DNA of 58,591 nt, taken from IMG/VR virus record IMGVR_UViG_3300045999_002215, positions 1 through 58,591 of that record; one strand, 5' to 3'. Shown here in pieces: positions 1-58,591 of the stretch. The stretch's first letter is position 1; each line of letters begins with the position of its first letter. Under the pieces are notes generated by a model. That model was not told the origin of the DNA, made no database searches, and saw only the letters and a program-made list of their open reading frames with translations. The stretch comes from a virus. Both the position numbers and the translations under genes were made by a program.

Positions 1-1
1 A

Positions 2-127
2 GCCTATGCCGTTCAACCCGCCGAGCCCGGTGCTGTTCCAGCTCTTGGGCTTCTTAGTTGACGCGGGTAAGGGTGTGGTGCAGACCTCGTTTGAGAAGCT
101 GTCGGACCAGAACCCCAACCAGCCGGT
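2..127. repeat. terminal overlap, left copy
   Basis: These 126 bases are repeated exactly at 58466-58591. Both copies lie in the same reading frame inside the portal gene, so joining the ends gives one intact portal ORF. The length is close to a common assembly k-mer, which points to a circular assembly rather than a physical terminal repeat. Confidence 0.95.
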
Positions 128-1247
128 CGGCACGACGATGGCGCTGATTGAGCAGGGCATGGTTGTGTTCAGCAGCATTCACTCCCGGCTGCACAGCGCG
201 ATGGCCCGGTGCTTCAAGATCCTGCACCGCATCAACTCGGCTTACCTGACCGAAGAAGACGTCGAGGCTCAGGCTTCTGGGCTTGAGATTGATCCGTCTG
301 ACTTTGACGGCCCGCTGGACGTCATCCCTGTCAGCGACCCGGCGATCTTCAGCGAGACGCAGCGTTTCGCTCAGGTTCAGGCAATCATGCAGCGGGCACA
401 GGCGATGCCCCAGCTATATGACCCGCGTAAGGTCGAGCAGATGTTCCTGCGCACTCTCAAGGTGCCGAGCGAGGAGGTACTTCAGCCTGAGCCGGCAAAC
501 GAAGATCTTGACCCCGTTAGCGAGAACGTCGCAGCCGCGATGAGCCGCCCCATCTACGTGCTACCGCAGCAAGACCACATGGCGCACATCATGGCGCATA
601 TGGCGTTCTTGAAGTCGCCTCTGCTGGGCTCTAACCCGGCAATCATGCCGTCTTGCATTTACGCGCTGTCCCAGCACCTAAAGGACCACGTGTTGAACTA
701 TTACTTGGTCGAGGCGCACAGCGCCGTAGACCGGGCGCAGAGTGAAGAGCTGATCCAGGATGATGCCGAGCAGCAGGTTAAGCTGATTATTCAGGTGCAG
801 CAGCTTATCGAACAGCAACTCGGTGGCTTCGGTGAGCAGCTCACAGAACTCACCAAGTTCGCCGAACAGTACAAGCCGCAACCACCTATGCCGCCAGACA
901 ACAGCATGCAGATTGCACAGCTCAATGCGCAGCTCCAGGGTCAGTCGTTGCAGGAGCGCGCTCAGTACAACCAGATGCGCGTCCAGCTGGACCAGCAGAA
1001 GCTGCAGCAAACTCAGCAGCTCGAAGCCGCGAAGCTGGCCGACCGTCAGCAGGACCGCGCAGAGAAGCTGCAGTCGGAGCAGATCAAGCAGATGGCCGAG
1101 AACGAGCGCACCGCTGCAGACCTCGCTGCCCGCGAGCGCATGAACAAGGCAGACAACGATACCGCGAAACTGCTCGCCGCAGCCGAGATGGCCACGGGCG
1201 AGAGAGTCGCAGTGAGTACTGGTTCAGGCATCAACCCCAACCCCTAA
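3..1247 (+). CDS. portal protein, C-terminal part (gene wraps the contig ends)
   Basis: This is the C-terminal half of the head portal protein, the dodecameric ring at one vertex through which DNA is packaged and ejected. The N-terminal half is 57216-58591; joined through the terminal overlap the product is about 831 residues from the GTG start, close to the size of P22-type portals. The frame is open to the left edge; the ATG at 6 is internal. The C-terminal third (from roughly base 800) is very rich in Gln, Glu, Arg and Ala and should form a long coiled coil, as expected for a portal barrel or tail helix. It is followed after 12 bases by a small ORF with an AAGGAGAA ribosome site. Identification rests on position between terminase and scaffold, size and composition. 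Confidence 0.85.
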   Translation, partial: PMPFNPPSPVLFQLLGFLVDAGKGVVQTSFEKLSDQNPNQPVGTTMALIEQGMVVFSSIHSRLHSAMARCFKILHRINSAYLTEEDVEAQASGLEIDPSDFDGPLDVIPVSDPAIFSETQRFAQVQAIMQRAQAMPQLYDPRKVEQMFLRTLKVPSEEVLQPEPANEDLDPVSENVAAAMSRPIYVLPQQDHMAHIMAHMAFLKSPLLGSNPAIMPSCIYALSQHLKDHVLNYYLVEAHSAVDRAQSEELIQDDAEQQVKLIIQVQQLIEQQLGGFGEQLTELTKFAEQYKPQPPMPPDNSMQIAQLNAQLQGQSLQERAQYNQMRVQLDQQKLQQTQQLEAAKLADRQQDRAEKLQSEQIKQMAENERTAADLAARERMNKADNDTAKLLAAAEMATGERVAVSTGSGINPNP

Positions 1248-1259
1248 AAGGAGAACGTC

Positions 1260-1400
1260 ATGAGCGACGACCCCAACACGTCCAAAGAAGTCCAGATGAA
1301 CAGCGCCATGGTTAAGCAAAAGCACCGCATGGCGGCAGGCGAGAAGGTCGACGGGCAGTCGCTGCCCCCGGCCCCCAAGCCTGAAAAGAACCAAGCGTGA
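1260..1400 (+). CDS. small hypothetical protein (46 aa)
   Basis: A short ORF with a good ribosome site (AAGGAG seven bases before ATG) directly behind the portal gene. The product is hydrophilic, lacks membrane segments and ends in a Pro/Lys-rich tail (PPAPKPEK). Its stop overlaps the GTG start of the next gene (GTGA), which supports translational coupling. I do not recognise the family. It may be a minor head protein by position only. Confidence 0.6.
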   Translation: MSDDPNTSKEVQMNSAMVKQKHRMAAGEKVDGQSLPPAPKPEKNQA

Positions 1401-1594
1401 GTATTGAAGCCAAACTTCTAAACCGTCTCAAGGCAGAACAACAGCAGTTCGCCGTTGACGCCTTGAGACGGCCCCAAGATCGCGATGCCTTTGAGTACGG
1501 GTATCGTGTGGGCGTGGTGGCCGGTTATGAAGCCGCCGTTAATGTACTCTTGAAACTTCTAGATGAGGAGAAACATAGTGACAACGACCTCTGA
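1397..1594 (+). CDS. hypothetical protein (65 aa)
   Basis: The start is GTG at 1397, overlapping the stop of the preceding ORF. The product is a small, mainly alpha-helical soluble protein with the pattern RDAFEYGYRVGVVAGYEAAV in its middle. Its 3' end overlaps the start of the GroES-like gene by 17 bases, and the GAGGAG inside its last codons is the ribosome site of that gene. No function can be assigned; similar short proteins sit between portal and scaffold in other podoviruses. Confidence 0.65.
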   Translation: MSIEAKLLNRLKAEQQQFAVDALRRPQDRDAFEYGYRVGVVAGYEAAVNVLLKLLDEEKHSDNDL

Positions 1595-2003
1595 GAACGC
1601 AATGGAAAAGGCTTTCCCGGACGTGCATCCGGGCGTGCAGCCTTTCGGTAGCCGCGTTCTGGTTCAAATCCGCACCCCCAAGACCATGACGGCGGGCGGG
1701 CTAATTCTTCACAGCGAGTCGCGGGATACTGAGAAGTGGAACACGCAGGTGGCTAAGGTCATCAGCACGGGTCCGCTGGCCTTCAAGAACCGTAACACGC
1801 AGGAGAGCTGGCCCGAAGGTCAGTGGTGTAAACCCGGTGACTTCGTTCGTGTGCCCAAGTACGGCGGCGACCGTTGGGAAGTCCCTCTGGGTGAGCGCAC
1901 CGCGACCGGAGACATGGAATCTGCGATGTTTGTAATCTTTAACGACCTTGATATCATCGGGCAGGTGACCACTGACCCGCTGGCCATCAAGGCATTCATC
2001 TGA
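1578..2003 (+). CDS. GroES-like co-chaperonin
   Basis: The product (about 141 aa) resembles GroES/Cpn10. It begins with the family pattern PFGSRVLVQ, then has a flexible segment TMTAGGLIL at the place of the GroES mobile loop that contacts GroEL, and ends with GDFVRVPKYGG and a DLDIIG motif matching the closing beta strands. It is longer than bacterial GroES (about 97 aa), as are phage versions such as T4 gp31. The probable role is to cap host GroEL while the capsid protein folds; it sits between portal and scaffold genes. I choose GTG 1578 because GAGGAG lies seven bases upstream; an in-frame ATG at 1563 lacks a ribosome site. Confidence 0.85.
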   Translation: MTTTSENAMEKAFPDVHPGVQPFGSRVLVQIRTPKTMTAGGLILHSESRDTEKWNTQVAKVISTGPLAFKNRNTQESWPEGQWCKPGDFVRVPKYGGDRWEVPLGERTATGDMESAMFVIFNDLDIIGQVTTDPLAIKAFI

Positions 2004-2017
2004 AAAGGAGATGAACA

Positions 2018-2986
2018 ATGGCTGAAGCACTTCGCGAAGACGATGACAACGACGAAGATATCGTCATCATTGAAGACGAGAGCAAGCTCTCTCAGAACGT
2101 CGAAGACGACGATGATGATCAGGAAGACGACCCCGTTGCCCGGTCTGACGATGACGATGACGACAGCGGAGACGAACGCGAGGCGATTCGCGAGCGCCGT
2201 CGTCTTGAGAAACAAGAACGCAAGGTGCGCCGCGACGAGGCCATCAAGCGTGACAAACTTGAACTGGACTTCCTGCGCAAGCGCAACGACGACCTCGAGC
2301 GCCGCGTGTCGGCTCAAGAGCAGCGCACCCACAAGCTGGACCTGAGCGCGTTTGACGCTGAGATTGCTCAGGCGACAAAAGAAGCCGATATGGCTGAACG
2401 TGTCATTGCCAAGGCGGTGGCTGCGGGTAACGGCGAAGACGTCACCCAGGCCATGCGCTATCGCGACCAAGCGTTGGCTAAGATCCAGCAGCTGAACGCG
2501 CAGAAGACCCAAGTCGCAGCGCAGCGTCCTCAGTCTCAACCGCAGCAGATTGACGACATCACGATGAGCTACGCGAAAGAGTTCATCGCGGACCATCCCT
2601 GGTACGACGCACAGGGCCGCGACGAAGACTCCGCCATCGTCATCGCGATTGACCAGTCGCTCGCCAAAGACGGCTACGACCCGCGCTCCTCCGACTACTG
2701 GGACGAGCTGCGCCGTCGCGCCGCGCGCCGACTGCCGGAACGCTTTGCCCCCAAGACAAAGCGCCCCGCCAACACTGAAGAACGTAACGAACCGCGTCGC
2801 GAACCCAGGGGTGGACCTGCTGTGGGTTCGGGCCGTGAACATGCTCCTGCCAGCACTCGCAAGGAGATTTACGTCTCCCCGGAGCGCAAGCAGGCGTTGG
2901 TAGAGGCAGGAGTATGGGATGACCCCGTGCTGCGTGCCAAGTACGTCAAGCGTTATGCCGAGTACGATCGGCTGAACCGCGCGTGA
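2018..2986 (+). CDS. capsid scaffolding protein
   Basis: A 322-residue protein with an extremely acidic N-terminus (runs of Asp/Glu to about residue 55), then a long basic coiled coil (about 55-175, rich in Arg, Lys, Glu, Gln) and a basic C-terminal region ending in YVKRYAEYDRLNRA. This charge layout and the position between portal and capsid genes are typical of internal scaffolds that shape the procapsid and leave before DNA entry. AAAAGGAG precedes the ATG. The assignment is by composition and context; no enzymatic motif is visible. Confidence 0.8.
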   Translation: MAEALREDDDNDEDIVIIEDESKLSQNVEDDDDDQEDDPVARSDDDDDDSGDEREAIRERRRLEKQERKVRRDEAIKRDKLELDFLRKRNDDLERRVSAQEQRTHKLDLSAFDAEIAQATKEADMAERVIAKAVAAGNGEDVTQAMRYRDQALAKIQQLNAQKTQVAAQRPQSQPQQIDDITMSYAKEFIADHPWYDAQGRDEDSAIVIAIDQSLAKDGYDPRSSDYWDELRRRAARRLPERFAPKTKRPANTEERNEPRREPRGGPAVGSGREHAPASTRKEIYVSPERKQALVEAGVWDDPVLRAKYVKRYAEYDRLNRA

Positions 2987-2992
2987 GAGGGC

Positions 2993-3021
2993 TTGCCTTT
3001 TCAACTTTTCCACCCTATACT
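2993..3021 (+). promoter_or_regulatory. sigma70-type promoter, TTGCCT-17-TATACT
   Basis: The -35 box TTGCCT is at 2993-2998 and the -10 box TATACT at 3016-3021 with a 17-base spacer. It lies between scaffold and the next head gene, so it should give extra transcription of the capsid block. It belongs to the recurring promoter family of this genome. Confidence 0.75.
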
Positions 3022-3050
3022 TCAATCAATCGCTGGAAGGAGCGAGTAAC

Positions 3051-3581
3051 ATGACCGACGAACGCCTGAAGAAATCCGCTGGAGAAGGCCGCGAAAATAG
3101 AGCGATGCTAGATCGTTCTGTAACTGAGAATCGCGAAATTTCCGATGAAGAGCGGGTTGAAATGTTCCGTCAGCAGTTTTTTCAGTCCTCTCTACCGGAC
3201 TTGCCTAAAATCCCCGGCTGGCATATGTGCTGGCTGACTACCACTAACCCGCGCGACTCCATCCACATGCGGATGCGTCTGGGTTATGAACCCGTGAAGC
3301 CGGAAGACATTCCCGGCTGGGACTACGCCACGCTGAAGACCGGCGACTGGACGGGGTTCATTGGTGTTAATGAGATGCTCGCATTCAAGCTGCCGATTTC
3401 TCTCTATGAGAAGTACATGCTTGAGGCACATCACCATGCACCGTTGCGCGAGGAAGAGAAGCTCACCGACACGGCTGAGTTCTTGGAGCAGCAGGCGCGA
3501 TCCTCAAAGTCAAAGCTGCAGATTGGGGAAGGCAACTTGGAGATGGGACATGACCGAGAGGCCATGTTTGACCTCTCATGA
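3051..3581 (+). CDS. hypothetical head-region protein (176 aa)
   Basis: A soluble 176-residue protein preceded by a good GGAAGGAG site and placed just downstream of a strong promoter. The middle contains an aromatic-rich stretch (IPGWHMCWLTTTNPRD) followed by LPISLYEKYMLEAHH; the C-terminal third is helical and charged. I do not recognise a characterised family. By position between scaffold and capsid genes it is probably a structural or assembly protein of the head. Confidence 0.7.
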   Translation: MTDERLKKSAGEGRENRAMLDRSVTENREISDEERVEMFRQQFFQSSLPDLPKIPGWHMCWLTTTNPRDSIHMRMRLGYEPVKPEDIPGWDYATLKTGDWTGFIGVNEMLAFKLPISLYEKYMLEAHHHAPLREEEKLTDTAEFLEQQARSSKSKLQIGEGNLEMGHDREAMFDLS

Positions 3582-3611
3582 CGCAACCCTTTGACCAAAT
3601 AGGAGGTCACT

Positions 3612-4205
3612 ATGTCTTCGACTAGCGCACCCTTTGGTTTTCGTCCGTCTTACCACAACAGTGGCCAGATGCGCCCGAAAGCCTATGTAATCGCTAGCAC
3701 TTATGCGGCCAACATTTTCTCGGGCGATCCCGTGAAGTTGACCGACAACGGTGTTATCCAGCTCGGCACCAGCGATGGTACCCGCTCCGGCACGACCGAC
3801 GGCATCACGCTGCTCGGCATCTTTGCCGGTTGCCAGTACCTCGACGCCTCGGGCAAGCCCACCATCAGCCCCTTCTGGCCTTCGGGCGCTACAGGCACGG
3901 AGATCGTTGCCTGGGTGTACGACGACCCGGAAACGCTGTACGACGTTCAGTACACCAACCCTTCGGCTGGCACCACGGTGCAAACCGCTGTCGGCGAAGA
4001 GTGCGACTGGACTGTGGCCTCGCCGGGTGGCTCGACCCAAACCGGTCTGAGCACCACCCAACTCACCGCGATCCAGTCGACTTCTGGCCAGTTCCAGATC
4101 ACCGGCTTCGCATACAACATCAACGACTCTTTGACTGATGCCTACGTCACGGTTACCGTTCGTCTGAACGAAGCCGCGTACAAGGCCGCTGTCAACAGCA
4201 TTTAA
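3612..4205 (+). CDS. putative capsid decoration/stabilisation protein
   Basis: A 197-residue beta-rich protein (many Thr, Ser, Gly, Tyr; few charged residues) immediately upstream of the major capsid gene. Small beta-strand proteins at this position usually decorate or cement the outer capsid surface. The N-terminus SSTSAPFGFRPSYHNSG is typical of a class of proteins seen next to capsid genes in environmental phages. An AGGAGG site lies just before the ATG. Role is inferred from composition and position. Confidence 0.6.
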   Translation: MSSTSAPFGFRPSYHNSGQMRPKAYVIASTYAANIFSGDPVKLTDNGVIQLGTSDGTRSGTTDGITLLGIFAGCQYLDASGKPTISPFWPSGATGTEIVAWVYDDPETLYDVQYTNPSAGTTVQTAVGEECDWTVASPGGSTQTGLSTTQLTAIQSTSGQFQITGFAYNINDSLTDAYVTVTVRLNEAAYKAAVNSI

Positions 4206-4219
4206 GGAGGGCTTGAGTC

Positions 4220-5134
4220 ATGGCTACCCCTATGCGCAGTACTGACTTTCGGTCAGTAGTCGAGCCTATCCTTAACGAAGTGTTCGACGGCGTCTACAAC
4301 CAGCGCGCCGACGAATGGAACATGGTGTTCCGTGAGCAGAAAGGCATTCCGCGCAACTACCATGAAGAGCCCGTGCTCTATGGTTTTGGCGCAGCGCCCG
4401 AACTGCCCGACGGCATGGCTGTGTCCTACCAGTCCGGCGGCGTGCTGTTCCTGCAGCGCTACCTCTACAAGGTCTACGGTCTGGCATTCAGCTTGACCAA
4501 GGTTCTCGTCGAGGACGGCGATCACATTCGTATCGGTCAGACCTACGCCAAGCACTTGGCTCAGTCGCTGATCGAAACGAAGGAAACGCTGGGTGCCAAC
4601 ATCCTGAACCGCGCCTTCAACGCTGCCTACCCCGGCGGCGACGGTGTGGCTCTGGTGAGCAACTCGCACCCCATCGTCAACGGCACCTTCAGCAACCAGC
4701 TGACCACGCCTGCGGCTCTGTCGCAGACCTCGTTGGAGCAGTTGCTCATTCAGATCCGCAACGCTGTTGACAACAACGGCAAGCGTATCCGTCTGACGCC
4801 GAAGAAGATCGTGACTGGCCCGTCGAACGTCTTCCAAGCAGAAGTGCTGCTGAAGTCGGTTCTGCGTACCGGCACCGCCGACAACGACATCAACCCCGTG
4901 AAGTCCATGGGTCTGCTGTCGGACGGCCAAGCCAACCTGTCGCGTATCACCTCGACCACCGCTTGGTGGATTCAGACCGACGCTCCCGAAGGTCTGAAGC
5001 TGCTCATGCGTCGTGGCCTTGAAAAGTCGATGGAAGGTGACTTCGAAACCGACTCGATGCGCTACAAGGCAACCGAGCGTTACGTGTTCGGCTGGACCGA
5101 CCCGCGCGGCGTCTACGGCACCGCAGGCGTGTAA
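4220..5134 (+). CDS. major capsid protein (HK97 fold, Mu gpT-like)
   Basis: A 304-residue protein resembling the Mu gpT class of major head proteins: N-terminal helix with RSVVEPILNEVFDGVYNQ, a GFGAAPELPDG segment, a long helix region with SLIETKETLGANILNRAF, and a C-terminal beta region ending YVFGWTDPRGVYG. It should assemble the icosahedral shell with the scaffold encoded upstream. The gene has a strong TAAGGAGGGC site, high codon regularity, and is followed at once by an intrinsic terminator, as expected for the most expressed late gene. Confidence 0.85.
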   Translation: MATPMRSTDFRSVVEPILNEVFDGVYNQRADEWNMVFREQKGIPRNYHEEPVLYGFGAAPELPDGMAVSYQSGGVLFLQRYLYKVYGLAFSLTKVLVEDGDHIRIGQTYAKHLAQSLIETKETLGANILNRAFNAAYPGGDGVALVSNSHPIVNGTFSNQLTTPAALSQTSLEQLLIQIRNAVDNNGKRIRLTPKKIVTGPSNVFQAEVLLKSVLRTGTADNDINPVKSMGLLSDGQANLSRITSTTAWWIQTDAPEGLKLLMRRGLEKSMEGDFETDSMRYKATERYVFGWTDPRGVYGTAGV

Positions 5135-5142
5135 AACAGATC

Positions 5143-5168
5143 GGGGGAGCCTAGTGCTCCCCCTTTCT
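5143..5168 (+). terminator. intrinsic terminator after the capsid gene
   Basis: A perfect 8-bp stem GGGGGAGC/GCTCCCCC (5143-5150 and 5156-5163) with a CTAGT loop is followed by TTTCT. It stands nine bases after the capsid stop codon. Confidence 0.85.
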
Positions 5169-5174
5169 ACAATC

Positions 5175-5208
5175 CCGAGGACCACTCGGTGTGTTAGACA
5201 GTCCTCGG
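5175..5208. repeat. inverted repeat CCGAGGAC/GTCCTCGG
   Basis: Two perfect 8-base arms (5175-5182, 5201-5208) flank 18 bases between the capsid terminator and the next gene. No T-run follows, so it is more likely an RNA processing or protein-binding element than a terminator. Purpose unknown. Confidence 0.5.
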
Positions 5209-5258
5209 CTGACGTCATGCAGACTAACGCACCACAACTCGCATGAGAGGAATCTAAA

Positions 5259-5642
5259 ATGGCTTCGACTACTTTCTCCGGTCCCGTTACCTCGACCAAC
5301 GGCTTCATCGGCGCTATGACTGGCAACGTGACTGGCAACCTCACGGGTGACGTGTTTGCCTCGGTTCAATCCCTGTCCGGTGCTGGCGCTGTCAACGTGA
5401 CCGACATGCTGACCTCCCTGACCACCACCGGCGCGACGCAGGCTCTGACTCTCGCCAACGGCGGATCTGGCCAAATCAAGGTCATCGTTCACACCGTAGA
5501 TGGCGGCTCGGCTGTCCTGACCCCCACCACCAAGATTGGCTTCTCGACCATCACCTTCACGGGTGTCGGCGAGTCGGCCACGCTGATCTACACCGCTGCC
5601 GGATGGGCTATCATGGCTCTGAACGGCGCAGTAGCAGCCTAA
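5259..5642 (+). CDS. putative head decoration or fibre protein (127 aa)
   Basis: A small protein almost without charged residues, very rich in Thr, Gly, Ser and Val, with the repeated motif TGNVTGNLTGDV in the N-terminal third and a predicted all-beta C-terminal part. This composition is typical of trimeric head fibres or decoration proteins. It has its own ribosome site (AGAGGAAT), is bounded upstream and downstream by intrinsic terminators, and so forms a separately dosed transcription unit next to the capsid gene. Role inferred. Confidence 0.6.
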   Translation: MASTTFSGPVTSTNGFIGAMTGNVTGNLTGDVFASVQSLSGAGAVNVTDMLTSLTTTGATQALTLANGGSGQIKVIVHTVDGGSAVLTPTTKIGFSTITFTGVGESATLIYTAAGWAIMALNGAVAA

Positions 5643-5653
5643 TCGGTGAAACC

Positions 5654-5681
5654 GAGGGGGCCATGAGCGCCCCCTCTTTTT
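5654..5681 (+). terminator. intrinsic terminator
   Basis: Stem GAGGGGGC/GCCCCCTC (5654-5661, 5669-5676), seven-base loop, then TTTTT. It lies directly behind the 127-residue protein gene. Confidence 0.9.
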
Positions 5682-5692
5682 AGGAGATAGGT

Positions 5693-6106
5693 ATGGCCGA
5701 CGCTGTTACTTCACAAACGATTCTTGACGGTGAGCGGTTGTTCATCGGAAAGTTCACCAACATCTCTGACGGAGGCGGTGAAACTGCGGTCGTGAAGATC
5801 GACGTTTCAACCCTGCAACCGAACGCTGCCGGAAACGCTTGCAACGGAGTCAAGATTAACAAAATTTGGTCTACGACGCATGGTCTAGAAATCAGAATTT
5901 TGTTCGACGCGACAACTGATGCGTTTGCTTGGATGATCCCGCAAAACTCAAATTACTTCATGGACTTTTCGTCGTTTGGCGGTCTGCCTAGCAACGCAGG
6001 TGCAGGGGTTACGGGAGATGTGGCGTTCACCACGCTTGACGCAAGCAACGGTGACATGTACAGCGTCGTTCTTGAGTGCATAAAGACTTACGGCACGCAG
6101 CCGTAA
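5693..6106 (+). CDS. hypothetical structural protein (137 aa)
   Basis: A 137-residue soluble protein with alternating hydrophobic and polar residues suggesting a beta-sandwich, and few charges. TAGGAGAT precedes the ATG; the upstream terminator ends only 11 bases before it, so its mRNA must read through or start nearby. I do not recognise a family. Its place among head genes suggests a minor virion component. Confidence 0.65.
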   Translation: MADAVTSQTILDGERLFIGKFTNISDGGGETAVVKIDVSTLQPNAAGNACNGVKINKIWSTTHGLEIRILFDATTDAFAWMIPQNSNYFMDFSSFGGLPSNAGAGVTGDVAFTTLDASNGDMYSVVLECIKTYGTQP

Positions 6107-6146
6107 AGCAATCGCATGACAAATATCACTCAGGTAGGAGCGTGAG

Positions 6147-6890
6147 ATGAGCAAGTCGTTAAAGTATGTGTCCGACTTCCAGTTCCCGACAGAATGCGGG
6201 TTTACTGGTTCGTCCGGCAAAACTATGGTCAAAGGTTATGCTCGCGGCGGTCACGCCGACGTAGCCCAAGACAAGGCAATGATGAAACAAATGGCTAAAG
6301 CCGACGTCACAAAAGACAAGGCTATGGTCAAAGCTGCCGTGCAAAAGCATGAAAAGAGCCTGCACAAGGGTGAGCCTCTCACCAAGATGGCGATGGGCGG
6401 TTATGCTGAAGGCGGCGCTAAGAAGGCGATGGCTAACGAGCGCGCAGAGATGTCCCGCATCAAGCAGGAAACCCGCAGCGAGCGTAAAGACGCTGGCGAG
6501 GAAATGTCGCGGGTCCGTAAGGAAATGCGCTACGACGAGGCCAAGCTGAAAAGCGACCGTCCGATGCGCAAGCAGTATCCGACAAACCGTAGCGAACCGA
6601 TGATCAAAGCAATGGCTGGCGGTATGATCAAAGACCGCAGCAAGCTGGGCATTGAGGGTAACAAGAACCCCGGTGAGACCAAAATGCACACCGCACCAGA
6701 CCTCCCCGGCCCGAAGACCATGATGAAGCGCGGCGGTATGACCCCGAAGCAAGAAGCCAAGGTCGGCAAGGTCATGGGCGAGTACAAGGCCGGTGAACTG
6801 CACTCGGGTAGCAAGTCTGGCCCGATGGTGAAGAGCCGTAAGCAGGCTGTCGCTATCGCGATGTCTGAGGCGGGCAAGAAAAGAAAGTGA
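6147..6890 (+). CDS. basic protein with C-terminal DUF6496-like domain
   Basis: A 247-residue, strongly basic protein rich in Lys, Met, Gly and Ala. The middle has repeated charged helices (AEMSRIKQETRSERKDAGEE) and several glycine motifs (KGYARGG, MAMGGYAEGG, KAMAGGMIK). The last 45 residues, with HSGSKSGPMVKSRKQAVAIA and SEAGKKRK, match the DUF6496 pattern found in phage and bacterial proteins of unknown function. The positive charge suggests contact with nucleic acid or packaging in the head. TAGGAGCG is the ribosome site. A promoter starts two bases after its stop codon. Confidence 0.7.
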   Translation: MSKSLKYVSDFQFPTECGFTGSSGKTMVKGYARGGHADVAQDKAMMKQMAKADVTKDKAMVKAAVQKHEKSLHKGEPLTKMAMGGYAEGGAKKAMANERAEMSRIKQETRSERKDAGEEMSRVRKEMRYDEAKLKSDRPMRKQYPTNRSEPMIKAMAGGMIKDRSKLGIEGNKNPGETKMHTAPDLPGPKTMMKRGGMTPKQEAKVGKVMGEYKAGELHSGSKSGPMVKSRKQAVAIAMSEAGKKRK

Positions 6891-6891
6891 C

Positions 6892-6920
6892 TTGCTCTTT
6901 CATCGGTGTTGAGCTATAAT
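6892..6920 (+). promoter_or_regulatory. sigma70-type promoter, TTGCTC-17-TATAAT
   Basis: -35 TTGCTC at 6892-6897 and perfect -10 TATAAT at 6915-6920, spacer 17. It drives the connector gene at 6986 and probably the fibre block behind it. Confidence 0.75.
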
Positions 6921-6985
6921 TCACCGAAAGACCTCCACGGGCGTGCTGAACCAGCGGCCAGCTTTGATCACACAGCGGAGAAAGC

Positions 6986-7969
6986 ATGGCGTATTCTGGT
7001 AATGTGAGCGGCACGACGTTCAACGCTCTGAAGGTGGTAGATCACGCCTTCAGGCGTTGTCGCCTGCCCGCCCAAGCCATCACGGCGGAGATGCATGACT
7101 ACGCGCTTGATTCGCTGTATCTCATGCTCTCCGAGCTGGCTAACATCAAGACGCCGAGCTGGTGCATTGAACAGCTCATCCTTCCCATGTATGAGAACCA
7201 ACCGCTAATCACCCTGCCACCGGGCACAGTTGAGGTCCTGAACCTGAACTACCGGGTGCTGCAGCTCCTGAGCGGGGCTTCGGTCACCACTTCCACTAGC
7301 TATACCGTTAACTTCACGACGGCGACGGTGGTGAACACGGTTGGCATCAAGTGGTCTGCGGCTGCGGTTCCCGTCAACTTCCAAGTCAGTACTAACGGCT
7401 CTTCGTGGACGACCGTGGGAACATCAAGCGTGGCGGCGTCTGCCGGTGAGATTACGTGGACCGACATTAGCGGGGCGTTGGCCTATGCCTACTTCCGCAT
7501 CGTGGCTACCGCCGGAACCCTGAACTATTCGGCGATCACGCTGGGCAACCTGCCGCAGCAGATCCCGCTCGGGCAGTTGAACCGCGACTCGTACGTGAAC
7601 CAGTCGAACCTGCAGTTCCCCGGTCGCCCCAGCAACTACTACTTCCAGCGCGACCTGCCGGAGCCGGTTGTCAACTTGTGGCCCGCGCCGTTCTCTGCGG
7701 CAGAGCAAGCTCAGTTGATCTTGTGGCGCCACCGGCAGATCATGGACACCGAGAACCTCCAGCAAGAAGTTGAGGTGCCCCAGCGCTGGCTGCAAGCGAT
7801 CATCGACGGTCTGGCCAGCAAGGTCGCTGCCGAGACCCCACAGGTCGACATGAACCTCATGCCCCTGCTTGAACAGCGCGCTAACATAAGCATGCAACGT
7901 GCCTGGGACGGCGACAATGACGGCTCGCCGATTCAGATCAATCCCGGTATTTCGGCGTACACACGATGA
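6986..7969 (+). CDS. head-tail connector, P22 gp4-like, with inserted beta domain
   Basis: The first 85 residues and last 125 residues resemble P22 gp4-type packaged-DNA stabilisation/tail adaptor proteins: a helical N-terminus (ALKVVDHAFRRCRLPAQAI, DSLYLMLSELANI) and a C-terminal part with RPSNYYFQRDLPEPVVNLWP, QLILWRHRQIMD and ERANISMQRAWDGD. Such proteins ring the portal after packaging. Between them (about residues 95-190) is a separate beta domain with NFQVSTNGSSWTTVG and AYFRIVATAG, a pattern reminiscent of discoidin/F5-8C folds, probably displayed on the outside. Its stop overlaps the next start by four bases. Confidence 0.7.
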   Translation: MAYSGNVSGTTFNALKVVDHAFRRCRLPAQAITAEMHDYALDSLYLMLSELANIKTPSWCIEQLILPMYENQPLITLPPGTVEVLNLNYRVLQLLSGASVTTSTSYTVNFTTATVVNTVGIKWSAAAVPVNFQVSTNGSSWTTVGTSSVAASAGEITWTDISGALAYAYFRIVATAGTLNYSAITLGNLPQQIPLGQLNRDSYVNQSNLQFPGRPSNYYFQRDLPEPVVNLWPAPFSAAEQAQLILWRHRQIMDTENLQQEVEVPQRWLQAIIDGLASKVAAETPQVDMNLMPLLEQRANISMQRAWDGDNDGSPIQINPGISAYTR

Positions 7970-8274
7970 GCAGCACTCTGTACCTCGACCCTACTGGCCA
8001 ACCGACTTACGGTATCGGTATATGCGGTCGTTGCTCGCGCAAGATGTTCTTGTCCGAACTGCAACCCGATCCGAACTACCCCGGCCTCATGGTCTGCGAG
8101 GAAGACCGCGATCAATACGACCCCTACCGGCTCGCCCCGCGTCCGCCGGATAAGATCGTGCTTCCGTTTGTGCGTCCCGACACGCCGATCAACACTCGCC
8201 CTGCCGGTTTGATTCAAGAGCAGGGCAACGAGTTCATCATCACCGAAGATGGTGACGGATATTTGGAGCTTTGA
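7966..8274 (+). CDS. small protein with CxxC motif (102 aa)
   Basis: A 102-residue protein whose N-terminus carries CGRC followed about 23 residues later by a further cysteine (MVCEEDRDQYDP), suggesting a small metal-binding ribbon, although only three cysteines are present. The rest is Pro-rich. The ATG overlaps the connector stop (ATGA). Comparable proteins lie after connector genes in other phages; function unknown, possibly a tail or fibre-attachment component. Confidence 0.6.
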   Translation: MSSTLYLDPTGQPTYGIGICGRCSRKMFLSELQPDPNYPGLMVCEEDRDQYDPYRLAPRPPDKIVLPFVRPDTPINTRPAGLIQEQGNEFIITEDGDGYLEL

Positions 8275-8277
8275 CGC

Positions 8278-10692
8278 ATGACCGACGTACCTAGCAACCT
8301 GATCCCGACTCGCGTCACGCAGCTTCCCGTCGCCCCGGTGGCCGATGAAAACTCGCTGATGATGATCGTCTACCAGGGCAACAACTACCAGATCCGGGTA
8401 GGTGACCTGTTGAGCGTGGCGGGTGTGCCGACTTCTCGGCAGGTGATTGCGGGCACCGGGCTGACCGGCGGCGGGCAACTGTCGTCAAACGTCACGCTGT
8501 CTATTGCCCCCGGCGGGGTAGGCTCTACTCAACTCGCCTCGTCAGGTGTGACGCCTGGGTCCTACGGCACCTCAACCGACATCCCGGTCTTCACTGTAGA
8601 CGTCACGGGCCGCGTCATGGCCGCCACAACGATCCCGGCTTCGGGTGGTGGGGGTGTGCCGACGAGCCGTCAGGTTATCGCGGGCACCGGCCTGAACGGT
8701 GGCGGCGCTCTCACGGGCAACGTCACACTGAACGCGAATCTTTCCAGCTCTACTCCGCTGTCTGTGAACACGAACGGCTCTGCGGGCTCTTCTACTGACA
8801 TTTCCCGCGCCGACCACACGCACCCCGCCATAGACCTTTCTGACGATGATCAGGTTGACAACATCCTCGGCCTAAGCAACGGCGGCACGGCGCGCAGTCT
8901 GGTGCCGAGCGCGGGCGCAATCATTTGGTCCGGTGCTGACGGTTTGTACGTTGGTCCGGTTGGCTCTTCCGGCCAGGTTCTGGTGTCTGGCGGTTCTAGC
9001 GCCCCAAGCTGGGGTTCAGCCCTCATCGTTAGCGACCAAGCTGCTAATGTTGTTTATGCGGGTCCTGTGAGCGGCACGGCTGCTCCCACGACCTTCCGCC
9101 TGCTAGACAACGCTGACATCCCGGCGGCGCTTTCAAGCAAGGCAATCACCGGCAGCACGATCAACAGCACGCCGATCGGCGGCACGACGCCTGCCAGCGG
9201 CGCGTTCACAACTGTTAACGCCACCGACGTAAACGCCACGACCCTTGACGCTACGAACCTTGAAGTCACGAACCTCAAGGCTAAAGACGGCACCGCTGCC
9301 GGTAGCATCGCCAATACGACGGGTGTCGTCACTCTAGGTTCGTCAGTGCTGACGACGGCGGACATTAATGGCGGCACGATTGACGGCACTACCATCGGTG
9401 GGACGACCCCGGCAGCAGTAACCGGAACCCTTGTCACCGCCACGACCCAGTTCTCTGGCCCCGGAACCGGGCTGACGGGAACAGGGTCTTCCTTTACGGC
9501 GGGTGCGGCGACTACCGCAGTCACTGCGACAAACATTGCTGGCGGCGCTGCGGGCTCTATCCCGTATCAGACCGGGTCTGGCGCCACGTCTCTGCTCGCC
9601 ACCGCGTCTGGGGTTCTCGTGGGTGGCTCTACCCCGAGCTACAGCACGGCTCCGGTTTTGACGGGAACCAACTTCACCGGCATTCCGAACGGCGCTCTCA
9701 GCAACAGCTCGCTAACCATCGGCAGCACTCTGGTGTCGCTTGGGGGAACCGCGACCGCGCTGGCGGGCCTCACTTCGGTCACGCTTACTCAAGACCCTTC
9801 CTCCGCTCTGCAGGCTGCGACTAAGCAGTATGTTGACACGCTCGTAGCGAGCGGTATTCACTTCCACCAGCCGGTTCGTGTAGAGTCGCCGGTCAACTTG
9901 AACGCGACGTATAACAACGGCACTGCCGGGGTTGGGGCCACGCTGACCAATGCGGGTGCGCAAGCCGCTCTCGTCATCGACGGTGTGACTGTCGCCACCA
10001 ACGACCGCGTTCTGGTGTACCAGCAGACCACCCAGACCCAGAACGGCATTTACGTTGTCACCAACACTGGCTCAGGCAGCACCAACTGGGTGCTGACTCG
10101 TTCTAGCGACGCCGACACTTACGTCATCAACAGCGCGAACGGTTTGAGCGAAGGTTCTACGGTCTTCGTACAGCAGGGTACGACGGGTGCGGGTGAGACC
10201 TACACCTGCAACACTTCTGGCGTCATCACGTTCGGTACTACGGCAATCACGTTTGCTCAAATTGCCAACACGCAGATTTACTCTGCCGGAACCGGCCTAA
10301 CGCTGTCAGGCACTCAGTTCTCGTTGACCACTCCGGTTTCCCCGACCAATGGCGGCACGGGTATTAGCGGCTACGCGACCGGCGACTTGATCTTCGCCAA
10401 TACGGCGTCTTCGCTTGACCGAATCCCGATCGGCGTCTCTAGCCGTATTCTAACTTCCAACGGGACTTCGCCAGTCTGGACCGACCCGGCCAGCGTCACT
10501 GTTGGTAACGCAACTGCGGCAACCAGCGCGACAACCGCCACTAACCTTGCGGGCGGTGCCGCCAGCCAGATTCCTTATCAAACGGGTTCGGGTGCTACGG
10601 CTTTCTTGGCTAACGGAACGGCGGGGCAAGTGCTGTTGTCTAACGGTTCAAGCGCGCCCAGCTGGAGTGGTCTGGACGGAGGGACGTTCTGA
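8278..10692 (+). CDS. large tail fibre-like protein (804 aa)
   Basis: An 804-residue protein made of Gly, Thr, Ser, Ala and Val with very few charges, typical of trimeric fibre shafts. The N-terminus (about 1-50, ending QIRVGDLLSV) resembles fibre attachment domains. Internal repeats are visible: PTSRQVIAGTGL occurs twice about 80 residues apart, IPYQTGSGAT twice, and a GQVL.S.GSSAPSW motif near residue 240 and at the C-terminus. A central stretch (QDPSSALQAATKQYVDTLVA) is a likely coiled-coil break before a beta domain. It probably forms a fibre or fibre adaptor. No S74 domain is present. Confidence 0.75.
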   Translation: MTDVPSNLIPTRVTQLPVAPVADENSLMMIVYQGNNYQIRVGDLLSVAGVPTSRQVIAGTGLTGGGQLSSNVTLSIAPGGVGSTQLASSGVTPGSYGTSTDIPVFTVDVTGRVMAATTIPASGGGGVPTSRQVIAGTGLNGGGALTGNVTLNANLSSSTPLSVNTNGSAGSSTDISRADHTHPAIDLSDDDQVDNILGLSNGGTARSLVPSAGAIIWSGADGLYVGPVGSSGQVLVSGGSSAPSWGSALIVSDQAANVVYAGPVSGTAAPTTFRLLDNADIPAALSSKAITGSTINSTPIGGTTPASGAFTTVNATDVNATTLDATNLEVTNLKAKDGTAAGSIANTTGVVTLGSSVLTTADINGGTIDGTTIGGTTPAAVTGTLVTATTQFSGPGTGLTGTGSSFTAGAATTAVTATNIAGGAAGSIPYQTGSGATSLLATASGVLVGGSTPSYSTAPVLTGTNFTGIPNGALSNSSLTIGSTLVSLGGTATALAGLTSVTLTQDPSSALQAATKQYVDTLVASGIHFHQPVRVESPVNLNATYNNGTAGVGATLTNAGAQAALVIDGVTVATNDRVLVYQQTTQTQNGIYVVTNTGSGSTNWVLTRSSDADTYVINSANGLSEGSTVFVQQGTTGAGETYTCNTSGVITFGTTAITFAQIANTQIYSAGTGLTLSGTQFSLTTPVSPTNGGTGISGYATGDLIFANTASSLDRIPIGVSSRILTSNGTSPVWTDPASVTVGNATAATSATTATNLAGGAASQIPYQTGSGATAFLANGTAGQVLLSNGSSAPSWSGLDGGTF

Positions 10693-10703
10693 TGAATAAC
10701 CAG

Positions 10704-10732
10704 TTGCCTTCCGTCCAATTCAAGGGTATAGT
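10704..10732 (+). promoter_or_regulatory. sigma70-type promoter, TTGCCT-17-TATAGT
   Basis: -35 TTGCCT (10704-10709) and -10 TATAGT (10727-10732), spacer 17, in the 73-base gap before the second fibre gene. Confidence 0.75.
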
Positions 10733-10765
10733 GTTCGTCAATAATCTGAGAAAGAGGTAAGAGCA

Positions 10766-11659
10766 ATGGCGCAGACCGGCTACACCCCGATTCAGCTGTA
10801 CCGCAGTACTACTGCTAGTGCAGTTCCGAGCGCGTCAGACCTGAACCCCGGCGAACTCGCTATCAACATTAATGACGCTGACATGGCGCTTTACGCAGAA
10901 AATGCGTCAGGTGCCGTTAAGCGCATTATGAACAACCCGGCGGGTCTCAAGTATCCGACCGCCGACGGCACCAGCGGTCAGGTCATGACGACTGACGGCG
11001 CGGGTAACGTCACATTCGGCTCGACCACCGCGCAAGCGGACGCTGTCAAAGTCACGACCTCTTCGACCTCAAGTGCGTTCAAGGTTCCGTTTGCGAACAC
11101 TACGGCTTCGACCACGGGTTACTACGGGCTGCTGCAAGATGACGCGGCCACGTTCACCTATAACCCGTCTACGAACACTGTGACCGCCGGGACGTTCGTG
11201 GGCGCGCTGACGGGCAACGCTTCAACGGCGATTAGCGCGAGCACCGCGACCACCCTTACGGGTCTCACGGCCACCATCACTGAGCTGAACTACAGCAGCG
11301 GTGTAACCTCTGCAATCCAGACGCAGCTCAACGCTAAGGTGGATGAGACCTCTTCGACGGGCTCTGCGGCTATTCCTGCGGGTACTCAAGCTCAGCGCGA
11401 TGGCTCTCCCGCTGCAGGTTACTTCCGCTTTAATAGCGACATCGCCAAGTTCGAGGGTTACAACGGCACAAGCTGGGGTAGCGTTGGTGGCGGTGCGACG
11501 GGCGGCGGCTCTGACGAAATCTTCATTGAGAACGGTCAGACGGTCACCACGAACTATTCAATCCCGTCAAGCAAAAACGCTATGTCAACCGGGCCGATCA
11601 CGATCAACTCGGGCGTTACGGTCACTGTCCCCTCTGGCTCTAACTGGGTGGTTTTGTAA
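10766..11659 (+). CDS. tail fibre protein (297 aa)
   Basis: A fibre-type protein with a recognisable attachment head in the first 60 residues (IQLYRSTTASAVPSASDLNPGE-type start, then ELAININDADMALYAENASG), which is common to many phage fibres. The shaft contains TGNAST and LTATITELNYSSGV motifs, and the C-terminus (TINSGVTVTVPSGSNWVVL) is a typical receptor-exposed beta tip. It has its own promoter and AAGAGGTAAG ribosome site. The next fibre begins one base after its stop. Confidence 0.75.
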   Translation: MAQTGYTPIQLYRSTTASAVPSASDLNPGELAININDADMALYAENASGAVKRIMNNPAGLKYPTADGTSGQVMTTDGAGNVTFGSTTAQADAVKVTTSSTSSAFKVPFANTTASTTGYYGLLQDDAATFTYNPSTNTVTAGTFVGALTGNASTAISASTATTLTGLTATITELNYSSGVTSAIQTQLNAKVDETSSTGSAAIPAGTQAQRDGSPAAGYFRFNSDIAKFEGYNGTSWGSVGGGATGGGSDEIFIENGQTVTTNYSIPSSKNAMSTGPITINSGVTVTVPSGSNWVVL

Positions 11660-11660
11660 G

Positions 11661-12836
11661 ATGTCGATCACAATTAGCGGAAGCACTGGAGTCGCGGGCA
11701 ACAACGGCAGTGCTGGCACTCCCGCGTATCAGGGCGAGGACACCAACACGGGGGTCTTTTTCCCGGCTGCGGATACCGTGGCTGTGGCCACGGCTGGCAC
11801 TGAGCGGGTCACGGTTACGTCTGTTGGTCGGGTTGGGGTTGGTACGAACAGCCCAAACCAGTTGGTTCATGTGTCTGGCGGTAATATCCGGGTGAGTAGC
11901 GCATCCGAAAACACCATCATTACCAACGGGGGCAATTTCACGACAGGTGCGGTCACGGACTCAGCCATTCTGTACGGCAGCGGGAGCCTTCTGTTTGGCA
12001 ACGGCTCCACCGAACGCATGCGCCTTGATGCGTCTGGCAACTTGGGGATCGGGACGACGACCCCGTCCGCAAAGCTGGAACTCCAAGGCAATAGCACGGT
12101 CGCAAGCATCAAGTATTTAGCGGATGGCGGGTCTGCGCTTCTTTCTTGGAAGAACTCCTCCGGCACAACACTTTGGTCGATTGGCGGCGGTATTGCGGCA
12201 GCTCAAGATGAGCTGGCCTTCGTCCGTCAAAGCACTCCGGTTGCTAGGTTCGACTCTAGCGGAAATTTTTTGGTGAATGCGACCAGTAATACCGAAAACG
12301 CGAAGATGTTCGTTCGCTTTAGCGGTGACGGCGTTAACGGCATGGCTCTAAGCAACACCGCGTCTTCTGGCGCACCGACCTTTTTTGCGTTTAATGATAC
12401 CGCGCAAGCCCTGAACAACACGCAGGTTGTCGCTAGATATACAGACACTAGCGCAACGCGCTGGGAGCTACGTAAAAACGGCGGTCTTGCTAACTATAGC
12501 GCCAATAACGTCAACCTGTCAGACGAGCGGGTAAAGACCGATGTTACCCCGCTGGGTTCCTACTGGGACAAGATCAAAGCGCTGCAAGTCGTCACCTACA
12601 AATATCTCGACCAGAGCCATGGTGACGATAACATCGGCGTGATTGCCCAGCAGGTCGAAAGCGTAGCACCTGAACTCGTCAGCAATGACGGCTTCGGTGA
12701 AACCCCGGTAGATGGTGTGCCGCTCAAGTCGATTTACGAGGCCGACCTGCACTATGCCGCCCTCAAGGCGCTGCAAGAGGCTATGGCCCGCATTGAAGAA
12801 CTCACCGCCCGCGTAGCAACCTTGGAGGCCAAATAA
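11661..12836 (+). CDS. tail fibre with C-terminal S74 chaperone domain, copy 1
   Basis: A 391-residue fibre protein. The N-terminal two thirds carry beta-helical repeats of the type RMRLDASGNLGIGTTTP. The C-terminal 105 residues form an intramolecular chaperone of peptidase family S74: the motif SDERVK gives the expected Ser287/Lys292 self-cleavage dyad, followed by DNIGVIAQQVESVAPELV and a terminal coiled coil (ARIEELTARVATLEAK). The chaperone trimerises the fibre and is then cut off. I place the start at ATG 11661, one base after the upstream stop. The GGAGG in its last codons is the ribosome site of the next fibre. Confidence 0.85.
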   Translation: MSITISGSTGVAGNNGSAGTPAYQGEDTNTGVFFPAADTVAVATAGTERVTVTSVGRVGVGTNSPNQLVHVSGGNIRVSSASENTIITNGGNFTTGAVTDSAILYGSGSLLFGNGSTERMRLDASGNLGIGTTTPSAKLELQGNSTVASIKYLADGGSALLSWKNSSGTTLWSIGGGIAAAQDELAFVRQSTPVARFDSSGNFLVNATSNTENAKMFVRFSGDGVNGMALSNTASSGAPTFFAFNDTAQALNNTQVVARYTDTSATRWELRKNGGLANYSANNVNLSDERVKTDVTPLGSYWDKIKALQVVTYKYLDQSHGDDNIGVIAQQVESVAPELVSNDGFGETPVDGVPLKSIYEADLHYAALKALQEAMARIEELTARVATLEAK

Positions 12837-13915
12837 TGTCGCTCATCAGACTGCAAGGCAACGCCTCTGGCACTGGTGCGTTTACCATCGCTGCCCCCAA
12901 CGGCAACACGGACAGGACGCTTACGCTGCCGGATGCTACGGGGACGGTGAACGTCTCTGGCTTAGCTAACGAGGTTCCTGCGGGTAGCGCGGGCGCTCCG
13001 GCCATCTATCCGACAGGCGACAGCAACACGGGCATCTTCTTCCCTGCGGCTGATACCATCGCCTTCTCTGAGGGTGGCGTCGAGAGCATGCGGATCGATT
13101 CTGCAGGCAACGTGGGGATTGGGACGACAAGTCCGAGCAACAGGCTGCATGTTCAGAACGAAATCACGACTGCCTACAGCTCAGCTAACACGCTAGCCGC
13201 CGCCCCTCTCGCGTATTTCTACAACACGAACGGCTCAGTTGGTGGCGCTGGAACGATCCGTATTGATGGCGGCACATCCGGTGGGAACGGTGCGGTTACG
13301 ATTTCCGCTCTTCAAACGGCAAGCGGCTCTTCTGCGTTAACCTTCGGGACACGCAGCGGAGGCTCCGATGTCGCAGAACGCGCCCGCATCGACTCCAGCG
13401 GGGTGCTAACTGTAGGGCAAACTAGCAGTATAAACGTGTTCAGCGGCTCGGCAGATGGTTGTTCTATTGAAGGCGATGGTGCTATTTCACTGTCGCGAAA
13501 CCAGAACGCTTCTCTCTATATTAGACGTAGAGGCAACAACGGGGCTGTGGCTGCATTTCTTCGGGACACCACTCAAGTTGGTCGAATTGATGTAACCACC
13601 ACCGCCACGGCCTACGTCACATCCTCCGACTACCGCCTGAAAGAGAACGTCGCGCCGATGCAAAACGCATTGGACACTGTGGCGCAGCTTAACCCTGTGA
13701 CCTACACTTGGAAGGCTGACGGATCGGCGGGCCAAGGCTTCATCGCCCACGAACTGCAAGCTGTTGTCCCCGACTGCGTGACGGGTGAGAAAGACGCTGT
13801 GGATGAGACGGGCAACCCGCAGTATCAGGGTGTCGATACCAGCTTCTTGGTGGCAACGCTCGTCAAAGCCATTCAGGAACTCACCGCCCGCGTAGCAGAG
13901 TTGGAGGCCAACTAA
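12836..13915 (+). CDS. tail fibre with C-terminal S74 chaperone domain, copy 2
   Basis: A 359-residue protein that starts on the last base of the preceding stop (TAATG). It contains the shaft motif IDSAGNVGIGTTSP, then a variable beta region, and an S74 chaperone with SSDYRLKENV: Ser264 and Lys269 are the predicted autocleavage residues, followed by GQGFIAHELQAVVPDCV and a terminal ELTARVAELEAN coiled coil. It is related to its neighbours in shaft and chaperone but differs in the middle, as expected for alternative receptor-binding fibres. Confidence 0.85.
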   Translation: MSLIRLQGNASGTGAFTIAAPNGNTDRTLTLPDATGTVNVSGLANEVPAGSAGAPAIYPTGDSNTGIFFPAADTIAFSEGGVESMRIDSAGNVGIGTTSPSNRLHVQNEITTAYSSANTLAAAPLAYFYNTNGSVGGAGTIRIDGGTSGGNGAVTISALQTASGSSALTFGTRSGGSDVAERARIDSSGVLTVGQTSSINVFSGSADGCSIEGDGAISLSRNQNASLYIRRRGNNGAVAAFLRDTTQVGRIDVTTTATAYVTSSDYRLKENVAPMQNALDTVAQLNPVTYTWKADGSAGQGFIAHELQAVVPDCVTGEKDAVDETGNPQYQGVDTSFLVATLVKAIQELTARVAELEAN

Positions 13916-15060
13916 TGTCCACGATCCAGACCAACACCATCACTGATGCCGCTGGAACGGGTGCGCCTGACTTCCCGAACGGGATCAATGCTGCGACCGC
14001 TCTGATCTCAAGGGTCAATGATACCGAACGCATGCGGATCGACTCCTCGGGCAACGTGGGGATTGGGACGACCAGCCCTACCGCAGACCTCTCCGTGGGT
14101 TCGGCCACGACTTCCTCTGGTGATGTGCATTTGCGGACAACCAAGACGACGTTTGAGTTGACCCCAAGCAACTCTGATGCTGGTGGCATGGACATAAACG
14201 TCGGGTTTGTCGCTGGAGGCCAAGGTCCGCTCAAGTTCAGCACGGGCAACACAGAACGCGTCCGCATTTCTTCTGTAGGATTTTTGGGTATCGGGACCAG
14301 TAACCCCGCAGTGGCCGTTCACGTTAGCGGGGGGACAACGGGCGCTGCTACTATTCGCACGCAAGCCTCCTCTGGGGGCGCTGGTCAGTTCCAAGCACAA
14401 ACCGACGGCTCTATCTTTACCATGCAAGCCGTAAGCGGCGGCGGTTTGAGATTTGTCCAAGAAGACGTTGCAGAACGCGCCCGCATCGACTCCAGCGGAA
14501 ACCTGTTGGTGGGAACGACGACGGGCAGCGACAAGCTACTCGTAAGAGGTGCCAGTGCAAGGCTTACGTCTGACGGGTTGACCAGCAATGCCACTCTCAC
14601 AGTGCAGGCCCACAACGGGGCTGGATACGATGCACAGCTCTATTTAGAATGCCCCGGTTCATTTGGCGGAGGTATGTTTGCGGCCCGAAGTGTTTCTCAG
14701 ATTAGGGTGTGGTGCGGCAATCAGGCTGCGGGCGTAAGTTTGGCAAACAGCGCAGCATCTTGGGGTTCCTACTCCGACGAGCGCATTAAAGACATCATCG
14801 AGCCGATTACTGACGCAGCCAATAAGGTGTCAAGCCTTCGGGCTGTTATCGGCAAATACAAGTCTGATGCTCCTGAAAAGAGACGCTCTTTCCTGATCGC
14901 TCAGGACGTTCAGGCGGTTCTTCCAGAGGCGGTGTATCAGAACAGCGAGGAAGACGATACTCTGAGCCTCGCATACACGGATGTGATCCCGCTGCTCGTC
15001 GCCGCCATTCAGGAACTCAAAGCAGAGGTTGACAGCCTCCGCGCACAACTTAACCCCTAA
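13915..15060 (+). CDS. tail fibre with C-terminal S74 chaperone domain, copy 3
   Basis: A 381-residue protein, again overlapping the preceding stop as TAATG. The shaft has three copies of an ARIDSSGN/GTT pattern (IDSSGNVGIGTTSP, ISSVGFLGIGTSNP, IDSSGNLLVGTTTG). The S74 domain carries YSDERIKDII with predicted Ser287/Lys292, then SFLIAQDVQAVLPEAV and a terminal coiled coil ending LRAQLNP. The chaperone is more diverged from copies 1 and 2 than those are from each other. It probably makes another receptor-binding fibre. Confidence 0.85.
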   Translation: MSTIQTNTITDAAGTGAPDFPNGINAATALISRVNDTERMRIDSSGNVGIGTTSPTADLSVGSATTSSGDVHLRTTKTTFELTPSNSDAGGMDINVGFVAGGQGPLKFSTGNTERVRISSVGFLGIGTSNPAVAVHVSGGTTGAATIRTQASSGGAGQFQAQTDGSIFTMQAVSGGGLRFVQEDVAERARIDSSGNLLVGTTTGSDKLLVRGASARLTSDGLTSNATLTVQAHNGAGYDAQLYLECPGSFGGGMFAARSVSQIRVWCGNQAAGVSLANSAASWGSYSDERIKDIIEPITDAANKVSSLRAVIGKYKSDAPEKRRSFLIAQDVQAVLPEAVYQNSEEDDTLSLAYTDVIPLLVAAIQELKAEVDSLRAQLNP

Positions 15061-15077
15061 CCAGAAGGAGGATCACG

Positions 15078-15296
15078 ATGGCCGAGAAAAAACCAGTAAC
15101 CATCACGATCAACGATCAGGACTACACCGAGGACCAACTGACCGACGAGCAGAAGGTTCTCATCAACCATGTGGCAGACTTGGACCGCAAGATCGGTTCG
15201 ACGCGCTTCAACCTCGACCAGCTTCAAGTGGGCCGTGATGCCTTCATGAACATGCTGACCGCCTCGCTAAAGGTTCAAGATGCCCCCGCTGGATAA
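15078..15296 (+). CDS. small hypothetical protein (72 aa)
   Basis: A 72-residue charged protein with a short N-terminal beta hairpin (PVTITINDQDYTEDQLT) and a following helix (EQKVLINHVADLDRKIGST). The layout resembles a family of short phage proteins of unknown function sometimes called DUF6447; this is a tentative match. AAGGAGGATC is an optimal ribosome site. Its end overlaps the next gene by 17 bases, marking the start of the lysis cassette. Confidence 0.65.
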   Translation: MAEKKPVTITINDQDYTEDQLTDEQKVLINHVADLDRKIGSTRFNLDQLQVGRDAFMNMLTASLKVQDAPAG

Positions 15297-15504
15297 ACAG
15301 GCACACTTCTGGGCAGGCATGGCTATCGCCTCGACGCTGGTGGTCTACGACACCGCAGCTTGGGCGGCTTTTGTTTTTGTCGCGATGATCGGCGCGGGCA
15401 AAGAAGTCTGGGATAAAGTGAGCGGCGCTGGCACAATGGACTTCTGGGACTTTGCGGCCACGGCGGCTGGCGCCGCTGTCGTTCTTCCGCGTGAGGTGAT
15501 CTGA
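15280..15504 (+). CDS. small two-helix membrane protein, possible holin (74 aa)
   Basis: A 74-residue protein with two hydrophobic segments (about residues 11-40, including AGMAIASTLVVY and AAFVFVAMIGAG, and 57-70, FAATAAGAAVVLP). The start DKQAHFWAGMAIA recalls DUF2279/YfiM-type small membrane proteins. Located at the head of the lysis cassette and overlapping the next start by one base (TGATG), it could be a holin or an accessory lysis protein. Topology is visible; function is inferred. Confidence 0.6.
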   Translation: MPPLDKQAHFWAGMAIASTLVVYDTAAWAAFVFVAMIGAGKEVWDKVSGAGTMDFWDFAATAAGAAVVLPREVI

Positions 15505-15734
15505 TGACCACGGAGATGATTATAAACTTCGGCCTGACCGCCATCCTCGGCATCTTCGGCTGGATACTCAAGAGTCACATGGACGAGGTAAAGCGGCTGC
15601 AAATCCTGCTCAACAGGACGCGCGAGGACTACGCTACGAAAGCTGACCTGCACTCTGACATCAACCGGGTATTGGCGCGGCTCGACCTCTTGGAGAAGAA
15701 GATCGACAGGCTGATTGAGAAGGGCGTCAAATGA
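15504..15734 (+). CDS. membrane-anchored coiled-coil protein, possible inner spanin (76 aa)
   Basis: One N-terminal membrane segment (about residues 5-23, IINFGLTAILGIFGWIL) is followed by a charged coiled coil (VKRLQILLNRTREDY to LDLLEKKIDRLIEKG). This is the architecture of an Rz-type inner-membrane spanin subunit, although 76 residues is short for one. The following gene, overlapping by four bases, encodes a lipoprotein, as expected of an Rz/Rz1 pair. Alternative: a holin-like or tail-anchoring membrane protein. Confidence 0.55.
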   Translation: MTTEMIINFGLTAILGIFGWILKSHMDEVKRLQILLNRTREDYATKADLHSDINRVLARLDLLEKKIDRLIEKGVK

Positions 15735-15946
15735 GGCTTGCCCTCCTTATCTTGGTTGCGGGCTGCGGCCCGGTCACCGTCTCCTCGGTGGCTTATACCA
15801 CCGCCTGCCCGAAAGGGGACGCGCAATGCGAAATTCGTCAGAACGCAGAAACCTTATATTACATGAGTCAAGAGGACGCGGCCAACGCGCTTCTCTGCTC
15901 TGGCGACACGCGGGACGTTATGGGTGCGCTGTGCTCTGTCTACTGA
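15731..15946 (+). CDS. small lipoprotein, possible outer spanin (71 aa)
   Basis: The N-terminus MRLALLILVAGC is a short lipoprotein signal with lipobox VAGC, giving lipidated Cys12. The mature part is about 60 residues with three more cysteines and no membrane segment. It overlaps the coiled-coil membrane gene upstream (ATGA) and is itself overlapped out of frame by the next gene from 15826. An outer-membrane Rz1-like spanin that pairs with the upstream protein is the best guess; unlike many Rz1 proteins it is not proline-rich. Confidence 0.6.
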   Translation: MRLALLILVAGCGPVTVSSVAYTTACPKGDAQCEIRQNAETLYYMSQEDAANALLCSGDTRDVMGALCSVY

Positions 15947-16602
15947 CCGCAACCGCCAACGCCCAGGTAACAGGTGACCTGAACACCAACTCTGGCAACA
16001 CAAACTCTACTATTGGGTCAAACAACAACGACAGCACCACGAACTACAACGGTTCTGGGTCTGCGCCGTTCTCTACCCCAGTGCCGACAGCCGCAGCACC
16101 TACGGTCATGGGGGGTGGTGGCAACGACAGCTGCTTGATCCCGGTGCAACAGGCTTTTCAGATCAGCATCTTTGGTCGTGCCGAGGGGAGAATGGAGCAA
16201 GATCCCGAGTGCAACCGGCGCAAAGACGCCCGCCTGCTCGGCACCCCGCAAGAGGCTGGCGGTCTCGGCCTGCAAGTTTCTGGCATCTCGGTCATGTGCG
16301 ACAGCGCCGCGATCTTCAAAGCCATGGCGCTGGCCAGCACGCCCTGCCCAATCTACTCAATTGAGACGGGCAAGCTGTTGGTGGGGCGTGAAGGGTACTT
16401 GGCTATGCGCGGCAACCCTCACGCCTACGTAGTCGGGTACACTGATGATCAGCCCTTCTGGGACACATTCCTGATGATGGGAGAGGAGCTTCCTGATGTC
16501 CTACCTCAAGAAAACACTGGCCCTACTCTGTCTGAGCGCTTCCGCCGCTCACGCAGAACCAACGATGACGAACCTGCAGGGGTCGGCGCAGGCAATCCTT
16601 GA
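15826..16602 (+). CDS. secreted protein of lysis region (258 aa)
   Basis: The product has a hydrophobic segment about residues 32-45 (YGCAVLCLLTATANA/Q) that looks like a signal peptide with an unusually long N-region when the ATG at 15826 is used; this ATG has GGGGA upstream. It is followed by an Asn/Thr/Ser-rich linker (NTNSGNTNSTIGSNNND) and a conserved-looking domain with four cysteines, including ISVMCDSAAIFKAMALAST and CPIYS. Proteins with this C..AM..ASTPCP pattern occur in many phages next to lysis or tail genes, with unknown function. It overlaps the next gene by 107 bases. Start site uncertain. Confidence 0.55.
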   Translation: MRNSSERRNLILHESRGRGQRASLLWRHAGRYGCAVLCLLTATANAQVTGDLNTNSGNTNSTIGSNNNDSTTNYNGSGSAPFSTPVPTAAAPTVMGGGGNDSCLIPVQQAFQISIFGRAEGRMEQDPECNRRKDARLLGTPQEAGGLGLQVSGISVMCDSAAIFKAMALASTPCPIYSIETGKLLVGREGYLAMRGNPHAYVVGYTDDQPFWDTFLMMGEELPDVLPQENTGPTLSERFRRSRRTNDDEPAGVGAGNP

Positions 16603-17245
16603 CCAGCTTACCGCCTCGCAAAGCCTGACGGCTGGTGCGATCTACAGCGCCAGCAACGGCGACATCCTCGCACCGGGTGTCATGCAGGATGCCGCTGTTA
16701 CCGAACAGATGCGCCTCGACTACAACTCCGATGTACAGGGGGTGATCGACGCGACGTACTATAACGCTGAGATTTTGTTTCAGGATCAGCACGAAGCAGC
16801 GATGGTCAATCTCTCTTCGGCTGTCGATAACCTCGTTGCCGCAACTGCGATTTTGATGGAGGTTCAGGCGGTGGCGAATATGGTCGCTAACGCCGACACC
16901 GTGACAGAGCAGATGGCCTTACAGACAATCTTGACCAACAGTGACATGACCATCTCCGCCGCCGATGTGAGCAACTACAACTCGGCTCTGGGCGCGGTGC
17001 AGGCTTACGCCCGCGATGCCGGTGCGTTCCTCGCTGCGTCTCGCAACGCGACCATGACCGGGACGGTGGACGCTTACGCTGCGAACAGCGGCACCAGCCT
17101 GTACGGCACCACGGTGACCTACTCGGCAACGGCTGACATTATGAACATCTCCGGCGCTGACGCCTTCGGCATCGGCTTGCAGGGCCTGCTACAGGCCAAC
17201 ATTGTTTCGGTCGAGGATGTCTACGCTGCGGGCTACGGTTCGTGA
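16496..17245 (+). CDS. secreted helical protein (249 aa)
   Basis: A clear signal peptide (MSYLKKTLALLCLSASAAHA, cleavage before Glu21) is followed by a long Ala/Val/Met-rich helical region (about 40-190) and a Ser/Thr-rich C-terminus. A GGAGAGGAGC ribosome site lies before the ATG. It should be exported to the periplasm. No family recognised; it may assist envelope disruption or be an exported interaction factor. The 107-base out-of-frame overlap with the preceding gene is unusual, but both N- and C-terminal features look real. Confidence 0.6.
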   Translation: MSYLKKTLALLCLSASAAHAEPTMTNLQGSAQAILDQLTASQSLTAGAIYSASNGDILAPGVMQDAAVTEQMRLDYNSDVQGVIDATYYNAEILFQDQHEAAMVNLSSAVDNLVAATAILMEVQAVANMVANADTVTEQMALQTILTNSDMTISAADVSNYNSALGAVQAYARDAGAFLAASRNATMTGTVDAYAANSGTSLYGTTVTYSATADIMNISGADAFGIGLQGLLQANIVSVEDVYAAGYGS

Positions 17246-17673
17246 GCGAGGAAGCTGAAACCAACGGCCTGCGGATTGCTGGCTTTGACGTAAAGGGCTG
17301 GTGGCTTGCCGCCGCCCTGCCCGTACTGTCTGGTATCAGCGGCACGGTGTACGTCGGCTATGATACGGTCAACCGTTTCTGGGCTGTTGAAGAAAGTGTC
17401 GAGGGCGTGCTGGGTGTTGAGAGCCGGGTGCAAACTCTGGAGCAAGCGATACAGGACAATGACGTGCGCGGGCTTGCGCCCAAGCTGTCGGCTATCAGCA
17501 CCCAGATGGCGAGCATATTGGAACAGCAGAAAGAACTGATGGATCTTCGGTCGATGGTTGAGAAATCGGACAGCGTCAGCAGCGGCCTCGCTGGCAAGCT
17601 GGAGAAATACGACGCCGAGATCGAAGACCTCTGGAAAGCGATGGACGACCTGATAAGGAACCCGATGCAATGA
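17242..17673 (+). CDS. membrane-anchored coiled-coil protein (143 aa)
   Basis: The GTG start at 17242 overlaps the preceding stop (GTGA). After a short cytosolic end there is one membrane segment (about residues 19-40, GWWLAAALPVLSGISGTVYVG) and then about 95 residues of coiled coil (ESRVQTLEQAIQDND, KLEKYDAEIEDLWKAMDDL). This is also compatible with an inner spanin and is nearer the usual length than the 76-residue protein upstream; a phage membrane scaffold is another option. Confidence 0.6.
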   Translation: MSEEAETNGLRIAGFDVKGWWLAAALPVLSGISGTVYVGYDTVNRFWAVEESVEGVLGVESRVQTLEQAIQDNDVRGLAPKLSAISTQMASILEQQKELMDLRSMVEKSDSVSSGLAGKLEKYDAEIEDLWKAMDDLIRNPMQ

Positions 17674-17861
17674 TGAAGATGGAAGCCTTAGTCTGGCTGG
17701 CGTTTTTGGCTACCGTCGCCGCGATCTTCTGGGTCAGCGGCGATGGTTTCTATCGCTACCCCTGCCAAGACCCTGAGAACTGGGCTGCGCTTGAATGCAC
17801 GCCCCCGATTTGCCTGCGTACTGGCATGTGCGCCACTGACCTGACAGGAGCCTCGCAATGA
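17670..17861 (+). CDS. small membrane protein with Cys-rich tail (63 aa)
   Basis: One N-terminal membrane helix (about residues 5-23, EALVWLAFLATVAAIFWVSG) followed by a short exported tail with four cysteines (YPCQDPENW, ECTPPICLRTGMC). Overlaps its neighbours on both sides by four bases. The single anchor plus cysteine tail could suit a small outer-leaflet partner of the coiled-coil protein upstream. Function not known. Confidence 0.6.
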   Translation: MMKMEALVWLAFLATVAAIFWVSGDGFYRYPCQDPENWAALECTPPICLRTGMCATDLTGASQ

Positions 17862-18142
17862 GCAAGAACGATCCAGAAATGATGGAAGCCAAGCTGCGGT
17901 ACTTCATCGGCTGCGCCTTGGTAGTGATCTTGGCCGGGACCATCTTCACTATCCTCTACAGCCTCGTCTTCGTGACCCAGCCTCTCGGCGAGTCGAGCGA
18001 AAACGACCGCAAGTTCTTCGAACTGCTGACGCCCATCGCCTCGTTCATCGTCGGCGCTCTCGGCGGCGTGATGGCGGCGGGCAACAACCGCAACAAGGGC
18101 GGCAATGATGAGCCTCCCGCCCCACAGGAGTACACCGAATGA
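17858..18142 (+). CDS. putative holin (94 aa)
   Basis: Two membrane segments (about residues 16-40, FIGCALVVILAGTIFTILYS, and 55-72, LTPIASFIVGALGGVMAAG) with a charged N-terminus and hydrophilic C-terminus. This pattern and sequence are common in phage holin-like proteins adjacent to lysozymes. Holins form the timed inner-membrane lesions that release endolysin. AGGAGCC precedes the ATG, and both ends overlap neighbours by four bases. Of the small membrane proteins here it is the strongest holin candidate. Confidence 0.65.
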   Translation: MSKNDPEMMEAKLRYFIGCALVVILAGTIFTILYSLVFVTQPLGESSENDRKFFELLTPIASFIVGALGGVMAAGNNRNKGGNDEPPAPQEYTE

Positions 18143-18378
18143 TGGATTTTGGAGACGCACTCCGCGCCCTCAAGCAGGGCAAGCGCCTTTCGCGCACTGG
18201 ATGGAACGGCAAAGGCTTGTGGCTGGAATTGCAGGTTCCTGACGCTCATAGCAAAATGACATTGCCTTACGTTTACCTGAATTACCCCGACGACGCCCAG
18301 AACACTCCGGGCGCTCGGGTTCCGTGGCTTGCCAGCCAGACAGACATGCTGGCCGAAGATTGGGGGATTGCAGAATGA
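18139..18378 (+). CDS. DUF2829 / Tad2-like anti-Thoeris protein (79 aa)
   Basis: The 79-residue product fits the DUF2829 pattern from end to end: MDFGDALRALKQGKRLSRTG WNGKG at the N-terminus and the near-invariant VPWLASQTDMLAEDW at the C-terminus. Tad2, an anti-defence protein of this family, is known to sequester the cyclic ADP-ribose-type messenger of Thoeris immunity. Here it lies inside the lysis cassette, overlapping both neighbours by four bases, so it would be expressed late unless an internal promoter exists. Activity against Thoeris is inferred from family; DUF2829 members may differ in ligand. Confidence 0.8.
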   Translation: MMDFGDALRALKQGKRLSRTGWNGKGLWLELQVPDAHSKMTLPYVYLNYPDDAQNTPGARVPWLASQTDMLAEDWGIAE

Positions 18379-18590
18379 TCGGACGCATGATTGGAATGCT
18401 CGTTGGCCGTAAGGTTAAAGAGAAAGCCGTGGACGCGGTGTTGGACAAAGTGAACCTGCCCGACCCAGTAGAAAACGCAATCAAAGTCGCCGCCACAGGC
18501 AACGTCGGTGACCTCCTCGGCGGTATGGGTAAAGACATGGCGAAGGAAGCCGTGCTCGGCGCAGTCATTAAGAAAGGCAAGAAGAAATGA
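18375..18590 (+). CDS. small amphipathic protein (71 aa)
   Basis: A 71-residue basic protein with a hydrophobic N-terminal turn (MIGRMIGMLVGRKV) and a glycine-containing amphipathic helix (GDLLGGMGKDMAKEAVLGAVI), ending in a Lys-rich tail KKGKKK. It overlaps the Tad2-like gene (ATGA) and the endolysin gene (ATGA). It could act at the membrane as an accessory lysis factor; no family recognised. Confidence 0.55.
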   Translation: MIGRMIGMLVGRKVKEKAVDAVLDKVNLPDPVENAIKVAATGNVGDLLGGMGKDMAKEAVLGAVIKKGKKK

Positions 18591-19438
18591 GCCTGATCAC
18601 CGTAGACCAGTTACGGGCCATGATTCCCACCAATAAGGAGGTCGAGGCTTGGTGCGAGGAGCTGAATAAAGCTCTGCCGAAATACGATATCACGACCGAC
18701 CAGCGCATCGCCGGTTTCATCTCGCAGTGCGCCCATGAGAGCATGGACTTCAACGCTCTGTCTGAGAACCTGAACTACCGTGAGGAGACTTTGAACAAGG
18801 TGTTCTCCCGCTACTTCGGCCCCGGCAAACGTAATGCCGCCGAGTATGCCAAGAACCCCGAGAAGATCGCCAACTACGTCTACATGGACGAGTTCCGCAC
18901 CTCAAAGCTGGGCAACACGCAGCCCGGTGATGGATGGCGCTTCCGTGGTCGCGGTCTCAAGCAGCTCACTGGACGTGATAACTATACGCGCTTCGCCAAA
19001 GACTACGACATGACGGCGGAACAAGCTGCTGAGTGGCTTGAGACCAAAGAAGGTGCGCTCGCGTCTGCGCTGTGGTTCTGGAACACGAACAAGCTGAACG
19101 CAATCGCCGACACTGGCAACGTGGCCGCACTGACCAAGAAGATCAATGGCGGTGACATCGGCTTGGCGGACCGTCAAGCTCGCCACGCCCGCGCCATAGC
19201 GGCGCTCGGCGGTAAGATCACCGCCCCGGTGCCCACCGCGGTCGCGGCTTCTGGCGGCGCGCTGCGCCGTGGTTCTAAGGGTGACGACGTCAAGAAAATG
19301 CAAGCTAAACTCGGGCTTGCGGCTGACGGCGACTTTGGTCCGGGCACCGAGGCTGCGCTCAAAAAGTGGCAAGCCGCCAACGGTCTGACCGCCGACGGAG
19401 TTGCCGGCCCTAAGACATTGGCCAAGCTTCTCGGCTAA
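18587..19438 (+). CDS. endolysin: GH19 lysozyme plus peptidoglycan-binding domain
   Basis: A 283-residue peptidoglycan hydrolase. Residues 1-210 form a glycoside hydrolase 19-type domain: QCAHESMDF gives the probable catalytic acid Glu51, and LSENLNYREETL the second Glu60; GDGWRFRGRGLKQLTGRDNY is the conserved substrate-cleft segment. Residues about 224-283 form a PG_binding_1 module with the repeats GSKGDDVKKMQAKLGL and ADGDFGPGTEAALKKWQ. No signal peptide, so it depends on a holin for access. It closes the lysis cassette and is followed by an inverted repeat and promoter. Confidence 0.92.
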   Translation: MSLITVDQLRAMIPTNKEVEAWCEELNKALPKYDITTDQRIAGFISQCAHESMDFNALSENLNYREETLNKVFSRYFGPGKRNAAEYAKNPEKIANYVYMDEFRTSKLGNTQPGDGWRFRGRGLKQLTGRDNYTRFAKDYDMTAEQAAEWLETKEGALASALWFWNTNKLNAIADTGNVAALTKKINGGDIGLADRQARHARAIAALGGKITAPVPTAVAASGGALRRGSKGDDVKKMQAKLGLAADGDFGPGTEAALKKWQAANGLTADGVAGPKTLAKLLG

Positions 19439-19446
19439 ATACTGAG

Positions 19447-19488
19447 GGCAACCCAGGTTAAATTCTGCTGACGCTGAATTGGGTTGCC
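19447..19488. repeat. imperfect inverted repeat overlapping a -35 box
   Basis: Arms GGCAACCC (19447-19454) and GGGTTGCC (19481-19488), extended by AATTC/GAATT (19461-19465, 19476-19480) with a six-base bulge and ten-base loop. There is no T-run. The right arm contains the first five bases of the promoter -35 box at 19484. It may terminate or process the lysis mRNA, or bind a regulator. Confidence 0.55.
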
Positions 19489-19513
19489 TTCCGCCATCTT
19501 TCAAGGCTATAAT
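19484..19513 (+). promoter_or_regulatory. sigma70-type promoter, TTGCCT-18-TATAAT
   Basis: -35 TTGCCT (19484-19489) and perfect -10 TATAAT (19508-19513), spacer 18. Drives the tail-adaptor gene and the internal virion protein block. Confidence 0.75.
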
Positions 19514-19566
19514 TCATCACACGGGCGCATGCTGCAACAGCTGCGGAAACTAACTCCGGAGTCCGC

Positions 19567-20199
19567 ATGGCATACAGCATGACCTATGACAGCTTGTTAA
19601 CGGACGTGCGCCGTTATCTTGAGCGTGGTTTCACCGCCGAAAGCGACCAGATCGTCTATGAGCAGCTGCCCCGTTTGATCACGCTGGGCGAGCGCCGGAT
19701 TGCGCGCGAGCTGAAGATCCAAGGCTTCATCCGTGCCGTGCAGACTCCGCTGCAGGCGGGCGTGGCGGTTTACCTCAAACCCGACAGGTGGCGCGACACC
19801 ATCAGCATGACGGTCAACGGTTCGCCAATCTATGCCCGCTCATATGAATACTGCCGTAGCTACTGGCCTGATGAAGCCGAAACTGCTGCGCCGCAGTTCT
19901 ATGCTGACTACGACTATCAGCACTGGCTTATCACGCCAACGCCTGCAACCGTTCAGACGCTTGAGATTCTCTACTACGAACAGCCTCGCTTCTTGGACGA
20001 CGAGTTTCAAACAAACTGGCTCACTGAATACGCGCCTGACCTGCTGCTTTACGCAGCGCTGCTCGAAGCGGCCCCGTTCCTCAAGAGCGACGAGCGCATT
20101 CAGATCTGGCAAGGAATGTACGACCGTTCCGCTCAGGCTCTCAACGGAGAAGACTTGAAGCGCATCATGGATCGTTCAGCTAACAGGAGTGAAGCGTAA
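19567..20199 (+). CDS. head-tail adaptor protein (210 aa)
   Basis: A 210-residue protein with a helical N-terminus (DSLLTDVRRYLERGF, QLPRLITLGERRIARELKI), a beta middle (YLKPDRWRDTISMTVNG) and a helical C-terminus (YAPDLLLYAALLEAAPFL). This layout is that of phage SU10-type/T7 gp11-like adaptor proteins that join portal and tail. It has its own promoter and starts MAYS like the other connector at 6986. Its stop overlaps the following ATG (TAATG). Confidence 0.65.
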   Translation: MAYSMTYDSLLTDVRRYLERGFTAESDQIVYEQLPRLITLGERRIARELKIQGFIRAVQTPLQAGVAVYLKPDRWRDTISMTVNGSPIYARSYEYCRSYWPDEAETAAPQFYADYDYQHWLITPTPATVQTLEILYYEQPRFLDDEFQTNWLTEYAPDLLLYAALLEAAPFLKSDERIQIWQGMYDRSAQALNGEDLKRIMDRSANRSEA

Positions 20200-21398
20200 T
20201 GCCTATTTACACAGATGTGTTCGGCGGCGCGAACATTTACCCTAGCGAGATCAGCTATAGCTCGGTCGCACTGTCTACAGACATCGTTCTCAGCTGGCCG
20301 GAGGAAACCTCCACCAACGTAAATCTTGCTACCCGGATTATGGACGTTACGCCGTCCACGTCCGGGCTGAGCATCACGCTGCCCGAGGCTAACAAGACCG
20401 GCACGGGTAACACGATCCTGTTCAACAACCGGGGCGCTCAAACCTTTACCGTTCGCAACTCGGCGGGTGTTCAGGTTATCACGGTCGCGGCTGGAACGCT
20501 GTGGCAAGTTTACCTGACGAACAACTCTACGGCTGCAGGAACTTGGCAGTCGTTGCAGTATGGCGCCACGACTTCAACCGCCAACGCTTCTGCGCTTGCA
20601 GGAACAGGTATTGTGGCTGTTGGCGCGCTGCTGAGCCAGTCTGTGCCGGTTACGTCCTTCAACTCTAACTTCACCACGTCGTTAGCTGACCGCGCTAAAA
20701 TGTTCAACTGGACTGGCGCTGGCGGCACTCTAACGCTGCCCACGCCAACCGTTGTTAACAACAACTGGTTCATCTACCTGCGCAACTCAGGTAGCGGTGC
20801 AATCTCTGCTGATGCGCCGGGAACAACCCTGATTGACGGCAACTCGTTCTTGAGCTTCCAGCCGGGTGAATCGGCAATCATCGCATGCGACGGTAGTGAC
20901 TTTTACACTATCGGCTTTGGTCAGTCGGCGACCTTTGCGTTTGACTACACGGTCATTGACGTCGCGGGCACGGGGAACTACGTTCTCACCGGCACGGAAC
21001 TCAACCGCGTGGCCTATCGGTTCACAGGCACCTTGACCGGCAACCGCAACATTATTGTGCCTGCCACGGTGCAGCAATACTGGGTAGACAACCGCACGAC
21101 CGGGCCGTACACGCTGACCGTTAAAACCCCGGCGGGCCTGGGTGTGGCCATAGCAACGAACCAGAGGGCTATCCTTTATTCTGACGGCACGGATGTTTTG
21201 AATGCCGACACCGGGGGTATCTCTGTTCCTCTGAACATCTCTCAGGGCGGCACCGGCGCGACCACGGCAGGTTCGGCACTCATTAACCTTGGCGGCACTT
21301 CTGTCGGCATCGGCGTGTTCACTGCTGTGGACCAGGCGGCTGCTTGGGCGGCGCTCGGCGTGGCTCCTGCGGGAACCGTTAACGGCGGGAGCTTCTGA
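20199..21398 (+). CDS. beta-rich virion protein, fibre-like (399 aa)
   Basis: A 399-residue Gly/Thr/Asn-rich, almost uncharged protein with regular beta repeats (e.g. TLTGNRNIIVPATVQQYWVD, GNTILFNNRGAQTFTVRNS). The C-terminus, ISQGGTGATTAGSALINLGG and ending TVNGGSF, matches fibre C-termini such as the one at 10692. It lies between two tail genes and may be a fibre or tail-tip decoration. Coupled to both neighbours by overlapping stop/start codons. Confidence 0.65.
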   Translation: MPIYTDVFGGANIYPSEISYSSVALSTDIVLSWPEETSTNVNLATRIMDVTPSTSGLSITLPEANKTGTGNTILFNNRGAQTFTVRNSAGVQVITVAAGTLWQVYLTNNSTAAGTWQSLQYGATTSTANASALAGTGIVAVGALLSQSVPVTSFNSNFTTSLADRAKMFNWTGAGGTLTLPTPTVVNNNWFIYLRNSGSGAISADAPGTTLIDGNSFLSFQPGESAIIACDGSDFYTIGFGQSATFAFDYTVIDVAGTGNYVLTGTELNRVAYRFTGTLTGNRNIIVPATVQQYWVDNRTTGPYTLTVKTPAGLGVAIATNQRAILYSDGTDVLNADTGGISVPLNISQGGTGATTAGSALINLGGTSVGIGVFTAVDQAAAWAALGVAPAGTVNGGSF

Positions 21399-23242
21399 TG
21401 CCCGACACCACTATCGTTCTCAAGTCTAACCCCGGCATCAAGCGGGACGGAACCAAATTTGAGGGCGACTTCTATGTGGATGGTCAGTGGGTGCGTTGGC
21501 AGCGAGCGTTGCCGCGCAAAGTTGGCGGGTACAGATCAACCCAGAAATATCTGACAGAAATCAGTCGCGGGTTCAGCACGTTTACGCAGCAGGGGTTTGT
21601 TTACTGTCATTCGGGCGGCGCTACGACGCTTGAACGCTTCACTATGGACTCCTCGTTGAACTCGTCAGTCGTCTCAGACCGGACCCCTGCAGCTGTCGCA
21701 GGAACCTGCACGGTCACCTTGACGGGCGGCGCTGCCGGGTCTGTCGGTAGCATCAAGATCAACGGTGTTGACATCATGTCTGGCGCGGTCGCGTTCATCA
21801 CTGACCTCGCCACAACGGCGACGGCGGTGGCCGCGAATATTACGGCATTCGCTTCAACTCCGAACTACACCGCAGCCGCTGTCGGCGCAGTCATCACGAT
21901 CACCGCATCGGTCGCTGGCTCGGCTTCTAATGGTGAAGTGGTTGTTACGGCGACCACCATCACCACGACCAAAACAGACATGGTCAACGGCTCTGACGCG
22001 CTTGTCAACAACGCAGAAAATTTGTGGATGTTTGACTATCAATACGATTCTTCCACGAATCAAAACTACATCATGGCGCACGTCTCGCCGAACATGGGTT
22101 GCATCTGCAACTCAACCGGCGGTCAGATCTTCTTTGGTGAAGTGCTCGGCACCGCCGACCTGCTCAGCGTGAACCTACCCCCTGACGCGAACGCCACTGG
22201 CGGTATCGTTTCGCTACACCCATACATGTTTTACTACGGCACTGACGGCATCATCGGCTGGTCTGTGCCCGGTGAGCCAACTAATCTGACCGACTTTACC
22301 AACGGGGCCGGACTGGCCCGCGTCTGGGGGCAGAAGATTATCAAAGGTCTACCCTTGCGCGCGGGCTCAGGCACCGCTCCTGCCGGTATCTTCTGGGCCT
22401 TTGACGCCGTCATCCGGGCCACGTTCACCGGCGGCGCTACGGTGTTTCAGTTTGACGTCGTCGCAACTGACACTTCAATTCTCTCGCCGGGTTGCGTCAT
22501 AGACTATGACGGCGTCTACTTCTGGGCCGGTGTTGACAGATTCTTGATGTTTAACGGCGTCGTGCGCGAAGTGCCGAACTCAATGAACCTGAACTACTTC
22601 TTTGACGGGCTCAACCGCCGGTACGCAACCAAAGTGTTTGCGTTCAAGGTTCCGCGCTACGGCGAAATCTGGTGGTGCTATCCGCGTGGCGAGGCTACTG
22701 AGTGCACGCACGCTGTGGTTTATAACGTCCGCGAGAACACCTGGTACGACACTGAACTGCCGAACGGCGGTCGCTCTGCTGGGCAGTTTAACAACTCCTT
22801 TGCCTCCCCGATCTTGACGGGTGTTCAAGGCTCTGGTGGCGACTACCGCGTTTGGGTTCACGAGCAGGGTGTTGATGAGATTGACGGGCCTAACATCAAC
22901 CCGATCCGCTCTTACTTTGAAACCGCAGATCTCTCGTCTCTGCCGCAGGGCAGGAACGAATACCTGCGCATCACGCGGATTGAACCTGACTTCGTGCAGA
23001 ACGGGCCGATGACCGTGCAGGTTACGGGTCGCGCCAACGCTCGTGCTCCTGAAGTCATCAGCAGCATTTTCACGTTCGTAGACCCCAAAGACGTCGTAGA
23101 GCCGCAACAGCAGATCGTCATGCTCAAAGAGCAGCGGCGCGAACTCCGCGTTCGCTTTGAAAGCAACGCGGTTTACGGCGATTATCAAATGGGTCAGATT
23201 ATCGGACACGTGTCTACCGGGGACAGGACGGTGCTGGGATGA
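21398..23242 (+). CDS. tail protein, P22 gp10-like (614 aa)
   Basis: A 614-residue protein resembling P22 gp10/T7 gp12-class tail hub or nozzle proteins. The N-terminus (KSNPGIKRDGTKFEGDFYVD, GQWVRWQRALPRKVGGYR) is characteristic. Residues about 95-205 hold an inserted beta domain (VTLTGGAAGSVGSIKINGVD; VITITASVAGSASNGEVVVT). The C-terminal propeller-like region includes YDGVYFWAGVDRFLMFNGVV, IWWCYPRG and NVRENTWYDTELPNGGRS. It should extend the tail below the adaptor. The next ATG overlaps its stop. Confidence 0.75.
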   Translation: MPDTTIVLKSNPGIKRDGTKFEGDFYVDGQWVRWQRALPRKVGGYRSTQKYLTEISRGFSTFTQQGFVYCHSGGATTLERFTMDSSLNSSVVSDRTPAAVAGTCTVTLTGGAAGSVGSIKINGVDIMSGAVAFITDLATTATAVAANITAFASTPNYTAAAVGAVITITASVAGSASNGEVVVTATTITTTKTDMVNGSDALVNNAENLWMFDYQYDSSTNQNYIMAHVSPNMGCICNSTGGQIFFGEVLGTADLLSVNLPPDANATGGIVSLHPYMFYYGTDGIIGWSVPGEPTNLTDFTNGAGLARVWGQKIIKGLPLRAGSGTAPAGIFWAFDAVIRATFTGGATVFQFDVVATDTSILSPGCVIDYDGVYFWAGVDRFLMFNGVVREVPNSMNLNYFFDGLNRRYATKVFAFKVPRYGEIWWCYPRGEATECTHAVVYNVRENTWYDTELPNGGRSAGQFNNSFASPILTGVQGSGGDYRVWVHEQGVDEIDGPNINPIRSYFETADLSSLPQGRNEYLRITRIEPDFVQNGPMTVQVTGRANARAPEVISSIFTFVDPKDVVEPQQQIVMLKEQRRELRVRFESNAVYGDYQMGQIIGHVSTGDRTVLG

Positions 23243-23472
23243 GCATTCAAGTTACTCTCCCTACGGGCATGGCGCTGCGGGACTGGGCTGACCAGATCGC
23301 CCTTGACCTCGACCCTTACGGAGCGTTCGGTCGCCTTGACGACGAGACGCAGTGGCAGAACTGGGCAATGCAGTTCTTGAACAACATGAGCCTGAAAGAG
23401 AACTTTCCGGTTCCCTACAACTTTACCGACTGGCGTGAATGGGCTGAACGATTCGTCCAGACGATAGCGTAA
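23239..23472 (+). CDS. small acidic protein (77 aa)
   Basis: A 77-residue acidic protein with many tryptophans (WADQ, WQNWAMQF, WREWAERF) and no membrane segment. It overlaps the upstream tail gene by four bases. Proteins of this type recur between gp10-like and internal virion genes in environmental podoviruses; function unknown. Confidence 0.65.
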   Translation: MSIQVTLPTGMALRDWADQIALDLDPYGAFGRLDDETQWQNWAMQFLNNMSLKENFPVPYNFTDWREWAERFVQTIA

Positions 23473-23485
23473 CGGAGCACGACAC

Positions 23486-25168
23486 ATGGAAATGCAGCAA
23501 CTGATTCAACAGGCGGCTCAAGACCCGCGCTTTCAGCAGGCTCTGCAGGTTGCTCAGGCTGAGCTGTCGGATGCATCGCCAGAGCAAGTTGAAGAATTGA
23601 TTCAGCTCTTTGAGCTGATGCTTCAGCGCCCAGAAGAGTATCAAGCGATCCTTGAAGCAGCTATTCTTGACGACATGGTCGAACCTGACGACATGCCGGC
23701 AGAGTATGACGCCACGGTCATCGCCTCGGCACTGGTCGTGCTCTACAAACTGCGTGAGGGTGGCGGCCAAGCCACTCAGATGTTTGCTCGGGGCGGTCTT
23801 GCGGGCATGCGGACGCTGGCCCGCCAGGGTCGCATGGGCGACACGATGATGGCTCACATCTCGCCAGAAGAAGCGGCGATGTTGAAGGCGCGGGGCGGCG
23901 CGGGCACAATCAACCCGAACACCGGATACCCGCAGTACTTCTCTCTGAAGAAGCTGTTCAAAGCTGTCCTGCCGATCGCCCTCAACTTCATCGCTCCGGG
24001 TCTGGGTTCAGCCATTGGCGGCGCTGTCGGCCTGAGCGGGGCGGCGGCTACGGCTTTTGGGGGAGCGGTCATCGGCGGGGCGTCATCGGCGCTCACCGGA
24101 GGCAACGCGCTGCAGGGCGCTCTCATGGGCGGCTTGGGCGGCGGCTTGGGCAACGTGGTTGGCGGCGCGGCCAACAAAATGCTCGGGATGAACTTGGGCC
24201 AAGGCGCTCAGGCTATTCTGGGTAGCGGGCTTGTTGGCGGGGTGGCTGGCGCGGCCACGGGCCAGGGCTTCTTAAAAGGCGTGGGACAAGGGGTGCTGGG
24301 CGGGGCGGTCGGACAGCTCACCGGCGGCATGTCTGGCCCGACTGCGTTCCAGCAGGGCGTTGGCGCTGCGGGCAAGACCTTCGGCCAAGCTCTTACGGCA
24401 GGTTACGACCCCAAGAGCGCATTGACGGCTGGCGCGCTTTCAGGACTCGCCACCGGCATCTCGTACAAACCCTCTAATGCGGCGGTAGAAGGACTCAAGA
24501 CTGGGCAGCAGCCTGCGGCAGAAACGCAACCTGCCGCTGCGGGCCAACCAGCAGCCGATGCAAAACCCGGCTTCTTGGAGAATATTTTTGGCGCTGGCGG
24601 TGGCGGCTCGTCTTCAATAGGCACTCTTGGGAAGCTCGCCATGGCGGGTTCGGCGCTGTCTGGGCTGGTTTCTGCCCCGGCGGCGGTTCAGCAGGCTGCG
24701 TCAACGCTCTCGCCGGAGCAGCAAGAGTATTTCAACCGTCCGAGCATCACTTGGGATTGGAACAAGCTGCAGAATGACGCGAGCGCATCCGGCATGAGCC
24801 TGAGTGACTATATGGCGCGTAACTGGAACAATATCGCGACCGGGCAGTATAACGCGGCGGCTCCGGCGGCTAACACAACCGCTCCGCCAGCAATGGCGAA
24901 CGGCGGTGCTCTGAGCGCAGTTGCCCGGTTTGCTCGCGGAGCCGGTACGGGCCGGTCAGATGAGATTGACGCCAAGCTCTCAGACGGCGAGTACGTTATA
25001 GACGCTGAGACCGTCGCGATGCTGGGCGACGGTTCTAGCAAGGCAGGCGCTGAGCACCTTGACCAAATGCGCAAACAAATCAGATCTCATAAAGGCAAGG
25101 CTCTGGCTAAAGGTAAATTCAGCCCGAACGCCAAGTCGCCGATGTCCTACATTAAAGGAGCCGCATGA
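23486..25168 (+). CDS. putative internal (ejected) virion protein A (560 aa)
   Basis: Residues 1-100 are acidic and helical (AEYDATVIASALVVLYKLREGGG); residues about 155-310 form a long glycine-zipper hydrophobic stretch (IAPGLGSAIGGAVGLSGAAA, GAVIGGASSALTGGNALQGA) able to enter membranes; the C-terminus (GRSDEIDAKLSDGEYVIDAE, VAMLGDGSSKAGAEHLDQMR) is a pattern I know from many environmental phage virion proteins. Together with the three following genes it fits ejection proteins that leave the capsid with the DNA and build a channel through the envelope. Context-based call. Confidence 0.65.
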   Translation: MEMQQLIQQAAQDPRFQQALQVAQAELSDASPEQVEELIQLFELMLQRPEEYQAILEAAILDDMVEPDDMPAEYDATVIASALVVLYKLREGGGQATQMFARGGLAGMRTLARQGRMGDTMMAHISPEEAAMLKARGGAGTINPNTGYPQYFSLKKLFKAVLPIALNFIAPGLGSAIGGAVGLSGAAATAFGGAVIGGASSALTGGNALQGALMGGLGGGLGNVVGGAANKMLGMNLGQGAQAILGSGLVGGVAGAATGQGFLKGVGQGVLGGAVGQLTGGMSGPTAFQQGVGAAGKTFGQALTAGYDPKSALTAGALSGLATGISYKPSNAAVEGLKTGQQPAAETQPAAAGQPAADAKPGFLENIFGAGGGGSSSIGTLGKLAMAGSALSGLVSAPAAVQQAASTLSPEQQEYFNRPSITWDWNKLQNDASASGMSLSDYMARNWNNIATGQYNAAAPAANTTAPPAMANGGALSAVARFARGAGTGRSDEIDAKLSDGEYVIDAETVAMLGDGSSKAGAEHLDQMRKQIRSHKGKALAKGKFSPNAKSPMSYIKGAA

Positions 25169-26403
25169 TGAGCCTTTTCCAAGGTAAGCCGCAAACGGCG
25201 ACATCTTACGCCACGTCTTCTTCGGAGACCCCGAAGTGGATGCAAGACGCTATCTACAACCAGATTCAGGTAGCGCAGAACATCGCTAACACGCCGTACC
25301 AGCCTTACAACCAGCCCACGGTTGCGGGGCTTTCCCCTCTGCAGCAGCAGGCTTACGCCAACGTCGTTGCTAACCAAGGCGCTTGGTCTCCAGCGATGCA
25401 GAAAGCGCAGCTCGGTATAGCGGACCTCGGCGGCAAAGGTACTGCTGACCAACTACAGCAACAGCAGAACCAGTATTTGCAGCCGAACTTGGCAAGCCAA
25501 GGATTGAACGCGGGACAGCAATTGTTCGGACAAGCGGGCCAGACAACCGCTCAAGCCATGTCTGAGCGCGCTCTGCAAGCCGCAAACCCTTACCTGCAGG
25601 CCGCTGGCCAGACCTCGGCCAGTCAGGTTGGCCAGTACATGTCGCCCTACCAAACGGGCGTTATGGACGTGATTGCTAAGCAAGGCGCGCGCAACCTCAC
25701 CGAAAACATCCTTCCGGGCGTTTCAGACGCCTTTATCAAAGCTGGTCAGTTTGGCTCTAGCCGTATGGGTGAGATGGGCTCGCGCGCGTTGCGTGACACC
25801 CAAGAGGCTATCTTGGCTCAGCAGTCTCAGGCGGCGCAGCAGGGCTACACGCAGGCGCTCGACGCCGCGCAGGCCGACTTGGCTCGGCAAGGTCAGTTGG
25901 CGGGCACGGTCGGCAGCATCAGTGGCGCAGACCTTTCCCGCATCCTGCAGGGCGGTTCGCAGTATGGCCAACTGGGCCAGATGCAGACGCAGGCTGGTCA
26001 GCAGCAACAGCAGTTCGGTCTCAATGCGGCACAGGCTGCTCAGGCGGCTCAGGCTGACGATTATCGTCGCCAGCTGAGCGCGCTGTCTCAAACGGCAGCA
26101 ATGGCTCAGCAGGAGCAGGGCATGCGTGCAGCAGATGTTGCTGCGCTTGAGACTGCCGGAACGGCTCAGCAGACTCAACTGCAGCGCCAACTTGACGATC
26201 AGCGAGCGCGGTTTCTCGAGGCGCAGCTTTATCCGAAACAGCAGATGGACTGGCTCAGCACGCAAATTCGCGGAATGGCGCCAATCACACCGCAGATACA
26301 AAATCAGTCCTCTACGACCACGGGTGCGACTTACGGGCCATCGCCGCTATCACAGCTGGCAACCGGCTTGTATACGTACAAAGGTCTGCAGGAAATGGGC
26401 TAA
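25165..26403 (+). CDS. putative internal virion protein B (412 aa)
   Basis: A Gln/Ala-rich helical protein (blocks such as QTQAGQQQQQFGLNAAQAAQ and QARFLEAQLYPKQQMDWLS). The N-terminus has TPKWMQDAIYNQIQVAQNIA and PYQPYNQPTVAGLSPLQQQA, a pattern frequent in phage internal/tail-associated proteins. Overlaps the preceding gene by four bases. Probably a long helical component of the ejected channel; no catalytic motif is seen. Confidence 0.65.
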   Translation: MMSLFQGKPQTATSYATSSSETPKWMQDAIYNQIQVAQNIANTPYQPYNQPTVAGLSPLQQQAYANVVANQGAWSPAMQKAQLGIADLGGKGTADQLQQQQNQYLQPNLASQGLNAGQQLFGQAGQTTAQAMSERALQAANPYLQAAGQTSASQVGQYMSPYQTGVMDVIAKQGARNLTENILPGVSDAFIKAGQFGSSRMGEMGSRALRDTQEAILAQQSQAAQQGYTQALDAAQADLARQGQLAGTVGSISGADLSRILQGGSQYGQLGQMQTQAGQQQQQFGLNAAQAAQAAQADDYRRQLSALSQTAAMAQQEQGMRAADVAALETAGTAQQTQLQRQLDDQRARFLEAQLYPKQQMDWLSTQIRGMAPITPQIQNQSSTTTGATYGPSPLSQLATGLYTYKGLQEMG

Positions 26404-26412
26404 GGAGCGGCT

Positions 26413-29031
26413 ATGGGACACGAACTCAATAAGCTTATGCAACGGTTTGGGGTTTCTACTCCGAGCGTGGCTAACCCCTACGGGAACTCGCAGCCGCAAA
26501 AAACTGTGGTTGCGCCCGCGTTGGCGACGATTGCCAACCAGCCGCACATGTTGGCATATATCAACGAGGATGAGCGCCGTCTGCTGAAAGACTTGGGCGG
26601 CGCAGATATCCCCGGCCCTGCGGGCATTCGTGCGTTTCCTCCGGCGGGCGCTGGCGGGGGAGGCACCAAGGGCGGGCAGACGGGAAGCTCTTCAAGCAAA
26701 GGCGCTAGCAAGGGCGCTGGAACGCCCGGTGGGGGCGGCGGAACTGGTGGCCCCGGAAACGTGGGCGGTGGTGGCGCTGCCGCAAACAAGCCGTCTCCTT
26801 CGGCGGGCGGCAGCAGTGGCGGTTCTGCCGCAAACAAACCCTCTCCTGCGGCAAACAAACCCTCTCCTGCTGCGAACAAGCCGTCTCCTGCGGCGGGCGG
26901 TAGCAGTGGTGGCTCCGCTGCTGCACAGGCCGCTGCAGCCGCAAAAGCCGCAGCTGACAAAGCCGCAGCTGATAAGGCCGCAGCTGCAAAAGCCGCAGCA
27001 GAGCGAGCGGTGCAAGAGAAAATCGCTGCCGCAGAAAGAGCCGCAGCTGCAGAAAAAGCCGCAGCCGAACGCGCTGCAGCAGAGCGAGCGATGCGAGCTC
27101 AAATTGCTGCTGCCGAGCGGGCCGCAGTTATCTCCGGAGGCGGCGGCTCCACGTCGTTGGCCGGGGCTGGCGGTGAGCTACCGAGCATGGTGAGCATCGC
27201 AACTCCTGCTGGCATCCAGATGGTGTCCCCTACTTCTTCTGCCGCGCAAATTGCAGCCGCAAATCCTAACCTGTCTATCACTTCCGCCCCTGCCATGGCG
27301 GCTGTTCAGCCAGTCGCGGCTTCGCCTTCGGCTCCAGCTGCGCCTGTTCGCTCTGAGGACATGCCCGCCGAGCGTAAAGGGATCCTTGGCGGATACATTA
27401 GCCTGGCTGACATGTTTGACGGCGGGGGTCCGGGGAAATCTGGGCCTACTTTCGAGGGCGCTTTGTCTGGGATTTCAAACACCCTTGGCATGAAACCTTC
27501 TGACGGTACTCCGGGCGGCGCTCTGCAAGCTTCGATGGGTAATGACCGAGATGGGCCTGACCGCGCAGTTTCACCTCTGACGCCGGTAGAACCTGAGGAG
27601 CCCGTGGTTCCTGCCGAAGAAGTTCTTCCGGTTATGCCTGCTTATGTTCCCCCTACCCCGTTTCTGATGCCCAACGCCCCCACTTACGACCAGGCGCAAT
27701 TCAGCGCGATCAGGGCCAACGTCCCGAGCTTCACGACGTTCTCTCCTGGGCAAAACGCTGCGGTCGTACCTCCGGCATCTATGGACCTGCAAGAGGCTTT
27801 GGCACGCTACGGAATCACCGGGACGCAGTCATTTGCTCAAGGCGGGGCGGTGAAAGGTTATCGGCGAGGCGGGCCTCCCGAAGCCACCTACGGCGGCGCT
27901 GGCGATGACGTGATGATGGGCGGCTCCGAAGAAGACACGCTGCCTCCCGTTGCCGAGGATCCGCAAGACCCGCTAATGGCCATGTATGAGCGTTACGCTC
28001 AGAAGCCCGTTGACTACAGCGGGCAAATCGCAGCCGCGACCGAGCGCAGAGACGCAGAGCAGAAAGCGTTTGAAAAGCTGCTGCTCGGGCAGCTGGATGC
28101 GCAAGACAGTGCGCCGCAGTCGAAGGCTGAGATGTATTTCCGGTTGGCAGCAGCCTTTGGCGCTCCAACGCAGACCGGAAACTTCTCTGAGAACCTGGCC
28201 TTGGTCGGAAGCACGGTGGCAGACCAGCTGTCTGAGAAAGCCAAACGCGAGCGTGAAGCCCGCGATGCTAGACTGGGCGTCCAGACCGAACTGCAGAAAA
28301 TGCGGATGGAGGCGGCTGGCGGAGAGCTGGAGACGTTGCGGGGCCTGCAGGAAGGCGAGACGCAGTACGGTCGCGAGATGGCCAAAGATATGCTTGATAA
28401 GTACATCACCTCGGGCAAGCCGCAGTCTGAGGCAGGCAAGATCGCAGTGGACATGGGCCTCAAGCCCGGTACGCCTGAGTATAACGAAAAGGTCGCCGAG
28501 ATAACGGAGCTGAAGATCCAGCGCGAGATGGCCGCCATTGAAGCATCGCTTGCGTCGACTCAGGCCACTATAGATCGCGGTAACCAATTGAGTTCAACCG
28601 AGATTAAGCTTCGGGCTGAGACCGAAGACAGACTCGCCGGTGTTGAGCGCGCGTTGAACGATGTGGCCGAGGCGTATCGTTTGAATCCGAACAGCTACGC
28701 AGGTAGTTGGTTGGATAGGGGTGCTCGCTTCCTTTATGAAGGCGCAGGCTCAGACGATCCGAAAATTGTCAACACGCGCCGTATTGACAACCTCCTCGGT
28801 TCGCAGGCTTTGGAATCTCTCAAAGCGGTCTTTGGGGGAGCGCCGACAGAAGGCGAACGCGCGATCTTGCTTGATCTTCAGGGTATCGGGGCCAAGTCTT
28901 TGGAAGAGCGCGCTGAAATCATGTTGCGTGCTTATGAGGTGCTGCAAGATCGTCAAGCTCGTGACACCAAGCGGCTAGAAGATATTTTGAGCGGCTCATA
29001 TCGAAACGCTCAACCTATTGATGGAGAATAA
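26413..29031 (+). CDS. putative internal virion protein C with low-complexity region (872 aa)
   Basis: An 872-residue protein. Residues about 75-125 are Gly-rich, 125-170 contain four ANKPSP repeats separated by GGSSGGSA, and 172-240 are a continuous Ala/Lys/Glu helix (AAADKAAADKAAAAKAAAER). Two short acidic/Pro-rich linkers follow, and the last 330 residues are a long charged helical domain (DRLAGVERALNDVAEAYRLN; GAPTEGERAILLDLQGIGAK). The C-terminal part resembles domains of phage internal proteins. It is probably ejected with DNA. Confidence 0.6.
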   Translation: MGHELNKLMQRFGVSTPSVANPYGNSQPQKTVVAPALATIANQPHMLAYINEDERRLLKDLGGADIPGPAGIRAFPPAGAGGGGTKGGQTGSSSSKGASKGAGTPGGGGGTGGPGNVGGGGAAANKPSPSAGGSSGGSAANKPSPAANKPSPAANKPSPAAGGSSGGSAAAQAAAAAKAAADKAAADKAAAAKAAAERAVQEKIAAAERAAAAEKAAAERAAAERAMRAQIAAAERAAVISGGGGSTSLAGAGGELPSMVSIATPAGIQMVSPTSSAAQIAAANPNLSITSAPAMAAVQPVAASPSAPAAPVRSEDMPAERKGILGGYISLADMFDGGGPGKSGPTFEGALSGISNTLGMKPSDGTPGGALQASMGNDRDGPDRAVSPLTPVEPEEPVVPAEEVLPVMPAYVPPTPFLMPNAPTYDQAQFSAIRANVPSFTTFSPGQNAAVVPPASMDLQEALARYGITGTQSFAQGGAVKGYRRGGPPEATYGGAGDDVMMGGSEEDTLPPVAEDPQDPLMAMYERYAQKPVDYSGQIAAATERRDAEQKAFEKLLLGQLDAQDSAPQSKAEMYFRLAAAFGAPTQTGNFSENLALVGSTVADQLSEKAKREREARDARLGVQTELQKMRMEAAGGELETLRGLQEGETQYGREMAKDMLDKYITSGKPQSEAGKIAVDMGLKPGTPEYNEKVAEITELKIQREMAAIEASLASTQATIDRGNQLSSTEIKLRAETEDRLAGVERALNDVAEAYRLNPNSYAGSWLDRGARFLYEGAGSDDPKIVNTRRIDNLLGSQALESLKAVFGGAPTEGERAILLDLQGIGAKSLEERAEIMLRAYEVLQDRQARDTKRLEDILSGSYRNAQPIDGE
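26779..26925 (+). repeat. in-frame tandem repeats encoding ANKPSP / GGSSGGSA
   Basis: Near-identical 18-base units (AACAAACCCTCTCCTGCG-like) are repeated three to four times and flanked by two copies of a Gly/Ser segment. All units keep frame, so repeat number can vary without breaking the 872-residue protein. Confidence 0.8.
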
Positions 29032-29034
29032 ATA

Positions 29035-31131
29035 ATGGCGAGCGATGCAGCAAACTTTACACGCGCCTTGCTCGGCCAAGGCCTCCTTATGGGTTGGGGA
29101 GACGAAGCCGAGGCCTGGCTGCGGTCAAAGATCGGCGAGAAAACTTATGAAGACGAGCTGGCAGACATCAACCGTGAGTATGGTGAGTTCGCAAAGCGCC
29201 GACCCATCGCCTCGCTGGCAACTGAGTTCGCCGGTGGCGCTGTGCCCACCGTCTTGGCTCTGACAGCCGCGCCGTTCACGGGCGGGGCCACTGCCCCCGC
29301 TGCCGCTGCCGCCGGTGCTAGGGCGACCGGGGTGCTCGCTCGCTTGGCGAACAACCCTGTGGTGCGCGGCGCGGTGACCGGGGCCACCACCGGCGCTGTC
29401 TCTGGCGCTGGTGCTGCTCAGCCCGGAGAGCGCGGCGAGGGAGCACTTACAGGTGCGCAGATCGGCGGGGTGCTCGGTGCTGCCGCACCGCTCGTCATCC
29501 GTGGCGGTGGCGCAGGCTACGAGTGGCTCAGGGACCGCGTGGCACCCTCTGCAGATGTTGTCATGCAGAACGCGACCCGCCGGATCAACCGCGCGCTCTC
29601 TGAGGCTCGAGAGGGCCGAGGCATGACCCCGGCAGACGCCGAAGTGATGATGATTGAAGATCGTCTTCGCGGCATTCCGTCCACCTTTGCCAACGTCGAC
29701 CCGGCACTGGTTGACTTGGCAGAGACTGCTGCCCAGCGTAGCGGCGCGAGCGCCCGGATTGTTGAGGGTACTCTCGGCAGGCAGACCGCCGGTGCCCGTG
29801 AGCGTGTCTACGGTCGCGCCAAGTCTGAACTGGGCGGCGGTAATTATTATGACGACGAAGCTCGCATGGTAGAAGACCTGCGCAATAAAGCGTCCACGCT
29901 CTACGACGACGCCTACGCTTTTGGCAGCGTCATGGACCCGCGCATCATGTCAGCTCTTAAGAACACCAAATTCAAGGGCTTCTACGACAAGGCCCGTGAG
30001 ATTGCTGAAACTGAAAAGATGGCCGCGAAACTGCGCGGAGAAGATACGTCGAAGTTTGAGCTTGAAGAGCTTTATAAATTCGACAAAGAGGGTAACATCG
30101 TCGGCGTCAACGTCCCGGACGTCCGCACGTTGGACTATATCAAGCGCGGGATTGACGCCACGATTGACAGTGGTTTCAGAGGCCAAGGCATGAGCACCGC
30201 CGAGGCCAACGCGCTCAAAGATCTCCGCAAGCAATTTGTCAATGCTCTTGACGAGGCAACCGTTGATCCGCAGACCGGCAGATCGGCCTACAAAACTGCG
30301 CGCAAGGTTTACGCAGGTGACATGGAGGTCTTGGACGCCATGCGCATGGGTCGTGACAAATTCAACAGTATGGACAGCGAAGAAATCGCCAAAGCGTTTG
30401 ATGAGATGGGCCAAGCTGAGCGCGATGCTTTCCAGACCGGCGCGATCCGCAGCATTTACGACGTCGTGATGAAGTCTCCCAACAACATCAACGCGGCTCA
30501 GAAGCTGATCGGTTCTCCTGAGTATTCGGCCAAACTGAAAGAGATTTTTGACTCACCTGCGCAGTTTGACCTGTTCAAGGCGGCTCTTGAGCGGGAAGCC
30601 CAACTGTTCGCGCAGTCCAACCGCATCTTGGGGGGATCAGCTACTGCTCGCCGCACTGCGGCACGGGAGGCATTTGAAGAAGGGTCGCCGGTCGGTGGCG
30701 TTGTGGCAGACACGCTTACAACCGGATTCGGCAACTCCATGGCCAACCTCGTTGCGCGTATCGCACGCAGCGCGACCATGACTGACGACACGGCGAAGGA
30801 AGTCTCACGCATGCTGATGTCCAGCGATCCAACCGAAGTCGCGGCAGCTGTGAAGCTGCTGGAGGACTACGGCGCGCGGGCCGTTAAGAGCGAGCAAAAG
30901 CTCGGCGCGCGTGAAGCCGGGGCCATCGTTGGCGCCACCACAGCAGTTCCTCCGCCCCCGGCAACAGAAGAATCTCCGAACATCAAAGCTCGTATTCAGG
31001 CTGATCGTGAAACGGCGGGAACGCAGGGTGGGCCTAGCATTGAAGAAGCTGTCCGCGAGCGCAAGAAGAAGCGGGAAGAGGGTCTCAACATAACTATTGA
31101 CAGCCCTGCTGACGGCATACCTCTTCCGTAA
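29035..31131 (+). CDS. putative internal virion protein D (698 aa)
   Basis: A 698-residue protein. The N-terminus (FTRALLGQGLLMGWGDEAEA WL) and the following Ala/Gly-rich stretch (about 60-165, including GAVTGATTGAVSGAGAAQPG and GALTGAQIGGVLGAAAPLVI) are of the membrane-active type found in ejection proteins. The rest is a long charged helical domain (EARMVEDLRNKASTLYDDAY; ARTLDYIKRGIDATID-like). It is the last late gene on the plus strand, followed by a terminator where it meets the minus-strand block. Confidence 0.65.
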   Translation: MASDAANFTRALLGQGLLMGWGDEAEAWLRSKIGEKTYEDELADINREYGEFAKRRPIASLATEFAGGAVPTVLALTAAPFTGGATAPAAAAAGARATGVLARLANNPVVRGAVTGATTGAVSGAGAAQPGERGEGALTGAQIGGVLGAAAPLVIRGGGAGYEWLRDRVAPSADVVMQNATRRINRALSEAREGRGMTPADAEVMMIEDRLRGIPSTFANVDPALVDLAETAAQRSGASARIVEGTLGRQTAGARERVYGRAKSELGGGNYYDDEARMVEDLRNKASTLYDDAYAFGSVMDPRIMSALKNTKFKGFYDKAREIAETEKMAAKLRGEDTSKFELEELYKFDKEGNIVGVNVPDVRTLDYIKRGIDATIDSGFRGQGMSTAEANALKDLRKQFVNALDEATVDPQTGRSAYKTARKVYAGDMEVLDAMRMGRDKFNSMDSEEIAKAFDEMGQAERDAFQTGAIRSIYDVVMKSPNNINAAQKLIGSPEYSAKLKEIFDSPAQFDLFKAALEREAQLFAQSNRILGGSATARRTAAREAFEEGSPVGGVVADTLTTGFGNSMANLVARIARSATMTDDTAKEVSRMLMSSDPTEVAAAVKLLEDYGARAVKSEQKLGAREAGAIVGATTAVPPPPATEESPNIKARIQADRETAGTQGGPSIEEAVRERKKKREEGLNITIDSPADGIPLP

Positions 31132-31149
31132 TTCTCCCTCGGAAGAACT

Positions 31150-31182
31150 AACCCCGGCCTGATGAGGGCCGGGGTTTTCTTT
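31150..31182 (+). terminator. terminator between convergent blocks
   Basis: Stem AACCCCGGCC/GGCCGGGGTT (31150-31159, 31167-31176), seven-base loop, then TTTCTTT. It ends the plus-strand late operon. On the other strand the stem is followed by no T-run, so it is a good terminator mainly for plus-strand transcripts. Confidence 0.85.
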
Positions 31183-31363
31183 ATTGGTTCGCGTAGAACT
31201 TGAGCAGCAGCGGGGCGAGATCCTCGGTCTTGACCTCTCTTCCGCCGCCACTTTCCACCTCACCGATCCAGACGGTGCCGGAGTTCACGCGCATACCTGG
31301 CGCGATAAACAGCTCGCCGATCTGGATGTGCCACGGGCACGCAGGTTCAAACTTCTCCATCAT
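31181..31363 (-). CDS. small hypothetical protein (60 aa)
   Basis: A 60-residue protein with a probable beta barrel (PWHIQIGELFIAPGMRVNSG, TVWIGEVESGGGREVKTEDL). It is the last gene of the minus-strand block and its ATG overlaps the stop of the RuvC-like gene by four bases, which supports that it is translated. No family recognised. Confidence 0.55.
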   Translation of the reverse strand: MMEKFEPACPWHIQIGELFIAPGMRVNSGTVWIGEVESGGGREVKTEDLAPLLLKFYANQ

Positions 31364-31836
31364 CCGCCTCGCGTTTCATACAGCCACCGCGCCATGAGAA
31401 GTGCCTCTGCGCGGTCAACGTGCTTTTTCAGATTCAGAGGTGCCTCAGGGAACGTGCGGATTGCTAGCGCCCTGCCCATCTCCTTGTCGCTGGTCAACTT
31501 GAAGTGCTTCTTCCACTGCACCGGGGTCACGTAAACCGTCTCAAACCGGCAGGCGGCGATTGCAGACCGAGCGCACCCGAATGAGTCCCCGATGCTGAAG
31601 ATTGAAGAAGACCCCTGCCCAGGCATCGCGTTCACCCTCTCCAGAGCGACGCAGATTGCCTCGCCCGCCGGAGCGTGTTGCCTGAGCAGGGTGATGAGCC
31701 CCGCAGGGTCAACTTCACTCTTGACCGAGCCTGAGCCTTTTGCCACAATCGGCATGTCTAAGACGGCCGCGTAGGAACCGTCCTTGAGCACACCGATGGC
31801 TCCTCCTAGTCCCGGATCAATGCCGATCGTGATCAT
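31360..31836 (-). CDS. RuvC-like Holliday junction resolvase
   Basis: A 158-residue RNase H-fold nuclease: IGIDPGLGGAIGVL supplies the first acidic residue (Asp7), ALERVNAMPGQG the second (Glu66), and KKHVDRAEALLMARW the terminal pair (Asp141, Glu144). These are the metal ligands of RuvC-type enzymes, which cut four-way DNA junctions. In a phage it would resolve branched replication and recombination intermediates before packaging. It sits downstream of the nuclease, DUF669 and Sak4-like genes, i.e. in a recombination cluster. Confidence 0.85.
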   Translation of the reverse strand: MITIGIDPGLGGAIGVLKDGSYAAVLDMPIVAKGSGSVKSEVDPAGLITLLRQHAPAGEAICVALERVNAMPGQGSSSIFSIGDSFGCARSAIAACRFETVYVTPVQWKKHFKLTSDKEMGRALAIRTFPEAPLNLKKHVDRAEALLMARWLYETRGG

Positions 31837-31837
31837 C

Positions 31838-32674
31838 TCATAACCCCTCGTAATGTTCGCAGCCGAGCCGTTGCCGGTCTATGCTGAGCGTGTCTTTGTT
31901 GAGTTCACAGACCCACTTGCCCTCTGCTCCCGGTGTGCACATGGTGCACGTGCGGCAGTGTCTTAGCGGTTCTGCTTCTTTAACGCACACCGCCTTCATG
32001 CTGCAGAACTTGCAGCCGAAGCTAGAGCCGTCATCACTGATGCCTGCGGGGCGCAACCGCGCCTCGGTCAGCTTGGTGATCTTGGCCTTCAGCTTCTCCT
32101 GCGCGGCTTCATCCGCACGCACACGCTCTACGTAGAACTGCTCGTCATCCTTACAGAGAGCCACGTAGAGCGCGCGAGTGAAGCCACCCAGCAGCATGCT
32201 GATCTGAACCTGGGCGTAATGCAACGGCTTGGCCTCCTGCACGCCCTTTTTAAGGAGCGAGCTGAAGCTGTTTTTGTTGTGCGTCTTGATTTCGAGCACA
32301 TGCGGCTTTTCGTTTTCCGGGACATCTTTGATGATGCCATCCACCTTAGTGATGAAGTGGCCCGTCAGGTCGCTAAACTCAAATTGGCGACCGTCATCTC
32401 TCTTGTCCCAGACCGCGAAACCTGCGCGGCGCAGATCTTCAACGATCCGCGCTTCCTGCAAGTGCCCCGTCTCAAACAGGCGAAGCATGCGCCCCTCAAA
32501 CTGTTCACGGGCGAAACCTCGCCAGCTGAGCCAGATTTGACGAACGCATTCTTCGCCTATGAAAGACGAGCCAAGCCGCCCGAGGTACAGATCGGAATCT
32601 GCCCTCTCTTTCTGAATGGCAGCGTAGATCCGATTGATGATCTGCTGCTCAGGCTTGGGCGGAATGGCTACCAT
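31838..32674 (-). CDS. PD-(D/E)XK exonuclease with cysteine cluster
   Basis: A 278-residue nuclease of the RecB/Cas4 type. The active site is GHFITKVDGI (Asp112) and HVLEIKTHNKNSF (Glu128, Lys130), followed by a Gln-containing helix (YAQVQISMLLGG). The C-terminal 60 residues contain eight cysteines (CKFCSMKAVC, CRTCTMC, and Cys256, Cys272), suggesting an iron-sulphur or zinc site. It probably produces single strands for the Sak4-like recombinase. ATG 32674 is chosen; upstream codons in the same frame are Arg/Pro-rich and overlap the DUF669 gene. Confidence 0.8.
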   Translation of the reverse strand: MVAIPPKPEQQIINRIYAAIQKERADSDLYLGRLGSSFIGEECVRQIWLSWRGFAREQFEGRMLRLFETGHLQEARIVEDLRRAGFAVWDKRDDGRQFEFSDLTGHFITKVDGIIKDVPENEKPHVLEIKTHNKNSFSSLLKKGVQEAKPLHYAQVQISMLLGGFTRALYVALCKDDEQFYVERVRADEAAQEKLKAKITKLTEARLRPAGISDDGSSFGCKFCSMKAVCVKEAEPLRHCRTCTMCTPGAEGKWVCELNKDTLSIDRQRLGCEHYEGL

Positions 32675-32678
32675 CTCA

Positions 32679-33164
32679 TCAGTCCCACGGGTTGCCGGAC
32701 TTGGGGGCCGGTGCCGAAGTCTTGGCGGGCGGAGCCTTCGGAGTCGGAGCGTCCGAGGTCTCGAACAGGAACGCTTTGATGCGGTTGCTGTCCGCGTAAC
32801 CGCCGGTGCCCTTCTCAATGGTCACGTCTGCGCGGAACGGCTTCTCCAAGAGCTTGTCGGTGTCATCAGCCTCGGGCTTACCGCAGGCCGTGGCCCAAGC
32901 AACCAGCTGCTGACGACCAATGCGCTGCGCCTTCTCGCTCGGGTTGTTGATGTTGAAGTTCTGCCAAAGCAGGCGACCGTTGAACTCGCCGCGCGCAACT
33001 TCAAACTTCACCGAGATGTACGAGCCCGTGCCCGCCTTGGTGGACTTCTCTTCGGCTTCTACCGCCTTGAGGACGTACTCACCCTCGGGGATGGGATCGT
33101 ACGAACCGCCAGCTGCGCCGGTGTCGGGGGTGACGTCCGAGACGTCAAATCCAAATTTTGCCAT
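32679..33164 (-). CDS. DUF669 protein, probable ssDNA-binding
   Basis: A 161-residue protein with the DUF669 pattern: DPIPEGEYVLKAVEAEEKST near the start, YISVKFEVARGEFNGRLLWQ and NINNPSEKAQRIGRQQL. DUF669 proteins are encoded next to recombinases and helicases in many phages and have been proposed to bind single-stranded DNA. The C-terminus (PPAKTSAPAPKSGNPWD) is a flexible Pro/Ala linker ending in an acidic tip like that of SSB. AAGGAGAGA is the ribosome site. Confidence 0.75.
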   Translation of the reverse strand: MAKFGFDVSDVTPDTGAAGGSYDPIPEGEYVLKAVEAEEKSTKAGTGSYISVKFEVARGEFNGRLLWQNFNINNPSEKAQRIGRQQLVAWATACGKPEADDTDKLLEKPFRADVTIEKGTGGYADSNRIKAFLFETSDAPTPKAPPAKTSAPAPKSGNPWD

Positions 33165-33181
33165 AGTGTCTCTCCTTGAGG

Positions 33182-33937
33182 TTATTTGGCGATCGGGATG
33201 AGTTTTTCAAGATTGACGATAGACATCTCAATCTCGTCGGGGCAGTTGTAACGGTTCTTCGCGGCATAGGCCGGATTCTCGATGAAGTGCAGCAGCCGTT
33301 CGCCGGTCGTTACGCCGCGAGTCTTCTGGTTGTTGAAGCCAGTGTCAGACTTGCGGATGATGACCTTGAACGCGGCGAACGTGATAACGTCAGCCCACTC
33401 CTGCAGCAGAGCGTTACAGCGGTTCGGGAGCTTGGGCTGGTAACGGTCGTAAGGCTCCGTGCGAGGGTCTTCAAACTTGACCACTGCCGCGTGAGCAATG
33501 AGCACGACGTTCATACCGCGCTTGAGGCGTAGCACGTCCAGCCCCTGCAGGATCTCGCGAAACTCTTCAGCGACGAGCATCTGACCTTTGCCGTACGCGA
33601 GGTCTTTGGCCTCGTGCGACGACTCTACGTTGCTCACGATGAGCGGCTCAATCAGCCAGTCAACCGAGTCAATGACCACGGTCTTGAACGCATGGTCTTC
33701 TTTGATGAGGGTCTTGATGCTCTCAACCACGTCGTTAATGTGGTTTGCGCGCGGGAAGCTCGTGACGTCGAGCGAGTCCAGACCGTCTTCAGTGCTGATG
33801 AAGATCGGGTTCGGGAACTGGCTGGCGAGCGTTGACTTGCCGATACCGTGCCCGCCGTAAATTACCAGACGAGGCGGCACAGCCTGTTTCCCCTTTCGCA
33901 AAGTGTCTTGCCACGATGGCGCGTTCTCTTTTGACAT
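33182..33937 (-). CDS. Sak4-like RecA-fold ATPase (recombinase)
   Basis: A 251-residue P-loop ATPase with Walker A YGGHGIGKST (Lys34) and Walker B KTVVIDSVDW (Asp90). Size and motifs fit Sak4-type phage single-strand annealing/RecA-like recombinases (AAA family annotated as phage nucleotide-binding protein). It lies between the DNA polymerase side and the DUF669 and nuclease genes, the usual arrangement of such recombination modules. GAAAGGAGAAC precedes the ATG. Confidence 0.8.
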   Translation of the reverse strand: MSKENAPSWQDTLRKGKQAVPPRLVIYGGHGIGKSTLASQFPNPIFISTEDGLDSLDVTSFPRANHINDVVESIKTLIKEDHAFKTVVIDSVDWLIEPLIVSNVESSHEAKDLAYGKGQMLVAEEFREILQGLDVLRLKRGMNVVLIAHAAVVKFEDPRTEPYDRYQPKLPNRCNALLQEWADVITFAAFKVIIRKSDTGFNNQKTRGVTTGERLLHFIENPAYAAKNRYNCPDEIEMSIVNLEKLIPIAK

Positions 33938-33965
33938 TTTGTTCTCCTTTCACGGGTTGAGGCGG

Positions 33966-34325
33966 TTAGTCGTCCGCCGTTTCGAAATCGTCGAAGTCCA
34001 TGCCCAGCTGACCGAAGTCCCACTTCTGAGCAGTGTACTGAAAGCTGTCTCGGTCCCAGCTGAGAACATTGATGATGTCCTCTTGCTCACCGATGATAGT
34101 CATGCAAACCGCGCAGAGCGTAGGGTCGCCGATCATCAAGAGGTGGTCTCCGGGATGCCAGTCTGCGAGTATGCGGCGAGCCTTAGCGATCATGCTGGGC
34201 TTGTCGTACGGTTTGCGAGGCTTACCGAACACCCCCTGCAACCGACCATAACGCCGCGCGTCAGACAGGTCTTTATTGTTGTCAACTTGAACGACAAACA
34301 CTGTTTGTGTATTAGCGTTTTGCAT
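33966..34325 (-). CDS. hypothetical protein (119 aa)
   Basis: A 119-residue protein starting MQNANTQTVFVVQVDNNKDL and including ARRILADWHPGDHLLMIGDP; the last 20 residues are acidic. The middle suggests an alpha/beta fold. The ATG at 34325 has AGGAAGAG upstream and overlaps the end of the DNA polymerase gene by 14 bases. Function unknown; coupling to the polymerase suggests a replication role. Confidence 0.65.
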   Translation of the reverse strand: MQNANTQTVFVVQVDNNKDLSDARRYGRLQGVFGKPRKPYDKPSMIAKARRILADWHPGDHLLMIGDPTLCAVCMTIIGEQEDIINVLSWDRDSFQYTAQKWDFGQLGMDFDDFETADD

Positions 34326-36156
34326 TTTTGCTCTTCCTAGGGGCTTTGGGTGGCGGGGCAGCGAGTGCGTGCTCTTCTGCGGTGAGGTAAGCCGAGCACC
34401 CCACAGCAATGGCAATCTTGATAGCCTCTTTACGATACCATGCGTAGTCAAGGTCCGCCGGGTGGGTAACCTTGTCAAGCATCGTCATACAGGCCCGAGC
34501 ACCCTCGGTCTTGGGAACCTTGTTACCGTTCTTCACGTACCTAAGGGGCTCAAGGCCAACGTCGTTTGACTGATACCAGCGCACGACCTTGCCCAAGTAT
34601 TGCCCCATCTGCTCTCCCCCGCCAGTCACGTTACGCGCCGAAATGAAGTCACAGAACGGCGCAGCAGTGATGGTCTGCTGGAACGGTATCCCGTTGGCCA
34701 ACCATTGCCCCACAGCGTCGGAGCAGACCTGCGCCGTGGGGTTCTTCCGGAGCGAGAGAGGAGCGTAGATACCCTTCACCTTGAGTTCGCGATCAGGCTT
34801 AACCGCGATGTAGTTGTTCACGTCCTTCATAGCGAGAGCGCGATAGGGCGTGAACTCAAAGCTAAACCGTGACACCTCACTGAACTTGCTGACCACGCGC
34901 TGGATCAGCTCGTCCTTACCGCGCGGGTAACGGATAGCGATGCCGTCGGTGTTGGCTGACAGAGTTTCAGCCCCGGCGCGCTCAAGCCACTCAATCAGCA
35001 TGAGCAGCGTGAACTGGCCGGTGAGCGTCACCGCCAGCATTAGGTCAGGCGAGTACAACACCGAGTACTTGCTTGCCAGCTTGCCGAACGTGCCGTTCAG
35101 AGAGATCTTGAGCGTGGCGTCGGTGGTCTTGTCACCGGACCGCTTGGCTTCAAGGCGGCGACTGTAGATCTTGCGATACTCCCGAACGAAGTCCGATCCC
35201 AAGCTAGCAGGAACGAAACCGCACTCAAGAATGATGCTCGGGTAGAAGCTGGCTGCGTCAATATCGCACATGACGTAGTCCTCCCCGGCCACGTAGCAGA
35301 CCTGCTTGTCATGAACGCTGTGAATGCCGCCCACGCCGAGCTGATATTCACCGGTGCCGAACTTTACAGTCTGCAGCCCCAAGAAGTCTGGCAGCTGGAC
35401 GTGGCCCGTAACCCGGTTCATGTTGAACGTGTGAACCGCCACGCGGTCAAGCAACGCCTGAAGTTCGGCGTCCATGAACTTGAGGAAGCTCGGCGGGGTG
35501 TAGGTTACGGTCTTCGGCACCTCGTTGTCTTTGCGCTTGAGGCCCATGCTGGTGATGTACGCCTGCTCAGCCATTTGCGAGTCTGACTTGCTGCGCATGT
35601 CAACCCCGTAGCGACGGCTCATTTCAACGCGCAGCACGACCTCTTTCTCCAGCTGATTCAGCAGTTCGGCGGTCGTCTCTACGTCGTTGCGGCAATACTC
35701 CACCAGCATGGGCTCTTGCTCAACTGAGATCATTGCATCATGTGCTAGCGGCATGTCCTGCAGCTTGGGCATGTGCATCCGAGCGCCGTAGGCTTTCAAA
35801 CCCACGAACGAGGGAGCGACCTCAATTAAGTCAATGTCATCAGTCATCACGTCTCGCAGACTGAACTTACGCATCGCGGCCCAAGGCGCAACGCGGTTGG
35901 TAATGACGTCGTCTGCGATGCGCTTGATCTCGATCTCCGTGCGGCCAAGACAGAACGCGGACACAACGATGTTGTCAAACGACTTGCTGTTGAAGCCGAT
36001 GAACGTCGCGTCCGGTTGCTGCAAGAACCGCGTGAGCCGAGCCGGGGCATCATTTTCATGACGCCACAGCTCGAACCACTCCCCTGTTTCTACGTCTTTG
36101 GCGCAGAACAGGGTGCGGTTTGGCAGGGTCTCAGTGTCAAACACCCAAGTACTCAC
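34312..36156 (-). CDS. DNA polymerase, family B type (614 aa)
   Basis: Proofreading domain: Exo I VFDTET (Asp7, Glu9), Exo II FIGFNSKSFDN (Asn56, Asp61), Exo III YCRNDVE (Tyr154, Asp158). Polymerase domain: motif A DIDAASFYPSII (Asp300), motif B LKISLNGTFGKL (Lys350, Asn354), motif C LSANTDGIAI (Asp404). The usual DTD of motif C reads NTD here, keeping the second, metal-binding Asp. At 614 residues it is a compact form, as in many phages. The GTG start at 36156 overlaps the stop of the upstream gene (GTGA). It replicates the phage genome and would have to accept modified thymidine templates. Confidence 0.88.
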   Translation of the reverse strand: MSTWVFDTETLPNRTLFCAKDVETGEWFELWRHENDAPARLTRFLQQPDATFIGFNSKSFDNIVVSAFCLGRTEIEIKRIADDVITNRVAPWAAMRKFSLRDVMTDDIDLIEVAPSFVGLKAYGARMHMPKLQDMPLAHDAMISVEQEPMLVEYCRNDVETTAELLNQLEKEVVLRVEMSRRYGVDMRSKSDSQMAEQAYITSMGLKRKDNEVPKTVTYTPPSFLKFMDAELQALLDRVAVHTFNMNRVTGHVQLPDFLGLQTVKFGTGEYQLGVGGIHSVHDKQVCYVAGEDYVMCDIDAASFYPSIILECGFVPASLGSDFVREYRKIYSRRLEAKRSGDKTTDATLKISLNGTFGKLASKYSVLYSPDLMLAVTLTGQFTLLMLIEWLERAGAETLSANTDGIAIRYPRGKDELIQRVVSKFSEVSRFSFEFTPYRALAMKDVNNYIAVKPDRELKVKGIYAPLSLRKNPTAQVCSDAVGQWLANGIPFQQTITAAPFCDFISARNVTGGGEQMGQYLGKVVRWYQSNDVGLEPLRYVKNGNKVPKTEGARACMTMLDKVTHPADLDYAWYRKEAIKIAIAVGCSAYLTAEEHALAAPPPKAPRKSKNAKR

Positions 36157-36452
36157 AGCTTATCCGGGTTGCTAAAGCGCAGGTCTCCACGAGGCAGAGA
36201 TCTGGGCTCAGGTTGGCTCTTGTTGAGTTCGGCGTAGATCATCTCACGCTTCTTCTCAAGGCAGTGAATGGCCTTTTCAAGATCCTCAAGATCTTTCTCA
36301 AGACCGCCCTTCTTGCCGAGGCGCGCCATGTACTTGCTGGCATAACCGAGCAGGTAGTCGCCCCCGAAAATCATGTACACCAAGTCCCAATGCTGGAGGC
36401 CCGATTCGTTCTTGTAGTGGGTGCCGCCCACCTGCTTGTCATTCGCACTCAT
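36153..36452 (-). CDS. DUF3310 protein (99 aa)
   Basis: The start KQVGGTHYKNESGLQHWDLV is the hallmark of DUF3310, also found in T7 gp1.7-type nucleotide kinases. The following helices (DYLLGYASKYMARLGKKGG, KDLEDLEKAIHCLEKKR) complete the family pattern. T7 gp1.7 phosphorylates dGMP and dTMP; this protein is a single-domain version and its activity is unknown. It overlaps both the nucleotidase and polymerase genes. Confidence 0.8.
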   Translation of the reverse strand: MSANDKQVGGTHYKNESGLQHWDLVYMIFGGDYLLGYASKYMARLGKKGGLEKDLEDLEKAIHCLEKKREMIYAELNKSQPEPRSLPRGDLRFSNPDKL

Positions 36453-36936
36453 GGCGCATCTCCTCGATCAGGTTGAACAGATGTTCTGCCGAGCCGGTCG
36501 GCTCGAGCTTCTTTGCGTAGCTGATGTAGGTGTCGTACACCGCCCGCATACGGCGATTGCCTAGGCTCATCTCGCGCAGGCAAAATAACGCCCCGTGGGC
36601 GATGTCGGCAAATTTGAGGGTGCGCGCGTCTTCCGGGCTAAGCTCAGGGAAGATGATGCCAGATTCAAGCATGAGCCGAAGCTCCAGCTTTTCAACCTGC
36701 TCGCCGATGCCGTATTCGCGCTTGGCCGGAGAGGGGATGTCCCCAGTCCGGTGCTCTGCCAGATCATGAAGCAGCGCGGCAATCAGCAGGGGGCTTGAGG
36801 CGCTCTGGTCAAGCATGAGCACCAAGCAGGCGACCCCGTGAGAGTGGTGACCCACCGTCTCATTTTGAAGGGTCGTGTAGGTGTGGAAGCGAGTTACCTC
36901 GGCACCAGCAAGTATGAAGTCAAGCACGTTCCGCAT
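36439..36936 (-). CDS. HD-domain 5'-deoxynucleotidase (YfbR-like)
   Basis: A 165-residue HD hydrolase. Metal ligands are visible: ENETVGHHSHG-like region (QNETVGHHSHGVACLVLMLD) and ALLHDLAEHRTGDIPSPAKR (His-Asp pair and Glu). The downstream KFADIAHGALF supplies the last Asp. YfbR-type enzymes remove phosphate from deoxynucleoside monophosphates such as dUMP or dTMP. In this genome it may deplete normal dTMP so that a modified nucleotide is used. It is first in its own transcript from the promoter at 36969-36998, with leader TAACTGGAGA. Confidence 0.85.
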   Translation of the reverse strand: MRNVLDFILAGAEVTRFHTYTTLQNETVGHHSHGVACLVLMLDQSASSPLLIAALLHDLAEHRTGDIPSPAKREYGIGEQVEKLELRLMLESGIIFPELSPEDARTLKFADIAHGALFCLREMSLGNRRMRAVYDTYISYAKKLEPTGSAEHLFNLIEEMRHECE

Positions 36937-36968
36937 TAGCAGTTCTCCAGTTAGAAGTTATAAGGCCA

Positions 36969-36998
36969 ATTATAGCGCGGGTGTTTTGCAAAAGGCAA
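36969..36998 (-). promoter_or_regulatory. sigma70-type promoter, TTGCCT-18-TATAAT (minus strand)
   Basis: Read on the minus strand, -35 TTGCCT is at 36998-36993 and -10 TATAAT at 36974-36969, spacer 18. It stands just behind the thymidylate-synthase-like gene and drives the nucleotidase, polymerase and recombination genes. Confidence 0.8.
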
Positions 36999-36999
36999 G

Positions 37000-38007
37000 T
37001 CATTTCTTTCCCATAGTTTTCATCAGCTTACGTTTCTCACGGCGGTCGATCCAGTCAAACACCGCCTTGCGCCAATCATCAGCTCGGATCTGCTGAGCGT
37101 AGTAGCGTCCGTCACCGGACTGTGTCTTACGCGCTCGGCTGACCAGAGCCATCGGGCGAGCTGCGTAGTCAAAGAACGGGCTGGCGTAGCGGGTGCGCTC
37201 GTCAAACGGGTTTTCGCAGAACGCCTCGCACTCTTCAAGGAACCGCTCATAATCGCTGTCAATCATCAGCGGAGACGGCACTACCGCGCCCCGAGAGTAA
37301 TGGTCGTATTCTTCTGAGACAGGCGGACTCAGGAGGTACGGAGTGGCGTCGTACAGCTCCGTATACAGGTGAAGGTTATTGCTCACCTGACGGTAGACGC
37401 CGACCGGATGGCCTGTCGCCGCTGCCACGAACTCCTGCAACACGCTAAAGTGCACCGCGTTGGCCCCGTATGCGCCCCACCAGATGTCATTGCTGCGGTT
37501 GAACACGGTCATGTTCAAGCGACCTTTACGCACGTCAAACACAATCTGCGTGTTGCACGCCTTGTCCTTCGTGTTCTTGGCGAGGTCGGCGCTGTCCCAG
37601 ATTTGAATAACCGCCTGCCGCGTAGCGTGGTCGCGACGTAGCAGCCTGATAACTTCGGTAAGCTGGTCGCGCCCAAAGTGGTTACGCCAGCGATGGCCGT
37701 AAGCCGCGTTGAAGTTTGCGCCGTCGTCGCTAAAGTCACCCATGCGCGAGTTGAACTGCGTCAGGAACGCGACGTCCTTACGCCCTGCCAGCATCCAGAC
37801 GGACTCCATGAGGTGAAAGATCGGGTTTGCGTCTCGCCCCTCATGAAACAGAACCCTCTCTGTTGGTCGGGTGTAGACCGTGGTCACCATCTCCGGGTGC
37901 ACGATTGCCGGCCCGTTGCGAGTGTGCTCAGGCTCGAGGTTCAGCACCTTGAGCTTCCAGAATATCTCGCTGAACGCTTGGTTCACGTTACGAACTACAA
38001 GTTCCAT
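37000..38007 (-). CDS. thymidylate synthase homologue, probable dUMP hydroxymethylase
   Basis: A 335-residue ThyA-fold protein. Conserved elements: ESVWMLAGRKD; RRDHATRQAVIQIWDSADL (phosphate Arg); ACNTQIVFDV with catalytic Cys151; NRSNDIWWGAYGANAVHFS with Asn183 at the place of the dUMP-specific Asn; NNLHLYTELYD. The Asn argues for dUMP rather than dCMP as substrate. Such proteins make either dTMP or 5-hydroxymethyl-dUMP. Because the next three genes upstream belong to thymidine hypermodification, hydroxymethylation of dUMP is the favoured reaction, but sequence alone does not settle it. It is longer than ThyA (264 aa). Confidence 0.75.
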   Translation of the reverse strand: MELVVRNVNQAFSEIFWKLKVLNLEPEHTRNGPAIVHPEMVTTVYTRPTERVLFHEGRDANPIFHLMESVWMLAGRKDVAFLTQFNSRMGDFSDDGANFNAAYGHRWRNHFGRDQLTEVIRLLRRDHATRQAVIQIWDSADLAKNTKDKACNTQIVFDVRKGRLNMTVFNRSNDIWWGAYGANAVHFSVLQEFVAAATGHPVGVYRQVSNNLHLYTELYDATPYLLSPPVSEEYDHYSRGAVVPSPLMIDSDYERFLEECEAFCENPFDERTRYASPFFDYAARPMALVSRARKTQSGDGRYYAQQIRADDWRKAVFDWIDRREKRKLMKTMGKK

Positions 38008-38009
38008 AC

Positions 38010-38930
38010 TTAAAACTCCGTTTCAGGAATGTAGGTTGTTTTGGGTTTGCCTTCGCCTAGGACGGTGCGGCAATACTTGCTGAACTCACACATGCAGTTC
38101 TGAACGTCGTGCAGCGTGAGGTCGTCAATCTCAAGCTCATCTATCACCGCATCGCGGATCTTGACAAGCTCATAGTTGAAGTTGTCCTGCGTCCATCCGG
38201 CGCTCGGGCTGCGGTTGAGCAGGTAATTCAGCCCGCGACTGCTGCCGGGGCCGATGGGCGCGTAAGTGTTCAGGTCTGCCGCAGAACCGAGCTGAGTGCA
38301 ATAGGTGAGGTCGGCGGCGACCTGCCCTGCCATGAACGTGCTGATGCCAAAACTACCCGACAGCTCTTTGACAAAGTCAGAGATCAAAGGCAGCGTCCTG
38401 AATATTGCGTAGTCAATCTCATCACCGATGTTGAGCGCCGGGGCGATGATGTGCTTTGCCACGGCGAGAGACTTGACTCCGCCGGGGTCCATCTTGGTTG
38501 GGTAAACCATGTACGCGCCGGAGTAGACTTTGTTGCCTTCACCTTTGAGCCGCTCTACCGACTCTGAGAAGTCTTGCGGGTCAAAGTCACCGGCTGCGCG
38601 GAACAGAATGCCGTCGTCAATCAGCCTTTGCAGCGTCGGTGGCCAGTTGATGAGCCGCGTGATGAGCAGTATGAACCAGAGGTCTTGGCGGTTCTCGTTC
38701 GGTCTGATAATGCGCTCGATGATCCACTTGGTCACGCGGTCGTCGCGACGGCGGATGTTAGTGAACTTGTATTTGTCAAGCACCGGGTCTTTGGTGTACG
38801 GGCGCTCTCCCCCACCCTCACGGACGATGCGGATCACTTCACGTTCCCAGATGAAGTAGAGGAGCGCGGGCATTGAGCACACGGTGGTCGGGTTGGGCAT
38901 GGGGTAGGGAGCGGTGTTACGCATTTTCAT
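38010..38930 (-). CDS. thymidine-hypermodification helical protein (HMUDK-helical / pyrophosphorylase-type)
   Basis: A 306-residue helical protein. The N-terminal pattern MPALLYFIWEREVIRI, KDPVLDKYKFTNIRRRDDRV and DLWFILLITRLINWPPTL, plus the later GISTFMAGQVAADL and YAPIGPGSSRGLNYLLNR, places it in the superfamily that contains the 5-hmdU DNA kinase helical domain and the alpha-glutamyl/putrescinyl thymine pyrophosphorylases. These act on 5-hydroxymethyl-dU in DNA. Which clade it belongs to I cannot decide without profiles. I choose ATG 38930 because an upstream TTG (38948) lies in the kinase gene. It is three bases from the ThyA-like gene. Confidence 0.75.
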   Translation of the reverse strand: MKMRNTAPYPMPNPTTVCSMPALLYFIWEREVIRIVREGGGERPYTKDPVLDKYKFTNIRRRDDRVTKWIIERIIRPNENRQDLWFILLITRLINWPPTLQRLIDDGILFRAAGDFDPQDFSESVERLKGEGNKVYSGAYMVYPTKMDPGGVKSLAVAKHIIAPALNIGDEIDYAIFRTLPLISDFVKELSGSFGISTFMAGQVAADLTYCTQLGSAADLNTYAPIGPGSSRGLNYLLNRSPSAGWTQDNFNYELVKIRDAVIDELEIDDLTLHDVQNCMCEFSKYCRTVLGEGKPKTTYIPETEF

Positions 38931-39498
38931 ATTCCCGGATGATTTCAAGTAGCGCGGGGTGAGTGTTTTTGTGGTCGATCAGGCGCACGTCGTAGCCGCC
39001 TTCTTTGCGCAGGTTCTTGTAGCAGTTGACCACAGACTCAAACTTGTCAATCAAGTTCTTGGGGTCAAACGCTTTCTCGTTACCGGCTTCCAAGCGCCGA
39101 CCCTTCACCCTCTCAATGCAGAGGTCCTGCGGGGTGTCGAGGAACGCATAAGCGTCACAGCCTGTGGGGTGGATGGTTTGCGTTACCTGCCCTGCGAGAC
39201 CGCTCGCTGAGACCAAAGCGCCTTCATACAGCACGTGACCTAGCGGGTGCGCCTTCATGATCTTCTCGGCAATCTCCGCCTGCGTCTTGATGGCGTCTGT
39301 GCCGCCGCAAGTGTTGTCGTATTTGCCCACGACGAACACCGGAGCCGTGACACCCGCCGTGGTCAGGTCCAGCCGGTAACCCGCGATCTTGTTACCGCTC
39401 ATCAGCATCTGGTTGGGGTAGCCGTTCAGGAACTCCCGCATAGCGGTCGTCTTGCCCGAGCCGAACGTGCCCGCGATTCTGAGTATGACGTGTTTCAT
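38917..39498 (-). CDS. P-loop kinase, putative 5-hmdU DNA kinase
   Basis: A 193-residue P-loop kinase with Walker A AGTFGSGKTT (Lys16) at the N-terminus, a YDNTCGGTDAI substrate-side loop, HVLYEGALVSASG and a lid region with ERVKGRRLEAGNEKAFDP. Kinases of this kind, encoded beside the helical proteins, phosphorylate the hydroxymethyl group of 5-hmdU in DNA as first step of hypermodification. Context on both sides supports this. Its ATG overlaps the upstream stop (ATGA), and its 3' end overlaps the next gene by 14 bases. Confidence 0.75.
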   Translation of the reverse strand: MKHVILRIAGTFGSGKTTAMREFLNGYPNQMLMSGNKIAGYRLDLTTAGVTAPVFVVGKYDNTCGGTDAIKTQAEIAEKIMKAHPLGHVLYEGALVSASGLAGQVTQTIHPTGCDAYAFLDTPQDLCIERVKGRRLEAGNEKAFDPKNLIDKFESVVNCYKNLRKEGGYDVRLIDHKNTHPALLEIIREYENA

Positions 39499-40499
39499 AG
39501 GAAGTGTTCCCCTCTGAACGGCATCCCCGTCTCCGGGAACAGCGCCGCCTTTTGCTTGATCGTGAGTCGCGGACCCTTGGCGCACTCGTCGCGCAACCAT
39601 TCGGGCAGCAACTCGCTGCGGATGTCTTTGAACGTCTCGGTATACTTTGACTGGCCGCGAGACTCAGCCCACTCAATCCGCTCCCAGGCCATGTCGGCGT
39701 AAACGCCGGGGTAGCGGCGACCGAAGAAGTGGTTCTTGAACGTGCACAGGTTGCTCTCCATGGTGAACTTGCTGACGTCGGGAACGCCGGTGTGCATCGT
39801 TTTGAACGCCCCCAGAAAGATGTCAGCCCTCTCGTTGAGAAAGCCGCACATCTTCTTGAAGTTCTCGTAGTTGCCGTCAAACCCGTTGTTGGCGCGCTTG
39901 TCCCATACGAGATTATCAAACCCGAGCAGGAACAGCATGCCGTTGCGGTGCGACTTGCTGCCTGACTTGTCTTCAAAGAGAAGGTCGTCGCAGTCGGCCC
40001 CAAAGCCGTTCAGGAACACGTACTCCAAATAGGAGAAAGATGACAAGCGCCCAAACGAGTAGTAGCGGTTGCGCACGAGCTTCCAAAGCTCTTCGTACGT
40101 CTTACCCGTGAGCATGGCCTCTTGAGAGCCGTGTTCCTCCACCAGCCGAGCGTAAACCCTGATGGCTTCAACGGTGTCGCGCTTTTGGTAACGGCGGTCA
40201 GTGTCAAACTGCAGGGTGTCCCACTCAGCATTGAACCAGTCTTCAAACCGCTTGAGAGTTGCGCTCGCCGGGGGAACCGACGGGAGCTGATCAAACAGGC
40301 GGAGCGACGTGATGGGGTTCTGCGTCATGCCGTTCAAGAAGGCGAACCACAGCCGCTGCTCGGCATCCCAGTTGTTGCGAGTGGCAAGCTCAGGCATGTA
40401 AAGGTAAACCAGCCCCGGCATGACCCCGTGGCTCAAGTTCAGGTCGTACAGCTTGTAGAAGTAACTCCCGCGCGTGTCTACGGTGCGATAGTCAATCAT
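39495..40499 (-). CDS. amino acid:DNA transferase-type protein (aGPT-PPlase clade 2 / ADDT)
   Basis: A 334-residue protein of the family called amino acid:DNA transferase or alpha-glutamyl/putrescinyl thymine pyrophosphorylase clade 2. Visible family features: WDAEQRLWFAFLNGMTQNPI; LQFDTDRRYQKRDTVEAI; YYSFGRLSSFSYLEYVF; HRNGMLFLLGFDNLVWDK; FTMESNLCTFKNHF. These proteins replace the phosphate or pyrophosphate on 5-hydroxymethyl-dU in DNA by an amino acid or amine. It begins the hypermodification cluster and overlaps the kinase gene by four bases. Confidence 0.75.
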   Translation of the reverse strand: MIDYRTVDTRGSYFYKLYDLNLSHGVMPGLVYLYMPELATRNNWDAEQRLWFAFLNGMTQNPITSLRLFDQLPSVPPASATLKRFEDWFNAEWDTLQFDTDRRYQKRDTVEAIRVYARLVEEHGSQEAMLTGKTYEELWKLVRNRYYSFGRLSSFSYLEYVFLNGFGADCDDLLFEDKSGSKSHRNGMLFLLGFDNLVWDKRANNGFDGNYENFKKMCGFLNERADIFLGAFKTMHTGVPDVSKFTMESNLCTFKNHFFGRRYPGVYADMAWERIEWAESRGQSKYTETFKDIRSELLPEWLRDECAKGPRLTIKQKAALFPETGMPFRGEHFL

Positions 40500-40680
40500 C
40501 TTGATACTCCTCGTTATCCAGTTTCTTTATCAGAGCGGGAACTTTGCGCCACTTGTATATGCTCGCGGTCGAGACGCTATAAAGAGCTGCAGCGTTTTTC
40601 ACACCAAAACGCTCGGCAGAGCGCAAAGCCCCAATACGAAGGTCGTCGGTAAGCCCGTAGTCAGGATGTAACCCGGTCAT
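40492..40680 (-). CDS. small HTH protein (62 aa)
   Basis: A 62-residue protein starting at ATG 40680, with a helix-turn-helix in RSAERFGVKNAAALYSVSTA followed by SIYKWRK, a pattern typical of simple DNA-binding proteins. It overlaps the previous stop (ATGA) and the following gene by eight bases. It could regulate transcription of the replication block; target unknown. Confidence 0.65.
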   Translation of the reverse strand: MTGLHPDYGLTDDLRIGALRSAERFGVKNAAALYSVSTASIYKWRKVPALIKKLDNEEYQDD

Positions 40681-40847
40681 TTCACGCAACTCCCCTGCAC
40701 CCACTGCTTGTCGGCGGCGATGCACTGTTCGTAGCGCAACTGACTTTTCTCCGTCTCATCGAAGATCACCTGACCCAGCCCGTAGATGAAGAACGCAAGG
40801 CAGGCGATGCCCGCCAGCGGCACGATGTTGTCCCAGAAGTCTCTCAT
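40677..40847 (-). CDS. small membrane protein (56 aa)
   Basis: A 56-residue protein with one membrane segment (about residues 9-27, VPLAGIACLAFFIYGLGQV) and a polar tail containing two cysteines (YEQCIAADKQWVQGSC). ATG 40847 overlaps the stop of the upstream gene by four bases. Function unknown; early membrane proteins of phages often interfere with superinfection or host functions, but nothing here shows that. Confidence 0.6.
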   Translation of the reverse strand: MRDFWDNIVPLAGIACLAFFIYGLGQVIFDETEKSQLRYEQCIAADKQWVQGSCVK

Positions 40848-41092
40848 CTGCGCCCCCTGTTCCAAGCCAGCCGCGATATTTTGTTCGCCAGATCGTCGAG
40901 CTCCTCAACGCTAATATCGCGATTGTCAAGCAGTGCCGTATAGATCGCCGCCGTCAACCGCTTGCTGGGCAACACCGCCGACCCTTGAATTATCGCAGCT
41001 ACCGCCTCTGACTGCACGTCACGTACCGGCATCAGCCTCTCTTGTTTACGTCCGAATATCATCGTCATTATCTCCTTCAGATAACTGTTCAT
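40844..41092 (-). CDS. hypothetical protein (82 aa)
   Basis: An 82-residue mainly helical basic protein (IFGRKQERLMPVRDVQSEAV; ISVEELDDLANKISRLAW). Start overlaps the primase-helicase stop by four bases. Family not recognised; likely accessory to replication by position. Confidence 0.6.
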   Translation of the reverse strand: MNSYLKEIMTMIFGRKQERLMPVRDVQSEAVAAIIQGSAVLPSKRLTAAIYTALLDNRDISVEELDDLANKISRLAWNRGRR

Positions 41093-43221
41093 AGTCCGTA
41101 TTTGCCCCGCTCGGTCGCCTCCACCACAGCCTCGTTCACACGCAGGTAATGGTTAGCGCGGCCTTGCGGTTTTTCAAGCTCTACCCGCTCTAGCGAGCCG
41201 TCATTGAGCAGCGACTCGATGGCGCGCTCTTTGCGCTCCTGCGAGCATTTGACACCGCCCTTGAGCACCGGGAGCCGTTCGTAGTACGAGCGGGACTTGC
41301 CGGGGTCGCGGCGCACAAGTTCAATCAGGTCGTTGCAGATGCGCGACCACTGCTCTTGCTCCTTCTGTTCCTTGCGGTCTTCCTTAAGCTGCACTCGTTC
41401 TCCGGGCTTGAGCGGGCGAGCCACCGAGTGAGAGAACCAGATCTCTTTGTCGTAGCCCAACACATCCTTATGCACCTGCTTGTTTGACACGAGGTCAAAG
41501 GTAAGCTCTGAGAACTCGACCGGGAAGCGAACCTTGGTTGCCTTGAGCACACGCGGCGCTTCTTGGTCCTCGCCATCTTTGAACACCGTGTACACGCCCT
41601 GCGCGTCACCTGTCCAGGCCGAAGCCCCGCGCGGTGACAAGTAGTCCGACTCGCCGGAGCCGAGCGCCTTGGCGGTGTGGCTGACGATGATGATTGGGAA
41701 CGCGCTGAAAGCCTGCTTTATGTAAGCCATCGCGCGACCAACTTCTGCGTTGTCGTTTTCATTCTCAAGGTCAAACACCGCGTTCGCGGTATCAAACACG
41801 ACCAGCGGGAGAGCCTCATAAGCTGTGCCGTCCGCCTTCTCGTTACCTACCGTCCACTCCTTGTACTCCTCAGCAACCTGCGCGACTATCTTCGGGTCCA
41901 TCCTCTGGGCGCTGATGACGCGAACCCTCTCGTCAAAGTCAGACACGTGCATCCCGGTGTAGCCCCAAGAGTAGAGCGAGTAGATGACGCGCTGAACCTG
42001 CACAACAGACTCAGTGATGATGATAACATTGCGCCGCACTGCGGGCTTGAGAGCGTAGTCGTGCGGGCAGAGGTGCGCTGTGGCAAGGGCCATGGGCACG
42101 ATGAGCGTAGTCTTACCGACACCGGGCGCACCAGCAACCACGTTCACGCCGGTGCTCATAAAGTCGTCGTAGATGTATTCAAAGACCGTGACCTGCCCCG
42201 CGCCGGACAACACTGAACGCTTGAGGCTGAGGGGATGTTCATCGCCGGAGGGTGCGGTCTCCCCGCTGGCAACGGTGGAGGCAGGCGTGTTGCCCGACCA
42301 TCCGTTGTCGATAGCCATGCGGAAGATGCTGCGGTAAGTGATTGAGTGGGGCCGGTCAATGTCGCGCTCCCACTTGCGCCTCTGAGCTGCGGCATCAAAC
42401 TTGTCGCTGGTTGCTGCCCACTCAGTCCAGATCTTGTAACCGTTCTCGCCGTAAGGCTTGAGTACCATGCCCACATTGACCCACGTTGTGTAGTCGTCGG
42501 CGTCTACGTGCTTCAGCGCCGAGCGCAGGTCGTCAAAGGTTTGCGCCGTGGCGACCGGAACACCTCCCCGCTCGGTCAGTGAGTAATTCACCGGAGCTCG
42601 AGCCTTGTCAGCAATCAGAGTGGGCAGCGGAGAGGGTCGCGCCGGTGACGACTGGCTGAGCGGGGAGCGGCCCTGGGCCCAACGGTAGTCGCCCGACGGT
42701 CCCAGCGTGGGCGCAACGCAGATATAACCCTGATGCTTGAGGTCTAGTCCCTTGCCGAGTGTGCCGGGGTAGGTCATCGCCGCGTCAGCCCGGAACAGCC
42801 GGTGCTCTCCTCCGCCCTGCGTGATTGCCGTGCAGTCCGAGTGCAACACCCCGTGCTCAGCTTCTATTGCCGACAGAGACTCCTGTCCGCCGTTCTGCGG
42901 GTCAATGTCTAGCGCCAACAGCCCGGAGTCTGCGAGGCTGATGCCTATGCCCGCCTCGGGGTCCGTGGCCCACCAGTCCCGGATAGTCTGTTCGTTAATG
43001 CTCGCGTCTTGGTGTCCGTGCGGCACAAGGCTTGACTGCGGGTGCTTACCCGGCTTGTGGCCCTTCTCATTATTGGGTCGCCCGCAGCGACACTGACCTT
43101 GTTCGTCAACTGACCATACCGGCAACACGTGCCAGCCGAGCCGCGCATACGCCAGTGCGTAATCGAGAGGCTTGGGCTGTTCGTTTACGGCCCAGATGTG
43201 TTTGGGCGGCTTACTGCTCAT
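41089..43221 (-). CDS. Prim-Pol primase / RepA-like helicase fusion (710 aa)
   Basis: Residues about 20-200 are a bifunctional primase-polymerase (AEP) domain: LLALDIDPQNGG (Asp105, Asp107), QGGGEHRLF (His140) and GLDLKHQGYICVAPT. Residues about 228-308 fit a PriCT-type domain (DADDYTTWVNVGMVLKPYGE). Residues about 340-600 are a RepA/RecA-like hexameric helicase with Walker A AGAPGVGKTT (Lys370) and Walker B LPLVVFDTAN. The last 80 residues form a small domain (RRDPGKSRSYYERLP, CSQERKERAIESLL) shared with the protein at 51957. It makes primers and unwinds DNA for the family B polymerase. Its ATG overlaps the upstream helicase stop. Confidence 0.88.
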   Translation of the reverse strand: MSSKPPKHIWAVNEQPKPLDYALAYARLGWHVLPVWSVDEQGQCRCGRPNNEKGHKPGKHPQSSLVPHGHQDASINEQTIRDWWATDPEAGIGISLADSGLLALDIDPQNGGQESLSAIEAEHGVLHSDCTAITQGGGEHRLFRADAAMTYPGTLGKGLDLKHQGYICVAPTLGPSGDYRWAQGRSPLSQSSPARPSPLPTLIADKARAPVNYSLTERGGVPVATAQTFDDLRSALKHVDADDYTTWVNVGMVLKPYGENGYKIWTEWAATSDKFDAAAQRRKWERDIDRPHSITYRSIFRMAIDNGWSGNTPASTVASGETAPSGDEHPLSLKRSVLSGAGQVTVFEYIYDDFMSTGVNVVAGAPGVGKTTLIVPMALATAHLCPHDYALKPAVRRNVIIITESVVQVQRVIYSLYSWGYTGMHVSDFDERVRVISAQRMDPKIVAQVAEEYKEWTVGNEKADGTAYEALPLVVFDTANAVFDLENENDNAEVGRAMAYIKQAFSAFPIIIVSHTAKALGSGESDYLSPRGASAWTGDAQGVYTVFKDGEDQEAPRVLKATKVRFPVEFSELTFDLVSNKQVHKDVLGYDKEIWFSHSVARPLKPGERVQLKEDRKEQKEQEQWSRICNDLIELVRRDPGKSRSYYERLPVLKGGVKCSQERKERAIESLLNDGSLERVELEKPQGRANHYLRVNEAVVEATERGKYGL

Positions 43222-44759
43222 TGGGTATCTCCAAAGTGCTCCTCAATCACATTCCAATAGCGTCCGGACTTGCGCACTGTGACCGCGTAGGGTTGACGAG
43301 CGCCTTTCATCTGCCACGATAGTGAACGGGCGGGGGAAGGTAGATTTACGGCCAACGCGCGACTGTTGAAGAACTCCAGCGTGGCGCGGTTGGGGGACTC
43401 GGTGTTGATGAACTGAGAGGCGTCGATGCGTGCGCCTTCGGGGGTGGTGCAGGTGTACTGCACGAGCAGCACCGGGGCGTCGGGTGCGCGCCGGGTAGGT
43501 ATCGCCACGCTGTTGACTGCGTGAACCTGAGCGATTATGGCGGAGCCCTCGGTGGCCTCCTTGCCGGTCATGGGGTCGATGGGGGCGAGGGTGCGCACAC
43601 CGGGGTAAATCTTGCGCTCGCGCCGGACGTAAGGCTTACTCGGCACAGCCTCAACTTCAACGCGACCCTGCTCGCGGTAGAACGTCTCGTACATGTCTAC
43701 GCCGCCGAGCCGGATGAGGTTGCCCACGTAGTCAAGCACGAGGCAGTTCTTTTTGCTCGGGTGTAGGCGTGTGCCGCGACCCTGAATCTGAACCCACAGA
43801 GACGATGAAAGCGTGGGGCGGAGGCAAACAATGCAGTCGAGCGCCGGGAAGTCGAAGCCCGTGGTGATCATGTCAACCGAGCACAGGACCCGGACCTCTC
43901 CCGAGCCGAACCGGGCGAACGCTGCGTCGCGCTGGTCTTGGCGGAGACCGCCGTGCAAGACCTCGGTTGTCCAGCCGGTCACATCATTGATGATCTGCGC
44001 TGTGCGCTGAGCTGCGGCCACGGTGGGGCAGTAAACGGCGACGTGGTTGCGCTTCCCGGCCAGAGAGACCATCGACTCAGCCACGGCATGCAACCAGTTC
44101 TCGGTCTGCATCTCTTCTACTTCAGACTGCGTGAAGTCGCCCTGCACTGTGACTTCGTCAACGTCGAGCTGAATGGCCGTCTCAACACCGACCAACGGGC
44201 AGAGCCATCCGTCTGCCACAGCGCGAGGCACAGTGTAGTTGTAGGCGAGCTTGTCGAACCAGAACTGCTCTCCGTCGCCGTAAATGGTTCCGTTGTCCAT
44301 TCGCCAAGGCGTGGCGGTCATAGCTACGCGCTGGGCCTGGGGGTAACGGCGGAGGATCGTCTCGTAGAGCGTGGGTTCACCCTCGTTGTGCGGCACACGG
44401 TGCGCCTCGTCGATGATGACGAGGTCCGGCGCTTTGAGTTCCGGCAGCATACCCATCATGCTCTGGATGGTGCCGAACGTAACCCCGCCGAACGTGTCTT
44501 TGCGGTTCAAACCTGCGCAAACTATGGCGGGTTCCATGCCTGTGTAACGGGTGTATGTGGCCGCGTTCTGACCCACGAGCTGTTGAACGTGCGTGAGAGC
44601 CCAAGCCTGTTTGCCGGCAAGGCGGCAGTGCTCAGCGAGGTCTGCAATGATGAGCGACTTACCCGTGCCGGTGGCAAGCTGCAAAACAGGATTAGCGCCC
44701 CGGCCCAATGATTTTAGGGCGGCGGTGACAGCTTCTTGTTGGTAGGGGCGCAGTTGCAT
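43218..44759 (-). CDS. DEAH superfamily 2 helicase (513 aa)
   Basis: A 513-residue SF2 helicase: Q-like start MQLRPYQQEAV, motif I LATGTGKS (Lys34), motif II IIDEAH (117-120), motif III MTATP, and C-terminal motifs MITTGFDFPALD and VQIQGRGTRLHPSKK. It resembles phage UvsW/Ssl2-type helicases that remodel branched DNA or R-loops and can influence origin use. It is the first gene of the leftward early operon, downstream of the promoter at 44788-44816 with leader TATAACTGGAGA. Confidence 0.88.
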   Translation of the reverse strand: MQLRPYQQEAVTAALKSLGRGANPVLQLATGTGKSLIIADLAEHCRLAGKQAWALTHVQQLVGQNAATYTRYTGMEPAIVCAGLNRKDTFGGVTFGTIQSMMGMLPELKAPDLVIIDEAHRVPHNEGEPTLYETILRRYPQAQRVAMTATPWRMDNGTIYGDGEQFWFDKLAYNYTVPRAVADGWLCPLVGVETAIQLDVDEVTVQGDFTQSEVEEMQTENWLHAVAESMVSLAGKRNHVAVYCPTVAAAQRTAQIINDVTGWTTEVLHGGLRQDQRDAAFARFGSGEVRVLCSVDMITTGFDFPALDCIVCLRPTLSSSLWVQIQGRGTRLHPSKKNCLVLDYVGNLIRLGGVDMYETFYREQGRVEVEAVPSKPYVRRERKIYPGVRTLAPIDPMTGKEATEGSAIIAQVHAVNSVAIPTRRAPDAPVLLVQYTCTTPEGARIDASQFINTESPNRATLEFFNSRALAVNLPSPARSLSWQMKGARQPYAVTVRKSGRYWNVIEEHFGDTQ

Positions 44760-44787
44760 ACGGTCTCCAGTTATACGTTATCCGGTG

Positions 44788-44816
44788 ATTATGGGCGCGA
44801 TTTTCTCAAAAGGCAA
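44788..44816 (-). promoter_or_regulatory. early leftward promoter, TTGCCT-17-CATAAT (minus strand)
   Basis: On the minus strand -35 TTGCCT is at 44816-44811 and -10 CATAAT at 44793-44788, spacer 17. An A/T-rich stretch upstream (44820-44845) may act as UP element. Divergent to the promoter at 44855. Confidence 0.8.
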
Positions 44817-44854
44817 GCGGAAAAACTTTTTTGGCTTAAAAGCAAAAATAACGC

Positions 44855-44883
44855 TTGCCTTCCACGTTGAATGAAACTATAGT
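44855..44883 (+). promoter_or_regulatory. early rightward promoter, TTGCCT-17-TATAGT
   Basis: -35 TTGCCT (44855-44860), -10 TATAGT (44878-44883), spacer 17. Drives the small accessory genes. Shares the A/T-rich upstream stretch with the divergent promoter. Confidence 0.8.
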
Positions 44884-44933
44884 CATTCCATGGCCCACAG
44901 GGGTCGGATAACTCGATAACTGGAGACACGCAC

Positions 44934-45191
44934 ATGGCCGCTCAAACCTTCGCCCAGATCGCAAACGTAGCTAACGCGCTGCCCGTTGGTCGTCCCGAAG
45001 ACCTCGCTGACCGCGTCAAGTACATGGTTTATTGCGCCGAGCTGAACGCTAACGAAACGATCCACTTGGACAAAGCCGCCAGCGAAGCCGACTTCGACGT
45101 CCTGGCTCTCGCCTCGTTGGAAAGCAACCTCTGCTTCTGCGAAGACTATGAAGTCTGCAAGTGGTTCGCCGAGAACGACGTCGCATTCTGA
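44934..45191 (+). CDS. early hypothetical protein (85 aa)
   Basis: An 85-residue acidic protein (ESNLCFCEDYEVCKWFAEND near the C-terminus, four cysteines in the second half). First gene after the rightward early promoter; leader contains TAACTCGATAACTGGAGA. Promoter-proximal position suggests high early expression, as for host-takeover proteins, but no family is recognised. Confidence 0.7.
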   Translation: MAAQTFAQIANVANALPVGRPEDLADRVKYMVYCAELNANETIHLDKAASEADFDVLALASLESNLCFCEDYEVCKWFAENDVAF

Positions 45192-45218
45192 ACTTAACCC
45201 GATAACTGGAGAACTGAC

Positions 45219-45446
45219 ATGGCCCTTCGCCAAATCACCATGGACCTCGACAGCCCCTACGTCAAGACCTACAAGACCGAGCAGAACCTGATGAAGCGTA
45301 TTGAAGAAGAACGCGACATGTACCCCGACACCGACGACCGCTTCATAGTCGTGTGCACCCCGAAAGGTCGCTGGACCGCCATCGTGGTCCTTGACAAAGC
45401 GAAGGGCGGGTACATTGGCCGCTACGAATCGTTCATGAAGGTGTGA
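45219..45446 (+). CDS. early hypothetical protein (75 aa)
   Basis: A 75-residue protein, N-terminal charged helix (EQNLMKRIEEERDMYPDTDD) followed by a beta hairpin (RFIVVCTPKGRWTAIVVLD). The leader repeats GATAACTGGAGA seven bases before ATG. A compact hairpin follows the stop codon. Unknown family. Confidence 0.7.
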   Translation: MALRQITMDLDSPYVKTYKTEQNLMKRIEEERDMYPDTDDRFIVVCTPKGRWTAIVVLDKAKGGYIGRYESFMKV

Positions 45447-45457
45447 CCTTCCGGTAA

Positions 45458-45475
45458 CCAGCCCTGCGGGGCTGG
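45458..45475 (+). promoter_or_regulatory. intergenic RNA hairpin
   Basis: CCAGCCC/GGGCTGG (45458-45464, 45469-45475) with a TGCG loop. No T-run follows, so it may be an mRNA-stabilising or processing hairpin rather than a terminator. Confidence 0.55.
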
Positions 45476-45516
45476 CATCCAGAAGGCCAACCCTATAACT
45501 GGAGAAGGAGACTCCC

Positions 45517-45774
45517 ATGGCTTACCGTTTCCCTAAAGCTGGCACCTCTACTGCCAAAATGGTCACCCCGGAGACCCTGGTGCTTCTGGCCAACCCTGGC
45601 CGCGCGCCAACCCTGAGCGAAGCCCGCGCACATGCGCGCAACTGGCTCCGCTCCTCTACCTCGGGAGCCACCGGCCTCTACTCGGTCTGCCTGCTCGCAG
45701 ACGACGACCTCGCGATCGTCTTCTTTGGCATCCGGCGCGCTCAGCGCATCGTCTGGAACTTCGGGAAGGCATGA
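45517..45774 (+). CDS. early hypothetical protein (85 aa)
   Basis: An 85-residue small alpha/beta protein (MVTPETLVLLANPGRAPTLS, LYSVCLLADDDLAIVFFGIR). Leader TATAACTGGAGAAGGAG gives a strong ribosome site. A terminator follows 14 bases behind its stop. No family recognised. Confidence 0.7.
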   Translation: MAYRFPKAGTSTAKMVTPETLVLLANPGRAPTLSEARAHARNWLRSSTSGATGLYSVCLLADDDLAIVFFGIRRAQRIVWNFGKA

Positions 45775-45787
45775 GCCGACCCCTGCA

Positions 45788-45819
45788 GGGGGCGTGGAAA
45801 ATGCCCCCTTTACTTTCTT
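45788..45819 (+). terminator. intrinsic terminator
   Basis: Stem GGGGGC/GCCCCC (45788-45793, 45803-45808), nine-base loop, then the T-rich TTTACTTTCTT. It overlaps the -35 box of the next promoter, separating the first three early genes from the rest. Confidence 0.75.
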
Positions 45820-45837
45820 GAAAGACCGCCCTATACT
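45809..45837 (+). promoter_or_regulatory. sigma70-type promoter, TTTACT-17-TATACT
   Basis: -35 TTTACT (45809-45814) lies in the T-rich tail of the terminator; -10 TATACT (45832-45837), spacer 17. Followed by TAACTCGATAACTGGAGA, the same leader as downstream of the promoter at 44855. Confidence 0.65.
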
Positions 45838-45870
45838 CCACTTCAATAACTCGATAACTGGAGAACTCCG

Positions 45871-46770
45871 ATGACTGCATCCACAACCATCAACGACATC
45901 TTCGGCGACCTGCCCGATGACGAGCCGCCGATGCGCTTCAAACTGTCGCGCACTGCTGACGGCGCTACCACCATGCGCCGCGTGTACCGTGAGACCTGCT
46001 CTAAGTGTGGCGGGGACGGCATGTGGCATGGGCACGGTGACTGCACCGGCGACGGACGCTGCACCATGTGTGATGGCGTCGGCTACAAGGTGTTCAAGAC
46101 CTCTCCCGAATCCCGCGCAAAGTCTCGCGACGCTGCCGCTGCAAAGCGCAACGCCAAAGAAACTGAGGTCCGCGCAGCTTACGAGGCTTGGCTGGCCGCT
46201 AACCCGGCAGAAGCCGAGTGGCTGCGTGAAGCCGCTGGTCGTGGTCTTGAGTTCGCCGCGTCTCTCCTCGAGAGCCTGCGCACCTACGGCAGCTTTACCG
46301 AGCGTCAGGAAGTCGCTGTGCGCAATGCTACCGAGCGGTCTCAGGCTCGCAAGGCTGAATGGGCTGCTGAAAAGGCCGCGCGTGAGTCCGCAGCTCCCGC
46401 CGTAGATGCCGCTCGTCTTGAGCAGTCGTTTCTCAAGGCCAAGGCCAACGGCCTGAAATGGCCGCGCATCACCCTGGGCGACATGGTTATCAAGCCCGCC
46501 GGTGACACCAGCAAGAACCCTGGCGCGCTCTACGTCACTGAGTCCGGCCAGTACTTGGGTAAGGTCATGGGTGGTCGGTTCTTCAAGGTCCGCGAATGCG
46601 ACTCCGCGCAGGAAGGCATTGTGGTAAACCTCATCAACGACCCCGTGGGTGCGGCTGAGGCTTACGGTCACCTGACCGGCCACTGCTGCATCTGCAATCG
46701 CGAACTGACCAACCCCGAGTCTGTGGATCGCGGCATCGGACCCATCTGCGCCGACAAGTTCGGCTGGTAA
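45871..46770 (+). CDS. zinc-finger protein with DnaJ-like and DUF6011-like motifs (299 aa)
   Basis: Residues about 43-70 hold CSKCGGDGMW and CTMCDGVGY, a DnaJ-type double zinc knuckle. The middle is a charged helix (RNAKETEVRAAYEAWLAANP). The C-terminus, GHCCICNRELTNPESVDRGI followed by GPICADKFGW, matches the DUF6011 zinc motif common in phage proteins. A beta segment (GALYVTESGQYLGKVMGGRF) precedes it. Probably binds nucleic acid or protein partners early in infection. Confidence 0.75.
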   Translation: MTASTTINDIFGDLPDDEPPMRFKLSRTADGATTMRRVYRETCSKCGGDGMWHGHGDCTGDGRCTMCDGVGYKVFKTSPESRAKSRDAAAAKRNAKETEVRAAYEAWLAANPAEAEWLREAAGRGLEFAASLLESLRTYGSFTERQEVAVRNATERSQARKAEWAAEKAARESAAPAVDAARLEQSFLKAKANGLKWPRITLGDMVIKPAGDTSKNPGALYVTESGQYLGKVMGGRFFKVRECDSAQEGIVVNLINDPVGAAEAYGHLTGHCCICNRELTNPESVDRGIGPICADKFGW

Positions 46771-46784
46771 CAGGAGAACCAAAA

Positions 46785-46889
46785 ATGAAATACCGCATTC
46801 GTGACATCCTCGCTGACCTGATTGCCTGCATCGCAATCTTCGCCATCGGCTACGGGTTGTTCTTCATCGGCCACGGTCTCGGCTGGTGA
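46785..46889 (+). CDS. very small membrane protein (34 aa)
   Basis: A 34-residue ORF preceded by AGGAGAAC. It encodes one hydrophobic helix (LIACIAIFAIGYGLFFIGHG) with a charged N-terminus (MKYRIRDILAD). Too short for certainty, but ribosome site, spacing and placement between two genes support it. Confidence 0.5.
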   Translation: MKYRIRDILADLIACIAIFAIGYGLFFIGHGLGW

Positions 46890-46919
46890 CCTCAGAAACT
46901 TATCGCTTGGAGAATACCA

Positions 46920-47315
46920 ATGAAGAGGCTAAACTTCTCAGCCATGACGACCCCGCAGTTGGTGTCGTTCTACAATGAACACAGCCCTAAGCCGGTGACT
47001 CGGTTTAGCGACCGCAAGACTGCCGAACGGAGGTGCGCGGAGTTGTTTTGCAGTATGAAGCCCGCAGACGTTCTTAGTCGCCCCAACATGCAGACCTCGC
47101 TCAAACTCGACCGCACCATTACCTGCGTCGAGACCGGCGAGACCTGGAAGAACGCTCACCAGATGTGGGTCGCCCACCCTGACTGGATGAACAGCGGCCA
47201 ACAAGACCGCATGACCTCTCAACTATACGCTGCGGCCAAGGCTTGCGTTCAGCGCCGGGTCGCTGTCAACGGTCGCACATTCATGCTCGTCAACGTGCCG
47301 GAGAAAACTCAATGA
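46920..47315 (+). CDS. hypothetical protein (131 aa)
   Basis: A 131-residue basic protein. The N-terminus (MTTPQLVSFYNEHSPKPVTR, FSDRKTAERRCAELF) is a pattern seen in many phage and plasmid proteins of unknown function. Leader CTTGGAGAA is a variant of the early leader. The stop overlaps the next ATG. Confidence 0.7.
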   Translation: MKRLNFSAMTTPQLVSFYNEHSPKPVTRFSDRKTAERRCAELFCSMKPADVLSRPNMQTSLKLDRTITCVETGETWKNAHQMWVAHPDWMNSGQQDRMTSQLYAAAKACVQRRVAVNGRTFMLVNVPEKTQ

Positions 47316-47548
47316 CCTCTGGCGAACCCATAAATGAAGACCCGGAACTGCTTGAGGTGATCTGGTTCACCAACAGCCGAGGTTCTGTAGGTATTGCGGC
47401 TGTCAAGACCGCGTATAGCGGTGTCAAGTTCTACGTAAGCCCGGTTGACGGCTTTAACGAGGCCGTGGACTCCAACCTCATCATGAACCTGGGCGCTCGG
47501 TTTCCTGACGCTGCAGGGCACGCTCTTTTCAACGGAAGGTACGCATGA
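47312..47548 (+). CDS. hypothetical protein (78 aa)
   Basis: ATG at 47312 overlaps the preceding stop (ATGA). The 78-residue product is acidic at the start and has alternating hydrophobic residues (LEVIWFTNSRGSVGIAAVKT). It overlaps the PLP enzyme start by four bases. Unknown family. Confidence 0.65.
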   Translation: MTSGEPINEDPELLEVIWFTNSRGSVGIAAVKTAYSGVKFYVSPVDGFNEAVDSNLIMNLGARFPDAAGHALFNGRYA

Positions 47549-48504
47549 CCAACACCATATTCCCCGTTCACTCGCTTGACCGTAACGTCATTGAGTGGGA
47601 AAGCTACCTGGGCGCAATGACGCCATGGGAGAACCGCAGTGGTCTCTGGTTCAAACGCGACGACTACTTCGCGCCGCTCGGCTACGGTGGTCCTAACGGC
47701 TCCAAGATGCGCCAACTCATCTGGTACGTAAACAAGTTTCGCGCAGGCAAGTCTCACATCGTCACCGGGGCGAGCATCCAGTCTCCGCAACTGAGCATGA
47801 GCGCGATCGTCGGGCAGCACTACGGTTTGCCGGCTCGGCAGGTCGTGTACAGCAAACCCGACACCGTCCTGCGTCATGAGAACCCGCGCATCGCCTACGG
47901 CTTCGGCGCAGAGTTTGAATACGCCAATGGCCCCTATAACCCGATCATCCAGCGCCGCGTGGCCGACCTCACCCAAGACAAGTCTCTCGTGGTTGAGTAC
48001 GGCATCACGGTTCCGCATGACAGGTACGACCCCGAAGCTGTACGCAAGTTCCACGAGGTCGGCGCGAACCAGCTGAGCAACATCCCCGATGACGTGCGTC
48101 GGCTCATCATGCCTGCGGGTTCATGCAACTCCCTGACCAGCGTCATGCTCGGTCTGCTGCGCGACCCGAAGAACGTAGAAGAGCTGTTCACTGTCGGCAT
48201 CGGGCCGGACAAGCTGCCCTGGGTGCGTGCTCGCCTGCAGTACATCGGCCTGGACGTAGACCATCTGCCGTTCAAATGGCGGCATTACAGCCTGCACGAC
48301 AGCGGGTTCAGCAAGTACTCCGACCACTTCAAAGGCGAGCAGTATGACGGCATCAACTTCCACCCGACTTACGAGGCGAAGATGTGGCGCTGGCTCACCC
48401 AGAACGATCAGCTCGACTACGACGACAGCACTGCGTTCTGGGTTGTGGGCTCAGCGCCCAACCCCAAGGTGATTGAACCGTTCTACACGAGGAGAGCAGC
48501 ATGA
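47545..48504 (+). CDS. PLP-dependent fold-type II enzyme (319 aa)
   Basis: Resembles ACC deaminase/D-cysteine desulfhydrase/cysteine synthase-type enzymes. LWFKRDDYFAPLGYGGPNGS followed by Lys54 corresponds to the KRDD...GGNK.RKL segment in which Lys binds PLP. TGASIQSPQLSMSAIVGQHY matches the substrate-binding GG.QSNH.R helix, with the usual Asn-His absent. PAGSCNSLTSVMLGLL is at the place of the phosphate-binding Gly-rich loop but has fewer glycines. The reaction is not predictable. In this phage it could supply or tailor an amino acid for thymidine hypermodification; it could equally serve host metabolism. Confidence 0.7.
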   Translation: MTNTIFPVHSLDRNVIEWESYLGAMTPWENRSGLWFKRDDYFAPLGYGGPNGSKMRQLIWYVNKFRAGKSHIVTGASIQSPQLSMSAIVGQHYGLPARQVVYSKPDTVLRHENPRIAYGFGAEFEYANGPYNPIIQRRVADLTQDKSLVVEYGITVPHDRYDPEAVRKFHEVGANQLSNIPDDVRRLIMPAGSCNSLTSVMLGLLRDPKNVEELFTVGIGPDKLPWVRARLQYIGLDVDHLPFKWRHYSLHDSGFSKYSDHFKGEQYDGINFHPTYEAKMWRWLTQNDQLDYDDSTAFWVVGSAPNPKVIEPFYTRRAA

Positions 48505-48683
48505 CACCTACCAAGACCTGCCCCGAGTGCGGCGGAACCGGAACTCAGACTTACGAGAGGGTTATCCGCGCCTCTTTCTCTAACCCGCAAGGTTACATCG
48601 AGGAGTATGAAGACGACTGCGATAACTGCGGCGGTGTGGGCATTGTTGATGACGATGACTTCGATGATGAGGAGGATGAATAA
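48501..48683 (+). CDS. small zinc-knuckle protein (60 aa)
   Basis: Two DnaJ-type knuckles, CPECGGTGTQ and CDNCGGVGIV, about 30 residues apart, and a very acidic tail (DDDDFDDEEDE). Four cysteines should bind one zinc. Coupled to the PLP gene by ATGA overlap. Acidic mimicry of DNA is conceivable but unproven. Confidence 0.7.
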   Translation: MTPTKTCPECGGTGTQTYERVIRASFSNPQGYIEEYEDDCDNCGGVGIVDDDDFDDEEDE

Positions 48684-48880
48684 TGGCCGTCAGACTTGGA
48701 GCAATGGACACGCACATCGTGCTGACGGCGCTGTGGGATTATCGTGAGACGCTGACCAACATTCCTGGAGATCAGCCGAGCCCGCACATTCAGGTCAGGG
48801 ACAAAATTGAGCGCGTGGACCGCCTCATCAAGCACTACAGGAAATCATACTTCGCTCTGGACAGATTGGGGATCATGTGA
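48683..48880 (+). CDS. hypothetical protein (65 aa)
   Basis: A 65-residue helical protein (MDTHIVLTALWDYRETLTNI; VRDKIERVDRLIKHYRKSY). Starts on the last base of the preceding stop (TAATG) with GAGGA upstream. Unknown family. Confidence 0.6.
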   Translation: MAVRLGAMDTHIVLTALWDYRETLTNIPGDQPSPHIQVRDKIERVDRLIKHYRKSYFALDRLGIM

Positions 48881-49053
48881 TGACTGACCGCACCCTGACT
48901 CCCGAGGTCTACGGCGACTTTGGCCTGTTCATGGAACAGATGGGCCTGCGCCCTAAACAACCTGAAAACACCAACCCGCCCCCACAACTCAAAGAGCATC
49001 CCAAAGCGGAAACGAGCGACTGGTACAAACAAGGCAAGGAGTGCCCGTTTTGA
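48880..49053 (+). CDS. small hypothetical protein (57 aa)
   Basis: Starts at ATG 48880, overlapping the preceding stop (TGATG). The product is hydrophilic, Pro-rich in the middle (PENTNPPPQLKEHPK) and ends DWYKQGKECPF. The AAGGAG in its last codons is the ribosome site of the next gene. Coupling on both sides supports translation. Unknown function. Confidence 0.55.
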   Translation: MTDRTLTPEVYGDFGLFMEQMGLRPKQPENTNPPPQLKEHPKAETSDWYKQGKECPF

Positions 49054-49325
49054 CTAAGAACATCTCACCAAACATGACGCCAAATAAGCTCGACGAGATC
49101 ATGGCTGCGCTGCCGGATAACATGGACGAGGGGGAGCTTTGCGCTCTTACCTTGACCATCCACGCGGCCTATGCAGAAAACCCGACAGACATCATAACCA
49201 ACCTGATTGCTACTATATACTCTTACGGCATGTCTATAGGTATCAGCCATGATTCGATCTCGGAGGGGCTGCGACACACGGCGGACGCGCAAGACGAGAG
49301 TTATCGTAATAATGTGCGGCACTGA
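49050..49325 (+). CDS. hypothetical protein (about 91 aa)
   Basis: I place the start at TTG 49050 (TTGA overlap with the previous stop), eight bases after AAGGAG; a GTG at 49041 is the alternative. The product is acidic and helical (LDEIMAALPDNMDEGELCAL, TLTIHAAYAENPTDIITNLI). Unknown family. Confidence 0.55.
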   Translation: MTKNISPNMTPNKLDEIMAALPDNMDEGELCALTLTIHAAYAENPTDIITNLIATIYSYGMSIGISHDSISEGLRHTADAQDESYRNNVRH

Positions 49326-49334
49326 GAGGAAAAC

Positions 49335-49517
49335 ATGACAACCTACATGACGATCCTCTGGATCACAATACACAGCGGCCCGATGGCGGGCGAGACGTTT
49401 GGCATACCTTATGCTTTAAACGAGACCTGTCAAGCCGCCATGAAACCCGTGGGCGACACGTTAGACTACGACTACTCTATGAACTGTGAGAAGCTGCCTT
49501 TGGAGGTGACGGAATGA
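49335..49517 (+). CDS. small hypothetical protein (60 aa)
   Basis: A 60-residue protein with a mildly hydrophobic start (TTYMTILWITIHSGPMAGET) that is not a clear signal peptide, and two cysteines. GAGAGGAAAAC precedes ATG; stop overlaps the next ATG. Unknown family. Confidence 0.5.
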   Translation: MTTYMTILWITIHSGPMAGETFGIPYALNETCQAAMKPVGDTLDYDYSMNCEKLPLEVTE

Positions 49518-49714
49518 CCAGCGATTACAACGTATACAGCGGCAAGTTTTATGACAGCAGCGACATCGTGCTGAGCACGGGTCCGACACCACAGGCCGCG
49601 TGGTCCTTTGACCCAAACTTCTACGTCCGCTTCGAGGTGGGCCACAAGAAGCCGCACCTCGTCGCCCGCACCTTGCAGCGTTGGCTCTTGGGCATCTACT
49701 GGAGGGACGCATGA
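49514..49714 (+). CDS. small hypothetical protein (66 aa)
   Basis: A 66-residue aromatic protein (DYNVYSGKFYDSSDIVL; DPNFYVRFEVGHKKPHL). Overlaps both neighbours by four bases. Unknown family. Confidence 0.5.
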   Translation: MTSDYNVYSGKFYDSSDIVLSTGPTPQAAWSFDPNFYVRFEVGHKKPHLVARTLQRWLLGIYWRDA

Positions 49715-50157
49715 TGACTGACGCACCAGAACGGATTTGGATTGCTCCTTGGCGGGAAGGCGATTGGAGCGAGGGCGATTGGGACGACAACGAGGGCAAG
49801 ACGCTGAACGATAAGCCTTGCATCGAATACGTCCGCGCCGACCGCATCGAAGCCCTGACCGAGCAGCTTGCCGCCGCACGTCAGGACGCCAAGTTTGCGG
49901 AGGATGAGTTGGAAATGCAGGAGCAAGAAGCCTGCATGATGGAGAACGACTACATCAAGCTTGAGAAGGAGCGGGATGCCCTTGAAGCCAAGCTGGCGAA
50001 GGCGGAAGCTGGGCTGCTCGCCATTGCTAAGCGCGATGAGCAAATGATCTGGGGCGAAGACTATGAGGTGGAAGAAGCATTCAAAGATATGCGCGACATC
50101 GCCCTCGCCACCCTCGCAGAGATCAAAAAGGAGACACCCCATGATCCTACAACTTAA
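49711..50157 (+). CDS. coiled-coil protein (148 aa)
   Basis: ATG 49711 follows GGAGGGAC and overlaps the previous stop. The N-terminus DAPERIWIAPW and CIEYVRADRIEALTEQLAAA is a common phage/prophage pattern in alphaproteobacteria and others; a long coiled coil follows (EKERDALEAKLAKAEAGLLA). Function unknown. The 3' end overlaps the next gene by 17 bases. Confidence 0.65.
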   Translation: MMTDAPERIWIAPWREGDWSEGDWDDNEGKTLNDKPCIEYVRADRIEALTEQLAAARQDAKFAEDELEMQEQEACMMENDYIKLEKERDALEAKLAKAEAGLLAIAKRDEQMIWGEDYEVEEAFKDMRDIALATLAEIKKETPHDPTT

Positions 50158-50353
50158 CCCCCCGATCCCGCTGGACACGCCCAAGGGTCCAGCTCTGGCG
50201 CACCTCGTCATCGACTATGGGCCGGAGCACAACCTCTTCTGGGTCTGCTTTGGCGACCGCGACGGCGAGTGCTGGACGTGGGACAACTCCAAGGTCCGAG
50301 GCCAGAAGAACATCACCCACGGCAGGCTGGTAAAGGATGTGCCACATGAATGA
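50141..50353 (+). CDS. hypothetical protein (70 aa)
   Basis: A 70-residue protein starting MILQLNPPIPLDTPKGPALA and continuing HLVIDYGPEHNLFWVCFGDR. This start is widespread in proteobacterial phages and prophages with no known function. AAGGAGAC is the ribosome site. Confidence 0.65.
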   Translation: MILQLNPPIPLDTPKGPALAHLVIDYGPEHNLFWVCFGDRDGECWTWDNSKVRGQKNITHGRLVKDVPHE

Positions 50354-50546
50354 CGAGCTGAACGAGCTGTACAAAGAGCGGGCGGAGTACGCAGACATGG
50401 AAAGCTCCTGCCAAGACGCCAAGAAGTACACGCGGCACGGTGGTCTGTGGTGGCGGCTGTTCGATTTGCTTGAGCGGTTCGCCGTGGCGAGCAGGCAACA
50501 AGTCAACGAGGACATCGCAGAAGTCAAAGGAGAGAGACATGAATGA
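50346..50546 (+). CDS. small helical protein (66 aa)
   Basis: ATG 50346 overlaps the end of the previous gene by eight bases. Charged helices (DELNELYKERAEYADMESS; LLERFAVASRQQVNEDIAEV). Unknown family. Confidence 0.5.
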   Translation: MNDELNELYKERAEYADMESSCQDAKKYTRHGGLWWRLFDLLERFAVASRQQVNEDIAEVKGERHE

Positions 50547-50712
50547 CATTCGCATCTTCAAGGGCGATGGCAAGCGGGCCGAGGACGTGACCGGGGAGCT
50601 GGGTGATCGGATCAAGGCTCTGGTCTATGAGTATAGTGGGCGAATGCCCCTCGCTGCTGCCGTTGGTGTTCTGCATCTCGTAGCTTACGAAATAATAACG
50701 GACAGCGACTGA
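50539..50712 (+). CDS. small hypothetical protein (57 aa)
   Basis: ATG 50539 follows AAAGGAGAG inside the previous gene. The product is a 57-residue helical protein (RAEDVTGELGDRIKALVYEY, AAAVGVLHLVAYEIITDSD). Stop overlaps the next ATG (TGATG). Unknown family. Confidence 0.5.
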   Translation: MNDIRIFKGDGKRAEDVTGELGDRIKALVYEYSGRMPLAAAVGVLHLVAYEIITDSD

Positions 50713-50903
50713 TGAAGCCCTGCCCAACTTGCGGTAAACCGCCTTACGTCGAGGTTCACGCGCCGGAATGGTATGAGTTCACCGGCTCATGCCGGATACA
50801 CTGCTGCGGCCACTACGTATGCGCCGACGACATGCGGGACGCCCTGCGCGCGTGGTCCGAGCAGCCCCAACCGCGCTACATAGGGGAGATAACATCGCTA
50901 TGA
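50712..50903 (+). CDS. Lar-like zinc-ribbon protein (63 aa)
   Basis: Starts KPCPTCGKPPYVEVH, then SCRIHCCGHYVCADDMRDAL and RAWSEQP. This CP.CG ... C..CG ... A..AW layout resembles the Lar restriction-alleviation family, whose founding Rac-prophage member softens type I restriction. Many Lar-like phage proteins are untested, so the function is a possibility only. Confidence 0.65.
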   Translation: MKPCPTCGKPPYVEVHAPEWYEFTGSCRIHCCGHYVCADDMRDALRAWSEQPQPRYIGEITSL

Positions 50904-51085
50904 CCCGCCCCGCCAGCGACAGCCCCGGTGCCCGCGCTCTACGCGCTGCGGGTTACGTTAAACTACCCGGCTGGTGGGTTACCGAGGAACAGTTCGAGCT
51001 TATCAAATACATGGCAGAAAAGAACCTGCCAGAAGTCAACACTATCAAGGAGAGAGCCTATGATTGGCCGCAGAAGAATTACTAA
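50900..51085 (+). CDS. small hypothetical protein (61 aa)
   Basis: ATG 50900 overlaps the previous stop. The product ARALRAAGYVKLPGWWVTEE with QFELIKYMAEKNLPEVNTIK is a pattern I know from numerous phages, helical with a short basic start, possibly DNA-binding. AGGAGAGAGCC at its end is the ribosome site for the next gene. Confidence 0.6.
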   Translation: MTRPASDSPGARALRAAGYVKLPGWWVTEEQFELIKYMAEKNLPEVNTIKERAYDWPQKNY

Positions 51086-51326
51086 AGACATGCTCGAGGC
51101 AGCAGAACGTAAAGGCTGGAACAGCGCCCAAACCGCGCGGCACTACCAAACCCACAGCGCAGTCATCGACGACGCCTGCGAACGCTTTAGTGTTGTGCTA
51201 CCCGAACACGGCGCAGCACCCGCCCCACCTAAGAAGAAACCCAGCGCCGCGTGGTCTGCGGGTCCCGAGGCCATCAAACGTGCTCTTGAGAAAATGCAAC
51301 CCGCGTCCGGTGGGGCGAAAAGGTAA
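51060..51326 (+). CDS. small HTH protein (88 aa)
   Basis: ATG 51060. The first 50 residues contain a helix-turn-helix-like stretch (LEAAERKGWNSAQTARHYQT, HSAVIDDACERFSV); the rest is a basic Pro/Lys/Ala linker and a short helix (GPEAIKRALEKMQ). As last gene before the origin-like region it may bind there or regulate the accessory block. Its 3' end (from 51320) already belongs to the first long direct repeat. Confidence 0.6.
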   Translation: MIGRRRITKDMLEAAERKGWNSAQTARHYQTHSAVIDDACERFSVVLPEHGAAPAPPKKKPSAAWSAGPEAIKRALEKMQPASGGAKR

Positions 51327-51408
51327 TTTCAGGTACACCCTTGTAGCTTTTTGATGCTTGCGTTCGGAGTGAACGTTCGGGACTTACGTTCGAACGTTTA
51401 CCCGAACG
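51320..51408 (+). repeat. long direct repeat, copy 1
   Basis: Begins AAGGTAATTTCAGGTACACC, continues CTTGTAGCTTTT, then CGTTCG at 51361 and 51374, the double CGTTCGAACG at 51387-51396 and CGAACG at 51403-51408. Copy 2 lies exactly 180 bases downstream. Confidence 0.85.
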
Positions 51409-51499
51409 TAAGCCCGTCGCTTTTCAACCGGCTTGCTGCGGGTGCCTGTGTTTTTGCGAGCCTCAACCGCGTCCGCAATGCACTTTGGGAGAGTGCGAG

Positions 51500-51588
51500 A
51501 AGGTAATTTCGGGTATACCCTTGTAGCTTTTCGTGGTTAACGTTCGGAGTTAACGTTCGGAGTGATCGTTCGAACGTTTACCCGAACG
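51500..51588 (+). repeat. long direct repeat, copy 2
   Basis: Begins AAGGTAATTTCGGGTATACC, continues CTTGTAGCTTTT, with CGTTCG at 51541, 51554 and 51567 and CGAACG at 51571 and 51583, i.e. the same hexamer spacing as copy 1, plus an extra CGAACG at 51596. Confidence 0.85.
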
Positions 51589-51694
51589 TTTACTCCGAAC
51601 GTTTACCCAGCCCGACCAATGCCGAATCGCTCGATCGTCGGAGGAGAGGGACATTCGTCCTCTCTCCGGAGCCGATCAGCAGGTTCACCGAACG

Positions 51695-51777
51695 TACGTA
51701 AGTGCTTGTTTCTGCTGCGTTGTTTGGAGCTTGTGTTGGTTGCACTTGATGTGTTTCTGGCTTGGATACGTAAGTGC
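51695..51777 (+). repeat. direct repeat TACGTAAGTGC
   Basis: TACGTAAGTGC occurs at 51695-51705 and 51767-51777, each followed by a TGTTT stretch. The 72-base interval is about seven helical turns. Confidence 0.65.
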
Positions 51778-51874
51778 ATGTTTTTGTTGGCTTAGTCTTT
51801 GGTCGTTCAGAGTTAACGTTCAGTGGCTCCTCTCGAAGAGAGCGAACGTTCAAATCGACGATTAAAATTTGGGC

Positions 51875-51903
51875 TTTTCAAAACAGAGAAAATGCTGTAT
51901 AGT
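51875..51903 (+). promoter_or_regulatory. putative promoter TTTTCA-17-TATAGT with downstream inverted repeat
   Basis: -10 TATAGT (51898-51903) is good; the -35 TTTTCA (51875-51880) is weak. Just behind, GGTTTG/CAAACC (51917-51922, 51925-51930) forms a short inverted repeat at an operator position before the gene at 51957. Confidence 0.5.
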
Positions 51904-51956
51904 GCGGGTTGTGTGAGGTTTGGGCAAACCGGAGCGAACGAGAGAAAGGTTCCAAC

Positions 51957-52310
51957 ATGGAGATATTCAAAGAGGTGTTCCCTCAAGACAGCGACGTGGT
52001 CGTGCGTAAGACGCCCCAAGGGTTGCTGGTGTCTGTGAGGACGCCGAGGCCTCATCCGGTTTGGGCACCTCGTACGCCGTTCAAAGTGGCCGAGGCTGAG
52101 CTTAAAGATTGGCTGCTCGGAGCGGTGCGCTCAGACCCCGGTCGCGGTGCCTCGCATTACGCACGAGTGCCAAAGACTCACGGTGGGCCGGGAGCCTCTC
52201 AAGAGCGTAAAGAGAAGATGCTCAAACAGCTCCAGATCGAGGGGCTCTTGGTCTGCCGTGAAGAGCCAAAGCGCGTGGGTCGTAAACTGGGAGGCCTTTA
52301 CCCAGCATGA
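51957..52310 (+). CDS. 117-residue protein sharing a domain with the primase C-terminus
   Basis: ATG 51957 follows AGAAAGG. Residues about 55-115 (VRSDPGRGASHYARVP, GASQERKEKMLKQLQIEGLL) align with the last 80 residues of the Prim-Pol/helicase (VRRDPGKSRSYYERLP, CSQERKERAIESLL): about half of the 32 best residues are identical. The helical pattern suggests a winged-helix DNA-binding unit. It sits directly between the repeat-rich region and the small terminase gene, so it may bind the repeats as initiator, regulator or packaging factor. The N-terminal half is beta-rich and unknown. Confidence 0.65.
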   Translation: MEIFKEVFPQDSDVVVRKTPQGLLVSVRTPRPHPVWAPRTPFKVAEAELKDWLLGAVRSDPGRGASHYARVPKTHGGPGASQERKEKMLKQLQIEGLLVCREEPKRVGRKLGGLYPA

Positions 52311-52316
52311 CGGGGC

Positions 52317-52345
52317 TTGGCTTTTTGCGGCGGAGGAGCTATAAT
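52317..52345 (+). promoter_or_regulatory. possible promoter TTGGCT-17-TATAAT overlapping a start codon
   Basis: TTGGCT (52317-52322) and TATAAT (52340-52345), spacer 17, match the promoter family, but the -10 box overlaps the ATG at 52344. If used, its transcript would begin near the second ATG (52353). Confidence 0.4.
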
Positions 52346-52940
52346 GGGCGGTATGGCCACACAACCCAAACCCCAAGCCAAGACCGGAGCGCCGCGCAAG
52401 TACGACCGCGAGGTGGTGGGGCAGTACGTCTGCTCGCAACTCAAAGCTGGGCGCTCTCTCGACTCCATCTGTAAAGACGAAGGCATGCCGAGCATCTCCT
52501 CGTTCCTTACCTGGGTCGAGGAAGACAGCCCCGAGGGGCTTGCTGAGCACTACGCGCAGGCGCGCAAAATCGGCTACTCCCTGCTCGCCGACGAGATTAT
52601 CGCTCTGTCCGACAAGACGCACGAGTGGGTGACCATTCAGGAGCTCGACGGGGACGGGAAGCCGCTCTTCGACGCCAAAGGCGTACCCCGCCTAAAGCAG
52701 GTGCTACTCCCGCTCAACAGTGACGTCGTTGCGCATAAGCGCGTTCAAATTGACACGCGTAAGTGGATGCTCAGCAAGATGCTGCCGAAGGTATACGGCG
52801 ACAAAGTGACGCAGGAGCACACCGGCGCAGACGGCGGACCCATCGCGGTCGCAGCCGTAGACCTGAAGAACCTCAGCGACGAAGAACTGGAGGCAATGAA
52901 CCGCCTCATGCTCAAGGCGCGAGGTGCTGCTGGTAAATGA
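52344..52940 (+). CDS. terminase small subunit (Sf6-like)
   Basis: A 198-residue protein from ATG 52344 (GGAGGAG five bases upstream), or 195 from ATG 52353. The N-terminal half has a helix-turn-helix (GQYVCSQLKAGRSLDSICKD, GMPSISSFLTWVEED) and EHYAQARKIGYSLLADEIIA, matching Sf6-type small terminases that recognise the pac site. The C-terminal half has DKVTQEHTGADGGPIAVAAV and a helical end. It overlaps the large subunit gene by four bases. Sf6-type terminases imply headful packaging and circularly permuted DNA. Confidence 0.88.
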   Translation: MGGMATQPKPQAKTGAPRKYDREVVGQYVCSQLKAGRSLDSICKDEGMPSISSFLTWVEEDSPEGLAEHYAQARKIGYSLLADEIIALSDKTHEWVTIQELDGDGKPLFDAKGVPRLKQVLLPLNSDVVAHKRVQIDTRKWMLSKMLPKVYGDKVTQEHTGADGGPIAVAAVDLKNLSDEELEAMNRLMLKARGAAGK

Positions 52941-54508
52941 CCGCTCTGCCCAGCCCCGAGGTGATGTTGGACATGATCCGCAACGAGAAGGAGCGCAGAG
53001 CCGCTTCTGCCTCGTTGTATGAGTTCGTGCGGCAAGCGTGGCATGTGGTGGAGCCTGGCGTCCCGTTCATCCCCTCGTGGCACATCCGGGAGATCTGTGA
53101 GCACCTTGAAGCTGTGAGCGCCGGTGAGATACACCGCCTGCTCGTTAACATCCCGCCTCGCCACTCCAAGTCGACCATCGTCAGCGTCATGTGGCCGATG
53201 TGGGAGTGGCTGACAGACCCTGCTCAGAAGTTTCTGGCCGCGTCCTACTCAGGCAACCTGTCCATTCGTGACAACTTGAAAGCCCGACGCCTCATTCAAT
53301 CGCCCTGGTATCAAGAGCGTTGGGGGCAGATGTTCAAGCTGGCAGGCGACCAGAACGCCAAGCAGCGATTCGAGAACGACAAGACCGGCTACCGGCTCGC
53401 GACGTCGGTGGGTGGTACGGCAACGGGTGAAGGCGGCTCGCGCCTCATCCTGGACGACCCTCACGGCGCGCAGGACGCGCAGTCAGAGGCGATGCGCGAG
53501 TCTGCCCTTGAGTGGTTCGATCAAGTCTGGTCAACCCGACTCAACAACCCGAAGACCGACGCCATGGTCACGGTCATGCAGCGTCTGCACGAGCGGGACA
53601 TTAGCGGGCACATCATCGAGGACATCGGCGGCTGGGAGCACGTCTGCATCCCCGCCGAGTGGGACGGTAAGCGCCGCCATACCGTGCTGGGTCCGTACGA
53701 CCCGCGCAAGAAGATCGGTGAGCTGATTTGCCCCGAGCGGTTCGGTGACAAAGAGATCACCGCTCTCAAGCAGCTGCTCGGCGAGTACGGCACAGCAGGC
53801 CAGCTGCAGCAGGACCCCACCCCGACTGGCGGCGGTATTCTCAAGACCGTTCACTTCCAGCTGTGGCCTGCTGACAAGGGTCTGCCTCAGTTTGAATACA
53901 TCCTCCAGTCCTACGACTGCGCGTTCACCGAGAAGACGACCGGCGACCCCACTGCCTGCTCGGTATGGGCCATCTTCACGCACAACGGCGAGCGCAACGC
54001 GATGCTCATCGACGCGTGGGACGAGCACCTGTCCTACCCAGACCTGCGCACTCGCGCCATCAAGGAGTGGGGCACGGAGTACGGAGGCACCACAGTCAAA
54101 GACGGCATCCGCCGTCCGCGTCGTCCGGACCGCATCCTGGTCGAAGCCAAGGCCAGCGGACAATCGCTGCTGCAAGATTTGCGCTTGGCGAAAGTGCCTG
54201 CCGTCGGCTATAACCCTGGCATGGCCGACAAGGTGAGCCGCGCACACCAAGCCGCGCCGACCTTGGAGCTGGGTCTGTTGTGGGTGCCAGAGAGTGGGAA
54301 GAACCGGGGACAAGCGGTGAGCTGGGCGCAGCCGTTCATCAAGCAGCTGACCAAGTTCCCGGTAGCAGAGCATGACGACTACGTAGACACGTTCACTCAG
54401 GCAATCCTGTTCCTGAAGAACGACGGATGGTTTGAACTGCCGCAGGCTCGCGACCGTGATGAGCCCAAGCAGTATAAGCGCGAGAGGGTGAACCCATATG
54501 CCGTCTAA
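52937..54508 (+). CDS. terminase large subunit
   Basis: A 523-residue packaging motor. ATPase domain: Walker A-like NIPPRHSKST (71-80), Walker B SRLILDDPHG (Asp173, Asp174), coupling segment TDAMVTVMQRLHERDISGHI. Nuclease domain: ILQSYDCAF with Asp327, RILVEAKASGQSLLQDL, and HDDYVDTFTQAILFL with the terminal acidic pair. It docks on the portal, drives DNA into the head and cuts the concatemer. Family pattern is that of P22/Sf6-like and related terminases; its 3' end overlaps the next small gene by 11 bases. Confidence 0.93.
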   Translation: MTALPSPEVMLDMIRNEKERRAASASLYEFVRQAWHVVEPGVPFIPSWHIREICEHLEAVSAGEIHRLLVNIPPRHSKSTIVSVMWPMWEWLTDPAQKFLAASYSGNLSIRDNLKARRLIQSPWYQERWGQMFKLAGDQNAKQRFENDKTGYRLATSVGGTATGEGGSRLILDDPHGAQDAQSEAMRESALEWFDQVWSTRLNNPKTDAMVTVMQRLHERDISGHIIEDIGGWEHVCIPAEWDGKRRHTVLGPYDPRKKIGELICPERFGDKEITALKQLLGEYGTAGQLQQDPTPTGGGILKTVHFQLWPADKGLPQFEYILQSYDCAFTEKTTGDPTACSVWAIFTHNGERNAMLIDAWDEHLSYPDLRTRAIKEWGTEYGGTTVKDGIRRPRRPDRILVEAKASGQSLLQDLRLAKVPAVGYNPGMADKVSRAHQAAPTLELGLLWVPESGKNRGQAVSWAQPFIKQLTKFPVAEHDDYVDTFTQAILFLKNDGWFELPQARDRDEPKQYKRERVNPYAV

Positions 54509-54665
54509 AGAGAAGCCCGTCTGGGACAAGAAGCGTCCGAAGTCTCTTGGCGAGAGCAAACCGCTCTCCGACGCCAAGAAGGCCACCGCCAAGAGCATGG
54601 CTGAGAAGGCCGGTCGCCCTTACCCCAACCTCGTTGACAACATGCGAGCCGCGAGGAAGAAATGA
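54498..54665 (+). CDS. small basic protein (55 aa)
   Basis: A 55-residue Lys-rich protein (MPSKEKPVWDKKRPKSLGES; MAEKAGRPYPNLVDNMRAAR). ATG 54498 overlaps the large terminase by 11 bases and its stop overlaps the next ATG. Similar short basic proteins lie between terminase and portal in environmental phages, sometimes as a detached N-terminus of a virion protein. Confidence 0.6.
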   Translation: MPSKEKPVWDKKRPKSLGESKPLSDAKKATAKSMAEKAGRPYPNLVDNMRAARKK

Positions 54666-57223
54666 TCGACAAGGACAGCCTGCCCCTTGACAAGCCGCGA
54701 CGCACACCCGACCACCCGACCAAGTCGCACGTGGTTAAGACGCGCGTCGACGGCAAAGAGAAGATCATTCGCTTCGGGGAGCAGGGTGCCAGCACGGCAG
54801 GTAAGCCCAAGGCTGGCGAGTCCGACCGCATGAAGCAGAAGCGCGCCTCGTTCAAGGCTCGCCACGCAAAGAACATCGCCAAGGGTAAGAGCAGCCCTGC
54901 CTACTGGGCCAACAAGGTCAAGTGGAAGACTGGGGGCGCGGTGGGGCTTGAGGCACTGGACGAGAAGTACGAGGGCATCAAGAAGCCCGACTTCGCGCTG
55001 CTTGACTCATTCAAAGATCTCATCAGGACGCTGCAGAGCAAAGCTGCAGACGCTGGTGAACAAGAGTTTGACGCGGTGCGCGCGCTAGGGCGTAGCGGTG
55101 CCGGGAGCAGCTTGGAAGATCTTTACGAGACTTACACTGGGGAGACCGCGCCACACGCAGCAAGAGCTGAGGCAAAGGGCAACGTCAACCCTGACCGCGC
55201 CAAGTCGGCTAAGATGGTGTTTGACTCTTTCAAGAACGCTGGGTTCTCCGACGCTCAAGCTCGTGCGCTTACGGCTGAGATCAACCGCGAGAACGTCTTC
55301 AACCCGAAGTACCTGTACGGCACGCACACCGACGCCGCAAACCGCGCAACCAACGTGGGTATGCTGAGCTGGCAGGGTGGCCGGGCCAATCGCCTGCTCT
55401 CGTTCATGGCTGACCGAGGGTTGGTTGACGCTGCCGGGGGTATTCTGCCGGGGCAGGACGCCTTGAACGCGCAGGCTGAGTACCTGCGTTGGGAGATGGA
55501 GAACGATCCGAGCTACGCCAAGACCCGTGAGACGTTCTTGAGCAACCCTGACATCGACTCGGCCACAGCTCACGACATCTTAGGCAAGAACTTCATCCGC
55601 TGGCGCATTGATGACCCCAAGTATCGGGGTAGCGGCTTTGAGCGCATCGGCGAAGGCTATGACATCCTCAACATGGCTCAAGGCTACAAAGAGGGTGGCA
55701 AGGTCAAGAAGGATGAGCTGGCCGAGGCTGAGCGTCTGCGCGACCTTCAGCTGATGGCTGAGGAGCAGAACCCCAACGCTGTCGCACCGCGCAAGCCGAG
55801 CATTGCCGACCTGCCCGGAGGCATCTCCGAGCGTCTGGCGCTGATCAACAAGTACCTTAACCCGGTTGAAGCGATCGGCGAATCTATGCGCGCTGGGTCT
55901 CGTTTGACGTCTGCGGATGCGTCTGGGTACGACCGCTTGGCTGCCTTGGGCGACATGCTCTCGGGCGTCGCTGGTGTTGCTGGCCCTGCAGCCATTGCCA
56001 AGCGTGTGGGCGCACCAGCTGCCACGGCTCTGATGGAAAGCCTGCTCGGGGCATCGCCCACCAGCGAGGCTGTGGCCGACATGGCTCGCAAGTATGCCGT
56101 CGATGAGTATGGCGGCGTGCCTGTCGGAAGAGGTGCGGGTCTTGATGTATCACGACGTGACGCATCAAACATTTTTGGTGAAGGCTCTGAGCGGGTCAGA
56201 TACACCGATCCGCGAAGCGGCGGCACCATTGAGGTTGTCGTGCGACCAGATGGCAGCGCATCGGTCCTTGAGTTGGAGGTGCCAGAGGCATCTCGCGGCC
56301 AAGGCATAGGCCAGGCGCTGCAAGAGCGCGTGATGCAAGACTTCCCGGTAATGGGCGGTCAGGTGTCGTCCAAAGCAGCAGCAACGACAGCATATCGCCT
56401 TGGGCGCAGGCCGCCGGGCAAGCCAGACGCGACCCTTGAAGAAGTATTCGCAGACATCGATGACATGTCATCCGTCAACATGGTTTCTCCAAGAATGCAG
56501 GAGCGACTTGCGCCATCAGCGCCTGCTGCCAACGCAGCACCATTCGGTAAAGACTGGTCGGATGTTTACCACTGGTCCAGATCGCCTGATGACTTCTCGG
56601 AGTTTGACTTGAGCCAGTCGAAGTCGGCCATGAGCCAGCTCGGCCCGCATGTCGGGACGCCGCAAGCTGCCGAGGCACGCTACATGGGCTTTGCAAAGCC
56701 TGAGGGCGTGCCGCCAGCCATGGGCTTCACGCTCCCGATGAAGGCTGACTTGTCCAAGCCGTTCATGAATCCCGCAACTGGAAAACCTTGGACAGAGATG
56801 GAACTAGAGATGTTTATCTCTGACGTGGCGGATGAGAACGGTGTTGAGCGTCGCCTCATCGCGCCGATCATGCGAGAGCGTCTCGCAAAAGAGGGCTACA
56901 CCTCTATACCGTACTTGAACGATGTTGAGGACGCGGGGAGTGTCAGCAACATCATGCTGGCTGATCGTCCGGCAGGCAGCGACGCCGTCTTGCGCTCGCG
57001 CTTTGCCAAGTTTGACCCGGCGATGCGCGCCTCAAAAAACATCAGCGCAGGCGCGGCTGTCGGGGCTGCGGGCCTTGGCGCATCTCAGTACGATCCGGAC
57101 GCAATCGAAGCCCGCGTCAGCAAGGCTGGCAAAAATGAGTTTGCGGCTGGCGGCGCTGTCAAATACGATCCCGCTGCAGTAGACAGCATCATCAACAAAC
57201 TTCGCGAGGTCAATCGTGGCTGA
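54662..57223 (+). CDS. polyvalent virion protein: DUF5872-like, lysozyme-like, GNAT-like and ART-like regions (853 aa)
   Basis: Order of regions: residues 36-90 basic DUF5872-like (SFKARHAKNIAKGKSSPAYW); 180-335 lysozyme-like, with AEINRENVFNPKYLYG and NVGMLSWQGGRANRL as in phage tail lysozymes (Glu206 or Glu210 candidate); about 500-570 acetyltransferase-like, with ELEVPEASRGQGIGQALQER as acetyl-CoA loop; about 630-795 resembling ADP-ribosyltransferase domains of polyvalent proteins (VYHWSRSPDDF, PYLNDVEDAG, VLRSRFAKFDP). Such multi-enzyme proteins are packaged and injected to breach the wall and modify host targets. It lies between terminase and portal; its stop overlaps the portal GTG. Domain calls for GNAT and ART are by motif only. 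Confidence 0.65.
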   Translation: MIDKDSLPLDKPRRTPDHPTKSHVVKTRVDGKEKIIRFGEQGASTAGKPKAGESDRMKQKRASFKARHAKNIAKGKSSPAYWANKVKWKTGGAVGLEALDEKYEGIKKPDFALLDSFKDLIRTLQSKAADAGEQEFDAVRALGRSGAGSSLEDLYETYTGETAPHAARAEAKGNVNPDRAKSAKMVFDSFKNAGFSDAQARALTAEINRENVFNPKYLYGTHTDAANRATNVGMLSWQGGRANRLLSFMADRGLVDAAGGILPGQDALNAQAEYLRWEMENDPSYAKTRETFLSNPDIDSATAHDILGKNFIRWRIDDPKYRGSGFERIGEGYDILNMAQGYKEGGKVKKDELAEAERLRDLQLMAEEQNPNAVAPRKPSIADLPGGISERLALINKYLNPVEAIGESMRAGSRLTSADASGYDRLAALGDMLSGVAGVAGPAAIAKRVGAPAATALMESLLGASPTSEAVADMARKYAVDEYGGVPVGRGAGLDVSRRDASNIFGEGSERVRYTDPRSGGTIEVVVRPDGSASVLELEVPEASRGQGIGQALQERVMQDFPVMGGQVSSKAAATTAYRLGRRPPGKPDATLEEVFADIDDMSSVNMVSPRMQERLAPSAPAANAAPFGKDWSDVYHWSRSPDDFSEFDLSQSKSAMSQLGPHVGTPQAAEARYMGFAKPEGVPPAMGFTLPMKADLSKPFMNPATGKPWTEMELEMFISDVADENGVERRLIAPIMRERLAKEGYTSIPYLNDVEDAGSVSNIMLADRPAGSDAVLRSRFAKFDPAMRASKNISAGAAVGAAGLGASQYDPDAIEARVSKAGKNEFAAGGAVKYDPAAVDSIINKLREVNRG

Positions 57224-58591
57224 TATGGATGAAAACGACGACCTGCTTGAAGGCGAGATGGTCGAGCTGATGGACGAGACCTCCGAGGTCGAGGACACCG
57301 AGGACGGTGGCGCTATCATTCGTCTTGAGAACGAAGAGGACGAGCGCAAGAGCCTTGAGCACTTCGCCAACATCGTTGACGAGGTTGACCCCACGCAGCT
57401 CAAGACGGCTGTTCAAGACCTGCTTGAGAAGATCGACCGCGACAAAGAAGCTCGCGAAAAGCGCGACAAGCTCTACGAGGAAGGCTTGCGCCGCACCGGC
57501 CTAGGCGACGACGCTCCCGGTGGCGCGCAGTTCAACGGCGCGAACAAGGTCGTACACCCGATGCTGGTTGAGGCATGTGTTGACTTCTCCGCACGGTTCA
57601 TGAAGGAGGTGTTCCCTCCTACCGGCCCCGTCAAGAGCAAGATCTACGGCGAGTCGGACAAGGCCAAGGTAGAGAAGGCTCAGCGCAAGACCACGTTCAT
57701 GAACTGGCAGGCCACTGAGCAGATGACCGAGTTCCGTGGTGAGCTTGAGCAGCTCAGCACCCAGCTACCCCTCGGCGGTGGCCAGTACATGAAGTTCATG
57801 TGGAACCCGCAGCACCGTCGTCCGTGCAGCGAGTTCATCCCGATCGACGACGTGTACCTGCCGTTCGCCGCGACGAACTTCTACACCGCCGAGCGCAAGA
57901 CGCACGTTCAGTACATCACCAAGATGGAGTATCAGAAGCGCGTCAAGTCGGGCATGTACCGCGACGTTGACATCGGCATGCCTGAAGACCCGGACTTCAG
58001 CAAGGCCAGCCAAGCCAACGACAAGATTGAAGGCCGCAAGGCGACCAGCTACAACGAGGACGGTCTGCGTACCGTCTTTGAGGTCTACACCTACCTTGAG
58101 TTTGATGACGGCGAACTGAGCCCGTACATCCTGAGCGTTGACAAGTCGAGCGGTCAGGCGCTGTCGCTTTACCGCAACTGGGAACCCGAGGACACGTACC
58201 GCAAGGAACTTGACTGGATTGTTGAGTTCCCGTTCGTGCCGTGGCGCGGGGCATACCCGATCGGCCTGACGCACATGATCGGCGGTCTGAGCGGTGCGGC
58301 CACTGGCGCACTCCGCGCGCTGATGGACTCCGCTCACATTCAGAACATGCCCACCCTGCTCAAGCTGAAGGGCGGGCCTAACGGCCAAACAATCAACCTG
58401 CAGCCGACCGAGGTCGTAGAGATGGAGGGTGGCGCGCTGATCGACGACGTGCGCAAGCTCGCTATGCCTATGCCGTTCAACCCGCCGAGCCCGGTGCTGT
58501 TCCAGCTCTTGGGCTTCTTAGTTGACGCGGGTAAGGGTGTGGTGCAGACCTCGTTTGAGAAGCTGTCGGACCAGAACCCCAACCAGCCGGT
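57216..58591 (+). CDS. portal protein, N-terminal part (continues at window start)
   Basis: The gene starts at GTG 57216, overlapping the previous stop by eight bases, or ATG 57225. The first 60 residues are acidic; then KLYEEGLRRTGLGDDAPGGA, KVVHPMLVEACVDFSARFMK and PFVPWRGAYPIGLTHMIGGL are typical of large portal proteins of environmental podoviruses. ATG 58470 corresponds to ATG 6 in the same frame, so the protein continues into 3-1247 without change, for about 831 residues in total. It forms the DNA entry ring and binds terminase, scaffold and connector. Confidence 0.88.
   Translation, partial: MADMDENDDLLEGEMVELMDETSEVEDTEDGGAIIRLENEEDERKSLEHFANIVDEVDPTQLKTAVQDLLEKIDRDKEAREKRDKLYEEGLRRTGLGDDAPGGAQFNGANKVVHPMLVEACVDFSARFMKEVFPPTGPVKSKIYGESDKAKVEKAQRKTTFMNWQATEQMTEFRGELEQLSTQLPLGGGQYMKFMWNPQHRRPCSEFIPIDDVYLPFAATNFYTAERKTHVQYITKMEYQKRVKSGMYRDVDIGMPEDPDFSKASQANDKIEGRKATSYNEDGLRTVFEVYTYLEFDDGELSPYILSVDKSSGQALSLYRNWEPEDTYRKELDWIVEFPFVPWRGAYPIGLTHMIGGLSGAATGALRALMDSAHIQNMPTLLKLKGGPNGQTINLQPTEVVEMEGGALIDDVRKLAMPMPFNPPSPVLFQLLGFLVDAGKGVVQTSFEKLSDQNPNQP
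58466..58591. repeat. terminal overlap, right copy
   Basis: Identical to bases 2-127; the offset between copies is 58,464, which gives the length of the circular unit. The base before the overlap differs (T at 58465, A at 1). Confidence 0.95.

Follow-up and report, generated by a model that had tools for sequence, protein, structure and literature searches.

A probable ViI-like thymidine hypermodification gene set in a compact phage operon

The near-complete IMG/VR record IMGVR_UViG_3300045999_002215 (the window analysed here is its whole length of 58,591 nucleotides) carries genes that, with high probability, specify every step of a pathway like those of M6 and ViI, in which thymidine is hypermodified after replication. 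The phage very probably replaces part of its thymidine with a bulkier amino-acid-derived base, and we lean towards a base resembling 5-NeOmdU as the product. The core of the system is a cluster at 37000–40499, entirely on the minus strand, encoding a ThyA-type enzyme, an HMUDK_hel protein, a P-loop kinase and an ADDT protein. A sequence-only reading had located these four genes and connected them with hypermodification; family matches confirm the genes where they were placed, all four proteins hit the expected families and none an unrelated one in profile searches, and these matches, together with superposition of the ADDT model on PaMx11 gp46, support the interpretation. The cluster is, however, larger than the four genes recognized then, as an HD nucleotidase and a pyridoxal phosphate (PLP)-dependent enzyme had been overlooked. 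The resulting six-gene kit is of an already known kind; what is new is another phage that carries it.

The ThyA-type protein (37000–38007, minus strand, 335 residues; PF00303, 2.5e-21; phrog_5131, 7.6e-106) is a predicted deoxyuridylate hydroxymethylase that would make 5-hmdUMP. Its sequence places it among the pyrimidine hydroxymethylases expected in thymidine hypermodification: it is 45% identical to YuA gp17, and other similar entries are also named 'deoxyuridylate hydroxymethyltransferase'. The catalytic Cys151 and Asn183 (the dUMP-type Asn) are conserved, as they would be in an ordinary thymidylate synthase flanked by an unrelated nucleotide-salvage cluster. We regard that reading as extremely improbable, because the closest relatives are phage hydroxymethylases and the CMP hydroxymethylase MilA (the best solved relative at 5e-19, against 4e-14 for the best thymidylate synthase) and because Trp80/Trp83 and the C-terminal tail of Escherichia coli ThyA are missing. 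Adjoining this gene, as in YuA (gp18), Pam3 (Pam3_53) and the relatives, is a YfbR-like HD 5'-deoxynucleotidase (36439–36936, minus strand; PF12917, 3.8e-9), predicted to deplete competing dTMP/dNMP. A dUTPase was looked for and none was found. The same gene run contains a DUF3310 protein (36153–36452, minus strand; PF11753, 3.2e-6), a neighbour conserved among relatives, and the context includes a family B DNA polymerase (34312–36156, minus strand; phrog_1252, 2e-160).

The helical protein (38010–38930 or 38948, minus strand) belongs to the HMUDK_hel/aGPT-Pplase1 family expected in such pathways (PF18723, 6.6e-39); its start is TTG 38948 in the list of open reading frames, with ATG 38930 or 38924 favoured by the relatives. 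A sequence search of the PDB gave no useful match. Its AlphaFold model (pLDDT 91) suggests a helix-hairpin-helix, DNA glycosylase-like fold, with PaMx11 gp46 as the best structural match (Z = 11.6) and glycosylases at Z = 10.4. This protein is proposed to act with the kinase; the notion that the two form one enzyme was examined through co-inheritance of the kinase allele with the helical protein, and the trees showed no difference. Two partial contigs among the relatives lack the gene.

The kinase, a predicted 5-hmdU DNA kinase of 193 residues (38917–39498, minus strand, ATG start at 39498), contains the Walker A motif GTFGSGKTT and matches phrog_800 (1.8e-18). Taken alone, it scores slightly below the Pfam cut-off of 27 bits for PF18748 (HMUDK_HMUD1; 24 bits, E = 3.1e-5). 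The family is matched at E ≤ 1e-3 by 31 of the 40 aligned orthologues (best 3.3e-8), and this, in combination with homology to the kinases of YuA (gp13), Pam3 and ViI (Vi01_061c) at 24–28% identity, places it in the 5-HMUDK group.

The predicted amino acid:DNA transferase (ADDT/aGPT-Pplase2; 39495–40499, minus strand, 334 residues) matches PF18724, again a family expected in thymidine hypermodification, at 1.6e-17. PDB searches with the single sequence or a narrow profile gave no useful match; the structural links came from a wider family profile, which reached 25qc (5e-5) and 8z2m (0.006), and from structure searches. The predicted model (pLDDT 95) superposes on PaMx11 gp46 (8z2m), a 5-PmdU glycinyltransferase, with a Z score of 17.5 over 250 residues, and the next, unrelated fold has a Z score of 9.5. 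A degenerate-pattern search of genome contigs for chromosomal ADDT relatives confirmed none.

The genes are tightly packed, as had been noted, although not at the distances of 3–14 bases given at the time: the ADDT and kinase genes overlap by 4 nt, the kinase and helical genes by about 8–14 nt depending on the start chosen, and a gap of 2 nt separates the helical and ThyA genes. The order ADDT, kinase, helical protein, ThyA on one strand is retained in 53 of the 54 related IMG/VR loci that were long enough to assess, a conservation far beyond chance, and the six genes share a single order across dozens of phages. This constancy bears on whether the DNA might contain only plain 5-hmdU, as in SPO1, with the kinase, transferase and PLP enzyme acting elsewhere, for example on free nucleotides. 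The ThyA-type enzyme and HD nucleotidase could alone suffice for such DNA. We nevertheless consider this very unlikely given the conserved order, the modelled ADDT fold, which is that of a DNA-acting 5-PmdU transferase, and the glycosylase-like fold predicted for the helical protein.

The PLP-dependent enzyme (47545–48504, plus strand; phrog_3650, 9e-81; PALP, 0.0024) is of fold type II, with an invariant putative Schiff-base lysine (Lys54) and a predicted function in amino-acid tailoring. It can be assigned to the cluster because its orthologues lie directly upstream of ADDT in 34 of the 43 related contigs that extend far enough in that direction. Its position 7 kb from ADDT in this phage is due to a block (40492–48504; small genes, a prim-pol at 41089–43221, a helicase at 43218–44759, more small genes and the PLP gene) that gene-order comparison shows to be inverted with respect to most relatives. 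In annotation, therefore, the PLP gene should be treated as part of the system even when it is located elsewhere. A sub-clade of relatives lacks the enzyme, and no replacement tailoring enzyme was recognized beside the operon in these genomes; an undecarboxylated base is predicted for them.

From these genes we infer a pathway; its enzyme activities, the identity of the amino acid, the final base and how far thymidine is replaced are all proposals. The ThyA-type enzyme would convert dUMP to 5-hydroxymethyl-dUMP while the HD nucleotidase clears competing dTMP or related nucleotides, and the phage polymerase, which would need to accept hmdUTP, would then incorporate it. The P-loop kinase, probably with HMUDK_hel, would phosphorylate certain hmdU residues of the DNA on their hydroxymethyl group, and ADDT would flip the base out and exchange the phosphate for a free amino acid. 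Tailoring of the attached amino acid would fall to the PLP enzyme; the likeliest reaction is a decarboxylation, after which a positively charged aminoalkyl group would remain. The likeliest product would be 5-(2-aminoethoxy)methyl-dU (5-NeOmdU) or a close relative and not the 5-(2-aminoethyl)-dU of M6, and its function would be to protect phage DNA from host restriction enzymes. This assignment of steps to families, including that of the PLP enzyme as a decarboxylase, is a presumption that in part follows the pathway reportedly established by Lee 2018 and Lee 2021.

The preference for a 5-NeOmdU-like product follows from the ViI-type PLP enzyme and a transferase related to that of ViI, combined with the lack of a radical SAM isomerase. 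A search with PF04055 found no radical SAM protein in the whole record or in 22 long relatives, so that the isomerase of the M6-type (5-NedU) branch is missing from a near-complete genome. The earlier remark that neither a radical SAM protein nor an acetyltransferase lies nearby thus holds for the entire record, where PF00583 also had no match. (An Acetyltransf_CG match at 0.017 in an 853-residue virion protein was rejected as chance, PF00583 having found nothing.) The ViI-type PLP enzyme, together with a family set equal to that of ViI, weakens the accompanying suggestion of a product unlike those already known; the two overlooked genes, chiefly the one for the PLP enzyme, speak for a final base similar to that of this Salmonella phage. 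The PLP enzyme is a full-length homologue of ViI Vi01_182 (E = 2e-64), with 36% identity to Ackermannviridae proteins, and its profile scores 312 bits against ViI with YuA and Pam3 undetected. Its solved relatives are nevertheless desulfhydrases and deaminases rather than decarboxylases (the profile reaches D-cysteine desulfhydrase at 2.7e-5, with ACC deaminase also akin). ADDT is homologous to Vi01_199 (1e-35), yet is closer to an uncharacterized mycobacteriophage ADDT (235 bits and 36% identity, compared with 119 bits and 27% for ViI; YuA and Pam3 undetected). Since identity to the ViI enzymes is low (PLP 36%, ADDT 27%, helical 20%), substrate specificity may differ. A real pathway ending in an undescribed base, through loading of another amino acid or through elimination, deamination or replacement by the PLP enzyme in place of decarboxylation, thus has a lesser but appreciable chance of being correct.

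The kinase gene of this phage group has two alleles, an FG and an NG type, which are far apart in sequence and have repeatedly replaced each other at the same place in the operon, with nine changes on the helical-protein, ThyA and HD trees and eight on the ADDT tree. Flodman et al. reportedly suspected the kinase of setting the sequence context of modification. It is conceivable, and we propose it only tentatively, that allele exchange switches which T residues are hypermodified and that, with the PLP enzyme absent from a sub-clade, closely related phages carry different bases at different sites; if true, kinase switching would resemble the specificity switching of restriction-modification systems. 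The natural variants (kinase alleles, genomes with and without the PLP gene, the two contigs without the helical protein) separate single steps and should allow tests of which enzyme sets the sequence context of modification and which is responsible for the end product.

No close relative at the DNA level was found among 50,697 phage records. The nearest cultured relative by terminase is Roseobacter phage CRP-901 (46%), which has no annotated modification cluster within the stretch examined. The proposal of a podovirus-like phage is plausible: among the proteins scanned, none matched a sheath or tube protein or gave a strong match to a tape-measure protein.

As far as sequence comparison can tell, the operon is a mosaic, M6/Pam3-like in hmdU synthesis, kinase and helical protein and ViI-like in transferase and PLP enzyme. 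HTVC023P-type pelagiphage podoviruses encode ThyA and aGPT-Pplase1 near the DNA polymerase, with a 5'-deoxynucleotidase in some (PMC9599517); these are uncultured podoviruses with PolA, whereas PolB is present here, and ThyA and aGPT-Pplase1 are the partners reported, as opposed to the full set here (PMC9599517). Pseudomonas phage PaMx11 gp46 (PDB codes 8z2m and 8z2n) shares the modelled ADDT fold at 14% identity, a level at which amino-acid specificity is not transferable. The 5-NedU cassette of the Pseudomonas phages M6, YuA (M6-like) and SN1 (such a cassette is described in the M6-like SN1; PMC9476957) is likewise compact and has the order kinase, HMUDK_hel (aGPT-Pplase1), hydroxymethylase, HD nucleotidase. 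YuA and Pseudanabaena phage Pam3 carry ADDT, PALP, radical SAM, kinase, HMUDK_hel, hydroxymethylase and HD nucleotidase, and the ThyA, kinase, helical and HD proteins of the window are nearest to these two by profile score, with Pam3 narrowly ahead of YuA for the kinase and HMUDK_hel. However, the M6 type and Pam3 additionally have a radical SAM enzyme and Nmad5, and window-family profiles detect neither their ADDT nor their PLP enzymes, those of the M6 type being too diverged.

In ViI (Vi01, NC_015296), the homologues are Vi01_060c (ThyA), Vi01_061c (kinase), Vi01_130c (HMUDK_hel), Vi01_182 (PLP) and Vi01_199 (ADDT), at roughly 20–40% identity, and the ViI enzyme is the sole match to the window-family PLP profile among the reference phages. 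In Vi01 and in CBA120, 5-NeOmdU stands in place of about 40% of T (PMC11721090). The two sets may not be fully equivalent, as ViI-like phages are reported to have a second P-loop kinase (PMC10458263), and an HD nucleotidase homologue, present here, was not detected in ViI. The family set of ThyA, kinase, HMUDK_hel, PALP and ADDT is nonetheless that of ViI, which likewise has no PF04055 match; its genes are scattered over 157 kb, whereas here they form a single operon plus an inverted PLP gene, so that phages with genomes of about 58 kb hold the gene set of ViI in a compact and widespread arrangement.

Four minus-strand genes of the window encode a ThyA-type enzyme (37000-38007; thymidylate-synthase fold, 2.5e-21 in Pfam), a helical protein (38010-38930/38948; HMUDK_hel, 6.6e-39), a kinase (38917-39498) and an ADDT protein (39495-40499; ADDT family, 1.6e-17). 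They lie where the sequence-only reading placed them and are packed more closely than the 3-14 bases that it gave: neighbouring genes either overlap or stand 2 bases apart. The kinase matches HMUDK_HMUD1 only weakly (3.1e-5), its 24 bits falling short of the 27-bit cut-off; since this model is matched by 31 of 40 kinase orthologues, the assignment is firmer for the whole family than for the window protein alone. The proposed role in thymidine hypermodification is supported, and is extended by two further genes: a YfbR-like HD nucleotidase (Pfam; 36439-36936, minus strand) directly 3' of ThyA and a PLP enzyme (47545-48504, plus strand; phrog_3650, 9e-81), which is related to D-cysteine desulfhydrase (profile, 2.7e-5) and whose Lys54 is invariant. 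The window very probably carries a thymidine hypermodification operon.

The best solved relative of the ThyA-type enzyme is the CMP 5-hydroxymethylase MilA (5e-19); no thymidylate synthase scores better than 4e-14. Aligned with E. coli ThyA, the enzyme retains the catalytic cysteine (C151) and the dUMP-reading asparagine (N183) and lacks Trp80, Trp83 and the C-terminal tail, which are known as methyl-transfer determinants in the thymidylate-synthase family; the annotations of its phage homologues (45-47%) read thymidylate synthase or deoxyuridylate hydroxymethyltransferase. An ADDT profile including ViI and mycobacteriophage proteins reaches PDB entries 25qc (5e-5) and 8z2m (0.006), and the AlphaFold model (pLDDT 95) can be superposed on the 5-PmdU glycinyltransferase of PaMx11 (8z2m) with a Z score of 17.5 (3.5 Å over 250 residues; next fold, Z = 9.5). 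The model of the helical protein (pLDDT 91) is most similar to PaMx11 gp46 (Z = 11.6), followed by DNA glycosylases (Z = 10.4), and thus has a helix-hairpin-helix glycosylase-like fold that leaves its pathway step unfixed.

Queries of IMG/VR with the ADDT protein and the PLP enzyme yielded 80 loci apiece, and many of these lay on contigs common to both sets. The usual order in relatives, on a single strand, is PLP-ADDT-kinase-helical-ThyA-HD-DUF3310-PolB: ADDT is followed by the kinase, helical and ThyA genes in 53 of the 54 loci with sufficient sequence, the PLP gene lies 5' of ADDT in 34 of 43, and the same gene-order count gave a gap of at most 250 bases at 41 loci. In the window and in the record of an almost identical phage (L002), the block running from prim-pol through a helicase and small genes to the PLP gene is inverted, placing the latter 7 kb away on the opposite strand. 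In one group of relatives (loci L050, L053, L058 and L063) an additional gene of ~250 amino acids lies between PLP and ADDT. HMUDK_hel was not found in two partial contigs (L109 and L123), which as fragments prove little.

No phrog_3650 match was found in a sub-clade comprising three long genomes (G004, 60.8 kb; G008, 57.5 kb; G009, 45.7 kb) and shorter contigs, with loci L022, L033-L037, L040, L055 and L078; the remaining long genomes have one. Locus L027 retains a remnant of the PLP gene, ~25 C-terminal codons (8202-8276), 5' of ADDT. PLP-less phages are predicted to halt at the aminoacyl stage. A 101.8-kb contig (IMGVR_UViG_3300047121_000347, G006; loci L037 and L106) has two differing copies of the cluster, the PLP gene being present in one only, and is probably two related phages fused in assembly.

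The window spans the whole 58,591-base record. A relative's portal-region protein matches both ends (residues 24-474 at 57249-58589 and 434-785 at 3-983); the record, despite being classed as linear, is therefore a near-complete, circularly permuted genome cut within the portal-region gene. An iteron-like array at 51320-51850, ahead of the small terminase gene, holds every one of the eight exact CGAACGTT sites present in the window, against 2.5 expected, together with a direct repeat of 95 nt and numerous inverted repeats; it is possibly a replication origin or regulator-binding region. At 11343-15060, three successive open frames each match tail-fibre families, as if the fibres had been duplicated in tandem.

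Kinase orthologues form two clades, ~45% identical, with Walker A motifs AGTFGSGKTT (window) or RGCNGSGKTT (YuA-like), both occupying one operon position (window 38917-39498; loci L002-L127). The kinase tree separates the two types fully, whereas the ADDT tree requires 12 changes of kinase type, at least five of them forced by well-supported branches, and the helical, ThyA, HD and ADDT trees on a common locus set require 8-9. Each long genome has a single kinase, split in two pieces in one case. The kinase alone has therefore been swapped in place, repeatedly, between two deeply diverged alleles. The TG/TC preference of modification may come from the kinase, as Flodman et al. propose (PMC6449724), and a specificity switch by kinase exchange is therefore a testable idea.

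Among known systems, YuA has ADDT (gp10), PALP (gp11), radical SAM (gp12, under the cut-off), HMUDK_hel (gp14) and YfbR-like (gp18) families in Pfam; its gp13 carries the annotation of a kinase and its gp17 that of a hydroxymethyltransferase. The same cassette has been described for the M6-like phage SN1 (PMC9476957), and Pam3 has the same families. In ViI, ThyA, kinase, HMUDK_hel, PALP and ADDT genes are dispersed across the genome. A domain search detected radical SAM proteins in YuA and Pam3 and none in ViI, the 22 long relatives or the whole window, bearing out the earlier remark that this partner is missing nearby. For ThyA, the kinase, the helical protein and the HD nucleotidase, window-family profiles score highest against YuA and Pam3; among the reference phages the PLP profile finds ViI only (312 bits), and the ADDT profile finds a mycobacteriophage protein (235 bits) and that of ViI (119 bits) and neither YuA nor Pam3 ADDT. 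By these scores the operon is a mosaic that joins an M6-like front end to ViI-like tailoring enzymes. Lee et al. 2021 reportedly assigned amino-acid loading to the aGPT-Pplase/ADDT family and trimming of the amino acid to radical SAM isomerases and PLP-dependent decarboxylases, and are said to have noted combinatorial gene sets in viral metagenomes. The product is slightly more likely than not to be 5-(2-aminoethoxy)methyl-dU (5-NeOmdU) or a closely related base. In ViI-type phages, 5-NeOmdU takes the place of about 40% of T (PMC11721090), and in a published scheme hmdU is present in DNA and the kinase acts first (PMC6449724). Since thymidine hypermodification genes have been reported previously for uncultured podoviruses (PMC9599517), the system belongs to an already known kind, to which this operon adds one more case.
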